DNA from: Pocillopora verrucosa
Lineage: Eukaryota > Cnidaria > Anthozoa > Scleractinia > Pocilloporidae
Assembly: GCF_036669915.1 (NCBI RefSeq)
Contig: NC_089319.1
Coordinates: 2,286,082 to 2,350,081 of the forward strand
Length of the DNA stretch: 64,000 bases
Direction: 5' to 3'
A program made the position numbers and the translations under genes. The notes under the pieces are model-generated. The model saw only the letters and a program-made list of their open reading frames with translations, was not told the DNA's origin and searched no databases. How positions within the stretch are numbered: position 1 is the first letter of the stretch; each line of letters starts with the position of its first letter. Positions 1-64,000 of this stretch are shown piece after piece.

Positions 1-671
1 CATATTGCTCATGTATGTGCATCGACTCCATCTTTAAGCACTTAAAGTTGAGTGAGCAGTAGTTCACAATTTCGTTACTTGTAATGCATTTTCGTTCTTT
101 GAGTAAATCGCCGTTTTGAAGTAATTATAGTGTTTTTTATTTTTAGCCTTCGACTCATGTCGCCATTATGCCACTGAAGCAATTTCTATGGTTTTGTCAA
201 CGGTTTCTCAAGCATTTGGAGAAGCACATCATGTCTTAAATTTTCTCTCTGAACTGTCTGTTTAACAATGCATACACAAACGGATTGACAGCAGAGTTGC
301 ACAACACCATCATGAAAGAAACGAAGACTAAGACAGGGCCAATGTTGTAGGATGTAAATTTCCTTAAAACATAGATAACTGATATGAGTTCATAGAAGAT
401 CCCAAAAATGACAGTGACAATGACCATCAAAGTTACTCGTTTCTGTACTCTGTTATCATCCTGTATCAAAAAAACGAAAAAAAGAAAGAAAAATGAGTCA
501 ATTCTGTTAACTACTTGTCTGAACCGTGAGTAATTGTCATCCATATTAACGATAATGAGCAGTTCCAGTAATATATCCAGAGGTCCTTTGACTGAACACG
601 CCAAAGAACAAACAAATTTAAGCAAGGCAAATTATCACAAAGTATACTTAGTTTTAATCCAGTGTAACAAG
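1..671. repeat. Segmental duplicate of 6486-7143
   Basis: This block matches 6486-7143 nearly base for base with small indels. The match covers the 3' flank, the last receptor exon and about 210 bases of the intron before it, and ends near 671 and 7143. The copy at 6486 belongs to the complete gene GPCR-2. The copy here carries only the last exon. Confidence 0.8.
175..460 (-). pseudogene. Orphan last exon of a class A GPCR (TM6-TM7-tail), broken
   Basis: The exon opens after a good acceptor at 461-462 and encodes TM6, TM7 and an NPFVY motif, very like the last exon of GPCR-2. An in-frame TAA at about 236-238 follows the residues QFREKI, where GPCR-2 continues with KEMM. About 40 bases later one base is missing relative to GPCR-2, so the old tail (ending EIASVA) is out of frame. 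No TM1-TM5 exon lies between it and GPCR-1, so it is an orphan. Its acceptor has the same phase as the last exon of GPCR-1, which lies just upstream on the same strand, so use as an alternative terminal exon of GPCR-1 cannot be excluded. Loss of function is the simpler reading. Confidence 0.75.
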
Positions 672-1335
672 TCCCCTAATTTTGCTAAAAATTCCTTTTC
701 ATGGTGTTGGAGCAAAGATGGGAATGTTTGGAGATACATGATGTAATACTAGAAATCTATTCCCCTTTCAGTGATTTTCAAAATGCCTTGAGCCATTTAA
801 AACCATACCGGCACGTAGAGAGGTTGAGAAAGTTGTGTGACCCATCCGTTATTCTGATAATTTATGCCGAAGGGACGCTTTCAGGGAATTATTGTCTAAC
901 TCAGTAAACTAGATACGATTACGAATGATGCAACGATGAAAATTGAAAATTATTCGGAATTTTTTATTCTTAAATCTTTTACATCTTCCTTTATTTAACC
1001 TGGTTCTTGTATTATGTATTGCAGTGGCGGTCAGTGATCCAGACCTTGTGCTAAGGGGGAGGGCCCGGTTTTTTGTGACTTCCCCTGTCGGCTCTTCTTC
1101 CTTCTACGGCTCTTTTCCTTCTTTTTTTCACCCAAAATAAAGAGGAGGGGTCTCCCTAGATCCGTTACAGTATTACTTTCCTTTGTGGTGTTGTCAAATT
1201 TCTCTTTCCACCTGTCTTCCTCTCTAATATTTAAGTTCTTTTAATGTGAAGTGATTTTACTTTATCTAAAAAATATGTAACATATTGATAGTGGGGCTCA
1301 TGTGCGATAAAATAAGCAATGTTTCGTTTCAAGAA

Positions 1336-2900
1336 TCATATTTCAGTAGTGTGTTCATGATCAGAACTTCGGTTTGTAATTTCCTTTCCTCCAGTCCTGG
1401 GTGCTAGTGTATGACTACACCAAATCAATCTCTTGATGTTCTGTCTGAACTGATGGTTCAAGAGGGCATACACGAATGGGTTGACTGCTGAATTGAACAA
1501 CACCATCATATCAACAGCTGCAATATGTTCAAAGGTAATGTTGAGAGTTGTAACAGTCCTCAAGACGTATTCAACTGATTCTGCTCCCCAGGAAACTGCA
1601 AAGATGAAACTGACTGCCATAGCCATCAAGGTAACACGTTTCCGAACCTTTATGACGCCCTGTGAGTTGAGAGAAGGAAAAGGATCCCAATCAGCTAGGA
1701 GAATGTAGTGAAGTATGCTGTTAAATTTATTATGAAAAAATTGACTCTTCTTCACTACAAGGATATATACCACGTTGAATTACCAAAAACCTTTTTAAGA
1801 TATTACCTTAGAGGAGACTTTTTCAACTAAAGGTTCAGTTGTCATTTAGAAAGAATACTTTCTAATTTTAGCCACAAGAATTGTTTCCCTAAGTCTTCCT
1901 GTGTTTAATTTTCCCTTATTTAAACGCTTACTTTTTGCTGATAGTTGATTCCTTTGTTTCCATCGCATTTGAACCACAATGTGCACATGATAATAGAATA
2001 AAGGACAACCATTATTCCCACAGAAACGACAACCAAAGCCAACCACGCCAAACAATAAGCCGTGGACATCCACTTCTCATGATCAGGCCAACTCAGAACA
2101 CAGTTTTTGCTGGTTTTCTCCTTGTCGAAAGTCCTAGCCAAGAACAATGGTATGTTGAAAAATGCAGAGAACACCCAAGCGCCAAGAACTATAATCTGAA
2201 AAAGAAAGTTTAAAAAGGGGTTTCGAAATTTTGTGAAATTTTATTTTCACAATGACTATGGTGAGTTCAGAGTTATTCTAAGCTCTTTACCAAGTGATTG
2301 GCAGTTAGATGGACCGGTGGCTAAATTGATGGATGCGCATTTTGAATAGGACTGGAAGATTTTCGACATTTTTAGGTGTCCGTTGGTTTTTCAGGGTTGA
2401 CGAAAAGACTTACCTTCAGTTTGCGTCGTGAAAGATTCTTTTCTCTGGCAATGGGATATAATACTGCGTAGTATCTTTCAAAGGCAATTGCAACCAAAGT
2501 GACAACTGACGAAACTCCTGCAACCCAGGCTATATTTCCACCTGTCAAAAGCTTGCAAAGTACCACACCTGCCAATCCGTCCGGGTGACTCATGTTGAAG
2601 CTGACGATAATCTTTGGTGCGATGAACAATGCGAATAGGATATCAGATATGGCCAGATTCAGAAGTAAATAATTTATGGGATGTCTGTATTTGAAAATGA
2701 AAAATCCAAATTATAAATGATCAAAAGTCAAACTCAGAAACGCTCGGACAAGGAAGAAACAAATCAATAAAGAACATTTTCTCATACTTTGTGCGAAGAT
2801 ATCGTTTTATGATTAAACAAACAAGTGTATTGCCCACAACGTCCATAACAATAAGTATCAATAGCACAGCCGTTATTGCAACAGCAGACGAATCAGTCAT
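1336..2900 (-). CDS. GPCR-1: class A (rhodopsin-type) peptide-receptor-like GPCR, 4 coding exons
   Basis: Exons on the minus strand are 2788-2900 (start ATG at 2898-2900), 2414-2684, 1932-2195 and 1336-1659. All have GT/AG ends and sum to 972 nt, or 323 aa. The first exon gives TM1 with GNTLVC. The second gives TM2 (LNLAISDILFALF), the TM3 cysteine (LCK) and AFERYYAVLYP, an ERY form of the DRY motif. The third gives TM4, the ECL2 cysteine (NCVLSW) and TM5. The fourth gives VRKRVTLMA before TM6, then TM7 with NPFVY. TM6 reads AVSWGAE, so the usual CWxP motif is absent. The extracellular N-terminus is only about 8 residues. The fold and plasma-membrane location are secure. The ligand is unknown, and similarity to neuropeptide FF/QRFP/tachykinin-type receptors is only a general impression. 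It heads the tandem array and is the most diverged member of the 1-3 subgroup. Confidence 0.85.
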
Positions 2901-3704
2901 GATTAGTTACCGCTGATCACCGGAACTGAAGAGGCAAAAAAAAAAGGTATTTAAACAGAGTTAAAGCAACAATTTTCAAAAGTGGCTTGCCCACTTTAAT
3001 CCTGTAAGCTTCGTATTTATTTACAACTCCACAGAGGTTTAGATGTATTGAAAAACGTGATTTGGTATATTATATATATTTTTCAATTTTCAGCAATTCA
3101 TAAAGTTAAATTTTTAAAGTAACCTTTGAAACTAAAAAATGATTTTAATGAAAAATGTTAAAGAAAACTTACTTGTTTAGGTTTTCCGGTCTTTTTCGCA
3201 CTGTTCGTTTTGTGGTCACTTCAATATTGACTCAGTTATAAAAATATAGCTGGTTTAAATAATAAACAGCGGAAGTCTCAAAAAATTGCGAAAATGAAAC
3301 AAAGCTTTGTCATAACCAGTATAACATTGCTATACACAAACCATTGATCGTAATCTTTCAGTTTGTGAGCCATTTTTCGTTTCACTGAACAATAATGTCG
3401 AACACTAAAAACAGATCTTTAAAAATTGAGAATATGGTGTCTAGAGCACTACGTCAACATTACTTTATATATCTTTATGTTTCAATTAATTGCTGAAATA
3501 CTGTCATATTAGTTTAGTAATCATGGTGAGCGTAAAAAAAAAAAATAGAAGATAATTAAGACAACGGAAGTGTTGTATCAATTATTGACCTTCCTCTAGC
3601 ATTTAATTCAATCACTCGGATGGCCCCGGGTGGTTTAATTCCAATAGCGTCTAGGAGACTGACTGAGCTCGAAAGGGAACCTAAATCTTATGTTACAATC
3701 TTAC

Positions 3705-3850
3705 CTTTCTGCGGCTTTGGTCTATAATAGCTTGTCTCCGTTGCGTTGTGACAATTCTGTGAATCCTTGGGCTTTGGATTGGCTGTTATTAACGGTATAA
3801 CGTGCCAATGCAAGTCAATCAAAGAGAATGTAGTCACGGAATATCAGAAT
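3705..3850 (-). promoter_or_regulatory. Probable non-coding first exon and promoter of GPCR-1
   Basis: On the minus strand a strong splice donor (GAAAG then GTAAGA, exon end 3705) follows a stretch that matches the region before 10569, upstream of GPCR-2. Both share the donor and a block around 3800-3850 and 10640-10690 (plus strand AACGGTATA, then TGTAGTCA). An acceptor just before the GPCR-1 start codon (about 2928) supports an intron in the 5' UTR. The start site itself is not visible. The conservation between two paralogues is what supports this call. Confidence 0.45.
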
Positions 3851-6485
3851 GCCGCAAATATTTTCTGTTTCAGCGTACACAAACTTTTCAACAAAAGGAA
3901 AATGCTTCCTCTTACAGGGAAAAGGTAAGACAGAGGTTTATTAACAGTTTAAGCATAAAATAGATATTACACAGACACCTACATCATGACCTCGAAAACG
4001 TGACCACAGTCAGTGGAGTTTCCGCGTGAAATTCTCGCCCGTCAGACAACTCCGAAATTTTGTTGATACTGTCCGGGAATGTAACAGATACGATCGAAAT
4101 TCGTTAAATTTTCTTATCGCTTTTCATAATTGAAGCTTTTAAGCCGGCACACCATCGGCCTTAATACCGTTGCTAAAAATCGGACATAGAATTTTGGAAT
4201 TCAATCTGTAAACAGTAAGTTTGACATACGAAACTAACCATGTAATTACGTGCTTATCACGAAACAGCTGCTGAATATATTTTCATGCTTCAACTAAATC
4301 CATCCTTAGCAGTCAGAACCAACAGCAAACAGTACAAAAGAACATTACAAAACAAATTATAAAAACTAATCGTTCTCGATGAAATTAAAATTAGTTCTCG
4401 AAAAAGTTTGCTACGCGACCTTTAAAGACCTGCAATTGATAACCGATTAAGCCGCTCTGTAAAACCACAGAGACTGACTCAAAAGCTTCCTTTCCCTTAT
4501 TGACAAACAGACGAACCTAGGGAGCTTATCAACAATTTTTGTAATTCAACACCACTATAGAAGCCCACTGCGTGAAATTAACAATAATATAATTGCTTCT
4601 CAAAGAGAAAACAAATGAATAAATTCTCAACGTTGATTCTCCACTGGCACTAATAAATATTGAGACATTTATCAATATACCGCTTACTGAGCCTTGCTTT
4701 CTGGGTCATTGACAAACCTACACAGCAATCGCGTTTACTCCCCTGGTAGGGCTTCAGCAGGTCTATGCAATATGACACCGGAAATTGAGTTATCTAGACA
4801 ACGTAATGACAAGCTAAATATTTGGCATTTCCCTTGTTCAAGAAATTACTAATTGACCTAACGAAATAACCGTAGTGACACTATTATAGTTTTATATTTA
4901 TATTATATAGACAAAGAAAATAAATAAGAAAGAAGGCAAAACGTATAAATCTTACCGTCGTCGTAAATGCTCAAGCAAGGAAGAGATAGCATCGGAACGA
5001 AACTAACTAGCCGCTGCAATATTATTTTAAAAGATTATCATAACAAAACGGTCCAAGAACAAAACTTCAAAGATTTATTTCCTTTATGCGTACGACACAC
5101 AAAGATGTCTAACCGGAGGAAGTTGTTGGGTAACAGTTATGCAATGAAAATTATCCCATCTAGCTGTATATCTGAATTCATATTATTGTTGTTGTTTTTT
5201 TCCCAACTCTTAATCCAGATTTTCGACTTTGTCAGTTTGCAGTTTCAACAGAGTCAGCGATGTTTGATAGTTACACTACACCGTTTCATTCACACGCTCA
5301 TGTATGTACATTAATTGCATCGACTCCATTTTTAACTCGTGAATTGCGCGCATGCGCAAGAGCGAGTTATAGATACGATGTGGGGAATAGCATTCGCTCG
5401 CTCGATTGGTAGATTCCTGTAAACTTTTTTTTTATTTTAGGCTTTTGAGTGCATTTGATAGTTTTTGGCGAGCAATAAACAAACAAAATGGCGACCTTTG
5501 TTGCTAAGAATAGTGGTGGGGTGAAAAAGAAGCCAATGATAATCTTAAAAGAGTTTTTTTTTCGTTTTAGTTTCAACAAGCAGCGCCAGCGACTGGCAGG
5601 CATGCAAGGATTCACACTGAAATAACAGAACAACCTTCGTTTTTCATAAAATTGTAATTCACAATCCTTGAACTGGAAAACAATCGGAAGATTCATTGAA
5701 AATATCACTTACTGCGAAGCGCACGTAGTTTACAGATGTTCAAAAGCTTTTTCTGTTATAGCGTGAGATTGAGGACAAAATCGATCATTACGTTTCGTAT
5801 CGTGTGTTTTTCCTGTGTGAAGCAACAAAAGATGCCGGGGACTGACGAAATTACAAGTTAACACGAAAATCATAGCTAGCGATTTTCAGTGATTTTTAAC
5901 GAACAATCTTCTTGTAAGTTTCAAGACAATTTGAAGATTCAAAATACGTATTACGTACTAAAATGTGGAAGTTAGACACCACAAAATTGGTAAATAGGCC
6001 TGAAATGAAATTCTATCTTGTTATTGATTATACGTTGCCTAGCACGTGACTAAAATCTACCCAGGCGGAGATCCAAAATGACGGTGGCAGTCTTGGCTTA
6101 GTTATATCACTCAAAACTCGTTCTCGTTTGTCTCATTTGATAAAGAGGGAATCGTTAATGTTTTCATTAAGACGTTATTGCCTTGATTTTCTAATTTTTA
6201 CAATGATAGACAGTAAATTTCACTTTTCACCCAATTTACTTCCAACCTTTTCTTTTGAACCAGAAACAAAAATGATATACGTTTAAAACACATGACATCA
6301 TCCACCCTTGTCAAATGTAATAGCATGATCATTTCAATTTCAATTCTTTTGTTTCTTTGCTACATTAGCGAACACTGAACTATTGCTTGTACTCTAGATA
6401 CGACAATCAACCAAAAAATTCCCTAAACCAGTTAACATTAAACATAATCCAAAAAATCATGTGTCAATTCACGAGTTTGCTCATA
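3851..6485. other. Intergenic stretch without a recognised gene
   Basis: Only short open frames without recognisable motifs are seen on either strand. A short segment near 5297-5335 resembles bases 1-37 of the window, probably a remnant of the segment duplicated at 1-671 and 6486-7143. Confidence 0.5.
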
Positions 6486-6635
6486 GAGCACTTTGATTAA
6501 GTTCTTCGAGTTGAGTGGAAAGTAGTTCACAATTTCGTTACTTGTAATGCATTTTCTTTATTTGAGTAAATTTCCGTTTTGAAGTAATTATAGGGTTTGT
6601 TATTTTTTGCCTTCAAATAACAATTCATGTCGCCA

Positions 6636-9000
6636 TTATGCCACTGAAGCAATTTCTATAGTTTGGTTGACCCGGTTTCTCGAGGATTTGGAGAAGGACA
6701 TCATTTCCTTAATTTTCTCTCTGAACTGTCTGTTTAACAATGCATACACAAACGGATTGACAGCAGAGTTGAACAACACCATTACGAAAGAAACGGAGAC
6801 TAAGACAGGGCCAATGTTGTAGGATGCAAATTTCCTTAAAACGTAGATGACTGACATGAATCCATAGCAGATCCCAAAAATGACAGTGACAATCATGACC
6901 ATCAAAGTTACTCGTTTCCGCACTCTGTTAACACCCTGTATCAAAAAAACAAAAAGGAAGAAAAATGAGTCAATTCTGTTAACTACTTGTCTGAACCGTG
7001 AGTAATTGTCATCCATATTAATGATAATGGGTAGTTCCATTATTATATACAGAGGTCCTTTGATTGAGCACGCCAAAGAACAAACAATTTTAAACAAGGC
7101 AAATTATCACAAAGTATACTTAGTTTTAATCCAGTGTAACAAGATGTGTCTATGGGATAAAATGATTGATTTCATTCGCTCAACAAAACTCGCCGTTTCC
7201 GCCATCTTGCTGACGACAAAGTTTCCATCGAGCAAATATTGTTTTTTGTCCTCTTCATTCCACTGCTTGACTAAGCTTCCTTTTAAGTTAGCGAAGGATT
7301 TATTGTTTAGAAAAGATTTTTGAGTGTGTGTGTGTATTTTTTTTTGATGAAGAAAATGGCCTTACTTCTGCAGACCCATCCACCCTCTGTCCTCGCTGGC
7401 CGCTTTACACTTTCTCAATATCTCTAATCACAGGAGGAAATAGGACAAAGATGTCCTTGCTGATCGTAATCTACTCTCGAATCTCCAACATTATATCTCA
7501 TTGCTAAAAAATTCTTTAAAAAAATCAGGAAACCAAGAAAAATTTAACAAAGAGCAAAGAAAGGAGATCACTGGTTGAAGTGAGCTGATATGAAAGACCT
7601 GCTAACTAATTTCTTAACTCTTACCCTCTGTTGACGAGAAAGAGGTTTGAACCACAAAGTGCTTACAACATTGCAGTATAACCCGGCCATGACAATCAGA
7701 GGAAGGACAACCACAAGTAACCAAGCCACACTGTAAGCCTTTGACATCCACTTCTGTGGCCAATTCCATACGCAGAACTGCTTTTTGTTGTCGAAGGTTG
7801 CAGTGAGAAACATGGGAATATTGAATGCAACTGAGAAGATCCAAGAAACCAGGACGATCACCTGAAACAGTTAGCCCGGCATATTTGAACACGACTGAGA
7901 AAATTTCACCGGTGAAGAAATGGCTGATCAAATCAACCATTTCACTTCAAAAAAATTATTTCCATATTGATGATTGATTCTTTGAAATTAAGTTAAATTG
8001 TGTATCAATGACCTTCAGATACCTATAAGAATCTTAGCCAAGATAACAAACAATCTTATCAAAGTCACAAGGAAGTTGTGCAGGTTTGATATGAACGCAA
8101 TAACATTAACCTTTACACACCTTCAACTTAGGCTTCGTCAAGTTCCACCTAAAAGGATAAATCACTGAATAATATCGTTCAACAGCAATTGCGATCAAAC
8201 TGAATATTGAAGAAACTGCTCCAATCCACCCGACGTTTCCACCTGTTACGAATTTGCATAAACCTGCAGCAATCACTCCTTCTGGGTGGAAGGAAGTAAG
8301 TCTGAGAAGAACGGAAGGTGCGATGAAAATGGCGAATATCATGTCTGCAATTGCCAGGTTCACGAGTAGATAGCTTATGAGAGTCCTATAGAAATGATAA
8401 TAGATAAAACAGTCAATAGCGAGACTCAATTGCCACATAACAAAATCCGTTTTAAAGTCGCAAAATTGTCGCTTTTTAAAAACCGTAGGAAATTCATCCA
8501 TTTTATTTTGCCTTCTTTGTCTTTCATTTTCTAGCAATTTCATTACTTTTAAGCCTTGAAATCTGATTAGTTTCTCAGTTAATTTTTCCTTTTTCAATTA
8601 CAGGGGAAAAGCTGCGATTTAGAACAAAAATAATACGATCCGTAACTATATCGCATTGTCGAGAGCAAATCCGATTGCAAGGACGGAATGGAATAAATAT
8701 TGTTATTTCCTTTCGTACAGGAATCAACCTAGGTATCTGTCAAGATATCTGGCGAGCAATTAAACTTTTTCTCTTGTCGCTTACATCGATGAACTTAAGT
8801 TCCTTCCTTTAGCGAGTTATTGTTCATCAAATGCAAAATTATCACATAATATCGTTAACATCATAAATTGGTAATCGTAATAACCTCATGTGTAGGTTTC
8901 TCTTAATGATCAAACACACAACAGAATTTCCTGCGATGTTTACGGAAATGAGTGTGAAAAGTACCGCGTTTATGGCAATGTTAGTCACTGATTCACTCAT
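6636..9000 (-). CDS. GPCR-2: class A peptide-receptor-like GPCR, 4 coding exons
   Basis: Exons are 8885-9000 (ATG at 8998-9000), 8121-8385, 7625-7861 and 6636-6935. Together they give 918 nt, 305 aa, with intron phases 2, 0 and 0 as in GPCR-1. Motifs are GNSVVC in TM1, LVNLAIADMIFAIF in TM2, LCKF and VERYYSVIYPF after TM3, FCVWNWPQKW in ECL2, VRKRVTLMV before TM6, and NSAVNPFVYALLN in TM7. TM6 reads FGICYGF, without the CWxP tryptophan and proline. The second exon is 6 nt shorter than in GPCR-1. The tail ends EIASVA, very like GPCR-3 (EFASLA). GPCR-2 and GPCR-3 are close paralogues, and their TM4-5 exons differ at few positions. The ligand cannot be named from sequence. Confidence 0.88.
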
Positions 9001-10105
9001 GCTTGTATGAAACCTGGTAAAAAGATTTAAAGTAAACAAAAAGGCATTTAGAATGTACTCAAATAGTGATGAAAACGTGGGACAGGTGCGTGCTAAATAT
9101 GTAAAATCAAGACAAATTAACATCCCCACAAAGTCTTGATGGGAATTCATTCAAGCCGGAACTACTTTTGCAACTCACTGACGTGACATGGAATATCCAG
9201 GGTAGGCTTGGAGTTGCTCAGTAAGAACTAAGACTACTCTATTATTCTCCAAGGTTTTATTTCAATAGCAAACAAATAATATACCTCTTAACTATCAGCA
9301 ATGATTTACCCATACAAGAAAAGAAACGTTACGAAATAAACAAAAATGGTGAACTTATGTTCACCTAACGTCAAAAGGTTGTTAAATGAAGTTAACTGAT
9401 GGTTAATAGTGAAAGATGCTCTTGATATCTTTCCAGCTCTGTTTTATATTGAAATAATTTCCATTTTAAAAAAATCATTAGCGCTATAATTTAAAAAAAA
9501 AACATGGAAAATGAAATAAGGCAATATGTATCGATGCATTGGATATCCTCCGCCAAAAATTTTTTTACATTACTTGCAGCAATCCAGACCACTCTAAGAG
9601 TTCTCTCAAGCTTTGACAATTACCTCGATATTAGTCAAGCTCCACTGATGATAACGCAGGATAACCTTTTACCCTTGGTTTCTTTTCCTAATACATCCGT
9701 AATTTTGACATTATTACCCTCAACCTTGGAAGGTATGAATTCGTGTGAAAACCATGGAGAAAAATAAGTCCACAAGCAATTACTACGGGAATCCATTTCG
9801 ACCTCAACTAAACAGTCCTCATTTAACTGTTGTTTACCCTCCATGTTTACCTTGTAAAAGTATAATTATTGTGTGATTTCTTTCAATTTCACCTCAAGCA
9901 TATTGTGGCAAAGCTGGTTTAGCGTAAATGTATAAATTATTGTACAACAGCGATAGATTTTGTTAAGAAAGTAATCAGTACTAGTTTTAACGTAGGGAAA
10001 TCAGCAGAAATCGCGCCGTCTCGATCTCTTTCTGAGTGGCAAGTTTCGACCGGAAATTTGTCTTTTGTCATGATCGAAACATTTCCCGTGAACTGTTGCA
10101 CAAAT

Positions 10106-10332
10106 CAGACATAGTTTGAAGCTACACTGGTTTGCAGATTTAATGAATGTAAAAAGGACCTCTTGTTGCAGCGTTTAGATCACCCCTGATGAAGGCACTA
10201 GACAGGAGTGTCGAAACGTTGGGTCTATGAATTGTAACTTCTTCGGTTACATTCATTAAATCTGCAAACCAGTGTAGCTTCAAACTATGTCTGATTGTCC
10301 ACCTGGTTGCCGTGTGAACTTTAATATATTTT
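10106..10332. mobile_element. Short hairpin element with 11-bp target duplication, Penelope-like
   Basis: Two perfect 48-bp inverted arms (10103-10150 and 10249-10296) surround a 98-bp loop. The loop contains the phrase CCTGATGAAGGCACTAG followed by GTCGAAACGTTGGGTCT, which I associate with the terminal repeats of Penelope-like retroelements. The 11-bp sequence GTTGCACAAAT occurs at 10095-10105 and again at 10333-10343, and looks like a target site duplication. The element is too short to encode anything and is probably a non-autonomous terminal fragment. Confidence 0.7.
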
Positions 10333-10568
10333 GTTGCACAAATATTAAATTTCCAATCAAAAGAATTATTCATCATAACAACTTCTACGTGAAGCAGGCA
10401 GTGTAGCCTACAATTACTGTAAACAAAGAATCGTCCTTCTATACCGTATAGAACGTGAAATTCTTTTAAGATTTTCGTTATGTATACTGATACAAATTAA
10501 AGCAAAGGAAACTTTACTAAATTTGTCATAAGTTGTGTGAGAGAGGATAATTTACAGTGCAATCTTAC

Positions 10569-10690
10569 CTTTTTGCGGCTTTGAGTTTTCAGGGTCTATC
10601 TTGCCTCGGGGTGGGCGTGATAGCTTTTTGAATTGAACGGTATAGTGTGCCAATACCAGACTAAGGAAATGTAGTCATGGAATATTAATA
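10569..10690 (-). promoter_or_regulatory. Probable non-coding first exon and promoter of GPCR-2
   Basis: The minus strand carries the donor AAAAAG then GTAAGA (exon end 10569) and matches the region at 3705-3850 ahead of GPCR-1, including the block at about 10640-10690. The distance to the GPCR-2 start (about 1.5 kb) is larger than in GPCR-1, partly because of the inserted hairpin element at 10106-10332. Confidence 0.45.
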
Positions 10691-11760
10691 GGCTACAGGT
10701 TTTTTTCCGTTTCATGGTAAAAAAAAATTAATATAGGAGTTTCTGGCCAACTTTCCGACTGGCACCAAAAATGACAAACGCAATATTTAATTTCTTTTTT
10801 TCAAGAAAGGGTAAAATGACCCCTAAGAAGAAGTTGTAGTTTTGCCATGATTCTAAGAGAAAAGGAGAGAGAAGAATCATTTGATGACGAGAACGAAATT
10901 TTTTCAAACAAAAAAATCCTACGTAAATGCTCGAACTGAAACGAAATAGACGACTTTCCTTGTGAAAAGGACATTCAAAAATTTTTTACCGAAGGAATTT
11001 TCTGGTTAAGAACTACTTAAAGATAATATTGCAATTTATTTCAATCTAAGATACAATTTTTGTTGCTGCTTAGATCCCTGCTCCAAATCTGGGCTTTTAA
11101 GTTGGTCAGTTTTGTTCTTTTAACAAAGTCGGCAAATGCAGCTCTCCAATGATTTTCTCTTCTCCTACCGATCATTGATATTAATCCAAAGATGTCCAGA
11201 AGTAAAACTGAAACCAAAAGGCGCAAACCGAACTGCACTAGATCATGAATTGTTTGCTCTTTCCAAAGAAATAATATCAAAGATATCTGCGTCCACGATA
11301 ATTGGATTCAACGAATGACTAAAGCCGAGGGGCGCACTTGAATTTTTACTTTAGCTTATTTGGCACAGTTGTGTAAAGTTATTTTCTTCAGAAATTGTGT
11401 ACACTAATGATGACTATCGATCGATGAAAACGCGACATTTACGAAAGTTATTGTTGTTATTGTTTTTACATACCACACGTTCTGAATAAAAGAAACACAA
11501 AAGGAATAACGCATAATTCAACCTTCATGCCATTTCAAAATTGGCTTAAAACAATAATTAAACGAAAAACAAGTATTCAAGTGACGGTATTATTTCAGTT
11601 GAAGACTAAATATTCAAGCCAGAACACTATAAAGCTGACAGGGAACTTGAGTTCTACATGAGTGATCTCAAAAGCCGTTGCAAAAGGATTGTTCCAAGGG
11701 TCCTGGAAAGAAACAAGTTAAGAAAAGGGAGATGATAAACTCTATATCTCCATAACTCTA

Positions 11761-14011
11761 TCATGCCAAAGACGCAAACTCTGTGGTCTCCTCGACCTTG
11801 CTTCCTGAGCAGTCGGAGAAGCACATCATTTCTTTAGTCTTCTCTCTGAACTGACTGTTTAACAATGCATACACAAACGGATTGACAGCAGAGTTGCACA
11901 ACACCATTATGAAAGAAACGGAGACTAAGACAGGGCTAATGTTGTAGGATGTAAATTTCCTTAAAACGTAAATAACTGACATGAATCCATAGCAGATCCC
12001 AAAAATGGCAGTGACAGACATGACCATTAAAGTGACACGTTTCCGCACTCGGATAACACCCTGAGAAAAGAAAAGAAATTAAAAAAATTATGTTTAGGAT
12101 TGATCTGAACAGTAACAAGTTATTATCCACTTCGATCACGATAAGAGGAAAAGAAAAGAAGAACACTTGATAAAATTATTTTTATCAGTGAGTTGTTCCA
12201 TTATTTTTCACAGCGATCCTCGAAACGAGTAACCCAATAAAGTAATTATCAATGACCATACTTAGCCTTCACCCAGTTTAACAACGATTCTCTATTTATT
12301 AATTTGCATGATCTTATCTACCCAATAGAACTCGAAGAATCTGCCCTCTTGCATGGAAGCCATATTTCTGAAACATTGGCTTTCTCACATGCTTCCTATT
12401 TCCCCCTTTTTAAGTTGACGAAAGATTTAATTTATACAGATGGTTTGTGTTTGTTAGTTGTCGTTAACCCTCGGAGAAGATGAAGAAACTGGCATGAATT
12501 CTGTAACTCAAACTGCCCCCAGTTCTTGTGCTTCTTTAATTGCTCTATTAGAAGCAATTGAGGGAATGACAATCAGAATTATCCTAATCTACTCTTGAAT
12601 ATCCCACGATATTCTTCCCGCTAGAAAATTATCTTACAGACTCATGGAATAAAGTAAAATTAATCAATAGAAAAGAAATGGTATTATAGGTTGAAATGAG
12701 TCAAGGGGAAATATCTGGAAACATATATTTTTACTCCCACCCGCTGTTCACGAGAAAGGTGAATGCTGTGGTGCTTAAACCATAAAGTTCTTGCAACACG
12801 GGAGTATAACCCGGCCATGACGATCAGAGGAAGGACAACCACAAGCAACCAAGCCACACTATAAACCTTTGACATCCACTCCTGTGGCCAATTCCATACG
12901 CAGAACTGCTTTTTGTCGTCGAAGGTTGCAATGAGAAACATGGGAGTATTGAATGCAACTGAGAAGATCCAAGAAACCAGGACGATCACCTGAAACTATA
13001 TTTGAGCATGATTAAGATCATCTCTGTGAGAAGACGTAGTTAACCAAATTAAATTAACCGTTAAATACCATGAAAACATAAATACATTAATTTTCGTTTT
13101 GATCATTGATTTCTAAACCAGTTTTAGTTAGAGGAAGTTTCCTTGGTGAAGATTTTGTAATTAAAATTGGCGATTAAAAGGAACGAAGTTTCGATTTCTT
13201 GGAGGTCATTTTCAAGTTATTGTAGAATATTCAAAAATGAACGTATAAATATAATATTCTAAAACAAGTGTTTTGTTATTCTAACTAATGACTTTAGCAA
13301 AGCTGTAGGAACGTGTACGCGGTTCATTCTATTTTTATTGATAAGTTTGCAATAACATTAACCTTTACGCACCTTGAACTTAAGCTTAGTAAAATTTCTC
13401 CTGTTACTAAAGGGATGCATCACAGCGTAATACCGCTCAATAGCAATTGCAACCAGACTGAAAATGGAGGAAACCGCTCCAATCCACGCAACATTGCCGC
13501 CTGTCACAAATTTGCACAGACCTGTAGCAGTCATGCCTTCTGGGTGGAAGGAAGTAATTAGTCTGAGAAGAACCGCGGGGGCAATAAATATGGCAAATAT
13601 TATGTCTCCAACTGCCAAGTTCACGAGTAGATAATTTACGATATTTCTGTAGAAATGATAATACAAAATACAGTTAATAGCGTGTACGGTACCTTTTGTA
13701 ATTTTGCGAATTTTTAAATAATAGTATTTCCGTTCGCCCGGGAATGAACTTGATATCTATCTATGGTTTGTGGTTAAATTGCGTTTTTTTTGTCACTTAA
13801 ACAACAAACTTATGTCCCACCCTTGGCGAGTGGCTGTTTATCGAATGAAAAATTATCGCAAAATGTCACTAACATCATAAATTGGTATTCATAACAACCT
13901 CATGTCTCGGTTTCTCTTTATGATCAAGCAGACAATAGAATTTCCCGCGACGTCTACGATAATTAGTGTGAAGAGTACTGTGCTTATGGCAATGTTAGCT
14001 GATTCACTCAT
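11761..14011 (-). CDS. GPCR-3: class A peptide-receptor-like GPCR, 4 coding exons
   Basis: Exons are 13899-14011 (ATG at 14009-14011), 13373-13646, 12741-12989 and 11761-12060. They join in frame to 936 nt, 311 aa. Motifs: GNSIVC in TM1; NLAVGDIIFAIF in TM2, where the usual LAxAD is VGD; LCKF; and IERYYAVMHPF after TM3. ECL2 has FCVWNWPQEW, the TM6 entry VRKRVTLMV, and TM7 NSAVNPFVYALLN. TM6 reads FGICYGF, as in GPCR-2. The tail is short and ends EFASLA. No frameshift or stop was found. It is the nearest relative of GPCR-2 and probably arose by local tandem duplication. Confidence 0.88.
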
Positions 14012-14115
14012 GCCTCTCGGAGACCTGGTTTAAAAAAAAATGAGACATAATTCAATAAAATGACATTAAGCAATGACAATGCGAGAAGATTTTAACAAAA
14101 CATAAGCGTATGGTA

Positions 14116-14330
14116 GGTAATTTAGTGTTAACAACTGGGTTGAAAACGTAAATTAGCCACCGTAAAGGGTAAAAAAGCTGACGTTTCGAGCGTTAACCCT
14201 TCGTCAGAGCGATTGAATCGATTCAATCGCTCTGACGAAGGGCTAACGCTCGAAACGTCAGCTTTTTTACCCTTTACGGTGGCTAATTTACGTTTTCAAC
14301 CCAGTTGTTAACACTAAATTACCTGCTATA

Positions 14331-14375
<45 letters not shown>

Positions 14376-14381
14376 TTTATT
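14116..14381. mobile_element. Palindromic Penelope-derived element with 15-bp target duplication
   Basis: Bases 14115-14219 and 14220-14324 are inverted copies with essentially one mismatch, meeting at a perfect centre. A further 57 bases follow the right arm. The 15-bp sequence CATAAGCGTATGGTA stands at 14101-14115 and again at 14382-14396, a clear target duplication. The arm matches the 3' end of the Penelope-like element at 32686 (GGTAATTTAGTGTTAACAA, then the GACGTTTCGA phrase). It is therefore a coding-free derivative of that family, with two terminal repeats head to head. Confidence 0.8.
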
Positions 14382-14396
14382 CATAAGCGTATGGTA

Positions 14397-16576
14397 AATG
14401 CGTAACATAAAAACGAATAAACATCCCCACAACCTCTTAGTGCGATTTAATTTAAGCCAGAAGTACCTTTAGAACGCTCTCATATGAAACGATGGAGTTG
14501 CTGCGATAAACGTAGATACGTGAGCATTGTCGATAAAACTTTATAGAATAAATGTCAAACACGTATCACTAAACCGAACCAGAGGAAAGTCGGAGCATGG
14601 TTTTTCAATAATTAAAATCCATGAGAATCTAACATAATATGACGAAAAAAAGTAAACCATAGGCTCTAATTAACACATGCGAAGGTGTCGATTTTAGACG
14701 CGTACGGGCACGTAACACTGAATAGAATCACGTTTGCCACGGTAGCGAACTTTAGACTTTGTAAACATTAAGCCGGTCTCGATGACTTACATTCTAATCT
14801 ACATGAAAATCTCACAGAAATATGGAAAAATATATCACATCTACAACAGCGGCTAATATATTTTCGCTTGAAAGGCAAACAGCAAACGTTCAGTTTATAT
14901 TATTGTGCGTCACTTATGTAAACGAGGATGCCAATGTCCCTCAATTTTACAATACAGCGTTTTTATCTTCACCAGGCAAAGGCATTGTCATTTAAGTATC
15001 CTTACCTCAGGTTTTTCTTTTGTTTTGCAGAAAAAGCAGAGAGCTTCCTCAACTCCTACGATTAAACGACGTATTCAGACTAGTTTGCAGGTCTCAGTCT
15101 ATATTCAGAAAGAGGTTACAACAGCTTATTAACACTGATTCAGCAGGGGAATACGATTTGAAACATATGAGGTAGACAGTCGTCTTCTTTCCTCTGTACT
15201 AGCAAAGTTATACACGACTAAACCGAATTAACTTTTTGAATTTTGTCTTCGCCTCAGGATGAGTAGGAGGGTTCTAGAAATAATAAGAAACTATTTTTTG
15301 TAATCGGATATCAACACATTTGTGACAACTAATTTCCGATTTAACAATGCTAGTTGTGCGTGCTCTGGGATTTTTTTTTTTTTTATCTTTTTTTGTTAGT
15401 AACTCAGTGCTTTGTAAAATGATTAGAATCGTCTGATTTGATTAGAAATCGCTCAGAAGCAAATTATTACTGATCTATACAATCTCTTTTCCAATTTGTT
15501 TTTGGCTTTCCATGTTAGGACAGGTGTTTGAATTTATAAATACCGCAATTGACATGTTCCTTCACGAGGTTTCAGGTCCTTCTTCACAAATTTCTGATTC
15601 TAATCATTTCAAACAAAAATTGTTTTCAAAAGCATATGATGCCGATTTTTTTCTTTTTCTTCCCTTTCAAAAGGGCAAGAAATTTCCATGGATAGATTTG
15701 TAATATTAACCTTCATTAATTTTCTTCGCAGGCAAACTAGTCAACTAGTTTGAGTTGTCAGTGCAGTTTAATTGATATATTTACGTTTTAAAATGACACA
15801 TGAACCGAACCTAATTATATCGGCGATGTGCTATAAAAATGTTCAGTTGCAACCGCAAATTGCGCTTTGAGACGACAATAACCGACGAAGACGGTAGATA
15901 GTTATAAAAGTATAAATATGATGAACAATTAGACTGCACAAGGATATCCTCAAGTTGGCAATAATGGAAATGTATTTATTTTCTCTTTGCTTTTCTTTTC
16001 GTTTTTTTTTTCCTTTGCATGACATAGGTATCATGATACACTGATGGATTGACTGCTAATAAATTCCAAGGCACCAAAAACAGATATAATTTTAGCCATG
16101 CATGCCGTACTGGTGAGGCATCATGAGGCGGAAACAAATATCTATGGCTGCAACATGTACATTATTGGTGGCATTAAAAAATTTAACAGAGTGCCTGTCA
16201 CTCCCTTCCTCTCTCTCCTATCTAAACACTGAAGTTGACGAGGTCTCCACTTTGTTATTACTATTGTACGCGACCTTTTGGTTTTTTTTTTTTTTTCTCG
16301 GCCTATCCTTTTTCTTTTCTCTCGTTTTCGGGAAGGAAATGTAATAAAAAAAATTTGCATTGGCGAGAAGAAACTTGACAGTCATGAACAGAATTTGCTC
16401 ATTTTTCGTGGTGTATGTTGCCTAAAAAAAAAAACACCTGCCAAGGGATTACTCAAAAACACTTCAAGTCGTGACGTTTTCACTTTACTTGATGGTTCTC
16501 AAGAAGTTTCAGCATCAAGTACAGCGTGTGCACCTGCCAAGGAGAACTTACTAATTTCAATAAAACATTATTATTT
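14397..16576. other. Intergenic stretch, no gene recognised
   Basis: Several open frames of 60-116 codons occur on both strands, but none shows a recognisable domain, and the longest (16278-16628, plus) runs through poly-T/poly-A tracts. A donor-like site on the minus strand near 15007 could belong to a 5' leader exon of GPCR-3. That rests on the site alone. Confidence 0.4.
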
Positions 16577-17310
16577 TGCAGTATATTATAGTGGACTTCA
16601 TTTTAACAGGGATCGTGCGTGGCATTGATGGACTGATAGCCATTTGACCCTTGACATTATAGGTATAGGAAATCGCATGAGCGAAAGTACATTATATCTC
16701 TTCTTGCAATATAAATTACTACAGTGGACTTAATTTAACAAGGATCGTACGTGACAGGGATAGACCTGATGGCTCTGTGGCCCTCGATAAAATTATAGGA
16801 AATCGCATGAACGAAGGTGCATTCTAACTCTTCTTGCAATATATTACAGTGGATCATTTTAACAGGGATCGCGCGTGACAGTGATAGACCTGATAGCTTC
16901 GTGGCTCTTAATATAAGCATAGTAAATCGCATGAGCAAAGGTGTATTCTAACTCTTCTTGCAATACATTACAATGGATCATTTTAACAGGGGTCGTGCGT
17001 GACAGTGATAGACCTGATAGCTTCGTGGCCCTGAATATAAGTATAGGAAATTACATGAACGAAGGTGCATTATAACTCTGATCGCCGTATATTACAGTGG
17101 ACTTCATTTTAACAGGAATCGTACGTTAAAGTGTTAGAACTGATAGCTCTGTGGCCCTTAAAACAAGTAATGAACAAAGGTGCATAATAATTCTTCTTGC
17201 CACTTCATTTTAACAGGGATCGTATATGACAGTGATGGAGATGATAGCTCTGTGGCCCTTAATATAAGTACAGGAAATCGCATGAACGAAGGCGCATTCT
17301 ACCTCTAGTG
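16577..17310. repeat. Tandem repeat, about 122-bp unit, about 6 copies
   Basis: The phrase TTTAACAGGGATCGT, with variants, recurs near 16603, 16733, 16857, 16980, 17107 and 17210. Each time it is followed by a block about a gene-free tract with GATAGCT, GTGGCCCTTAATATAAG, GGAAATCGCATGAACGAAGG and TCTTCTTGCAATAT. Units are diverged by substitutions and indels, so the array is old. No open frame runs through it. Confidence 0.85.
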
Positions 17311-17876
17311 TCCTTTGATTCCTACAACACCTCAGTCATGTTTCTCAAAGTCTTTAATGGTTCAGTTTTTGAAAGTTCGTTCCTCCCCCGTCGGCGAGGT
17401 TCTTGCACAAAGAGCAACGTAAAACTACCTTTTTTTCTTCTTAAAAACGACTTCGAAGCTTCATCCGAAATAAATAAGTTCTAGTGAGTTCCAAAAATAT
17501 CAAATCAGTTATACGTTCTACGTGTAAGGAAACTATACAATTTATTTCGGAACACAAAGTTTCAACGACATCGCAACAACGCTTCACTCAAACACGTGTA
17601 GTACTTGCACCACTCCATTTCACCTAAAAGTGAGTACAGGATCAACCAAATATATGTGTATAGAGATATAAATGAAGAAGAAACAATGAATCACAATCTG
17701 ATTTCTGAGTGAAAATAAGTTTACACATGCAAGCTCTGGTGAGGTATATTAAAAATTTCTGAAGTAGTTTAGTAAAGTATTCTTCAAAAATAGTCTAGGT
17801 ATGCACGTTATACGAAATGTTTTTCAAAGTACACCCTTGCAGTATCTATTCTCTTATCATGTTGAGTTAGTTGAGA

Positions 17877-18960
17877 TTAAAACACTTTAATAAGATTCAT
17901 GTCCTCTGTTGTCTTAACGCTTTGAAGTTTTCTCCCGCTATAGTGTGGTGTCGGGTTAGTCACACTGTTTGTCCCGCCTAGTTTCTGGGGCTCTGTTTCA
18001 GGGTAAATCCTGTTATTTGGGCGGCAGGGGAAAGAGATAGTACCTTTGATCTTCTCCCTAAATCTCTGGTTGACCGGAGCGTATACAAGGGGATTGATGA
18101 CAGAATAAAGCATTATCATTATAGACGCTGCGGCATATGTTACATCGCCTAAGGAGTGACTAGGACTCAAAGAAGACGATCGAGTCTGTAAGCCAATAGA
18201 CTCCGAAAATAATACTGACAAGGATCGCCATCAAAGCGCTCGTTTGCGAACTTTCGTCACTCCCTAAATACAGAGATCAGTCAAATTCAGTCCTAGTAGT
18301 ATTTGCAGAGTGTTCGCAAAGGGATTATAAGACAAATACTCTCCATTTTGGTTATTGATGGACTCAAACGCTAAGGAATTATGTAAAATCTACCTTAATA
18401 AGTCATATTGGTGCTTACTTTGGATCATAGCTAGCAATATATTTACGCTTTAGATGTTAATTATGCACTGTGGAAGTGAGTGGAGGGATGTGAGTAGAGG
18501 GATGTGAGTAGAGGGATGTGAGTAGAGGGATGTGAGTAGAGGGATGTGAGTAGAGGGATGTGAGTAGAGGGATGTGAGTAGAGGGATGTGAGTAGAGTAT
18601 GTAAGCAGAGGGCAACGTTGAGTTTCTTTAATTCATTTCATTTTAGGCAAATTAAAAAAGCAAGCAGATAAATGACAGATTTTAATAAAATGGAGGTTCC
18701 CCTTCAATATAATTCTCTTTAAAGAATTTTGATACATTTTACCAACCTGTTGCCAGTTGGTGTGATCGATAGGCGTTTGATCCACAATCTGTACACCACT
18801 CTGTCTGGAAGATAGTATAATCATTACTGGCGCTGGGAAAACTCCAAGAGCAAACCACCAAGTTATAGCATAAGTATAATTATAAGCTGGATGATAAGTA
18901 GCTGAAGTCTTCACCTCAGCAACACGAGGATCTAAGCTCTTCCAATTTTGAAGCACTTAC
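17877..18960 (-). pseudogene. GPCR-4: broken class A GPCR (TM4-5 and TM6-7 exons only)
   Basis: The last exon (17877-18263) starts after an AG acceptor with VRKR, as in the intact genes, but a missing base brings a stop at once. TM6 (VSIIFGVYWLTDS) lies in the second frame, and TM7 (SLGDVTYAAAS to NPLVY) in the third, so at least two frameshifts are present. A TM4-5 exon remnant at 18740-18960 reads ITWWFALGVFPAPVMIIL and then shifts frame before the expected SRVVYRLW. TM1 and TM2-3 exons were not found. The TM7 text resembles GPCR-10 more than GPCR-7 to GPCR-9. The pieces sit about 480 bases apart, with a tandem repeat inside the intron. Confidence 0.8.
18476..18610. repeat. 14-bp tandem repeat (GTGAGTAGAGGGAT), about 8 copies
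   Basis: One variant unit (GTGAGTGGAGGGAT, 18476-18489) is followed by seven identical units up to 18587, then a partial and a degenerate unit. The near-identity of the units shows recent expansion. It lies in the former intron of GPCR-4. Confidence 0.95.
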
Positions 18961-19990
18961 CTTGGAATATACTTCAACGATATGAGCTACGGTCTGTGTT
19001 GTTCCATCACGCGCCATGGTAACAAGTACAAATAATGACAGTTCATTGGGATACGTATGTATCCTACCGTAGATTAGCTTTTTGCGCCTGTATTATTTAT
19101 ATGTCAAACGATTTCAAATTTCATAAAAAAGGAAACCAATAGATACAGAGCAAATAAATTACTTTTGCTACATGATCACTCACACGATCAAAGTTTGCTT
19201 TATGACTTCAAGTTCGACTTGGACGTGTGTCAAAGAAAACAATTGTCAATTGTCGAACTGTCAATTCTAAATAAACCGAAGGGCCTTAGCGTATTTTTTT
19301 GTGAATCGCACTCTCGTTTAAGGGATTCTTGTACTTCCAAATTCAGTAGTCGTTTGTAGTCATCTCACAAGTATGCCTTCGTTCTTTACATTCAGGCTAC
19401 TCTTACTTTACTCCCGCCGCAGTTTCTAACTCAGTATTCTCAATTCTCATTATTCTCCCAACCAATTTTACATGAATGCGTTGTAAAGCAAAATTGTTTT
19501 TACTTTGTTGTTTTTTTATCCGGTTTTATGATCGTTTTGATTATTTGATATGTTTGGTTTACCTTGAGAATCTATAACGACCTTAGCCGAGTAAAAACGT
19601 GCTTTTCATAAATTCGATACAGGTGGCTGTATTTGAAGAGAGCGGAAGGTGTAAAAGAGACTTCAAGATAACATCGTTTTTGAAACAAAGCATCGACACA
19701 AGCTATAGCGTTCGTTTTTTTCTAGCTTAGACGTGCTGGTGCACGGAAGACTAGTTTTAGCTTTTAATCATATCACATGTTATAGTATCCTCTATGCATT
19801 ATTACCATTTCATATTGTTTGTCTCCAGCTCTTGGTCTGTGTTATTCAGTTTTTTTCTTGTAATTCAGAAAACTTGTGAGCAAAACAAAAAGCAGATACG
19901 GAATGAAACAGAGATGAAAATAGAGATGTAACTTGTAAATCCTCCTTATTTTCATTATTGCCCTCTAGTTAATCATAAATATAGAAAGCC
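18960..19990. repeat. Receptor 3'-flank duplicate, related to 42110-43190
   Basis: Starting just beside the GPCR-4 TM4-5 remnant, this segment matches 42110-43190 and, in parts, 36960-37690, 46050-46800 and 50830-52190. It lacks about 100 bases present near 42320-42420. In the other copies the block leads into a last receptor exon. Here and at 43060 the match to that exon is replaced by unrelated sequence. Confidence 0.75.
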
Positions 19991-21004
19991 TGCCGCAAGA
20001 GTGGATACAAACGTGAATTAGAGAGATCTTAGGTGAAGTCTTCTCAAAGTGAACGTACGATACATTGGATTTATTGAGAAGAGACTGCGAAATGTGCTAT
20101 TGTCTTTTTTATCCCTTACAACTGCTGGTAGAGGCGAAAATTGTGAACAAAATGTCCTTCACTGTAGCAAAATATAAATTTCGCCTTAAAACGCTCTTTC
20201 GAGCTGAGTGTTATCCATGCATTGTATTAAAAGCGGTTGGCAAAAATCGCAAATTAAAATGTCCTGTAGATCTTTAGAAAAGCAGTCGGTCAAAATACTC
20301 TACGCCCCAGAATAAGTCGTGTATTATACGAAAAAAAATACCTTATTACGTTTTCAAGACATGATGTTTGGCCGGAACAAACATCTCAAATGAAAACTCT
20401 CGAAATGATCAAATGCTTTTATTCAGTCCGGTGGTATCCGTCTGTTTTAAGGACCAATGTATTAAGAAGAGTAATTAGACTCGAAAGCTAAGCCTCACAT
20501 CCTTTTTTCAAAGAAAGTGAGACTTAATTTTAATTTCAACACACAAAGGAAGCCCTTGCCAAATGCAATACAACGCAATGTTAGAAACTGAAACACTGAA
20601 AGATACACCTTGGTCAGTTTGTGTTTTCACAATCTGTTTGATTCCCACGCAAGCAGCATGCGACCGCGTAAACTGCTACCGTGGCCTGCTAATTAACTGC
20701 CAGAAAATAATATTGACAAATGAAGCAGTACAAGTGTTAACCGGCAATACAAGTAAATAGATAATAGCACACGTTCATTAAGTCAAGTGTTTATTATGAA
20801 ATCTTTCCTTGCTAGGCTGAGAATATTGAAACATTACGAAGAATTCTCCAGTATGAAAATTTACCAGAAAATCAGCTTTGCCAAATAAATGCATTTGGGG
20901 CTGTTACCTTTTTTCTGTTTTAGAACTGAGAAGTGAATAAGCTGTCACCCAGGATGAAAAATTGATCATAACCCTAGCTGAAAAATTCTTTTTCAGGCTG
21001 ATGT

Positions 21005-21916
21005 TTAGTGTACGGGCAATTTTCTCATCATTAACATCACTTTAGAACGGATTTCTCTAATTCGCCAACAGTAGACGAAAGGATTTATAGAAGAATTAAG
21101 AAAAATTACAAAAGATGTTAGATTTGTTGATAACACTACTGGGGAGCTATATCCCAACAATGCTACCCCAACTATGGCACAGAAATAAGGAGTGTAACAT
21201 GCTACAAGAAATCCGAAAACTGTCAGCATACTGTTTACAGATTTACGGTACAGAATCATGTTAAAAGTCTTTCGAGGTTGCCTTGTGGCAGCCTCGTTTG
21301 TTACTCTTGTCTTTGAAGCCCTCAGAGTTTGATATATTCTAAAATAGCACGAAGACGTTATGACAATGGAGGAAAAGCCAAGAATAATGGCACTAATTTT
21401 ATTGATTCGAATATTCCACATTCGGGAGACTGCCCAGATAGAGCTGCAAATCCACAGAAGTACTACAACCAAAGTGACTTTTTTCACGGTTGTAATCAGT
21501 CCGTATCGTATTCTGAGTCTCAACGCCAGATATCTTTCAATGCTTATTGCTGTCGTGGTTGAAAAAGACACGGCACAGAAGAAGTAAGCCACTACAGCAT
21601 AAAACGGCTGAATCGAACAAAACAATTCAAGATTACCGTGGAGAGCCCCCAAAGCTGTGGCAACTTGTAACGGTTGAGCGACCATACCAACTCCAAAATC
21701 AGACAGAGCTAAGCTGTAAAAAAGAGCTTTGGACGACGAAGAAATCGTGCGGCACTGGAAGAGGGCGAGTAAAATTATCGAATTTTCAACAGTTGCAGAA
21801 ATTGAAAAAACCACATTCACAACGCACAAGAACACGTACCAGTGACGAGGCGATTTGCGTATAAACTGGTACTCACGAAAATCTTGATCAGAGCAAGAAG
21901 TATTGTATACTTCCAT
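21005..21916 (-). CDS. GPCR-5: intronless class A GPCR, melanocortin/adenosine-like
   Basis: A single open frame of 303 aa, with its ATG at 21914-21916. A glycosylation sequon NTS lies at residues 5-7. TM1 carries EN at 44-45, TM2 LALSDF with D73, TM3 C100, and the DRY-equivalent ERY is at 127-129. TM4 has a conserved tryptophan, TM6 reads VACYTPY (a CWxP variant), and TM7 has NSSINPFVY (NPFVY at about 278-282) followed by a basic helix-8 segment. The second extracellular loop is very short and has no cysteine, as in the melanocortin/S1P/cannabinoid/adenosine group. It lacks the exon layout of the surrounding receptors and is not part of that array. Intronless receptors of this type are common in anthozoans (general knowledge). 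The ligand is unknown. Confidence 0.9.
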   Translation of the reverse strand: MEVYNTSCSDQDFREYQFIRKSPRHWYVFLCVVNVVFSISATVENSIILLALFQCRTISSSSKALFYSLALSDFGVGMVAQPLQVATALGALHGNLELFCSIQPFYAVVAYFFCAVSFSTTTAISIERYLALRLRIRYGLITTVKKVTLVVVLLWICSSIWAVSRMWNIRINKISAIILGFSSIVITSSCYFRIYQTLRASKTRVTNEAATRQPRKTFNMILYRKSVNSMLTVFGFLVACYTPYFCAIVGVALLGYSSPVVLSTNLTSFVIFLNSSINPFVYCWRIREIRSKVMLMMRKLPVH

Positions 21917-22049
21917 TTAAAAACTGTTTGTAAAATTGCTTGATCGCCTTACGTCTCCGGAGAATTACTAAAAGTTTTAGAGGCTCAGAGAGATTGTCAG
22001 CTTATCCCCATAAAGATGTTGTGCCTGATGTTTCGAGGTTTAATTAAAA

Positions 22050-22960
22050 GTCTTTATACACCTATTGATGGTTTTTCCATGTCAACATGAACAAAGGAGA
22101 TGTCAATGGCGCCAATCAGATTCAAGCTTTTGACTTTCAACTAAAAGGAAAATATTCATCAAGCCAGCGTTGTTTTATTTTCCTCTAGAGATCCGGGAAG
22201 AAATTAGTTAATTGACGACAATGAAAACGAGGGGTATGTAATTGCGATTGTACTAAAGAGATGCACAAATGTTTGCGACTTCGCAAGTATGATTACTCTG
22301 AATTGCAAAATGCTGTACCTCTTGCTAAGTACCGTATGAATTAAGTCTAACTGTGTTCATGAGAAAATGAAAAAATGATCGTCAATCAATAAAATTATCG
22401 TACTTTTCTAAATTGCTCACGAAATGGCCCTATTTTTTTACAGCACGTGTAAAAGCCAGATCTGATTACGCTGTTCTGACGCATTTCATTGAAGATTCAA
22501 TGTCGTTAGTTGTGCAGTAGTCGGCGGTTGGAGCCCAATTTCACAAATTGTGCTCAAACTCGCCAACCACTATTCTACTTACCATATTATGGTTATTATT
22601 TGATAAAATTATACTATAATAAAGACATAGAACTTCGAGAACCCAAGGATGTTTTCATTTCTCAGAAATTGACGAACTACTCACGCACGACGTCATTGAA
22701 TAAACAGGAACTTGCTGACTCATCCATGGGACTTTCCTGAGGAAGTTGTTCGTCGCATTTATATAGTCCAGCTGGCATCGACCAAAAAAAAAATTCGTTC
22801 AAATTAATGATAAAAGCATGAAACTTTGCTACAACACTTATGACCCTAAGACTGACATTTTCTGATATGGGGTCGATTCAAAATAACTTCTGGAGACGAG
22901 AACCACGCATGGGAATTCTGTTATTGGTATGCTGGAAGCTTCATCTTTGAACTTACTAAT
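22050..22960. repeat. Dispersed repeat, tandem copy 1 (copy 2 at 23280-24940)
   Basis: Matches 23280-24036 continued at 24711-24840. Shared phrases include GGTTTTTCCATGTCAACATG, GGCGGTTGGAGCCCAATTTC and TCTGGAGACGAGAACCAC. The last 140 bases are also found, inverted, near 32520-32645. No open frame of note. Confidence 0.75.
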
Positions 22961-24036
22961 TACTTCCTTGTTTGTTTTATCGAAATATCATGAGTATTCT
23001 GGATATTCGCTGTCGAATTTATTTTCATCGCTTCAGAGGTCTTTTTAAACGTCTTCGATTTCGATTTCATAAGTTAGACTGTCTGTATCAGTAAAGAGTA
23101 ATTTTCTTCGCTGTTGTGTTTGTTTTGATGTCATTTGCAATGGAAATCGTACATTAATGTTCTAGAAAGATCTAGAATGCTCATTCCTACGTGTAATGAC
23201 ACGGGGAACAACCAGGATAAGAAACTGAGACGTTGAGCCTTGCCGCAGTTTTACTCGCAATTTTATATTTAATAATCTATATACACTCATCGATGGTTTT
23301 TCTATGTCAACATGAACAAAGGAGATGTTAATGGCGCTAATCAGATTCAAGCTTTTGACTTTCGACTGAAAGGAAAATAAACATTAAGCCAGCGTTGTTT
23401 TATTTTACTTTGACGATCCGGATCACAATCGGAAAGAAGTAAGTTAATTGGCGACAATGAAAACAGGGGGATGTATAATTGTAATTGTGGGTGTTTTTTT
23501 TACCACGCAGACACCTGTTTCTTTGGACTCGATGATTAAATGTGTGCGACTTCGCATGAATGTATATTCTGTGTATTGCAAAACGCTGTACCTCTTGCTA
23601 AGTACCGTATGAATTAAGTCTGACTGTATTCATGAGAAAATGAAGAAAATGATCGTCAATTAATAACTTTATTATACTTTTCTAAATTGCTCTCGTCATT
23701 GTCCTCTTTGTATTTTACAGGTCGAAATGAAGTTTTCGTTAGTAGTACAGTAGTTGGCGGTTGGAGCCCAATTTCACAAGTTGTGTTCAAATTCGCCAAC
23801 CACTGTTCTACTTACCATATTATGGTTATTAATTGGTAAAATCGTACTAAAATAAAGACAAAGAATTCGAGAAATCCAGGATGTTTTCATTTCTAAGGAA
23901 TTGACGAACTACCCACGCATTGACGTCATTGAATGACAGGAACTTGATGCCTTACCAATAGAACTTTCCTGAGGAAATTGCTCGTGACATTTAAATAGTC
24001 CAGCTGTTATCAACCAAAACACTAAATCGTTCAAAT

Positions 24037-24711
24037 AAGTATAGGCAATAGAAGCAAAGCGCGCGCATCAACTGCAAAAATAATTTACTCAAAGCCTGCA
24101 AGTGACTTTGTGCGTTCGGTCAAAACAACCGTGTACGATCAAAACAATAATATACAATAGTATTTTGACATCTTCAAGGCGCAAAAAAGTTCAAAGTCCG
24201 GCTAAACAGTATAAGGAATTGTTCAGTCTGCGTCAGAATCACTTTCGATGAAATGGAATCATCGTTTCCGCGGTTTCACCATGTTTGTTTTTAATTTCAG
24301 CGTAGTATCGCTCGAACAGAGTGTTAAGCTGGGTCGGCTCGTAATTTTCGATTTCCTTGGCAATTCCCTTCTCTGAACACCACTTTTTCCAAACCGAAAA
24401 CCAAAGAGCAATGCTTTTTACAATGGTTTCGTTGTTAGAGCTGTTTTTCAGCTGCTGTATTGTTGTTGAGGTAGCGAAATAAACCTAAATAAATGCCGGC
24501 CATTGTTTTGCTCGCAAATTTTCAGCGCATCCAAATGTTGCGATATCCAAGGCCCGCACTCAATTGGCTATCTGTGAGTTTCTTTGTTTATTGACCAATC
24601 AGAATGTCTGGTTTGTTACATCTTTGCACTGAATTAACTCTCTTCTGCACTGAATTACCTGAAAACTGCATTTATCCTAACCAATCAGAATTGAGTGATT
24701 TTTTTATATTC
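24037..24711. mobile_element. Insertion of about 675 bp carrying a recombinase-like exon fragment
   Basis: Defined by comparison with the uninterrupted copy at 22050-22960. It has no obvious terminal inverted repeats and contains the exon-like frame at 24239-24484. Its right part holds the phrase CCAATCAGAATTG, which I associate with short coral repeats. Confidence 0.5.
24239..24484 (-). pseudogene. Exon-like fragment resembling the N-terminal part of Crypton-type tyrosine recombinases
   Basis: After an acceptor (TTTATTTAG, exon start 24484) the minus strand is open for 81 codons to a TGA at 24239-24241. The text has a run of aromatic and charged residues (ALWFSVWKKWCSEKG, then LNTLFERYYAEIKNKHG). 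The pattern of a tryptophan-rich helix followed by LxxLFxRYYxEI resembles the N-terminal SAM-like region of Crypton-derived recombinases. That family is recalled from pattern only, and no catalytic region is present. It may equally be another transposon-derived protein. Confidence 0.35.
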
Positions 24712-26151
24712 ATTATTAATGATAGAGGCATGAAACGTTTTACAGCACTTATGACCCTACGACTAACATTTTTTCATATAGGTCCAATCCAAGTAAACTT
24801 CTGGAGACGAGAACCACACATGTCAGAAATTCACTAACATGGCTAAGAATGAAAATCCTCTTAAATGACAAATGCTTTCCAACATAGCCCATGAGTCATT
24901 TTCTAACCATTTGTATTCATCTTATCCCATCATGAGACTATCTTTGATATTTATCACAATATTTGGGTACCCTGTGGTCAAATATCGATGATGAATGGTG
25001 TGTGAAATATAAGAAAACAATTGTAGCGATACGAAACAACATGGCTCTGAAGTCCCGCTCATGGGTCACAAAGCTTAAGAGTAAATGTCAATAAAAATCA
25101 CAGATTATCGAAAAAGTCGCGGACACGGTCGAAAATCGATTTGGTTCATTTTTTGCCTGTGGGTAGTCTTATCTAGTAAACAAAAGGAAATGGGGTTAGA
25201 TTTTTGAAATATGCACTTTAGCGGGAATAATTTGCTTTAACATTTCCGGGGTTAAATAGCTCAAATTTCACCAAGCGCGATCCTGAAATTATGCACTTTT
25301 CGAGCACTTGTCGTGCTAACAAAAATGTAACGGAAGAACTTTTCTAGTTATAGAAATATTGAGTTGGACTTGCATTATCGAGGCAAAGTGACAGTTTTTG
25401 TCACATGTTATTCTTGGCGGAGCTACGTCCCTATTAAGAGACGACATCTTCGGCCTTTTGAAATTAAGGCAAAGGTGGCCTAGAATAGCTTGGCAAAAAT
25501 ACATGTGGTAGTGTCTCAAAGTTTACAATAACACTACCAAGAAGCCTTGAAAGATAGTTCTTTACGATTTGGGTTTTATTTCTTTGGGACCTTTGACTAT
25601 CAAAAGATGACCACCAGCCGAATTTCGGTTAAATTACTATGACGCCATAATGAGATGCATAATAACAAAATTAAATGCGTTGGACACAAATAACTGTTTT
25701 GGTCAGTTATGTCTTCACACTAAATGACTAGAAACATATTAAAATGTCTATAACTACACTTATCTACGGAGACAGGAGAAACAATTTTCGACTTTGCTAC
25801 CCTGAGAATCACGCCATAATTCTGCATAATCTATCACACAACAGGTTAAACAGTTGAATTGCACTCAACAGGTTAAATGTGGCTCAAAGCCGTTAGTTTA
25901 CGTTTACTTCTCATCCGGTGAACATGGATTCGAGCATTTGCATCCCCTCTGCGCCTTCTACACTCGCCAGTTTCGAATATACTGAAAATCGTCCAACACA
26001 AAGGTAAGAAGGTTTCACAAGCAGTGGTGGGCTCGAGTGACTGAAATCCGATATGTAGGACTCTGCTGTCACGCAACGCCTTCTTGTAAATAATACACGC
26101 ACCGCTTTTATGATCAGCGGATCAGTTACTCGTAAAACGTTCAGTGCTCAG

Positions 26152-29100
26152 TTACTTGGAAGAGCAGGTACACTCTTGGACTAATTGTGTGAGTCGTGCG
26201 ATGAATGGCTTTTTCCTCTTTTGAGGTGAAATGTCAGAAATATCCAGCCCAAGGTCGACGCACGTGTCTCTTAGCCTATCCACTCTTAAAGTTGTGATTG
26301 TACGTTTTTGTACAAGTTCGCAGATGTTAAGATCGAAAGATACAATCGGATGCTGAATAGCCACATCTCTCATCACATTTGCACACACTGCAGATAGATG
26401 CTTCTCAGCTTCGGCGGAGATTTCGTCCTCGTCGACGCTCCCCATATCCACTTCTGAGACTTCACTAGCTTTTGCTTCGTTATCGGCGGCTGTAACTTCT
26501 AATCGCTTCTTTCCTGAAAGACGGCTGAAGAAGCCACTAATCTGCTGCGACGTAAGGACTTCATAAGGTTGAAATCGGCGTTCCCCCGCTTGGTCTCTTG
26601 CTAGGCTCATGGTTTTCGAAACTTCCTGTGGATCGCTTTTCCGTCCACTATACTCCCCTTTTTGAAATTGGTCAGTTAAGAATTCGGTCTGTTCCTTTGT
26701 AAAACGCACCTTTTTCTTAATTTTCTTCAGGGCCCAACCCATTGGAAGAGGAGGCAAGCCGTCACGCTTTGATTGTGCAGCAATTTGAACGCTTGGTATT
26801 CGACTGCGTCCCTCCGTCAGCTTGGAAGAATATTCTCTTTTAGCTTTATCGTAGAGAGTTTCCTGTTCGAGCATCATTTGGTGTTTTCCAGTATCTAGGT
26901 GTGTCTGGAGGTTTGCAAAGCGACTGTATGCTTTTACACATCCTTCTTCTGGACACGGGAAAAGCATGTCATCTGGCTTATATTCCCCAATACAGCGTCG
27001 ATCTTGGTTTTCGCTTTCAGTTGAGAAATCTGTTTTGACAGAGCTTTTCTTAATATGTCGGTGTCCCACAATCTTGAACGTCGGTGAACCACTTGGATTT
27101 GGCGATAGCGGGTCTAGGATTTCCAATTTTTCGGGCTGCTTCATGACTCCTTCGAACTTGGCCCATGGCACTACTTTACCGGAACCCACATTGAATGCTC
27201 TCCACACTCGTACGCCACTTTCATCGTACTCAAAATTGTTGAGTAAGCTTATGCCATCCCATTTGATATTAAAGGTGCATGACGGTTTGGCAGTAACATA
27301 ACTTGCTTTCACTCCTGTGGTTCCTTGGCCAGATTCAATGGCTGTTTTGAACTGTAGAGCGTTGATGACATCATTGCCTTCGTTTACGTACCTTCCAACG
27401 TCTCCCTTGATTGTTGCCGCTTTGCGATCACATACCCCCTTTCCACCTTGAGGGTCCGAAAAGTCGTTTCTTACAACAGCCACTCCCACGGCATCACCGG
27501 CCAGCTTAGCTGAGATGATTGAATTTCCGCTGTGATAACAGCCAGCGTTATCTTGTTTGTAATAAGCCATTTCCAGCTCTGGAATTTCCTTTTTCAGGGT
27601 AGTGAGGCAGTCAAGCATTATCAAAGCCACAGTCACACTGTCTTGGGCGCAGCTTTGGAATACGTGAACAAGTGTTTGCGATTCAAAGTGCTCAGAATCC
27701 TCTGACCGTCTTATGGCAACGCTAATGTGCCATGGCAATCCTCGCTTCGCAAACCAATCTGACTGTGCCTCTCGATATTTTCGGGGCATATATTTCATTG
27801 CCCAGTCCTGGACTAACAGCACCGATCGGCTGTCGAGTTTGGCTAAAACTGAATGCTTTGCCTCAGCTTGGTGGACTGAACGTAGCTGATGGGCTTTCCA
27901 GCTGATGATATCATCCCTTGCCTGTTTAATGGTATGCAGCATGTCAGCTTGATCTTCTGCTGACGAGAGCGCACTTGAACACTCATCTTCTATGGTACAC
28001 AATACTTCTTGTAAGTCATAACACTGTTCACATGACTCATTGTGGAGATGGTCGCAGGAGCCCCGAAATTCAGCATTGCTTGGGTCACTTAGCGCGAAAA
28101 TTCGACAATGATCGGGAACCTCACAGGCCTCCACTGCATGTACCTAAAATAAAAAGTAAAATGACGAGCGCGTGATGCAGTGTATAGTTGCAAAGCAACG
28201 CATGCGCATATGATCGACATTTCAAAAAGATTACTTAACCGATTCTCAGCGTTGTATACATGTGTGTAAGCGTATTACAGTGAATTTTAAACTGTTGTTT
28301 CATAAATTAAGCATAAAGAAGACTTGGAGGGAAAGAAAGAGGTAGCCGTGAATCATAGTAAGAAGTTTACTGCATTTGCAAAGGCAACGCATAATTATAA
28401 AATATGCACCCACTTTGTAGTCGCCCTTTAGGTACTGCTTCGACAAACGAAGTTGCTGCTTAATTTCCCTCGCCCATTGCTGAGTCTTGCCACAGTCAAC
28501 AAGCTTATCTACGAGTTTTTCTAAAGCATCAAATGCTTCCACCCCTGATGCTGAAAAGTTATCAAGTCCTTGCAGAGACTTCCGAACAGATGAAGAACAC
28601 ACGGCCAAAACTCTCTGTAGCGTTCTCTTACTCATAGGCTCAAAGTTGGTTTCACAGCAGTATTGTTGATACTGCTGAACAATACGCTCTGGTATCATTG
28701 TTCTGATAACATTGGGTGTTTTTATGATCTCGCCAGTCGACAATTTCAGAAGTTTTTTCCCGAAAGGAACATCTTGAATAACGTGTGGACTTGTTATAAA
28801 AGAAACAAAATGTTCTAATTTTACAGGTTCAATTCTCATTCTCCTTTTCTCCTGGTTTGGAAGAGGAGCAGCTCTTCCATGTATCAGCCTGTGGCGTCGG
28901 GCAATGTTGTAGCGATAGCTAGTAACGGTTGGAATAAACTCCCTCATCTCCTTAAGGGATAACTTGTCTGCCATCAAAGAATGTATTTGCCGTCTGGTGC
29001 TCCAATGTTGTGCGTTCAAGTAGCTTTCAGCAAATGCATTAAGAAGGTCCGTCTCTTTTTCACTTCTGCCCTCGACCACAACCTGACTCTCGTTACATAC

Positions 29101-29484
29101 AGCGTAACGATCACAAAGCTCCGTCCACAGTTCTTGCGAATTTTCAGGTGCCAGGACATCCAGCATTGCAGAAATACATTGTTGAGCTTTCCGTAGGTAT
29201 CTACGTTTAGTACGCTCGTGCGCTGTATTCCACGGCACTGATAACGTGTGACGTACTGGACTGACGTCTCGAAGGTGTAAGAAGCGATTTAGCTGCACCT
29301 GGGACTCGTTGTCTAGACTCGAGCTTTCATCACTCTCTTCGCAATCTTCTTGCGGAACAAATAGGCTCTGCCGTTTGGATGTGAAACCTTCTGGTAATGT
29401 TTCATCACCAACAGTGACAGCACAAGTGGCAGGAATATCAGAGTCACTCCCTTGTTCATCAACCTGACGAAAAAGTGAACACAT
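26152..29484 (-). CDS. Two-exon gene, C2H2 zinc finger protein with transposase-like (RNase-H-fold) region
   Basis: Exon 1 is 28414-29484 and exon 2 is 26152-28143. The donor (TACAAA then GTGGGT) and acceptor (TTTTATTTTAG) join in frame to about 1,020 aa. The frame is open back to 29523, but the first ATG is at 29482-29484. Exon 1 begins with an acidic serine-rich stretch, then a helical region ending MIPERIVQQYQQYCCE. In exon 2, cysteine/histidine-rich text (CEVPDHC, CDHLHNESCEQC) precedes LLVQDWAMKYMP (27790-27815), YKQDNAGCYHSG (27530-27560) and SDPQGGKGVCDRKAA with NEGND downstream (about 27370-27440). The two aspartates and the later glutamate could form a DDE-type site (inference). A C2H2 finger (CPEEGC to HLDTGKH) lies at about 26880-26957. 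The C-terminal VRFTKEQTEFL to LTSQQISGFFSRL segment may be a helix-turn-helix. The frame is intact over 1,000 codons, which suggests recent activity or domestication. Confidence 0.7.
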
Positions 29485-29539
29485 TGCTTTGGATGGCTTC
29501 AAAATGAGATCAACCGTATACACGCGCGGGGTGTCGCAT

Positions 29540-30544
29540 GCAAGGCGGAAGTTTATAGTCGATGATTATTTTCACCTTATAATATAACTGACTAATAACC
29601 TATTCTGATATCTTTATCCAATTACTTCTCAGTATTATTTTCCATTTGGAGCATTTCGAAAAAAAAATGTGGAGAAGCCATATAATAATTTAAAACCTTT
29701 ATTATTTGGACATATCCTGGAGTGTGAAATGCTATCTGGGTAGGGCACGCCTATCCAATTCTTGTGCCATGTATGGTTTTGCCAAGTCGTTGACGGGCGC
29801 AATGGCGGCGTTTGAGCATGCGCATGCAAGTTAGCCTGGACACGCCCTTCTCCCACCTGGGTTGAATCCCTAGGCATGAAAAGGGCGGAGAAGGGAGAAT
29901 TCAGAGAATGCGTTAAGGTTTTCCATTTTTATTAATTATATTGGATGGAAATTCTTCATAACACTTTGAAGAAACTCACCAAGGTTAGACCACTTAGACC
30001 TTCTGTGATGTTTTCCACACCTCCTGTGGCCTCCAAGCTCTGCGACTGTAACTGATTTTTTATTTTTGCTAGGGACTGTCGACATCGCACACAAATTCCT
30101 TTAATATTTTGAGAGAAAGAATTAATTTATACTTTTAACCTTGCACATCCTCCTTGAACAAATAGCTCTGCATGTGGCAAAGAAAAAAACTAGGCAAAAG
30201 CCCCACAAATCCCAAACTGATGACGCATTCTGTAGTTAACCTTGTCACGAGTCAGTATTTTACATTCCGTTCCTTTTTTGTCGGCATTTTTAAAAGGAAT
30301 TCTAATATCTGTGAAGATTTCAATTAGAGCGTTCTCCACGCCACTAATTAATTTTGACAGGAGCCATCACTGGTTTTGAACAAATTTTGAAAGAGACGAA
30401 AATGTTGAGTGAACGCCAGTGTTTTCCGACGTAAAAATATTTGCAAAAATCCTGAAAAGACATGAAAATAAATTTCCTGTCAAACTTGGCGACTGTTTTA
30501 CGCGACAGTGAAGTGGTTTGAGTGGTAGTTCATGCAAAGACGGC
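29540..30544. other. Upstream flank of the zinc finger gene, no other gene seen
   Basis: Only short frames without motifs. The region between the first ATG and the inner right inverted repeat would hold the promoter and any non-coding first exon. None can be pinpointed. Confidence 0.4.
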
Positions 30545-31059
30545 CTGAAAACTGCATAATTTAGAGCTCGCACGCACTCATTTTCGATCATGCAATTAGT
30601 AACGGTTTATTTTCGTTAAAATGAATATTTACACAAACTAACCTCACATCACTTTAAGTAATACCTATAGCTACCTGTAAACAAAAAAATGAGACAAAAC
30701 GATTTTTGACCGTGTCCGTGATTTTAAAATTTTTCTTTGATTTTTAGAGACATTCACTCTTAAGTTTTAACATCAGGGCCGATGAATCGTACAGCTTTCA
30801 AGATGGAACACTGTCTTTTATTCATTCATTCAGAATGTTCAGAGACATGTGTGTCCTTCTATTCACGCATCCAGGTTGTCAAAACTGTTCACAATGTTAC
30901 AAAAATCGGTGAGGAACAGCACAACTCGTTTAATTGTCAATCAGCGGTTCGTCGAGAGAAGCAAGCCTGTTACACAACCTCTCAAGAAGAATAATCTTCC
31001 CACTTTCACTTCGACGAACAAGAAGACAGTTTCAAAAAAAAAGGCGAAAATAGGAGTTT

Positions 31060-32130
31060 TGAAGGAAGACTGTGCTTTATTTTTGCGGCTTTACATAGCA
31101 AAGGAGTCAAATATAATCTTAAATCGTAACAAGAAAATCGCAGAGGAAGTTTTACCAGAAAGCCAGTGTGGCTTCAGGGCAGGCAGATCTACTATCTATG
31201 TGATATTCACATTACGACAATTACAAGAAAAAGCAATTGAAAAAATCAGCCCCCCTACATGATTTTTGTTGACAATTCCAAGGCCTTCGACACGGTTGAT
31301 CGGAAGACACTTTGGAAAGTTCGGAAGCTATATGGTCGCCCTTAGAAAGTAGTGCAGATCATCAAGCCCTTCCATGAGGGAATGGCAGGTGCTGTTAGGA
31401 TCGCCGGAGACACAGGTGAACCCCTTCACTATCAATCACGGTGTCAAGCAAGGCTGTGTACTGACACCAACCCTCTTTTCTCTCTATCTTGCGGCTGTCC
31501 TAGAATCAATGTGTACCAACCTCAATTCAGGAGTGTTCATCAAGACAAGAACAGATGGTAAACTTTTCAACCTTGCCAGACTCAGAGCTTCTGCTAAAAC
31601 AAGGGAAATCTGTGTAAGGGAGTTATTATTTGCCGATGATTCTGCCCTTGTTGCAACAAATCCTACTGTCATCCAAGAAATTGCAGACAGGCTCTCCTGT
31701 GCCGCTCGCCACTTTGGCATGAAAATAAATGTGTCTAAAACAGGACTGCTCTATCAACCGGTCATGTGTGTCGTATGTCTGACAACAGAATCCCCAAATA
31801 TGTGTTTTATGGAGAATTCAGCTCTGGAGGGAGAAAACGCGGTGGACAAAAACTGCGCTTCAAAGATGCATTGAAGAGATACACGAAGAATGTGGGAGGA
31901 AGAAGCAATGGACAAAAAGAAGTGGTGATCAATGGTCCATTAAAGCATTGCCGCTGTCGAACGGAATCGTTTCAAGAAATATCAAGCAGCTCACAACAGG
32001 AGGCTCACACCAACAACTGATGGTCTTAAATGCAACCGTTGCACGCTGGATTTGTAGCGCATCAACGCTCCTACAGCACGTAACCGTTTCTCAGTCAACA
32101 TCGCCTGCAGTGGACTGCCGCCGCCGATGA
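31060..32130 (+). pseudogene. Decayed LINE (non-LTR retrotransposon) reverse transcriptase and C-terminal region
   Basis: Reverse transcriptase blocks appear in order: LPESQCGFRAGRSTI, then FVDNSKAFDTVDRKTLW, then INHGVKQGCVLTPTLFSLYL, then the catalytic LLFADDSALVA. They are split by a stop after about 31343 (YGRP then TAG) and by frame changes near 31250 and 31390. Soon after KINVSKTGL the text jumps to a C-terminal segment ([16 protein letters not shown], then LKCNRCTL in another frame). The middle of the normal protein is therefore missing. It is clearly inactive and lies between the inner and outer right inverted repeats of the candidate transposon. Confidence 0.85.
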
Positions 32131-32136
32131 AATAGC

Positions 32137-32370
32137 GTGTCAATTCATGATGGAAACTTGAAAGACTTCTTCAAGTATGAGAACCAACCATGGCCGCCAT
32201 CACTTTCGCATCTTGGACAGCTTAGAGGAGGACAGAAGGCAGACTTGGTGAAGTGTTTGCCCAACGCATCAGCACAGATCGCAACTCAACCAGTAGCTGA
32301 TGCAGTTATTCTTGATGGAGCTGTTGATGTGCATATGCTACAGCCAAGAACAGCATGCACCTTTGACTAA
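32137..32370 (+). pseudogene. Fragment of a transposon-associated open frame, unidentified
   Basis: The frame ends with GQKADLVKCL and then VILDGAVDVHMLQP before a stop. This resembles a motif I associate with repetitive uncharacterised proteins in cnidarian genomes. It has no defined start and overlaps the end of the decayed LINE. Function unknown. Confidence 0.25.
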
Positions 32371-32685
32371 TAGTCACGTAATGGTATAAGATGAATACGA
32401 TTGGATAGAAAATGACTCAGTGGTTATGTTTGAAAGCTTTTGTCGCAAATTTCCCCAAGCAATGTCTTTTAAGAGGATTATTTTTTCCTAGCCTTGTTGT
32501 CATGTTAGCAAATTTCTGCCATGCCTGGCTCTCGTCTCCAGAAGTTAATTTGGATCGGCCCTGTATCAGGAAATGTTAGTCTTATGGTAATAAGTGTTGT
32601 GGCAAAGATTCAGGCTCTTATCGTTAATTTGAACAGTTTTGGTCGACAACCTTTAGACTATAAAGGAAGTGGGAGAGTAAAGCAG

Positions 32686-33960
32686 GTAATTTAGTGTTAA
32701 CAAATGATTTGAAAACGTAAATTGGCCACCGTAATGAGTTCAAAGGCTGACGTTTCGACCGTTAGCCCCTCTTCTCATTATTATTCCGGTTGTCAAGTGG
32801 TGTTCCCTCATAGGTCCTCATTGATCGGCTGTTGTGTTGTTTGATCGTGGGTATCCAAGCTACAGGAATTGATCTCCCTGTTTCACCGGTATACACATTG
32901 TCGCATTCGCATGGGATCTTGTAAACGACACCGTCTCCTTTTGTTGCCTTGATGTTGTAGGCAGCGGCGAAAAACCTCTGATACACCATTTATGTTAGGG
33001 AGAACGGCAATAGATTCAAATTCCTGCGCGGGTTCTTTGCTGGCTGTTACCCTCGCTGTCTTTACGAGTTTTCGTACAAATGAAGAAGGATAACCATTAG
33101 AAATAAGTACAGATGACAAGTGTCTCTTTTTCTCAGAGATAACTGACGCTTTCGTTGTGAGGCGTTTGGCACGGTCATATAGACACTTAACAGTAGCACG
33201 CTTTACTGACTGAGGGTGGTGTGAATCATAGGCTATGTACTGGTTAATGTGGGTGGGTTTTCTGTAGACAGTAGTAGTGACAAGACCGTTTGAGTCCCTT
33301 GTAACTGTTATGTCGAGAAAAGGAATGGTGTTATCTTTCTTGATTTCCATGGTAAAACGAATAGTAGACTGTTGACAGTTTAGATGTTGTAAAAAGTCGT
33401 CGACATGGTCCCGGTCTGAGACTGGGAAAGTGTCATCTACATATCGTTTCCAGATCTTAGGTTTGCAAGTCGCATTTGTTATCGCATGTTCCTCAAATTC
33501 TTCCATGTAGATGTTAGCTATTACTGCGGAAACAAGCAGGGCTTCCCATAGCTGTTCCGTCTTGCTGTTCATAAATTGACCCGTTGTATTGGAAATATGT
33601 CGATCTTCAGACGAAATTCAAATGGTGGGCAATTTGTGTGGGTGTTAAGTTTGTGCGGTGAGCAAGATCGTCGTTGTTCTCTACTTCTCGCAATGCAGGT
33701 TGAACTGCACCCTCGATAGTGCATTTTTAAACAAAGATTCCACGTCAAAAGGTACCATGAGCTCGTTATCGTGTACTTTCTCATGACTGATAGTTGACAC
33801 GAAGTGCATAGAGTTAATAACTGAGTAGTCTGACTTGCCTGTCAAGGGGGACAGGATATTGGCTATGAAGACGCACAGTATTGCAGTCGAAACGTCGCGA
33901 TCAACATCCAAAGTGACTCCATAGTGAGACAAACGAATAAAGTTTATCTACTATCCTGCA
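32686..33960 (-). mobile_element. Decayed Penelope-like retroelement: reverse transcriptase plus GIY-YIG endonuclease
   Basis: Read on the minus strand, the text starts near 33930 with ANILSPLTGKSDYSVINS and PFDVESLFKNA. It then shifts frame and shows SAVIANIYMEEFEEHA, the catalytic WKRYVDDTF, IPFLDITVTR, VYRKPTHINQYI and the C-terminal half of the reverse transcriptase. Another frame shift near 32990 leads to GDGVVYKIPCECDNVYTGETGRS, the GIY-YIG endonuclease core typical of Penelope-like elements. A frameshift also interrupts the GSPVSAV block near 33540. The low-coordinate end carries the terminal sequence also found at 14116 and 56892. The 5' part is missing. Confidence 0.9.
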
Positions 33961-34045
33961 CCACGATGAACAATAAACACATATTTTATTAAAAAGAAAG
34001 TCGTTCGCCAGATGTTTTTAAAAGTAAATTTTACTGTTAAAGTTT

Positions 34046-36129
34046 ACCAAAAGCCAAATTGACCAGCAAATAGACTATAGGTGTTCTAGAAATAAAAGGG
34101 ATTCTTTATCTTACTTCAAAGTTTCAAATTCATCTGTCTCTTAATTTCACATGTCACAAATTATATTTTCAAATCCTAAAATAAAACAACGGAACCTAAC
34201 ATATCTTCCATCTTTTCAAACAGATATAGAAACTATTTTGCAGTTGGTTTTAACAGCGCTTAGAACTAATGCCTCTCTTACAATTCTGATATATATTCGA
34301 TCCTTCAGAAGTTATTTATAATCAAGATAAACGTATATTGGATATCACCGCTTTCTATTGTAGTGATTCCCTTCTTCGAGACTTGATAGCAATAAAGAGA
34401 TAAAACAAATAGGCTGAGAAGACGGCTTCTTCTTACAGCACTTTTTTGCAAGACGACAAGAAACATGTTGTAGGCGTGGTTTTTGTAGACTTTCGTAAGG
34501 CGTTTGACGCAATTCCCCACTCCATTCTGCTCCGAAAACTTCAAAGTCTTGGTGTAGCTGGGGACTTGTGGTGTTGGATAAGAGATTACCTCTCTGGAAG
34601 AACGCAAGTAACGACGATTAATGGGTGTCAATCTCAAGCTATGCCAGTTACTTTTGGTGTACCTTAAGGGTCGGTGCTGGGCCCTACCCTGTTTTCCATC
34701 TTCTGTAATGATCTGCCCAATATCACTGAGGGAATAGATGGTGACCCACAGCTTCACATGTACGCAGACGATACCACCGTCTATGTCTCAGCTCCGACCT
34801 ATGATCTGGTGGCCTCCAAGTTGAATGAAGTACTAGCAAGGCTATATACATGGTGTTGCGAGAACTGTCTCACTCCACATCCCACCAAGACGGAATATAT
34901 ATTGCTTGGTGGACGCGGAAAATTTACTGGGCCAAAACAAGCTATTAAGATAGGTGATTATGTTGTCGGGGAGGTTGTTTCTGCAAGATGCCTAGGTGTT
35001 CAGATAGATAATGCTCTTAAATGGGATCATCATGTATCGGAATTAGCTAAGTCATATACGCAGAAGTTGAATTTACTTAAATCCTTGTATTTCCTTCCTA
35101 TACAGGCAAGAATTGATTTCTATTTTAAGGTTATTCTGCCGTCTGTGACATATGGTATGTTAGTTTGGGGCTCTTGTGGTCGAGTATTTTTCTCAAGCTT
35201 AGAATCTATACATGTTAGAGCGGCGAAAATAATATTTAACTTGGATTGGTGTACTCCAAGCAAGGAGGTTCTTGCCACAGTAAAATGGAATACCTTAGAG
35301 ATTATGTATGAGAAACGATTACTAATCTTAGCGCATCAGGCTTATTATAATCTTTTGCCACGTCCTATGAGCCGTCACTTTGAAAAGTATGTAAGTAGCT
35401 ACGACTTCAGGAGGAAAATGACATTTAAGTTACCTAGACCTAAGACCGATATGGTCAAGAAATCATGCTCATACAAGTCAATTACTCGGTGGAACGCTCT
35501 GGAAAATCAAATGAGATCAATTCAAGACGTTGACGCTTTTAAAAAGTCACTCAAGTGTATTTTTAAGCCACGTATGTTATAATGATGTACTATGTAGAAT
35601 TTTTATTGTTGAAAATATGTAGAAATCTTACATTAGTCTTCTTATAATTAGTTAGGAATTTAGTTTTATTGGATTTAGTTAGGAATTTAGTTTTTATTGT
35701 CCGTACACGACCACATCAGCTTTTGCTGAATTTTTTATCGTGTTTAAATAAATGCTGTTGTTGTTGTTGTTTTATGTTTAACTCGAGAATAAATATATTT
35801 GTAAGTTATCAATAATATACAAACAGAAGTGTTTTTTCTTTCTCGTTCGCTGCTTCAATCGTCTAAAACATATGTAACAGGATCTACCCAGGGTAATAAA
35901 ACACAGCTTGGTCTCTAAGAAGTTCGATTGATCGCAAAGAAATGTATTTCAAAGAAAATTGCTGTAAGTTCGAAGGAGAGAAAAGAAGCTCAAACTCCTC
36001 CTTACTGGCCCACTTCATTTCTTGGTTTTTAATCAGAACAACACAAACCAGGGTGTTTCCCACGATGTCTGTGATTACCAGCTCAGAAAACATAAAAGCG
36101 ATCACGGTCTGGGCTGAATCGGTCAACAT
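34046..36129 (-). pseudogene. GPCR-6: truncated class A GPCR (TM1 exon and start of TM2 exon only)
   Basis: The TM1 exon 36014-36129 is open and reads MLTDSAQTVIAFMF to GNTLVCVVLIKNQEMK. Its donor has changed from GAG then GTGAGT to GAA then GTGGGC. The next exon begins correctly after AG with RTPIVYLLVNLAFG, but homology to the intact genes stops at 34046 and a stop codon follows. All of TM3 to TM7 is gone. The truncation point lies about 90 bases from the Penelope-like remnant, which may have caused it. The remaining intron was hit by LINE-2 (34429-35773). It is closest to GPCR-7 to GPCR-9. Confidence 0.85.
34429..35773 (+). mobile_element. LINE-2: 5'-truncated non-LTR retrotransposon in the GPCR-6 intron
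   Basis: Open text from 34446 gives VVGVVFVDFRKAFDAIPH, SLGVAGDLWCWIRDYLSGR, and, after one in-frame TAA at about 34665 (VP then stop then GSVLGP), the catalytic MYADDTTVYV. The RNase-like and C-terminal text ends KCIFKPRML at 35582. The 3' end has a TTG microsatellite (35755-35773), as in the L2/CR1-type LINEs. The host junctions are exact. GPCR-9 reads GAGAAGACGGCTTTTATG uninterrupted at about 54835, while here the element sits between GACGGCTT and TTATG. With one stop codon only, it is a young insertion. Confidence 0.88.
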
Positions 36130-36365
36130 GATGGATTTTCCTTCTCTTTGCCGCTGCAATTTTCACCAAAACGTCATTGTCCTACGGGCATAAAATTCAT
36201 GCTTTTGGATGTTAAGTTCCAAAAAGAAAAATTGTAATTACAATTTGCAATCTACGTACTTCAATTTGTAGGAACAAACCGTTGCTTATGGTTTAAAGAC
36301 TTGATTGTAAACAGACATCCAAAATATACCATAAACATAAAATTTAATTTTGAATTGCACTTTAC

Positions 36366-36600
36366 CTTATCGTCCAAGTAGGTCCTTACTCAGGATTCAC
36401 GAATTCAATACATTTGTGACAACATCGCGTTTCTCGGAAGATTGGAAATAATTGATTTAATAGTACGCACTTCAACAAGCTGTAAATATAGCGATTGTCA
36501 GCGTAAAACCTTTTCATAATGAACGCCCTGGAAAATTATAATCTCAATACACGAAATCTCTTGACCAATGAGAATTGCGTTGATATATCTCTACTTTTTA
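36366..36600 (-). promoter_or_regulatory. Conserved 5' leader exon of GPCR-6 (four-copy set)
   Basis: The minus strand shows a block ending GATAAG then GTAAAG (exon end 36366). It is conserved with 41084, 50040 and 55461 upstream of GPCR-7, -8 and -9. An acceptor stands just before the TM1 start codon in each copy. The block therefore looks like a non-coding first exon with its promoter. The transcription start is not visible. Confidence 0.5.
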
Positions 36601-36959
36601 TGCAGACCTGATAGTATTTAATATAATTTTTAATGGCAAGCTCTTTGTTTTCAAGAAAATGCAGTGCCAGGGGTTTAATTGACTCAGAATGTTTTTATTC
36701 AGAATTCAAATACTAGAATGGCATCTCTGGATTTTTATATTGCAAAATTAAAGTCCAGTTGGAATTTCAAATCTTAACTGAACGGTCTAACAGAATATAA
36801 TAACAAAAAAATTTTCTTTAAATAATTTTCATGAGTCATTTTTCCAGCCTGTTGCGAGTTGGTCTGTAAGTCAAATTTATACAAAAAATATCCCTGCTTC
36901 TTATCTTACCGCCGGTGAACGGTAAACTTAGTACTATCGGTCTAATGGTAATCTTCATA

Positions 36960-37700
36960 TGTCAAAGAAAATGAGATAATCCACATCCTGTAAAAATTGA
37001 GATGGATTCTTCTTTGCCAAAACTATCAGTCAAGCACATTTATCACAAAAAAGCTAAGAAACGAGCTGTCAGTTCTAAACAGACCAAAGAACCTTAGCGC
37101 ATGTTTTTTTGAATCGCACTTCATTTTGGGGATTCTTTAGTCGTGCACTTCCAACGTCAGGAGTCGTTTGTAATCATCTCACAAGTATGCCTTCGTTCTT
37201 TACATTCAGGCTACTCGTACTTTTCTCCCGCCGCAGTTTCTAACTCAGTATTCTCTTCATCTAAGCCCTCTCAACCGATTTTACATGAATACGTTGTAAA
37301 GAAAAACTGTTTTTTATTATGCTGTTTATTTATCCAGTCTTGCAATCGTTTTATTTATTTGATATATTTGGTTTACCTTGAGAATCTAATGACCTTAACC
37401 GAGTAAATACGTGCTTTTTATAAGTTCCATACAGGTGGCCGTATTTTAGGAGAGCACAAGGTGTAAAAGAGACTTAAAGACAAAATCGTTATTGAAATAA
37501 AACATCGACAAAAGTGATAGCGTTCGTTTTATCCGGGTCGGACGTGCGGGTGAACGGAAGACTAGTTTTAGCTGTTAATTATATCACATGTTACAGTATG
37601 CATCATTATCATTTAACCTTGTTTATTTCCAGCTCTAGGTCTGTGTTACTGGACATGGACTTGATTCAGTGTTTTATCGTAGGTTTATTCTGGTTCCATG
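36960..37700. repeat. Shared 3' flank of the GPCR-7 to GPCR-9 duplicons
   Basis: Homologous to 42360-43060, 46055-46800 and 51440-52190, and partly to 19200-19850. In this copy and at 46055 and 51440 it runs straight into the last exon of an intact receptor, so it is the 3' UTR/flank of the ancestral unit. A plus-strand open frame in it recurs in all copies but shows no motif. Confidence 0.8.
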
Positions 37701-37710
37701 GCGTGTAATC

Positions 37711-40700
37711 TTATTCCGGATCTCCCGGTTCCACAGAATCTCGGATAATTTTAAGAGTAACTCCGTGTCGGCTCAGAGGCTGAATATCTCCCTGGATGGT
37801 CAAAAGATTAATCCCTCTTGTTCTCGAGGTATCATTGCCTCTTCCCATGGCATAAACTCTGTTTTTGTCAGCACCACTACCATGGCAACTCAACAAAGCC
37901 TTAATATGCTTCCTGAAGCGACTGTTCACATGGGCGTAAATAAAAGGATTAACCATTGAGTTACACACCACTAAAACAACGGAAATGACGTCAGCCGCGT
38001 CACCAAGGCTATGCTTGGAGCCGAAGTGTATCATGGCATAGATGACGAGGTCTGGAGTCCAACAGAGTCCGTAAATGATGCTAACTGCAACAACCATTTT
38101 TGTGACGTGCTTACGCACTCTTATGACACCCTAAAGCAAAAAATTGCAAAACATCATTTCAAATTCAATTTATGCTTTGATTTTGACAATAGAATCCAGT
38201 TTCGCTTTGAGGAGCTTCTGGGAAGATTACTTGCTAAAAACCAGTCTTTCTCTTCAGTAGTTATCACCCCCAGAGAAGATTTTAGATATATGAAAATTCA
38301 CATATTTGCACTGCGGTGGAGAGATGAAATTAAGAGATCCTCGCAGCTAAGAACACTACTGAAACGAGTAGTTGTAAATAGGACCTGAAAAAAAAAATTC
38401 AGGCCCGTACGGGATTTGAACCCATGACCTCTGCGATACCGGTGCAGCGCTCTACCAGAGAACTTAGGCAATCCTAATAGTTTTCATAACTATGTATGGT
38501 TACCATTCCTGGCGGCGCCAGACTTTCTCCTGATCATAACATATTCGTAATTGGTTTTCGGTTTTCCTCTCAAGACTACTCGTGGGCGCTTTCAGGCTAT
38601 TGTTAACCATTACAAACGAGTAGCTAATGTGAAGAGTTTTCAAAGCACGTTCAAAGTTATTGCTCCGCAACTTTTCGCGAAGTAATCGTGTTTTTCCTTT
38701 ATCTTCCCCCATCAAGTAAGCACGGCCAATTTTTAAATGGCACTTGATTTAAAAATCTTATGACCTTGGTCTACTGAATCTAGTTCGTCGGAAAAAAAAG
38801 AAAAAAGAAAACATTTTGTTCAAGTAACTTCACTCACAGACCGGCTTTGAGTAATGACATTTGGAGAAAAGCTTGATACGGTATCAATTCAATGCGTTGT
38901 ATTTTAGTTACCTGTTGAGTTCCACTAACACGTTCTTCGTCTTTGATCCACAGAGAATAGACAACTTTAGAGTACAGCCCTATCATGATCAACATCGGCA
39001 AAGCTCCAAGCAGCACAAACCAAGCTACACTAAAAGTCTTGGGCATCCATTCCTCGGGCCAGTGCTCCGCACAATATTGGTTTTCTTCATCGAAGTAGGA
39101 CGTCAAAAAGAGAGGTGTGTTTAAAATCAAAACAAAAATCCAAAGAACAGGGATTATAACCTGTAGAAAGGTTTCAAACCAAGCTTTATTGAGCGTTTTA
39201 CAGTGGTAGCACCAGCAACTTGTGCTTTTTTACTACTTGTCGGACACCAAAACTCTTGCAACGACAGGTGGTTTATTACCTCTTAATAAGAGTTATGAAA
39301 ATAGTACTTGTCTTGAATATTTCTCACCTTATTTAGGCTCTGACATGAAGAACAAAATCTGCTCTTTTTACTGAGACAAATCTAGGAGCTCTGAGATCCA
39401 TAGGAGCAGATCCAGGAATATTTTAAGGGGAGGTGGGCCACCTCCCTTAAAAATATTCTCGGATCTGCTCTTGTTTTTTTGAAGAATATCAACTTTCTCT
39501 TTTTTAGCTCAAGAAACATGGCGCTGAATTTTTATGGGCGCTAACTGATTGATTTTGAGCCTCTTATCAGACAAACAACGGATCAAACAGAGTTCGAGGA
39601 CCTCTATGACTAGGTGCAAAGTTCTATATCGTCAATCGTTTCGTCATTAGCTGCAAGAGTGATAGCGGAAATTAAGTTTAGTTTTTCCTACGCCTTTTTG
39701 AGTGGCTTAGCTCTTTCTTTGTTTTATTTGAACATTGAACACAAAGAAACAGAGTAAACGGATTTGAATTTGTCTTCCTTTTCAAAACAGAAATCTGAAA
39801 GCTGAAGTTTTTTCTTAGTGCAGCAAATGAATCGCTCTTAATTATATAGCTTTTCAGAAAACAGCATACTCACCTTAAGTTTTCTATGTGTTAGTTTCCT
39901 TGTGTTACTGTAAGGGGGCATTACAGCAAAGTAACGCTCAAATGCAATAGCGACCAGACTAAACGCAGATGCAGTTGCTCCTGTCCACATCAAGTTTCCC
40001 CCAGTCAAGAATTTACACAGGAATGATCCTACAATTCCGTCAGGATGCTGGAAAGTGTGGATCAGAACAAACTGTGGCGCTATAAACAGCGCTACCATGA
40101 TATCAGCAAAAGCCAAATTGACCAGCAAATAGTTTATAGGTGTCCTAGAAATAAAAGTGTGTTTTTAATCTTACTTCAAAGTTTCAAGTTCCTCTCTTTC
40201 TCTAAACTTCACATGTCACAAATTATATTTTCAAATCCTAAAATAAAACAACGGAACACAACATATCTTCCATCTTTTCAAACAGATAAATAGACTATTT
40301 TACAGTTGGTTTTAAAAGTGTTTAGAACAAATGCCTCTCTTACAATACAGATATATACTTGATCCTTCAGAGGTAATTTATAATCAAGATAAACATATAT
40401 TGGATATCACCACTTCCTCTAATAGTGATTCCCTACTTCGAGACTTGATAGCAATAAAGAGATGAAACAAACAAGCTGAGAAGACGGCTTTTATGTTAAA
40501 CTCGAGCGTAAATATATTTGTAAGTTATCAATAGTGCACAGACAGAAGTTATTTGAAATGTTTTTTTCTTACTCGCTCACTGCTTTAATGTTCTAAAACA
40601 CATTTGACAGGACCTACCAAGGGTAATGAAAAACAGCTTGGTCTCTGAGAAGTTCGACTGATTGCAAAGAAACGCATTCAAAGAAAATTGCTGTAAGTTC

Positions 40701-40848
40701 GAAGGAGCTGAAACGTCCTCGTACTGACTCACCTCATGTCTTGGTTTTTAATCAGAACAACACAAACCAGAGTGTTCCCGACGATATCTGTGATTATCAG
40801 CACAGTAAACACCACAGCGATCACAGTCTGGGCTGAATCGGTCAACAT
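37711..40848 (-). CDS. GPCR-7: class A peptide-receptor-like GPCR, 4 coding exons
   Basis: Exons are 40733-40848 (ATG at 40846-40848), 39874-40144, 38912-39160 and 37711-38130. The total is 1056 nt, 351 aa, with intron phases 2, 0 and 0. Motifs: DIVGNTLVC in TM1, LVNLAFADIMVALF in TM2, FLCKFLTGGN and AFERYFAVMPPY around TM3, and YCAEHWPEEW in ECL2. VRKHVTKMV precedes TM6, which has GLCWTPD, an intact CWxP. TM7 has NSMVNPFIYA, then a basic helix 8 and a serine-rich tail. ICL2 reads MPPY where GPCR-8 has MYPY. The last intron carries a SINE and the intron after TM3 a hairpin. A leader exon ends at 41084. Ligand unknown. Confidence 0.9.
38278..38454 (-). mobile_element. tRNA-derived SINE with 8-bp target duplication in the last GPCR-7 intron
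   Basis: The same intron in GPCR-8 and GPCR-9 lacks these 177 bases. CCAGAGAA stands on both sides (38270-38277 and 38455-38462). Read on the minus strand, the head has a tRNA-like B box (GGGTTCAAATCCC) and A-box-like TGGTAGAGCGCTGC. A poly-T stretch and a tail ending ATATCTAAAATC follow. The 5' half of the acceptor stem is lacking, so it is not a working tRNA gene. Confidence 0.8.
39404..39470. repeat. Intron hairpin, copy in GPCR-7
   Basis: GAGCAGATCC at the left meets GGATCTGCTC at the right around a GGAGGTGGGCCACCTCC centre, a near-perfect palindrome of 67 bases. Equivalent copies stand in the same intron of GPCR-8 and GPCR-9. Confidence 0.8.
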
Positions 40849-41083
40849 AATGAATTTTCCTTCTCTTTGCCGCTGAAATTTTCACCAAAACGTCAATGTC
40901 CTACGGGCATAAAATTCATGCTTTTGGAAATTAAGTTCCAGAAAGAAAATTGTGATTGCAATTTGCAATTTCCGTACTTCAAATTGTTGGAACAAACCGT
41001 TATTTATAGTTTAAAGACTTGATTGTAAACAGACGTCCAAAATATACCCCAGACATAAAATGTAATTTTGAATTGCACTTTAC

Positions 41084-41300
41084 CCTATCGTCCAAGTAGG
41101 TCCTTACTCAGGATTTACGAATTCAATAAATTTATGACAACATCGCGTATCTCGGAAGATCGGAAATAATTGATTCACTAGCTACGCACTTCAACAAGCT
41201 GTAAATTTAGTGATTGTCAGAGTAAAACCCTATTCATAAAGAACGCCATGGAAAATTATGATCTTAATCCACATAATAGGCGTCATATCCCTTTCGAAAT
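41084..41300 (-). promoter_or_regulatory. Conserved 5' leader exon of GPCR-7
   Basis: Member of the four-copy set. The donor here is ATAGG then GTAAAG (exon end 41084). The matching acceptor is TTTCAG just before 40872, 24 bases ahead of the ATG. The upstream border is uncertain. Confidence 0.5.
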
Positions 41301-41479
41301 CTCTAGACCAATTAGAGTTGCGTTGATATATCTCCACTCCTTTATGCAGACCTAACAGTACTTAATGTAATTTTGAATGGAAAACTCTTTGTTTTCAAGA
41401 AAATGCAGTGCCAAGGGCTTTATTGACTCAGAATATTTTAATAACAAAATAATTTTCTTTAAGGAATTTTGATGAATCA

Positions 41480-41700
41480 TTTTTCCAACTTGTTGCAAGT
41501 TGGTTTGTTCAAGAGGAGTATTTTGTATGGACCACAAGGTGTACACCACTCTGTCTCGAGGATAGTATAATCATTACTGACACTGGGAAAACTCCAAAAA
41601 CAAACTACCAAGATATAGCATAAGTATAGGCTGGATGATAAGTAACTGAAGTCTACACCTCAGAAACGCAAGAGGATGTAAATGCTTTATAAATTTTGAA
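41480..41700 (-). pseudogene. Lone decayed TM4-5 receptor exon
   Basis: The minus strand retains TYHPAY and a VFPVSVMIIL-like TM5, then RVVYTLW after a frame change. It matches the GPCR-4 remnant at 18740-18960, and the flanks match too. The two loci are therefore copies of one already broken gene. No other exons accompany it. Confidence 0.7.
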
Positions 41701-41741
41701 GCACTAATGGTCTGTGCTGTTCCATCACGCGCCAGGGTAAC

Positions 41742-42109
41742 CAAAGGCTGCCCAAGCTCCAGCTGTGAGATGATCATCTTACGAAATAACAGCCATGGCG
41801 AAATTATAAGAGTTTGTATGGGAATATTTACGACCGCTCTAACGAATAAAAAAATATGTCAAATTCTCACAAAAAATACCCCACCTTAATTCCACAGTGC
41901 ATTGCTTGACCGCTTACTACGTGTAAGGGTAACCATTTTAGCGGGTTATCTCATTCGAGGTTTTCTACGATATTTTTTGTGAGAATTTGACTTAATTTTT
42001 CATCCCTTAAGGCGGTCGTAAATATTCCCATACAAACTCATATAATTTCACCATGACTGTTATTTCGTAAGATAATCATCTTACAGCTGGAGCTTGAGCC
42101 GCCTGTGGA
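41742..42109. mobile_element. MITE with about 125-bp terminal inverted repeats and 5-bp target duplication
   Basis: The left end (CCCAAGCTCCAGCTG, then GAGATGATCATCTTACGAAA) and the right end are inverted copies over about 125 bases. GTAAC stands at 41737-41741 and 42110-42114. The paralogous site at 19019-19023 has a single GTAAC and no element, an empty site. No coding capacity. Confidence 0.85.
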
Positions 42110-43190
42110 GTAACATTTACAAATAATGACAGTTCATTAGGATACGTATGTTTCCTACCGTTGATTAGCTTTTTGCACCTGTATTATTTCGATATCACTC
42201 GACTTCAAATTTCGTAAAAAAAAGGAAACCAATAGATACAGAGCAAGGATATTACTTTTGCTACATGATTACTCACACGATCAAAGTTTGCTTTACGACT
42301 TCAAGTTCGACTTGTATATCGGAAAACTCGCACCATCAGTCTAATGGTAATCTTCATGTGTCAAAGAAAACAAGATCCTCCACATCCTGTAAAAATTTAG
42401 ATGGATTCTTCTCCGCCAAAACTCTCAGCCAGACACATTTATTACAAAAAACCAAAAAACCAAATGTCAATTCTAAATACACCGAAGGACTTTAGCGAAT
42501 TTTTTGTGAATCGCACCTTTGTTCGGGGGATTCTTTACACGTGTACTTCCAACTTCAATAGTCGTTTGCAATCATCTCACAAGTATGCCTTCGTTATTTA
42601 CCTTCAGGCTACTAGTACTTTTCTCTCGCCGCAGTTTCTAAGTTAGTATTCTCTTCATCTAAGCCCTCCAAACCGATTTTACATGAATACGTTGTAAAGC
42701 AAAATTGTTTTTATTATGTCTTTTATTTATCCAGTTTTATAATCGTTTTGATTATTTGATATGTTTGGTTTACCTTGAGAATGTAATGACCTTAGGCGAA
42801 TGAAAACGTGTTTTCATAAGTTCGGTACTGGTGGCTGTATTTGAAGAGAGTGGAAGGTGTAAAAGAGACTTCAATACAACATCGTTTTTGAAACAAAAAA
42901 TCGACACAAGCTATAGCGTTCGTTTTTTTCTAGCTTAGACGTGCAGGTGCACGGAAGACGAGTTTTAGCTGTTTATCAATCACATGTTACAGTATCCTCT
43001 ATGCATCATCACCATTTCATATTGTTTGTCTCCAGCTCTTGGTCTGTGTTATTCAGTTTTTTTCTTGTCATTCAGAAAACTTGTGAGCAAAATACAAAGC
43101 ACATACGGAATGAAACAGAGATGAAAACAGAGATATAAGGTGTAAATCCTCCTGATTTTCCATTATTGCCCTCCAATTAATCAATGTCTA
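42110..43190. repeat. Receptor 3'-flank duplicate, related to 18960-19990
   Basis: Same block as 18960-19990 and, further on, 36960-37700. Near 43060 it diverges from the copies that run into a receptor exon, so no receptor follows here. Confidence 0.75.
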
Positions 43191-43859
43191 CTCAATGACT
43201 CATCCATGGAACTTTCCCGAGGAAGTTGCTCGTCACATTTAAGAGCTGATGTCATTTTCATCAGGCAAACAGCGGCAAGTCACCCAAAATTTGCCTTCAC
43301 TCCTACTTTCAATTTTTGTAGCCCGATATGTTCTTATAACTGAGTTGTAGTTTTTTCGTGAAAATATATTTTAGTTTTCGAAATTTTAATTTTTTTTTGT
43401 TCGACCGCTCAAATATGCAAATTTTCACCGTGAATATTACTCGAGTTGTGTGACGTCATGTAACGAATATAATTGACCTCTGGTATTTCTGACACCATAA
43501 TCCTTTGTTTTATCATCTAACTTAATCCCTTGTCATTTTTGAAGCTGGCAAAGTAATATTTATTTTTTGGTGAATATTTTTGTCCGACGTACTTTTCCTG
43601 TGTCGAATAGTAGCATCAAAACAAAGACAATTTTTAGCAATGACAGATATGAGAGGATCTATTGAGCTTCAACCTTTAAAATATAGACAAAAGGATGGTT
43701 ATAAATTTATTGTAAAAATTTCCTTGTGTATTTGTGTTGTTCTATCTTGAGACGAACTCAAAGTCCGGCAAAATTTACTTGCTAGCGATTATGAGATAAA
43801 CATGGTGTGCCTACTTGTCGCCACCGTTTACTGGCATAAACCACTACAGTTTGTAGAAT

Positions 43860-44770
43860 TTAATTTCATCGTTTGAAACCAACGGTTGGAAGATACTGAC
43901 TCACAGCTCAACCATAGAGATTATTAGCTTCCAAATACATGACATACATTGACGGTGCCCTCTCATCGAAGTTTTTCATATATTTATAGTTTGCTTTCCA
44001 TATCTGTCAAAAAATATATGAGATACCGCCTGACATTCCTTTTTCGATGAATTGAAACATGTCAATGTCAGTCATCAGTTCTAATTTTATATCAGTCATT
44101 TTTAACATAGCATCTCAAGACAGCCCAGGAGATGTGAAATAATGAAATGGATCAATATTATAATATCGCAAGCAGGTCGTCCTGAAATTCTCAAATGCAT
44201 CAGCGAGTAAGAGAATATCAGATTTCAGATAAAGATCATGATACTGACCCATTGTCTTGAGATTAAATCTCTGCCACACATTTTGAGCATGTTTGTATTG
44301 CTCATCAGATATGTACTCATCTTAAAGAATGCTGTAAAAATTCATTTTTTCCTGGTAGTTTTTCATCAAACTTACCAAAACTATTCATATGGATAAACAC
44401 CTTTTTGCTTCAGAAGTTTGAATTTTTCATCTTTTAAGAATTTTGATGTTTACTTGAATGCTTCATCAGGGAGACTGCTTGCTAATCTATGAAGACTTGA
44501 GCTTATGAATTGGAAGCTATCAAGAAATATCGAATGCTTGCCCAGCACGAAGGCCATGTATTTTTGCATATTATTTGGAATTGCCTTAATTTCCATCTGC
44601 TTGCCTTCACCTCTATTTTCTTGTATGTAAATTTTTTTGCTACTTCACTAACCTCCCGCATAATAAAACGACTGTCATAAACTCGTAAACTTTGGAAGAT
44701 AACTGGTATTTTTATTTCATCAACCCATTGAACAGAATGCCTATTGTTCTCGCGACATTTACTTGCAGTG
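43860..44770 (-). pseudogene. Decayed family-B DNA polymerase of Polinton/Maverick type
   Basis: Minus-strand text in changing frames shows, in order, an exonuclease-like IPVIFQSLRVYDSRFIM (about 44640-44715), SFQFISSSLHRLASSLPDE, YHDLYLKSDILLLADAFENF (about 44170-44240), an FTSPGLS block and a YLEANNLYG block near 43910. These match the order of conserved blocks in protein-primed family-B polymerases of Polintons/Mavericks and related linear elements. Several frameshifts and stops break it, and the catalytic palm beyond the first motif is absent. No capsid or integrase gene of such an element was seen nearby. It cannot be functional. Confidence 0.75.
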
Positions 44771-44814
44771 GCGAAAATATCATAGATCTGTAATATTGGC
44801 GGCAAAGCGTAAAC

Positions 44815-45595
44815 GGGAAGGCTCTTATCGGTCGAGGATAACGCGCGCTTTCCTCCTGCCTTAGTTCATCAACGGGTCAATGTGAAGCTAAGAAACAACG
44901 GTCTCGTAACTTATTGTTTCAGCTCTTGTTTCTGATATCACACTTAGCGCGCGCATATTTGAACCTGGCTATTTCGAGCGTTGGATTTGTGATGGCCATA
45001 TGGGTTCGATTTCTACCGTAGAAAATTACTTTTTCATGTCTCGCTAAAACTTAATCAAAATGCATTTCGCTTCATATCAAGTCTACCACAATTTGATAAA
45101 CAGCAGGTATTTTCTATTTTTCCCCACTTAGGATTTGATTGTCTCATCATAAGTGAAGTATAAAATAAGGTCTCTTAGTCGCTCAAATGTAAGTTTTTTC
45201 GAATCGAAAAAGGAAATAGCGAACGAAGTAGAGCATACGAACTAACTCGCTATTTTAGGACCACAGTTTCTATCGAGCTTTTTATGCTCGTGCTATCCCT
45301 GGACTGGAACTGATCATCAGCTCCCGATCGCATACAGATTGCAGTGCGATTGGGGATTCAGTGAGCTCTGAAAAGGGCTCCCAATCACTAACAGCTTGCT
45401 GGTCGATGCACGCCGTCATGATCTGTAAAGCGAAGGTTTGACATCTGATTCACAGCAATTGTGAATAATTTTACAAGCGAAAAGTTTCAACAATGGGTAT
45501 TGTTTAGTTTGACACGTTTATTGTTATTAAGGGCTAGGATGAAGACAATGGCTCGCTCGCTCAAAACGCGCCATTTTTGAACGCAACTTCGACAT
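44815..45595. other. Stretch with no gene recognised
   Basis: No coding motif or repeat partner was noticed here, between the polymerase remnant and the broken receptor exon. Confidence 0.4.
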
Positions 45596-45599
45596 GAAT

Positions 45600-46008
45600 C
45601 AAGTCCATGTCCAGTGATGGACTTGATCCAGTGTTTCATCGAAGGTTTATCCTGGTCCCGTGACATGTAAACATATTCCAGATATCCCGGTTCCACGAAA
45701 TCTCGGATAATTTTAATGCTGACCCCAAGTGAAATTTCAATTGACTGGACTTCCCCGAGAAAGATCTTTGACTAAATCTTCAGTCTAAAATAGCTTTTCT
45801 CTTGTTAGATCCACGCTAGTGATCTGTTTTTGACATATAGAGCAGATCAGTGTAACTCCGTGTTGGCTCAAAGACTTAGCATCTCCCTAGATGGTCGAAG
45901 TATTTATCCCTTTTATTCTCGAGGTCTCATTGCCTCTTCCCATGGCATGAACTCTGTTTCTGTCAGCACCACTACCATGGCAACTCAACAGAGCCTTAAT
46001 ATGCTTCC
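45600..46008 (-). pseudogene. Broken C-tail exon of a GPCR-7/8-type receptor
   Basis: The minus strand carries the end of the last exon (VEPG tail region at 45640-45725), then about 125 unrelated bases, then the preceding tail segment and the start of helix 8. The match to intact genes ends abruptly at 46008 within the tail, where the next duplicon begins (CTGCTATACATCGAC). The stop codon of the tail is also altered, since text continues past the usual end. Confidence 0.75.
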
Positions 46009-46816
46009 CTGCTATACATCGACACTCGGAACACTATCTGTCTAAAGGTAATCTTCATGTGTCAAAGAAAACAATATAATCTACATTATGTAAAGATCAA
46101 GATGGACTCTTCTCTGCCAAACTATCAGTCAAGCATATTTATCACAAAAAAGCTAAGAAACGAGCTGTCAATTCTTAATAGACCAAAGAACCTTAATGCA
46201 TATTTTTTGAATCGCACTTTCACTTTGGGGATTCTTTATTCGTGCACTTCCAACGTCAGGAGTCGTTTGTAATCGTCTCACAAGTATGCCTTCGTTCTTT
46301 ACATTCAGGCTACTCGTACTTTTCTCCCGCCGCAGTTTCTAACTCAGTATTCTCTTCATCTAAACCCTCCCAACCGATTTTACATGAATACGTTGTAAAG
46401 CAAAACCGTTTTTTATTATGTTGTTTATTTATCCAATCTATAATCGTTTTGTTTATTTGATATGTTTGGTTTACCTTTAGAATCTAATGACCTTGGCTGA
46501 GTAAAAACGTGCTTTTTATAAGTTTGATGCAGGTGGCTTTATTTGAAGAGAACGGAAGGTGTAAAAGAGACTTCAAGACAACATTGTTTTTGACACAAAA
46601 CATCGACACAAGCTATAGCGTTCATTTTTTTCTAGCTTAAACGTGCAGGTGCACGGAAGACTAGTTTTAGCTGTTAATCATATCACATGTTACAGTATCC
46701 TCTATGTATCATTATCATTTAATCTTGTTTATCTCCGGCTCTTGGTCTGTGTTACTGGACATGGACTTGATTCAGTGTTTTACCGTAGGTTCATCCTGGT
46801 TTAGTGTTATGTAAGC

Positions 46817-49803
46817 TTATTCCGAATCTCCCGGTTCCACGGAATCTCGGATAGTTTTAAGAGTAACTGTGTGTCGGCTCAAAGACTGAATATCTCCCTG
46901 GATGGTCGAAGCATTAATCCCTGAATTTGTTCTCGAGGTATCATTGCCTCTTCCCATGGCATGAACTCTGTTTCTGTCAGCACCACTACCATGGCAACTC
47001 AACAGAGCCTTAATATGCTTCCTGAAGCGACTGTTCACATAGGCGTAAATAAAAGGATTAACCGTTGAGTTACACACCACTAAAACAATGGAAATGACAT
47101 CAGCTGCGTCACCAAGGCTATGCTTGGAGCCGAAGTGTATCATGGCATAGATGACGAGGTCTGGAGTCCAACAGAGTCCGTAAATGATGCTAACTGCAAC
47201 GACCATTTTTGTGACGTGCTTACGCACTCTCATGACACCCTGAAGCAAAAAATTGCAAAACAATATTTCAAATTCGGTTGATGCTTTGATTTTGACAATA
47301 GGATTCAGTTTCACTTTGAGGAGCTTCTGGGAAGATTAGTCGCTAAAAAAAACAGTCGTTCTCTTCAGTAGTTATCCCCCCCAGGGAACTTACGCAATCA
47401 TAATAGTTTTCATAACTATGTATGGTTACCATTCCTGGCGGCGCCATACTTCCTATTGATCATAACATGTTCGTAATTGGTTTCGGGTTTCCTCTCGAGG
47501 TTATTCGAGGGCGATTTCAGCCTATTGTTAAACATTACAAACGAGTAGCTAATATAAAGAGTTTTCAAAGCCTGTTCAGAGTAATTGCTCCGCAACCTTT
47601 CGCGAAGTAATCGTGTTTTTCTTTTATCTTCCTTCATCAAGTGAGCACTGCCAATTTTTAAATGGCACTTGATTTAAAAATCTTATTACCTTGGTCTACT
47701 GAATCTAGTTCGTCGACAAAAACAGAAAAAAAGAAAACATTTTGCTCAAATATCTTCACTCACAGACTAGCTTTGAGTAATGACATTTGGAGAAAAACTT
47801 GATACGGTATCAATTCAATGCGTTGTATTTTAGTTACCTGTTGAGTTCCACTAACACGCTCTTCACCTTTGATCCACAGAGAATAGATAACTTTAGAGTA
47901 CAGGCCTATCATGATCAACATTGGCAGAGCTCCAAGCAGCACAAACCAAGCTACACTAAAAGCCTTGGGCATCCATTCCTCAGGCCAGTGCTCCGTACAA
48001 AATTCGTTTTCTTTATCGAAGTAGGACGTCAAAAAGAGAGGTGTGTTTAAAATCAAAACAGAAATCCAAAGAACAGGGATTATAACCTGTAGGAAGGTTT
48101 CAAACCAAGCTTTATTGAGCGTTTTACAGTGGTGGCACTACTGACTTGTGCTCTTTTTACTACTTGTCGGACACTAAAACTCTTAGAACGACAGATATAA
48201 CCACTTGATAAGAATTACGAAAATTTACTTATCTTGAAATATTTTTCACCTTATTTAAGCTTTGACATGAAAAACAAAATATGCTTTTTTTTCTGAGACA
48301 AATCTTGGATCTCTGAGATCCATAGAAGCAGATCCAAGAATATTTTAAGGGGAGGTGGGCCACCTCCCTTTAAAATATTCTTGGTCTGCTCTTGTTTTTC
48401 ACGAAAACAGAGACACAATTGAAGAATATCAACTTTCTCTTTTGTTAGCGTAACAAACATGGCGCTGAATAATTATGGGCGCTAACTGATTGATTTTGAG
48501 CCTCCTATCAGACAAACAATAGATCAAACAGAGTCTGACGACCTGTATGACTACGTGCAAAGTTCTTTATCGTCAAACTTTACGTCATTAGGTGCGAGAG
48601 TGATGGCGAAGATGAAGATTAGTTTTTCCTATGCCTCTTTGAGCGGCTTGACTCCTTTTTTTATTTTATTTGAAGGTTTAAAACAAAGAAACAGAGTAAA
48701 CGGATTGGAATTTGCATTCTTTTTCAAAACAGGAATTTAAAAGCTGAAGGTTTTATCTTGGTGCAGGAAATGAATCGCTCTTAATTATAAATTTTCTTAA
48801 ACAGAAAACAGCATACTCACCTTAAGTTTTCCATGTGTCAGTTTCCCTGCGTTACTGTAAGGATACATTACAGCGAAGTAACGCTCAAATGCAATAGCAA
48901 CTAAGCTAAACGCAGATGCAGTTGCTCCTGTCCACATCAAGTTTCCCCCGGTCAAGAATTTACACAGGAATGATCCTACAATTCCGTCAGGATGCTGGAA
49001 AGTGTGGATCAGAACAAACTGTGGCGCTATAAACAGCGCTACCATGATATCAGCAAAAGCCAAATTGACCAGCAAATAGTTTATAGGTGTCCTAGAAATA
49101 AAAGTGCTTTTTTATCTTACTTCAAAGTTTCAAGTTCCTCTCTTTCTCTAAACTTCACATGTCACAAATTATATTTTCAAATCCCAAAATAAAACAAAAG
49201 AACATAACAAATCTTCCATTTTTTCAAAAAGACATAGAAACTATTTTGCAGTTGGTTTTAACAGCGCTTAGAACTAATGCCTCTCTTACAATTCTGATAT
49301 ATATTCGATCCTTCAGAGGTGATTTATAATCAAGATAAACGTATATTAGATATCACCTCATCCTCTAAAAGTGATTCCCTACTTCCAGACTTGATAGCAA
49401 TACAGAAATGAAACAAACAAGCTGAGAAGACGGCTTTTATAGTCAACTCGAGAGTAAATATATTTTCAGGTTATCAATAGTACACAGACAGAAGTCGTTT
49501 GAAGTGTTTTTTCTTTCTCGTTCACTGCTTCAATCGTCTAAAACACCTGTAACTGGATCCATCCAGGGTATAAAACACAGCTTGGTCTGTAGGAAGTTCG
49601 ATTGATCGCAAAGAAACGCATTTAAAAGAAAATTGGTCTGAGTTCGAAGGAGAGAAAAGAAGTTCAAACTTCCCCATACTGACTCACCTCATGTCTTGAT
49701 TTTTAATCATAACAATACAAACCAGAGTGTTCCCAACGATATCTGTGATTACCAACACAGAAAACATCAAAACGATCACAGTCTGGGCTGAATCGGTCAA
49801 CAT
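46817..49803 (-). CDS. GPCR-8: class A peptide-receptor-like GPCR, 4 coding exons
   Basis: Exons are 49688-49803 (ATG at 49801-49803), 48821-49091, 47838-48086 and 46817-47239. They make 1059 nt, 352 aa. The motif set is as in GPCR-7: GNTLVC, FADIMVALF, LCKFLTGGN, AFERYFAVMYPY, FCTEHWPEEW, GLCWTPD and NSTVNPFIYA. The last exon encodes the same 140 residues as in GPCR-9, with one silent change seen. The TM2-3 exon instead has SNAGKL and MYPY, unlike GPCR-7 and GPCR-9. A leader exon ends at 50040 with a good donor (ATTAAG then GTAAAG). The gene appears intact. The receptor couples an unknown ligand, presumably to G proteins at the plasma membrane. Confidence 0.9.
48327..48390. repeat. Intron hairpin, copy in GPCR-8
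   Basis: Same palindrome as at 39404-39470, with one arm showing GGTCTGCT instead of GGATCTGCT, in the intron between the TM2-3 and TM4-5 exons. Confidence 0.75.
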
Positions 49804-50039
49804 GATGGATTTTCCTTTCTGTTTTCGGCTGCAATTTTCCCCAAAACGTCAGTTTCCACGGGCGTAAAATTCATGCTTCTGGACATTAAGTTCCAGAAAG
49901 AAAAATTGTAATTGCAATTTGCAATTTCCGTACTTCAATTTGTTAGAACAAACCGTTACTTATTGTTTAAAGACTTGATTGTCAACAGACATCCAAAATA
50001 TACCACAAACATAAAATGTAATTTTGAATTGTACTTTAC

Positions 50040-50260
50040 CTTAATGTCCAAGTAGGTCCTTATCGAGGATTTACGAATTCAATACATTTGTGACAACATC
50101 GCGTATCTCGGAAGGTCGGAAATAATTGATTTACTAGCCACGCACTTCAACAAGCTGTAAATTTAGCGATTGTCAGAGTAAAACCTTTTCATAATGAACG
50201 CCATGGAAAATTATAATCTCAATACACATAATGGACTGGCGTTATATCCCTTACGAAATC
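50040..50260 (-). promoter_or_regulatory. Conserved 5' leader exon of GPCR-8
   Basis: Third member of the leader set, with donor ATTAAG then GTAAAG (exon end 50040). The acceptor before the start codon reads AATTGCAG. The leader is again non-coding. Confidence 0.5.
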
Positions 50261-50580
50261 TTCAGACCAATTAGAGTTGCGTTGATATATCTCTACTCTT
50301 TTATGCAGACCTGACAGTATTTAATATAATTTTTAATGGAAAACTCTTTGTTTTCAAGAAAATGCAGTGCCAGGGGTTTAATTGACTCGGAGTGTTTTTA
50401 TTCAGAATTTCAAATACTAGAACGGCATCTCTGAATTTTTATATTGCAAAATTAGCGTGTGGTTGGAATTTCAAATCTTAAGTGGACGGTCTAACAATAT
50501 ATAATAAGAAAAGAACTATCTATAAAAAAAAAAAAATTGGTAAATCATTTTCCCAACCTGTTGCAAGTTGGTTTGTAAGT

Positions 50581-50837
50581 CAAATTCTCACAAAAAATAC
50601 TTCATCTTACTTCCACGGTGCATTGCTTGTTATCTGACCGCTTACTACGTTGAAAGGAACCCATTTCGGCGACTTATCTATTTCGAGGTTTTCTACAGTA
50701 TCTTTTGTGAGAATTTGACATATTTTTTTATCCCTTAGGGCGGTCTTGAATATACCCATACAAACTCATATAATATCGCCATGACTGTTATTTCGTAAGA
50801 TAATCATCTCACAGCCGGAGCTTGAGCCGCCTGTCGG
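50581..50837. mobile_element. MITE copy, left arm deleted
   Basis: Matches the inner and right parts of the MITE at 41742-42109, including the GAGCCGCCTG end followed by GTAAC (50838-50842) and the same flank. It is therefore the same insertion, duplicated with the segment, not an independent one. Confidence 0.75.
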
Positions 50838-52205
50838 GTAACATGTACAAATAATGACAGTTCATTAGGATACGTATGTTTCCTACTGTAGATTAGCCTT
50901 TGGCACTTGTATTATTTAGATGTCAAACGATTTCAAATTTCACAAACAAAAAAAAGGAAACCAATAGATACAGAGCAAGGATATTACTTTTGCTACATGA
51001 TTACTCACACGATCAAAGTTTGCTTTACGATTTCAAGATCGACTTGTACGTCGGTAAACTTTTACGATTTGTTACAAAAAATTGTCTAAGTTAAGTCCTA
51101 TAGAAAGTCTAAAACCCGAAGCCATCCAGACGCGACCTTCTTGTATAAGAACATTCTGGAACATTCTATTTCTTATGTAATTACTCAGATTTAGAAACCG
51201 TGTTAATCTACTAAATTTAGTTCTTTAGAGAAGTTTCTAGATCCTTGTGCTTTATGTATATAAGAGCGATAGTTTCATAAAAAAAAACAGAGAAGTGTAA
51301 AGAAGCTTGGCGCTGTATATTCGAGAAGTCAACTGCGTGAAAATAAATCAGTTTGTTGCTGTTACCGACGATCCTGAGTTTTGTCTGGGAACAACCCTGC
51401 TATACATCGACACTCGGAACACTATCTGTCTAAAGGTAATCTTCATGTGTCAAAGAAAACAATATAATCTACATTATGTAAAGATCAAGATGGACTCTTC
51501 TCTGCCAAACTATCAGTCAAGCATATTTATCACAAAAAAGCTAAGAAACGAGCTGTCAATTCTTAATAGACCAAAGAACCTTAATGCATATTTTTTTGAA
51601 TCGCACTTTCACTTTGGGGATTCTTTATTCGTGCACTTCCAACGTCAGGAGTCGTTTGTAATCGTCTCACAAGTATGCCTTCGTTCTTTACATTCAGGCT
51701 ACTCGTACTTTTCTCCCGCCGCAGTTTCTAACTCAGTATTCTCTTCATCTAAACCCTCCCAACCGATTTTACATGAATACGTTGTAAAGCAAAACCGTTT
51801 TTTATTATGTTGTTTATTTATCCAATCTATAATCGTTTTGTTTATTTGATATGTTTGGTTTACCTTTAGAATCTAATGACCTTGGCTGAGTAAAAACGTG
51901 CTTTTTATAAGTTTGATGCAGGTGGCTTTATTTGAAGAGAACGGAAGGTGTAAAAGAGACTTCAAGACAACATTGTTTTTGACACAAAACATCGACACAA
52001 GCTATAGCGTTCATTTTTTTCTAGCTTAAACGTGCAGGTGCACGGAAGACTAGTTTTAGCTGTTAATCATATCACATGTTACAGTATCCTCTATGTATCA
52101 TTATCATTTAATCTTGTTTATCTCCGGCTCTTGGTCTGTGTTACTGGACATGGACTTGATTCAGTGTTTTACCGTAGGTTCATCCTGGTTTAGTGTTATG
52201 TAAGC

Positions 52206-55200
52206 TTATTCCGAATCTCCCGGTTCCACGGAATCTCGGATAGTTTTAAGAGTAACTGTGTGTCGGCTCAAAGACTGAATATCTCCCTGGATGGTCGAAG
52301 CATTAATCCCTGAATTTGTTCTCGAGGTATCATTGCCTCTTCCCATGGCATGAACTCTGTTTCTGTCAGCACCACTACCATGACAACTCAACAGAGCCTT
52401 AATATGCTTCCTGAAGCGACTGTTCACATAGGCGTAAATAAAAGGATTAACCGTTGAGTTACACACCACTAAAACAATGGAAATGACATCAGCTGCGTCA
52501 CCAAGGCTATGCTTGGAGCCGAAGTGTATCATGGCATAGATGACGAGGTCTGGAGTCCAACAGAGTCCGTAAATGATGCTAACTGCAACGACCATTTTTG
52601 TGACGTGCTTACGCACTCTCATGACACCCTGAAGCAAAAAATTGCAAAACAATATTTCAAATTCGATTGATGCTTTGATTTTGACAATAGGATTCAGTTT
52701 CACTTTGAGGAGCTTCTGGGAAGATTAGTCGCTAAAAAAAACAGTCGTTCTCTTCAGTAGTTATCCCCCCCAGGGAACTTACGCAATCATAATAGTTTTC
52801 ATAACTATGTATGGTTACCATTCCTGGCGGCGCCATACTTCCTATTGATCATAACATGTTCGTAATTGGTTTCGGGTTTCCTCTCGAGGTTAATCGAGGG
52901 CGCTTTCAGGCTATTGTTAACCATTACAAACGATTAGCTAATATAAAGAGTTTTCAAAGCCTGTTCAGAGTAATTGCTCCGCAACCTTTCGCGAAGTAAT
53001 CGTGTTTTTCTTTTATCTTCCTTCATCAAGTGAGCACTGCCAATTTTTAAATGGCACTTGATTTAAAAATCTTATTACCTTGGTCTACTGAATCTAGTTC
53101 GTCGATACAAAAACAGAAAAAAAGGAAAAAATTTTGCTCAAATACCTTCACTCACAGACTAGCTTTGAGTAATGACATTTGGAGAAAAACTTGATACGGT
53201 ATCAATTCGATGCGTTGTATTTTAGTTACCTGTTGAGTTCCACTGACACGCTCTTCACCTTTGATCCACAGAGAATAGACAACTTTAGAGTACAGGCCTA
53301 TCATGATCAACATCGGCAGAGCTCCAAGCAGCACAAACCAAGCTACACTAAAAGCCTTGGGCATCCATTCCTCGGGCCAGTGCTCCGTACAAAACTCGTT
53401 TTCTTTATCGAAGTAGGACGTCAAAAAGAGAGGTGTGTTTAAAATCAAAACAGAAATCCAAAGAACAGGGATTATAACCTGTAGAAAGGTTTCAAACCAA
53501 GCTTTATTGAGCGTTTTACAGTGGTGGCACTAGTGACTTGTGCTTTTTTTATTACTTGTCGGACGCCAAAACTCTTGCAACGACAGGTATTACCACTTGA
53601 TAAGAATTGCAAAAAATTTACTTGTCTTGAAATATTGAAATATTTCTCACCTTATTTAAGCTTTGTAATGAAAAAACAGAATCTACCTTTTTTTCTGAGA
53701 CAAATCTTGGATCTCTGAGATCCATAGGAGCAGATCCAGGAATATTTTAAGGGGAAGTGGGCCACCTCCCTTAAAAGTGTTCTTGGATCTGCTCTTGTTT
53801 TTCACGACAACAGAGACACAATTGAAGAATATCAACTGTCTCTTTTTTAGCGCACTTATGGGCGCTAAATGATTGATTTTGAGCCACTTATCAGACAAGT
53901 AATAGATCAAACAGACTTCGACGACCTCTATGACTACCTGTAAGTTCTTTATTGTCATTCGTTACGTCATTAGTTGCAAAAGTGATAGCGAAAATTAAGT
54001 TAAGTTTTTCCTACGCCTTTTAAAATGGCTTGGCCCTTTGTTTGTTGTTTGTTGGCGAAGATGAAGATTAGTTTTTCCTATGCCTCTTTGAGCGGCTTGA
54101 CTCCTTTTTTTTATTTTATTTGAAGGTTTAAAACAAAGAAACAGAGTAAACGGATTTGAATTTGTCTTCCTTTTCAAAACAGTGATCTGAAAGCTGAAGG
54201 TTTTATCTTGGTGCAGCGAATGAATCGCCCTTAATCATATAGGTTTTCTTAAACAGAAAATAGCATACTTACCTTAAGTTTTCCATGTGTTAGTTTCCTT
54301 GTGTTATTGTAAGGGGGCATTACAGCGAAGTAACGCTCAAATGCAATAGCGACCAGACTAAACGCAGATGCAGTTGCTCCTGTCCACATCAAGTTTCCCC
54401 CGGTCAAGAATTTGCACAGGAATGATCCTACAACTCCGTCAGGATGCTGGAAAGTGTGGATCAGAACAAACTGTGGCGCTATAAACAGCGCTACCATGAT
54501 ATCAGCAAAAGCCAAATTGACCAGCAAATAGTTTATAGGTGTCCTAGAAATAAAAGTGTTTTTTTTATCTTACTTCAAAGTTTCAAGTTCCTCTCTTTCT
54601 CTAAACTTCACATGTCACAAATTATATTTTCAAATCCAAACAGATATAGAAACTATTTTGCAGTTGGTTTTAACAGTGCTTAGAACTAATGCCTCCCTTA
54701 CAATTCTGGTATATATTCGATCCTTCAGAGGTGATTTTTTAATCAAGATAAACGTGTAGTGGATATCAGCACTTCCTCTAATAGTGATTCCCTTCTTCGA
54801 GACTTGATAGCAATAAAGAGATGAAACAAACAAGCTGAGAAGACGGCTTTTATGTTTAACTCGAGAGAAAATATATTTGTAAGTTATCGATAGTACACAG
54901 ACAGAAGTTGTTTGAAGTGTTTTTTCTTTCTCGTTCACTTCTTCGATGTTCTAAAACACCTGTAACTGGATCTACCCAGGATAATGAAACACAGCTTGGT
55001 CTCTAGGAAGTTCGATTGATCGCAAAGAAACGCATTTCAAAGAAAATTGCTGTAAGTTCGAAGGAGTGAGAAGCAGCTCCAACTTCTTCATACGGACTCA
55101 CCTCATGTCTTGGTTTTTAATCATAACAAAACAAACCAGAGTGTTCCCCACGATATCTGTGATTATTAGCACAGAAAACACCACAGCGATCACGGTCTGG

Positions 55201-55217
55201 GCTGAATCGGTCAACAT
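52206..55217 (-). CDS. GPCR-9: class A peptide-receptor-like GPCR, 4 coding exons
   Basis: Exons are 55102-55217 (ATG at 55215-55217), 54273-54543, 53230-53478 and 52206-52628. The total is 1059 nt, 352 aa. All motifs of GPCR-8 are kept. The last exon is identical in protein to GPCR-8, and the TM4-5 exon differs from it at one residue (SKVVYSLW for SKVIYSLW). The TM2-3 exon reads AVMPPYNNTRKL, nearer to GPCR-7 (AVMPPYSNTRKL) than to GPCR-8. The TM2-3 donor is GTAAGT where the paralogues have GTGAGT. Leader exon end at 55461. Intact. Confidence 0.9.
53728..53794. repeat. Intron hairpin, copy in GPCR-9
   Basis: Same palindrome as in GPCR-7 and GPCR-8. The centre has GGGGAAGTGGGCCACCTCCC, with one mismatch in the stem. 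Confidence 0.75.
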
Positions 55218-55460
55218 GATGGATTTTCCTTCTCTTTTCGACTGCAATTTTCACCAAAACGTCAATTTTCTAAGGGAAAAAAAATCATGCCTCTAAAAAT
55301 CATGAAAGAATGTCCCTGAGAGTAAAATTGTAATTGCAGTTTGCAATTTTGGCACTTTAATTTGTTGGAACAAACCGTTAGTTGTGGTTTAAAGACTTGA
55401 TTGTAAACAGACGTCGAAAATATACCACAAACATAAAATGTAATTTGAATTGCACTCTAC

Positions 55461-55700
55461 CTTGACGTCCAAGTAGGTCCTTACTCAGGATTTACGAACT
55501 CAATACGTATATGACAACATCGCGTATCTCGGAAGATCGGAAATGATTGATTTACTGGCCACACAATTCAACAAGCTGGAAATTTAGCGTTTTTCAGAGT
55601 AAAACCCTACTTATTATGAACGCCATGGAAAATTATAATCTCAATACACATAATGGACTGGCGTCATATCCCTTACGAAATCTTCAGACCAATGAGAGTT
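55461..55700 (-). promoter_or_regulatory. Conserved 5' leader exon of GPCR-9
   Basis: Fourth member of the leader set, with donor GTCAAG then GTAGAG (exon end 55461). Homology to the other three extends to about 55700 and beyond. Confidence 0.5.
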
Positions 55701-56891
55701 GCTTTGATATATCTCAAATCTTTTATGCAGACCGGACAGTATTTAATATAATTTTTAATGGAAAACTCTTTGTTTTCAAGGAAATGAAGTGCTATGGGTG
55801 CCATTGACTTTAATTATAGAATTTAATTATACAGAATTTCAAATACTTGAACGATATCTCTGGATTTTTATATTGCAAAATTAGCGTGTGGTTGGAATTT
55901 CAAATCTTAAACGAACGGTCTAACAATGTTTTCGAACTAATGTTACGAAACAGAGGCAAAGATACGGAACGAAGTCAGCTGTTGTTGTGTTTCATAGACA
56001 AGAGCTCACAAAGGCAGGAGGTATATCCGAAGAAAAAAATTTAAAGAAAGAATTTAAATTTCAGACTCGACTTATAATAATATATTTGCTCCACACACTT
56101 TTTATAGCCCTTAAAACCTAATCCAAGCCAAATTTTATCAATATAGGAACGATAACTAATTGTATTTTTCCATATATAAACTCGGGGTATAGCTTTATCA
56201 CTCTGAGAAATGAGATCTATCAAAATTCGTAGTTATCCCTGAGGATCAATCTCGGAAACAAATTGCATGAACAGATCACGTTACCTTTAGATTTATCCAG
56301 CAGCATTCATTTCGCCCTTGGGTGAATCGATTATATCGCAAGAAAATGTTTTTCGGCCACAATCAGAACGAAAAGGTAAATGATGTCAACATTATAATTT
56401 CATTTCCTTGTTTCCATCGTTCTTCACTTCAAATAAAAGAGACACTGCGTATGGCCTTTATATAACATTTTAATGCCTGAAGTAACAACTGATTGAATAA
56501 CGGTGAAGATTTTGAAGTCAACGTCTTTGTTCAAAAGAGGGTTAGGCAGGCTTTTAAATGTTCAACAATTGCAAGGTGCCAGTTAGGGCCAGTTCTATTC
56601 GAAAAATTGGACGATATCTTATATACTAGTTAACTTTTCACCTAGGTGTCGAAAGCAATCCAGTTTCGTTTTGGTTTTGCCGTTACTACACTACATAATT
56701 AGTCTTGGAAACTTGCACGCTTTACTCGGCCGATCACTCATGATGTAGCCACGAGCGTTTTTTCCGTTTATAGTTTTGTCGTTTGTAGTTCTAATAACAT
56801 CGTCCCTAATAGATAAGTTGTGTTCAAACATCCAACTTGAATGACAAAAGTAAGATGGATAAATTTCCCTGCGAACGAACCGTTAAAAATA

Positions 56892-57720
56892 CAAGATAAT
56901 TTTGTTTTAACAGCTGAGTTGATAATGTAAATTGGCCACCGTAAAGAGTTTCAAGGCTGAAGTTTCGAGCGTTAGTCCTTCGTCAGAGCGAATGGAGGAA
57001 TTGTGAGTTGTGCATGTGTTTATTTGAAGAAAATGGAGCTACGCTAGGTGTACATAGTAACGAGAAAAACAAGAATAAGTTGGTTGAATTAAAGGCATAT
57101 GTTGATAACGTGGGGATTAAGAGTGCCGATTTGAAAGATAAATTTTTGTTCTAGAGCTTTGCAGCTTTCTAAAATTCCTAAATGTAGGGGAAGGACACAG
57201 ACTATCATGTGCTCAGAATGATTAGGGATGTTAAAGAGTATAGCGACTGGTTTGGATGCGTCCTTGTCACTATCGTGTTTAACGTTTTTACGTGTCTTTT
57301 ATTTTCCTCTATTTTGTTTCTCGTTTGTCAATTTCCCTTCGTATAATTGTAGTAACTTATCATTTATAATTTCATTTTGGCAACCGCTTCGATTGTTCAG
57401 TTCGCATCAATAATTTGATTTGTTTCGTTTGTTGGAATATGTTGTTGAAGAATATTAGAAATCGTGTTTTGGATTTGTAAGAGTAATTTTGGCCCTAAAA
57501 AAACGCTATTAACGATCTTGAAGTGCACCAAAACATTTTCAAAAACACTATTAACAATCTTATGACCACCAAAATATTGATCGTTAGAAACTCTTTATGG
57601 TGGGCCATTTACATTATCAACTCAGTTGATGAAAGCAAATTATCTTGTTATACTCCTCCACCGGAGTAGCACCTCAGTTTCTTAAGCAAGTTATCACTTT
57701 TATTGAAATAAACTAATTTG
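56892..57720. mobile_element. Penelope-derived element with inverted ends, no intact coding region
   Basis: Left end (ACAAGATAATTTTG to AATTGGCCACC, then AAGTTTCGAGCGTTAG) and right end (GGCCATTTACATTATCAAC to CAGTTTCTTAAGCAAG) are inverted with respect to each other. They follow the pattern of the elements at 14116-14381 and 32686. About 600 bases lie between the arms and have no recognisable domain. Target duplication not identified. Confidence 0.65.
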
Positions 57721-58508
57721 GCTTGCAGTCATTTTAGGGACATATCACTATGTTTCACAACCAGCAGGGAATTAAACTATTTTAACTTGACAGCTGTTTG
57801 AGTGTAAACCCTACAAAAAACCTTGAAATTTTTAGCAATTTTATGGGTATCACTTTGTTTTCTTTTTTTTTTTTTGAACCAACGTTTCAGAGTCTTCATG
57901 ACGCCATTGTCCTAGTATGTGTTAGGATTATGAATTCTGCGAGTATTGATTAAAACCACTTTCAGGGTTGGTTTTAGTTCTCTGATGAATAGCATCTCGT
58001 GCACTAAGCAATGGAATTTATTTTTGCACTTCTTAAGAACATTGAAGCACCTCAGTGGGTCTTATCCTAGTTTTTCATGCAAAGTTATTGCAGTTGTTGA
58101 TACTCCCAGAATTCATTATCCTCACATTTACCTTGACAATGGCGTCATGAAGACTCCAAAATGTCGGTTCATATCGCTAGTTTTTATGTGTTTATGTATA
58201 ATTTAGCTTCTAAGAGGAGTAGCCATGTTTATAATGTTTCAAACGTTTGCACCAGAACAAAACTTCCTCAGAAAAGACTATTTCGGTATGCAAATTCTAT
58301 GTCATACCCTGTTTAGTGCACTGGCAAAAGATTTCTATTATCTCTAGCCTTAACTCGTTCTCTGACTGATCCTTCGGAATACTAACCGTTTTCTTGTCGA
58401 AAAATATCCATGCAAAATATACCTAACACCATATATACCGACTTGAGAATAGGATTGTACACATTATTATGCTCCATGTTTCACACTATTACATGTCGTT
58501 TAAATCAC
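57721..58508. other. Stretch with no gene recognised
   Basis: Short frames only and no coding motif. It separates the Penelope-derived element from the MITE copy. Confidence 0.4.
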
Positions 58509-58812
58509 AAGCGGCCCAAGCTCCAGCTGTGAGATGATCATCTTGCGAAATAAGAGTCATGGCGAATTATAAGAGTTTTATCCATTTTTGTACGTAGTAA
58601 ACTTCGAAATGGATAACTCGCTAAAATGAGTTCTTTTTAGCATAGTAAGCGGTCAAATAGCAAGCGATGCACCGTGGAAATAAGGTGAGGTATTTCCATT
58701 GAGAATTTGATCGTGTTTTTTTAATCCTAAGAGCGGTCGTAAATTTTCCCATACAAACTCTTAAAATTTTGACATGACTCATTTCGCAAGATGACCATCT
58801 CACAGCCGCCTG
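58509..58812. mobile_element. Third MITE copy
   Basis: Both ends of the MITE at 41742-42109 are present (GCGGCCCAAGCTCCAGCTG at left, ACAGCCGCCTG at right), with an internal rearrangement. Its flanks differ from the other two, so it is an independent insertion. Confidence 0.65.
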
Positions 58813-60002
58813 TGCTCATATAACATCACTAATACGCTCCGTTATAATTACCGGTATCATAAAAATAGCTAATATGAAGTCGAAGTGTACCATGAAACTC
58901 GCAGATTCAAATTATCAAGCTTTCTCCGGTTCTTAAAAAATAAAACGAGTGATACAACAAATGGATAATTACTCAAGGGGCTGGGACTCCTTGTTTCTTT
59001 TAAGTCCAAAATTATTCCTCCATTTCTAACAAGTTCTTTGATGTAACGACCGTATTCTTTGATGTAACGACAGGCTTCTTGCATCCTTCACAAATAACAT
59101 CGTCTACATCGATCGCCCAAACAATCACAAGACTCGAAGTCGTTTGTACAGTCTTTGCTTTTTGAAAATAACTTCCTTCCACACATTACACAACAATTTT
59201 AAGACTTTGCCGCTTCCATCTAAGTTCCAGAGGGGAAAAATGACAAGAAAGGTTGTCTCAAATACACGACCCATTGCTGTTTTTCGACGTATTTTCCTCC
59301 TTCTTTTCTTTCGCGATTCTCGAGCGGGAAACCGTTGCAAACGCATACCAGCGGTTTCTCGCATCAAACTAAAATTTACAGAACATGTGCAACAAAATGC
59401 CTCTCTACTGGTTTGCGTATATTTTTTATAAAACACAATTGAAAAGTCAAAGAATGTTTATTTTATCTCATTGTTTCTTATTTTTTGTTTATCTATGTAT
59501 TTCATTTATTTTTCTGCACAATTATTCCAGCATAATGCCTAATTCTCAAAATTATGCCGGCATAATGTGGACAACGATACAGAAGGGTCTGGCATGTTAA
59601 ATGTCAATACACACTACGGTTCAAATTGATTCGCAACCACATACCAAAGTTACTGTGCTCGAAAAACAATTGCATGTACTCTAATTGAGCGAATACAACC
59701 ATTTCTTCTAATCACGATAACCTTGCAAGTCCGCCCACATTATCCCTGCGACACGAGCTGCAGATCCTGCGAGATTCAAGACGGCGAACAAGTCAGGCGT
59801 GTGAGAGGTTTCCAAGGAGTCCAGCACTCTTATTTTGGAGGCAGATCCCTGACGGACCTCTCGCGCGCTCACACCTTCTCAAAGCGAGCGTCTCGCCGCT
59901 CGTGACGCAGGGGCCAAGTTGAACCTAATCGCGGGATGAGTTCAATCCAAATTCGAATCGCTTGAGCATCTTAGTTCCGCTTGTTCATTGGCATAATATA
60001 AC
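58813..60002. other. Intergenic stretch between MITE copy 3 and GPCR-10
   Basis: Overlapping short frames on both strands at 59125-59436 have no motif. A GC-richer patch at 59740-59930 precedes the GPCR-10 stop codon. It may be part of the 3' UTR, but nothing identifies it. Confidence 0.4.
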
Positions 60003-62563
60003 TCATTGCTTTAAGTTTTTTCTGTCCTCTTGCATGCCATCTGCGGTGGACTCTAAACTTCCCGTTCGCGGTTTGACTCGTATGTTGGATACCACGGTAG
60101 GTTGTGTGACAGCGTCAGTGGGATCGTAGGTATTATTGGTTGACTCAATGAAGGCCCCAATTCGGTTTCCGCAGGTCTTTTCACAACATAACAAACTTCT
60201 GACTTTTCTTTGAAATTTCTGGTTTACAAAGACGTAAATAAAAGGATTGACAGTAGAATTGCACGTAACTAGAACGATACTGGTGATGTAGGTAACATCT
60301 CCATAGTTCTGCGAAGGACTGAAGTAGTTGAGCGCGTAAGTAGTCAGGTTTGGCAACCAGCATACGCCATAAATTACACTCACTACAAGTACCATTCTGG
60401 TGACACGCTTTCGCACCCTTAACACACCCTGAAATAACGAAAAAAATAAAGTTTAACATTCTCATCTACATCATATGTAAAGAGCATCGATATAAAACAA
60501 CTTGTGCCCTGTAAACTTCGCAGGTGTCAAAATTTCGAACAGGCATTTCTTTATGTTTTGCATGCTAAAACGTCAGTTGTTTAAAATGACTAGGGCTAAT
60601 AATTTCAGAGTGTAATGATCTGTTCAAGGAATCAGCAAGAAGCCTAATAATTTCAAATGCTCTGACTTTCCGAGTCGTTCAGAGCTGGAGGGGCACCACA
60701 AGGTTGGATCATTCGAATGAGTCCTTAGCAAACTGATATTTGTTCGCCTTGAGTAGGAACCTATCTTAAAAATCCGCAAGAGTTAATGAACCAAGAAAAT
60801 ATGAATTCTACAGGGTATAACCACTTGAGACTCTGTGTCATTATTTGCCTTTGGTTTCAGTATCAAACCCGTGATGAAAACAAATCCTGAATCACCTTTG
60901 GGTTACAATTGGCTGAGACACACAACAATAACTGACAAATGCAGAAAGAGATATACGTTTAAAGTACAATGTCATATGCTGGAAATTTACACTTAAAGGA
61001 TTAAGTCATTATATAGTCGATAGTGTGTGGGATACCTGCCGGGTATTTTGCGTGATGTTTTCAACAGTGCCATCCTCTTTTTGGAACCAGAGCACATATA
61101 CTACCCTGGAATACAACATGATCATCAACAGTATCGGAATGAGTCCAGCAACAAAGAACCATATGGAGCTATATGCCTTCGGAAGCCAGTCAGGTGGGGG
61201 CCAGTACTCCATGCAAAAGTTTTTCTTCTTGTCAAAATATATTGTCAGGAATAGGGGAATGTTGAGGATACCTGCACCAATCCAAGATGCAGGAATGATG
61301 ATCTGTTAAAAAAGTATGATTAATGAAATAACTGTGTACACTTTATTCAAAAACCGTAAGACGTCGGAAGCAAAAAAGGCGCGAAAGATGAACGTCAATC
61401 AATAAAACCATAAATACTTTTTAATACTGAATGATAAAAATTATAAATTGAAGGATTTATCTTGGCTTTAATTTTGTTTCTTAGATAAATTAATCGCACC
61501 TGTCCTGATGTTTCTGGGAGAAGTAACCTTAATTTTTCCTTTATAACGGTATAGGTCAGTAATAAACTTATCCGCACCATCTACGCCTCTCTTTCGTTTT
61601 AAAGTAGCTATAGAACGTTCGCAGATCAATTCAGAGAAGTAGCTCAATTGAGGTCGTAGCTTTATTTTCTCGTCATTTAACGCGGGCTTGAAACGCGCCT
61701 CGTAGAATTATAGGCTTCGTAAACCGCTGGCAAAAAAGAGCGTTTCATAATTGTTAGTTTGTTACTTGTCTTGCTGTTACCGTGGTCGTTTTTAAAACAG
61801 CGCCTACTTATGTATATACTTCTACCTTTAGCTTGTCGTATGTAAGTTTCCCTTTGTTGCCGTAAGGATACATCACGGCATAATATCGCTCAAACGCAAT
61901 TGCCACAAGGGTAAAGACTGATGCAGCACCGCCAGTCCAAGTAAGGTTTCCCCCAGTCAGAAGCTTGCAGACCCATGTCCCTGCCTGTCCATCTGGATGT
62001 TCGAAGGTGTGGATCAAAATAAAGCGCGGAGCGATGAACAACGCCACCATGGCATCTGCTACAGCCAAGTTTAGAAGTAGAACGTTCATGGGAGTTCTGA
62101 ATAATCATAAATAATAACATCAATACCGGTTCATTGTTAACACAATAAACCGGACACAAGACTCGAACGAGATTCAATTCCTTGACCCATTTTTTAGTTA
62201 TTTAACTAACAGACTCAAATCATGTTTTTGTTTCCTTTGTAAGTTCAAGTTAGCAGGGTTCTACAGTAGCAGTCTACCTTTTTCAAAATAGGTATTAGTT
62301 GAGACCAGTGTAAAGAAATCTGAGCATTTTAATTAATGCAGTGTGATATTCCTTGTTTAAGTTGTGTGTTGTGAAAAGAGTTAAAATAACGATGAGTGCA
62401 AGCATTATAAATCCGTTGCAGTCTTGGTGAAATACCTCATATCTCGGTTCAGTATGATAACCAGACCCACGATTGTGTTGCCGATGAGATTCGTGCTGAC
62501 CAGAATGGAGAACATGGTAGTGATCCCAATCTGTGCTGAATCTGAATCCGTGTAGAGCGACAT
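60003..62563 (-). CDS. GPCR-10: class A peptide-receptor-like GPCR, 4 coding exons, diverged member
   Basis: Exons are 62436-62563 (ATG at 62561-62563), 61826-62096, 61036-61302 and 60003-60428. Together they give 1092 nt, 363 aa, with the same intron phases as the rest of the array. TM1 reads NLIGNTIVG, and TM2 LLNLAVADAMVALF. TM3 has VCKLLTGGN and ends AFERYYAVMYPY. ECL2 has FCMEYWPPPDW, and TM6 GVCWLPN with CWxP kept. TM7 has NSTVNPFIYVFVN, and the tail contains LLCCEKTC, a possible palmitoylation site. No duplicate of it was seen, and its flanks lack the duplicon repeats. It may represent an older state of the 7-10 subgroup. A donor-like GACAG then GTAAGC near 63990 could end its leader exon. 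Confidence 0.9.
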
Positions 62564-64000
62564 GATAATTCTGATTTACTGCATGATAAATAAATCGTAT
62601 AACAAAGGTCCTTAAGAAAAAGAACATTAAGTGTGTCTCTGAAGTGGCAGAAGATGACTGGGACTTAAGATTTCAAAGGAAATTTAAGGAAGAATTCCCA
62701 TGGCACGCCGTGAACAAGGCTATTCGCTCTATTTGATCATCACAGCAGGTTACTTTTTTCTGCTTATTTGCAAATGCAAACAGGAAGGAGGACTTCTAAG
62801 TATTGATTAAAATATATGGTTATGTTTACCTAACCTTCTTTACAGCGAACCTTCTATTTTAAACCTAACTTGAAGTAGAAGTGTGTTTTCTGATAACGTG
62901 TTTTTTTGCTTCCTTTTTTTATAGTTTTCATTTTCATTGACATTTTTTTTGTTGTTTTTGCCAACTTTTGAAAACAAAAAATACTTCAACATAAAACAGA
63001 AGTCGAACATACGCAGAGAAGAACACAATTTTCTGACTAGATCTAAGAAATTGCCTCAAGAAATTTATTTTACTTAGATGACGCATGCGCAAAGACAGTT
63101 CTTACGGAAGAAATACATTAGAATCTCGTGCAACCACGTTGCAGAGCCGAAGAAAACGAAAATTCGGATAATTGTTGCCTGAATTCCCCAGCGCCAGTCC
63201 TCATTTGACTTGCGTCAAAGACAATAACTGTTTTCTTGAAGAACTGATTTTAACACATGCCATTCACTGTGCCGATTGTTTAGACCCGAAATAGATCTAG
63301 AAACAATTTTTTCAGGTCTCATAAACGTGCAGAGTCTCTCAGGGAAAGTCTGATATTTTACAATTATGACTGTTCATATAAGACAAAAGTGCGGAAAAAC
63401 TTGTAATAAAAATATCTTAATTTTCAGCTTTTAACGTTACGTTATGATAATGAACTCACCCAGTTTTATCAAAGGCATGGAAAAGCTTATTCTCAAACGT
63501 TATTGATGTACATTCACCTATTTTATCACTGAAAAGTTTCAATACACGTAGCCCGTTTTTCATTCTCAATCAGTAAATATGTTGCTTGTAATTTTAATTC
63601 ATTATTATTAGAACTCTGCGTTAATTGCAAAAACTTAGGGTGCCTTTTTATTTGTTTATTTATTTTGTGCTATTTTCTTTTCTGCTATATTTCAAGCTAC
63701 GAAAGTATAAATTTTCATTTTTTTTTTGTTTTACAACTTTTTGATCAATTTGAGCATTCGAAGAAAGCAAAATAACGTCAATTTTAAGACAAAAAAAAGT
63801 ATTTTAATTGCCGACATCGCACAATTTACATTCATTATGACAACAGATAATCTACCCAGCAAAGAAATGGCGAATAAAATAAACAGCAAAGTGAAAACAG
63901 CGATCATATTTCACAAATGCATGAAGACATATTAGAAGAATTGCTATTTCTTGGCCTAAGCAATGTTATTATGTGAGTTCCATGCTTACCTGTCCTTAGA
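62564..64000. other. Upstream flank of GPCR-10, no other gene seen
   Basis: AT-rich, with poly-T tracts near 62930 and 63720. Two donor-like sites on the minus strand (near 63450 and 63990) are possible leader-exon ends of GPCR-10. No coding motif in any frame. Confidence 0.35.

Follow-up and report, generated by a model that had tools for sequence, protein, structure and literature searches.

Gene structure in the window

The window analysed here is a 64,000-nucleotide stretch of Pocillopora verrucosa DNA (contig NC_089319.1, positions 2,286,082 to 2,350,081). It contains a copy of a DNA transposon at 25075..30763 on the minus strand (5,689 bp with both TTAA counted), which was delimited by its inner inverted repeats through comparison with copies on other contigs. 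The full-length copies measure 7.46 kb, and the window copy falls short of them by about 1.78 kb. Two stop-free minus-strand frames, one of 663 aa at 26152-28143 and one of 421 aa at 28300-29565, are joined by a GT-AG intron into 1,020 codons; the longest open reading frame over 200 first-order shuffles of the stretch was 343 aa, with a mean of 131. An earlier sequence-only reading had described these 1,020 open codons across an intron, together with several protein motifs, all of which are present in the frames. Its exon junction was likewise recovered, but not its count of two exons, as the gene is predicted to have four and the proposed start codon, an ATG at 29484, falls within an intron.

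According to this exon model, exon 1 is deleted from the window copy and about 1,050 codons are open over the other three. Exon 2 (29980..30098, minus strand, beginning GICVRCRQSLAKIKNQ) was placed by its splice sites and by the same exon in the copies C12a, C1a, C1b, C12b and C7. Exon 3 (28414..29463, minus strand) starts at 29463, where the acceptor ttttcgtcag is followed by GTTGATGAA, and ends in AAA before the donor gtgggt. Exon 4 (26152..28143, minus strand, stop included) carries a Cys/His cluster, the presumed catalytic core, a C2H2 finger and homeodomain-like and SAP-like regions. The junction of the internal 1.78 kb deletion, with which exon 1 and the upstream region have gone, is found at 30521..30526. 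Since exon 1 and the 5' region are lost, the window copy probably makes no complete transposase. Both ends are retained, and the copy could still be mobilised by intact copies.

Predicted transposase

Conservation was evaluated in an alignment of 14 rows, among them the close pairs C10/L033 (94.7% alike), L036/L038 (84%) and C5c/L035 (76%). The Cys/His cluster H12 C13 C30 H32 H34 C38 C41 (exon-4 numbering; 28021..28110, minus strand) is invariant in 11/11 rows covering it. The presumed first and second catalytic aspartates, D113 in QDWAMKY (27805..27807, minus strand) and D198 in QDNAGCYH (27550..27552, minus strand), are each present in 13 of the 14 rows. The third catalytic residue is ambiguous in this alignment: it may be D239 in GKGVCDR (27427..27429, minus strand), found in 13/14 rows and replaced by Val in C7, or alternatively D/E230 (27454..27456, minus strand), a position which is acidic in 14/14. 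A crude estimate of the strand and helix order around the acidic residues is compatible with RNase H.

The C2H2 zinc finger (26881..26961, minus strand) lies under the Pfam cut-off (PF00096, E=0.038), and the homeodomain-like and SAP-like regions are weak. Searches of Pfam, NCBIfam, PHROGs and the PDB sequences returned no transposase match, even with 11 family members, and pattern scans of viral contigs and prokaryote genomes gave no relatives beyond this genome.

Element ends and target site

The window element shares its boundary bases with copies on other contigs, whose flanks are unrelated; homology to the close copies sets in at 25075 and ends at 30762-30767. The window copy has TTAA on each side, at 25075..25078 and 30760..30763, and its ends read TTAA-GAGTAAATGTC ... 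GACATTCACTC-TTAA; both TTAA were identified as target duplication by copy comparison and by the empty sites of another copy. The left terminal inverted repeat, on the 3' side of the gene (25079..25672, plus strand), starts with GAGTAAATGTC; an alignment of about 600 bp at 65% pairs it with the C12a end on the opposite side. The right terminal inverted repeat, on the 5' side (30526..30759, minus strand), reads inwards GAGTGAATGTC and has lost its inner part to the deletion.

The left end is adjoined by TTAA in 7/7 same-subfamily copies (window copy included). Among 15 additional left ends, 12 have it as well and three have CTAA, CCAA and AAAA instead. At the right end TTAA is found in eight of nine copies, the exception being C14 with TTAC. 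The same type of ends, TTAAGAG...CTCTTAA, is seen in C5c, a relative at about 43% identity. C12b, a copy on contig 12, splits a repeat whose uninterrupted relatives hold a single TTAA at 6/6 loci, and the target duplication is therefore TTAA. The genome-wide empty-site search was made with C12b only. The joined flanks of seven other copies gave no uninterrupted second site in a subset of sequences, and as to the empty site of the window insertion, matches in three outer-element relatives did not span the junction.

A TTAA target duplication is also what a piggyBac relative would leave, and this speaks for such an assignment, which we regard as highly improbable. The piggyBac ends are CC(C/T)T with repeats of 12-19 bp according to PMC2872659, whereas the ends here are GAG (GAGTRAATGTC), with no CCYT, and the inverted repeats are far longer at about 600 bp; moreover, the Pfam piggyBac domain gave no match at E<=1 in 11 members.

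Inner and outer inverted repeats

The sequence-only reading had placed a single element at 24711..32645, bounded by nested inverted repeats. Both pairs of repeats are real, with bit scores far over the maxima of 200 shuffles: the inner pair aligns at 25070-25230 / 30607-30768 (71%, 77.9 bits against 28.3) and the outer pair at 24715-24941 / 32370-32628 (71%, 141 bits against 22.9). The two pairs do not form one unit, however. The transposon extends from 25075 to 30763 and includes the inner pair only, whereas the outer inverted repeats are the terminal repeats of another, older family, separate from the TTAA element. This older element surrounds it with a left arm at 24715..24941 (plus strand) and a right arm at 32370..32628 (minus strand). 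A larger element joining a repeat at 22797 with 32634 was dropped, because the copy comparison placed the ends at 25075 and 30763.

Copies in the genome and selection

The genome contains at least 80 coding matches, three of them full-length, without stops and at 97-100% identity, as well as 25 left-end matches, of which 22 extend to the tip. Contigs 1 and 12 carry two copies of about 7.46 kb with an intact four-exon, 1,188-aa gene; these elements are 99.93% identical and have apparently moved very recently. A decayed copy on contig 1 has 99.5% identity to the window copy, which suggests that the latter is a young insertion. Over five sequence pairs, pN/pS was 0.29-0.49 against other subfamilies and 1.05-1.25 against two close intact copies, from which the window copy differs by 15 and 18 nonsynonymous and 4 and 4 synonymous changes.

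These figures bear on whether the locus is a host gene domesticated from a transposase, as had also been suggested. In its favour are the long open frames in the three exons of the window copy, next to which the neighbouring elements are decayed. Against it, exon 1 is deleted, both transposon ends and their TTAA are intact, the matches are dispersed in the numbers given above, the differences from the intact copies are near neutral, and the insertion seems young. Domestication is accordingly a very remote prospect.

What the sequence-only reading supposed, a DNA transposon whose transposase is DDE/DDD-like, is instead well supported, because of the dispersed copies, common ends, TTAA duplication, empty sites and conserved acidic residues. 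It is very probable that the window holds a TTAA-specific DNA transposon whose four-exon gene encodes a transposase with a DDD (or DDE) RNase-H-type site. The predicted 1,188-aa protein would bind the long inverted repeats at the element's ends, most likely via its zinc, homeodomain-like and SAP-like regions, and would excise the element through this active site in a cut-and-paste manner; the excised element would be joined into a TTAA, which would then flank it on both sides.

Class assignment

Sola3 elements are marked by a TTAA target and GAG..CTC ends. The Sola superfamily, the Sola3 group included, is reportedly covered by Repbase and by Bao et al. 2009. The Sola3 group is probably the class of the present element, matched by description rather than by sequence comparison, because of the TTAA target, the GAG..CTC ends, the long inverted repeats, the size and the 'Sola-3' elements annotated in Acropora genomes (PMC12314368). 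PMC10741241 gives Sola a 4-bp target duplication, a DDD transposase, inverted repeats of 11-1124 bp and a length mostly of 2-9 kb, in some cases >15 kb. The elements here resemble this in their 4-bp duplication (TTAA), their size of 7.5-9.6 kb and their long diverged inverted repeats, and they may have a DDD core as well. The intact copies (7.46 kb, repeats of about 600 bp) lie within the ranges for size and repeats, whereas the repeats of C7 (about 1.35 kb) and the length of C5c (9.61 kb) are slightly beyond the usual ones. In the portions of the literature searched for Sola3 with TTAA, no statement on the Sola3 target sequence was found.

We know of no experimentally active Sola3 element. 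If the assignment is true, the intact, near-identical and recent copies would make TTAA targeting outside piggyBac testable at the bench; if it is false, they would represent one more lineage that has come to target TTAA independently. In annotations, genes of this type belong under transposons, not under C2H2 host genes.

A THAP DNA-binding domain is usual in the Kolobok superfamily, whose transposases have a C/DxxH signature located after the second catalytic residue and before the last. A divergent lineage of this superfamily, with a TTAA target, 5'-RR..YY-3' termini and a DDE transposase, is an unlikely source of the element. KolobokD is reported from cnidarians. The TTAA and the GA..TC termini agree with the published Kolobok rule (PMC9587614; PMC6004289), but all ten full-length Xenopus Kolobok elements in a table of PMC6004289 have AG ends, where GA is found here. 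THAP gave no match at E<=1 in 11 exon-4 members; nor did it with the limit at E<=5 when exon 3 of the window copy, exon 1 of C7 and the N-terminal exons of C12a were searched, and none of the 14 rows has [CD]xxH between positions 199 and 238.

The sequence-only reading had named a class not yet described as one of two options, which is possible but unlikely. An unnamed superfamily of this kind, unrelated to Sola, Kolobok and piggyBac, convergent on TTAA and still mobile in this genome, is about as doubtful as a Kolobok origin. It would account for the unusual domain set and for the lack of any matching transposase model; the missing match says little, however, because the libraries may contain no Sola model, and a named group is already consistent with the targeting of TTAA, with ends in GAG, with long inverted repeats and with the Acropora 'Sola-3'. 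The fused architecture of such a superfamily would run Cys/His - DDD core - C2H2 - homeodomain-like - SAP-like.

Ends, target site and copies of the element

The window element is a TTAA-targeting DNA transposon. The genome (353 Mb, 52 contigs) was searched with the protein of the window's exon 4, which gave at least 80 matches; among those listed, three were full-length and stop-free at 97-100% identity, and many others carried stops. For the comparison of boundaries, ten copies were extracted with their flanks. Of seven close copies, six show DNA homology to the window that starts at 25075 and stops at 30762-30767, i.e. at the tips of the inner inverted repeats; for the seventh (C5b) the left boundary was not resolved in this comparison. 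The left ends (n = 8, including the window) read TTAAGAGTAAATGTC and have unrelated flanks, and eight of the nine right ends read CTC-TTAA, the exception being C14 with CTC-TTAC.

Genome-wide, 25 left-end matches were found, 22 of them reaching the tip. TTAA adjoins 12 of 15 further left ends inspected with their flank, the rest having CTAA, CCAA and AAAA. Two pairs among these 15 (L045/L046 and L052/L054) have common flanks and are probably duplicates, which leaves TTAA at 10 of 13 independent sites. Two left-end matches (C1:31948930 and C6:5833497) are without a nearby coding match among the matches listed, and are possibly non-autonomous copies.

The sequence-only reading had proposed looking for further copies with the same ends and for target duplications, and both were found. 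Copy C12b is located within repeated sequence. When its flanks were joined via one TTAA, four other loci matched (296/304 bases, 97-98%) and two additional loci matched across the junction; the eight matches also included C12b's own two flanks. In all six empty-site loci the junction is uninterrupted and gap-free with a single TTAA, and therefore the C12b insertion duplicated TTAA. The empty site of the window insertion itself was sought in three relatives of the outer element and was not found.

Inner and outer inverted repeats

Two pairs of inverted repeats had been assigned to a single element. Both pairs are real (the inner scores 77.9 bits and the outer 141 bits, where the best of 200 shuffles for each pair reached 28.3 and 22.9 bits, respectively), but the outer pair is part of another, older inverted-repeat element. 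The outer arm 24711-24945 has 32 genome matches, one being itself and the other 31 at 65-85%. Three loci with facing outer-type arms of about 270-300 bp each were extracted, and the C12a and C7 transposons matched none of the three at E<=1e-3. Since the outer arms are more diverged than the right inner arms of close copies (91-99.6% identity), we infer that the outer element precedes the TTAA transposon. Reverse-transcriptase remains are found on the plus strand at 31353-31874 (PF00078, E=9.6e-10), inside the window copy of the outer element, and at 34668-35582 (PF00078, E=4.5e-8). In a tandem duplicate of about 0.77 kb (22041-22804 and 23266-24036, 76%), each copy includes the beginning of outer-repeat-related sequence (near 22762 and 23994, respectively).

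Gene structure

A gene of about 1,020 codons with one intron had been described. The minus-strand frames 26152-28143 and 28300-29565 are indeed open and join across a GT-AG intron to 1,020 codons, the longest ORF among 200 shuffles of the stretch being 343 aa, but the gene of C12a and C1a, two intact copies of about 7.46 kb, has four predicted exons, whose splicing would yield an uninterrupted 1,188-aa protein. The window copy retains exon 2 (30098-29980), exon 3 (29463-28414) and exon 4 (28143-26152), all on the minus strand; exon 1 lies within 1.78 kb missing at 30521/30526. Exon 1 looks like a genuine part of the predicted gene because its protein is 57% identical over 116 residues between C12a and the diverged relative C7. 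Directly upstream of exon 1, C1a and C12a carry two tandem 200-bp copies (99%; element positions about 930-1330, gene strand; L009-L012) and C1b a single one; a promoter or a recent duplication is possible.

Activity, selection and related subfamilies

C1a and C12a show 5 differences in 7,467 aligned bases, although they are on separate contigs, where their flanks differ. pN/pS was computed for five of fifteen pairs. Compared with C1a or C12a, the window copy shows 15 or 18 nonsynonymous changes next to 4 synonymous ones (pN/pS 1.05 and 1.25, from small counts), and against the distant C7, C10 and C5c the ratios are 0.29, 0.41 and 0.49, with saturated synonymous sites. This pattern is at odds with a domesticated gene, the alternative offered by the sequence-only reading. 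Low ratios in distant pairs versus those near one in close pairs fit a transposon with an active lineage under selection, whose single copies decay.

Related subfamilies keep the ends of the window element. C7 (60% identical) has the ends TTAAGAGT..ACTCTTAA, and C5c (40-43% identical; 9,610 bp) has TTAAGAGCAACGGTC...GACCGTCGCTCTTAA. In C10 one such end is present; the other was not found within the stretch examined. The inverted repeats vary in length and symmetry within the family, from about 600 bp and 65% in C12a, of the window's subfamily, to about 1.35 kb and 84% in C7 (L023/L024).

Conserved residues and domains

The exon-4 alignment had 14 rows, that of the window and those of 13 diverged homologues in the same genome; three row pairs are closely related (95, 84 and 76% alike), and therefore the rows are not independent. 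H12, C13, C30, H32, H34, C38 and C41 are kept in all 11 covering rows. Each of D113 (DWAMK), D198 (DNAGCYH) and D239 (CDR) is retained by 13 of 14 rows; L035 departs at D113 and D198, and C7 has Val instead of D239. Position 230 carries D or E in 14/14. Crude secondary-structure propensities run strand-D113, strand, strand, a helix/strand mix, strand-D198, strand, and a short helix signal at D239, an order that is weakly suggestive of, and compatible with, that of an RNase-H fold. Matches below or near Pfam noise suggest a C2H2 finger (PF00096, E=0.038), a stretch resembling a homeodomain (E=0.17) and, in one member, a SAP-like end (E=0.22). No transposase model in Pfam, NCBIfam, PHROGs or PDB matched the protein.

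Classification

We consider it likely that the window element is a Sola3, placed by its ends, target, size and published descriptions rather than by transposase homology. Bao et al. reportedly characterised Sola3 in 2009 by a TTAA target and GAG ends; no statement to this effect was found in the parts of the literature searched. The filing follows from the TTAA target and the ends, from the 4-bp duplication, and from 'Sola-3' elements, for which enrichment in some regions of the Acropora tenuis genome is reported (PMC12314368). Sola as a superfamily is described with 4-bp duplications, DDD transposases, elements that for the most part measure 2-9 kb and inverted repeats between 11 and 1124 bp (PMC10741241), and is divided into Sola1-3 (PMC4455052). 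Kolobok shares with the window element a TTAA target and RR..YY ends (PMC9587614), but its C/DxxH signature, usual THAP domain and the AG ends of tabulated elements (PMC6004289) were not found in the window element's family. The CC(C/T)T ends of piggyBac (PMC2872659) are likewise absent, and Sola3 is preferred to both.

Other features of the window

Rhodopsin-family 7-transmembrane receptors are matched on the minus strand at 1336-1779, 6636-7103, 8106-8597, 21005-21916, 46817-47335 and 60003-60452, in partial and complete reading frames, the first two being below the Pfam cut-off. There are also long tandem duplications in the window, 46007-48665 and 51395-54046 (96%) among them.
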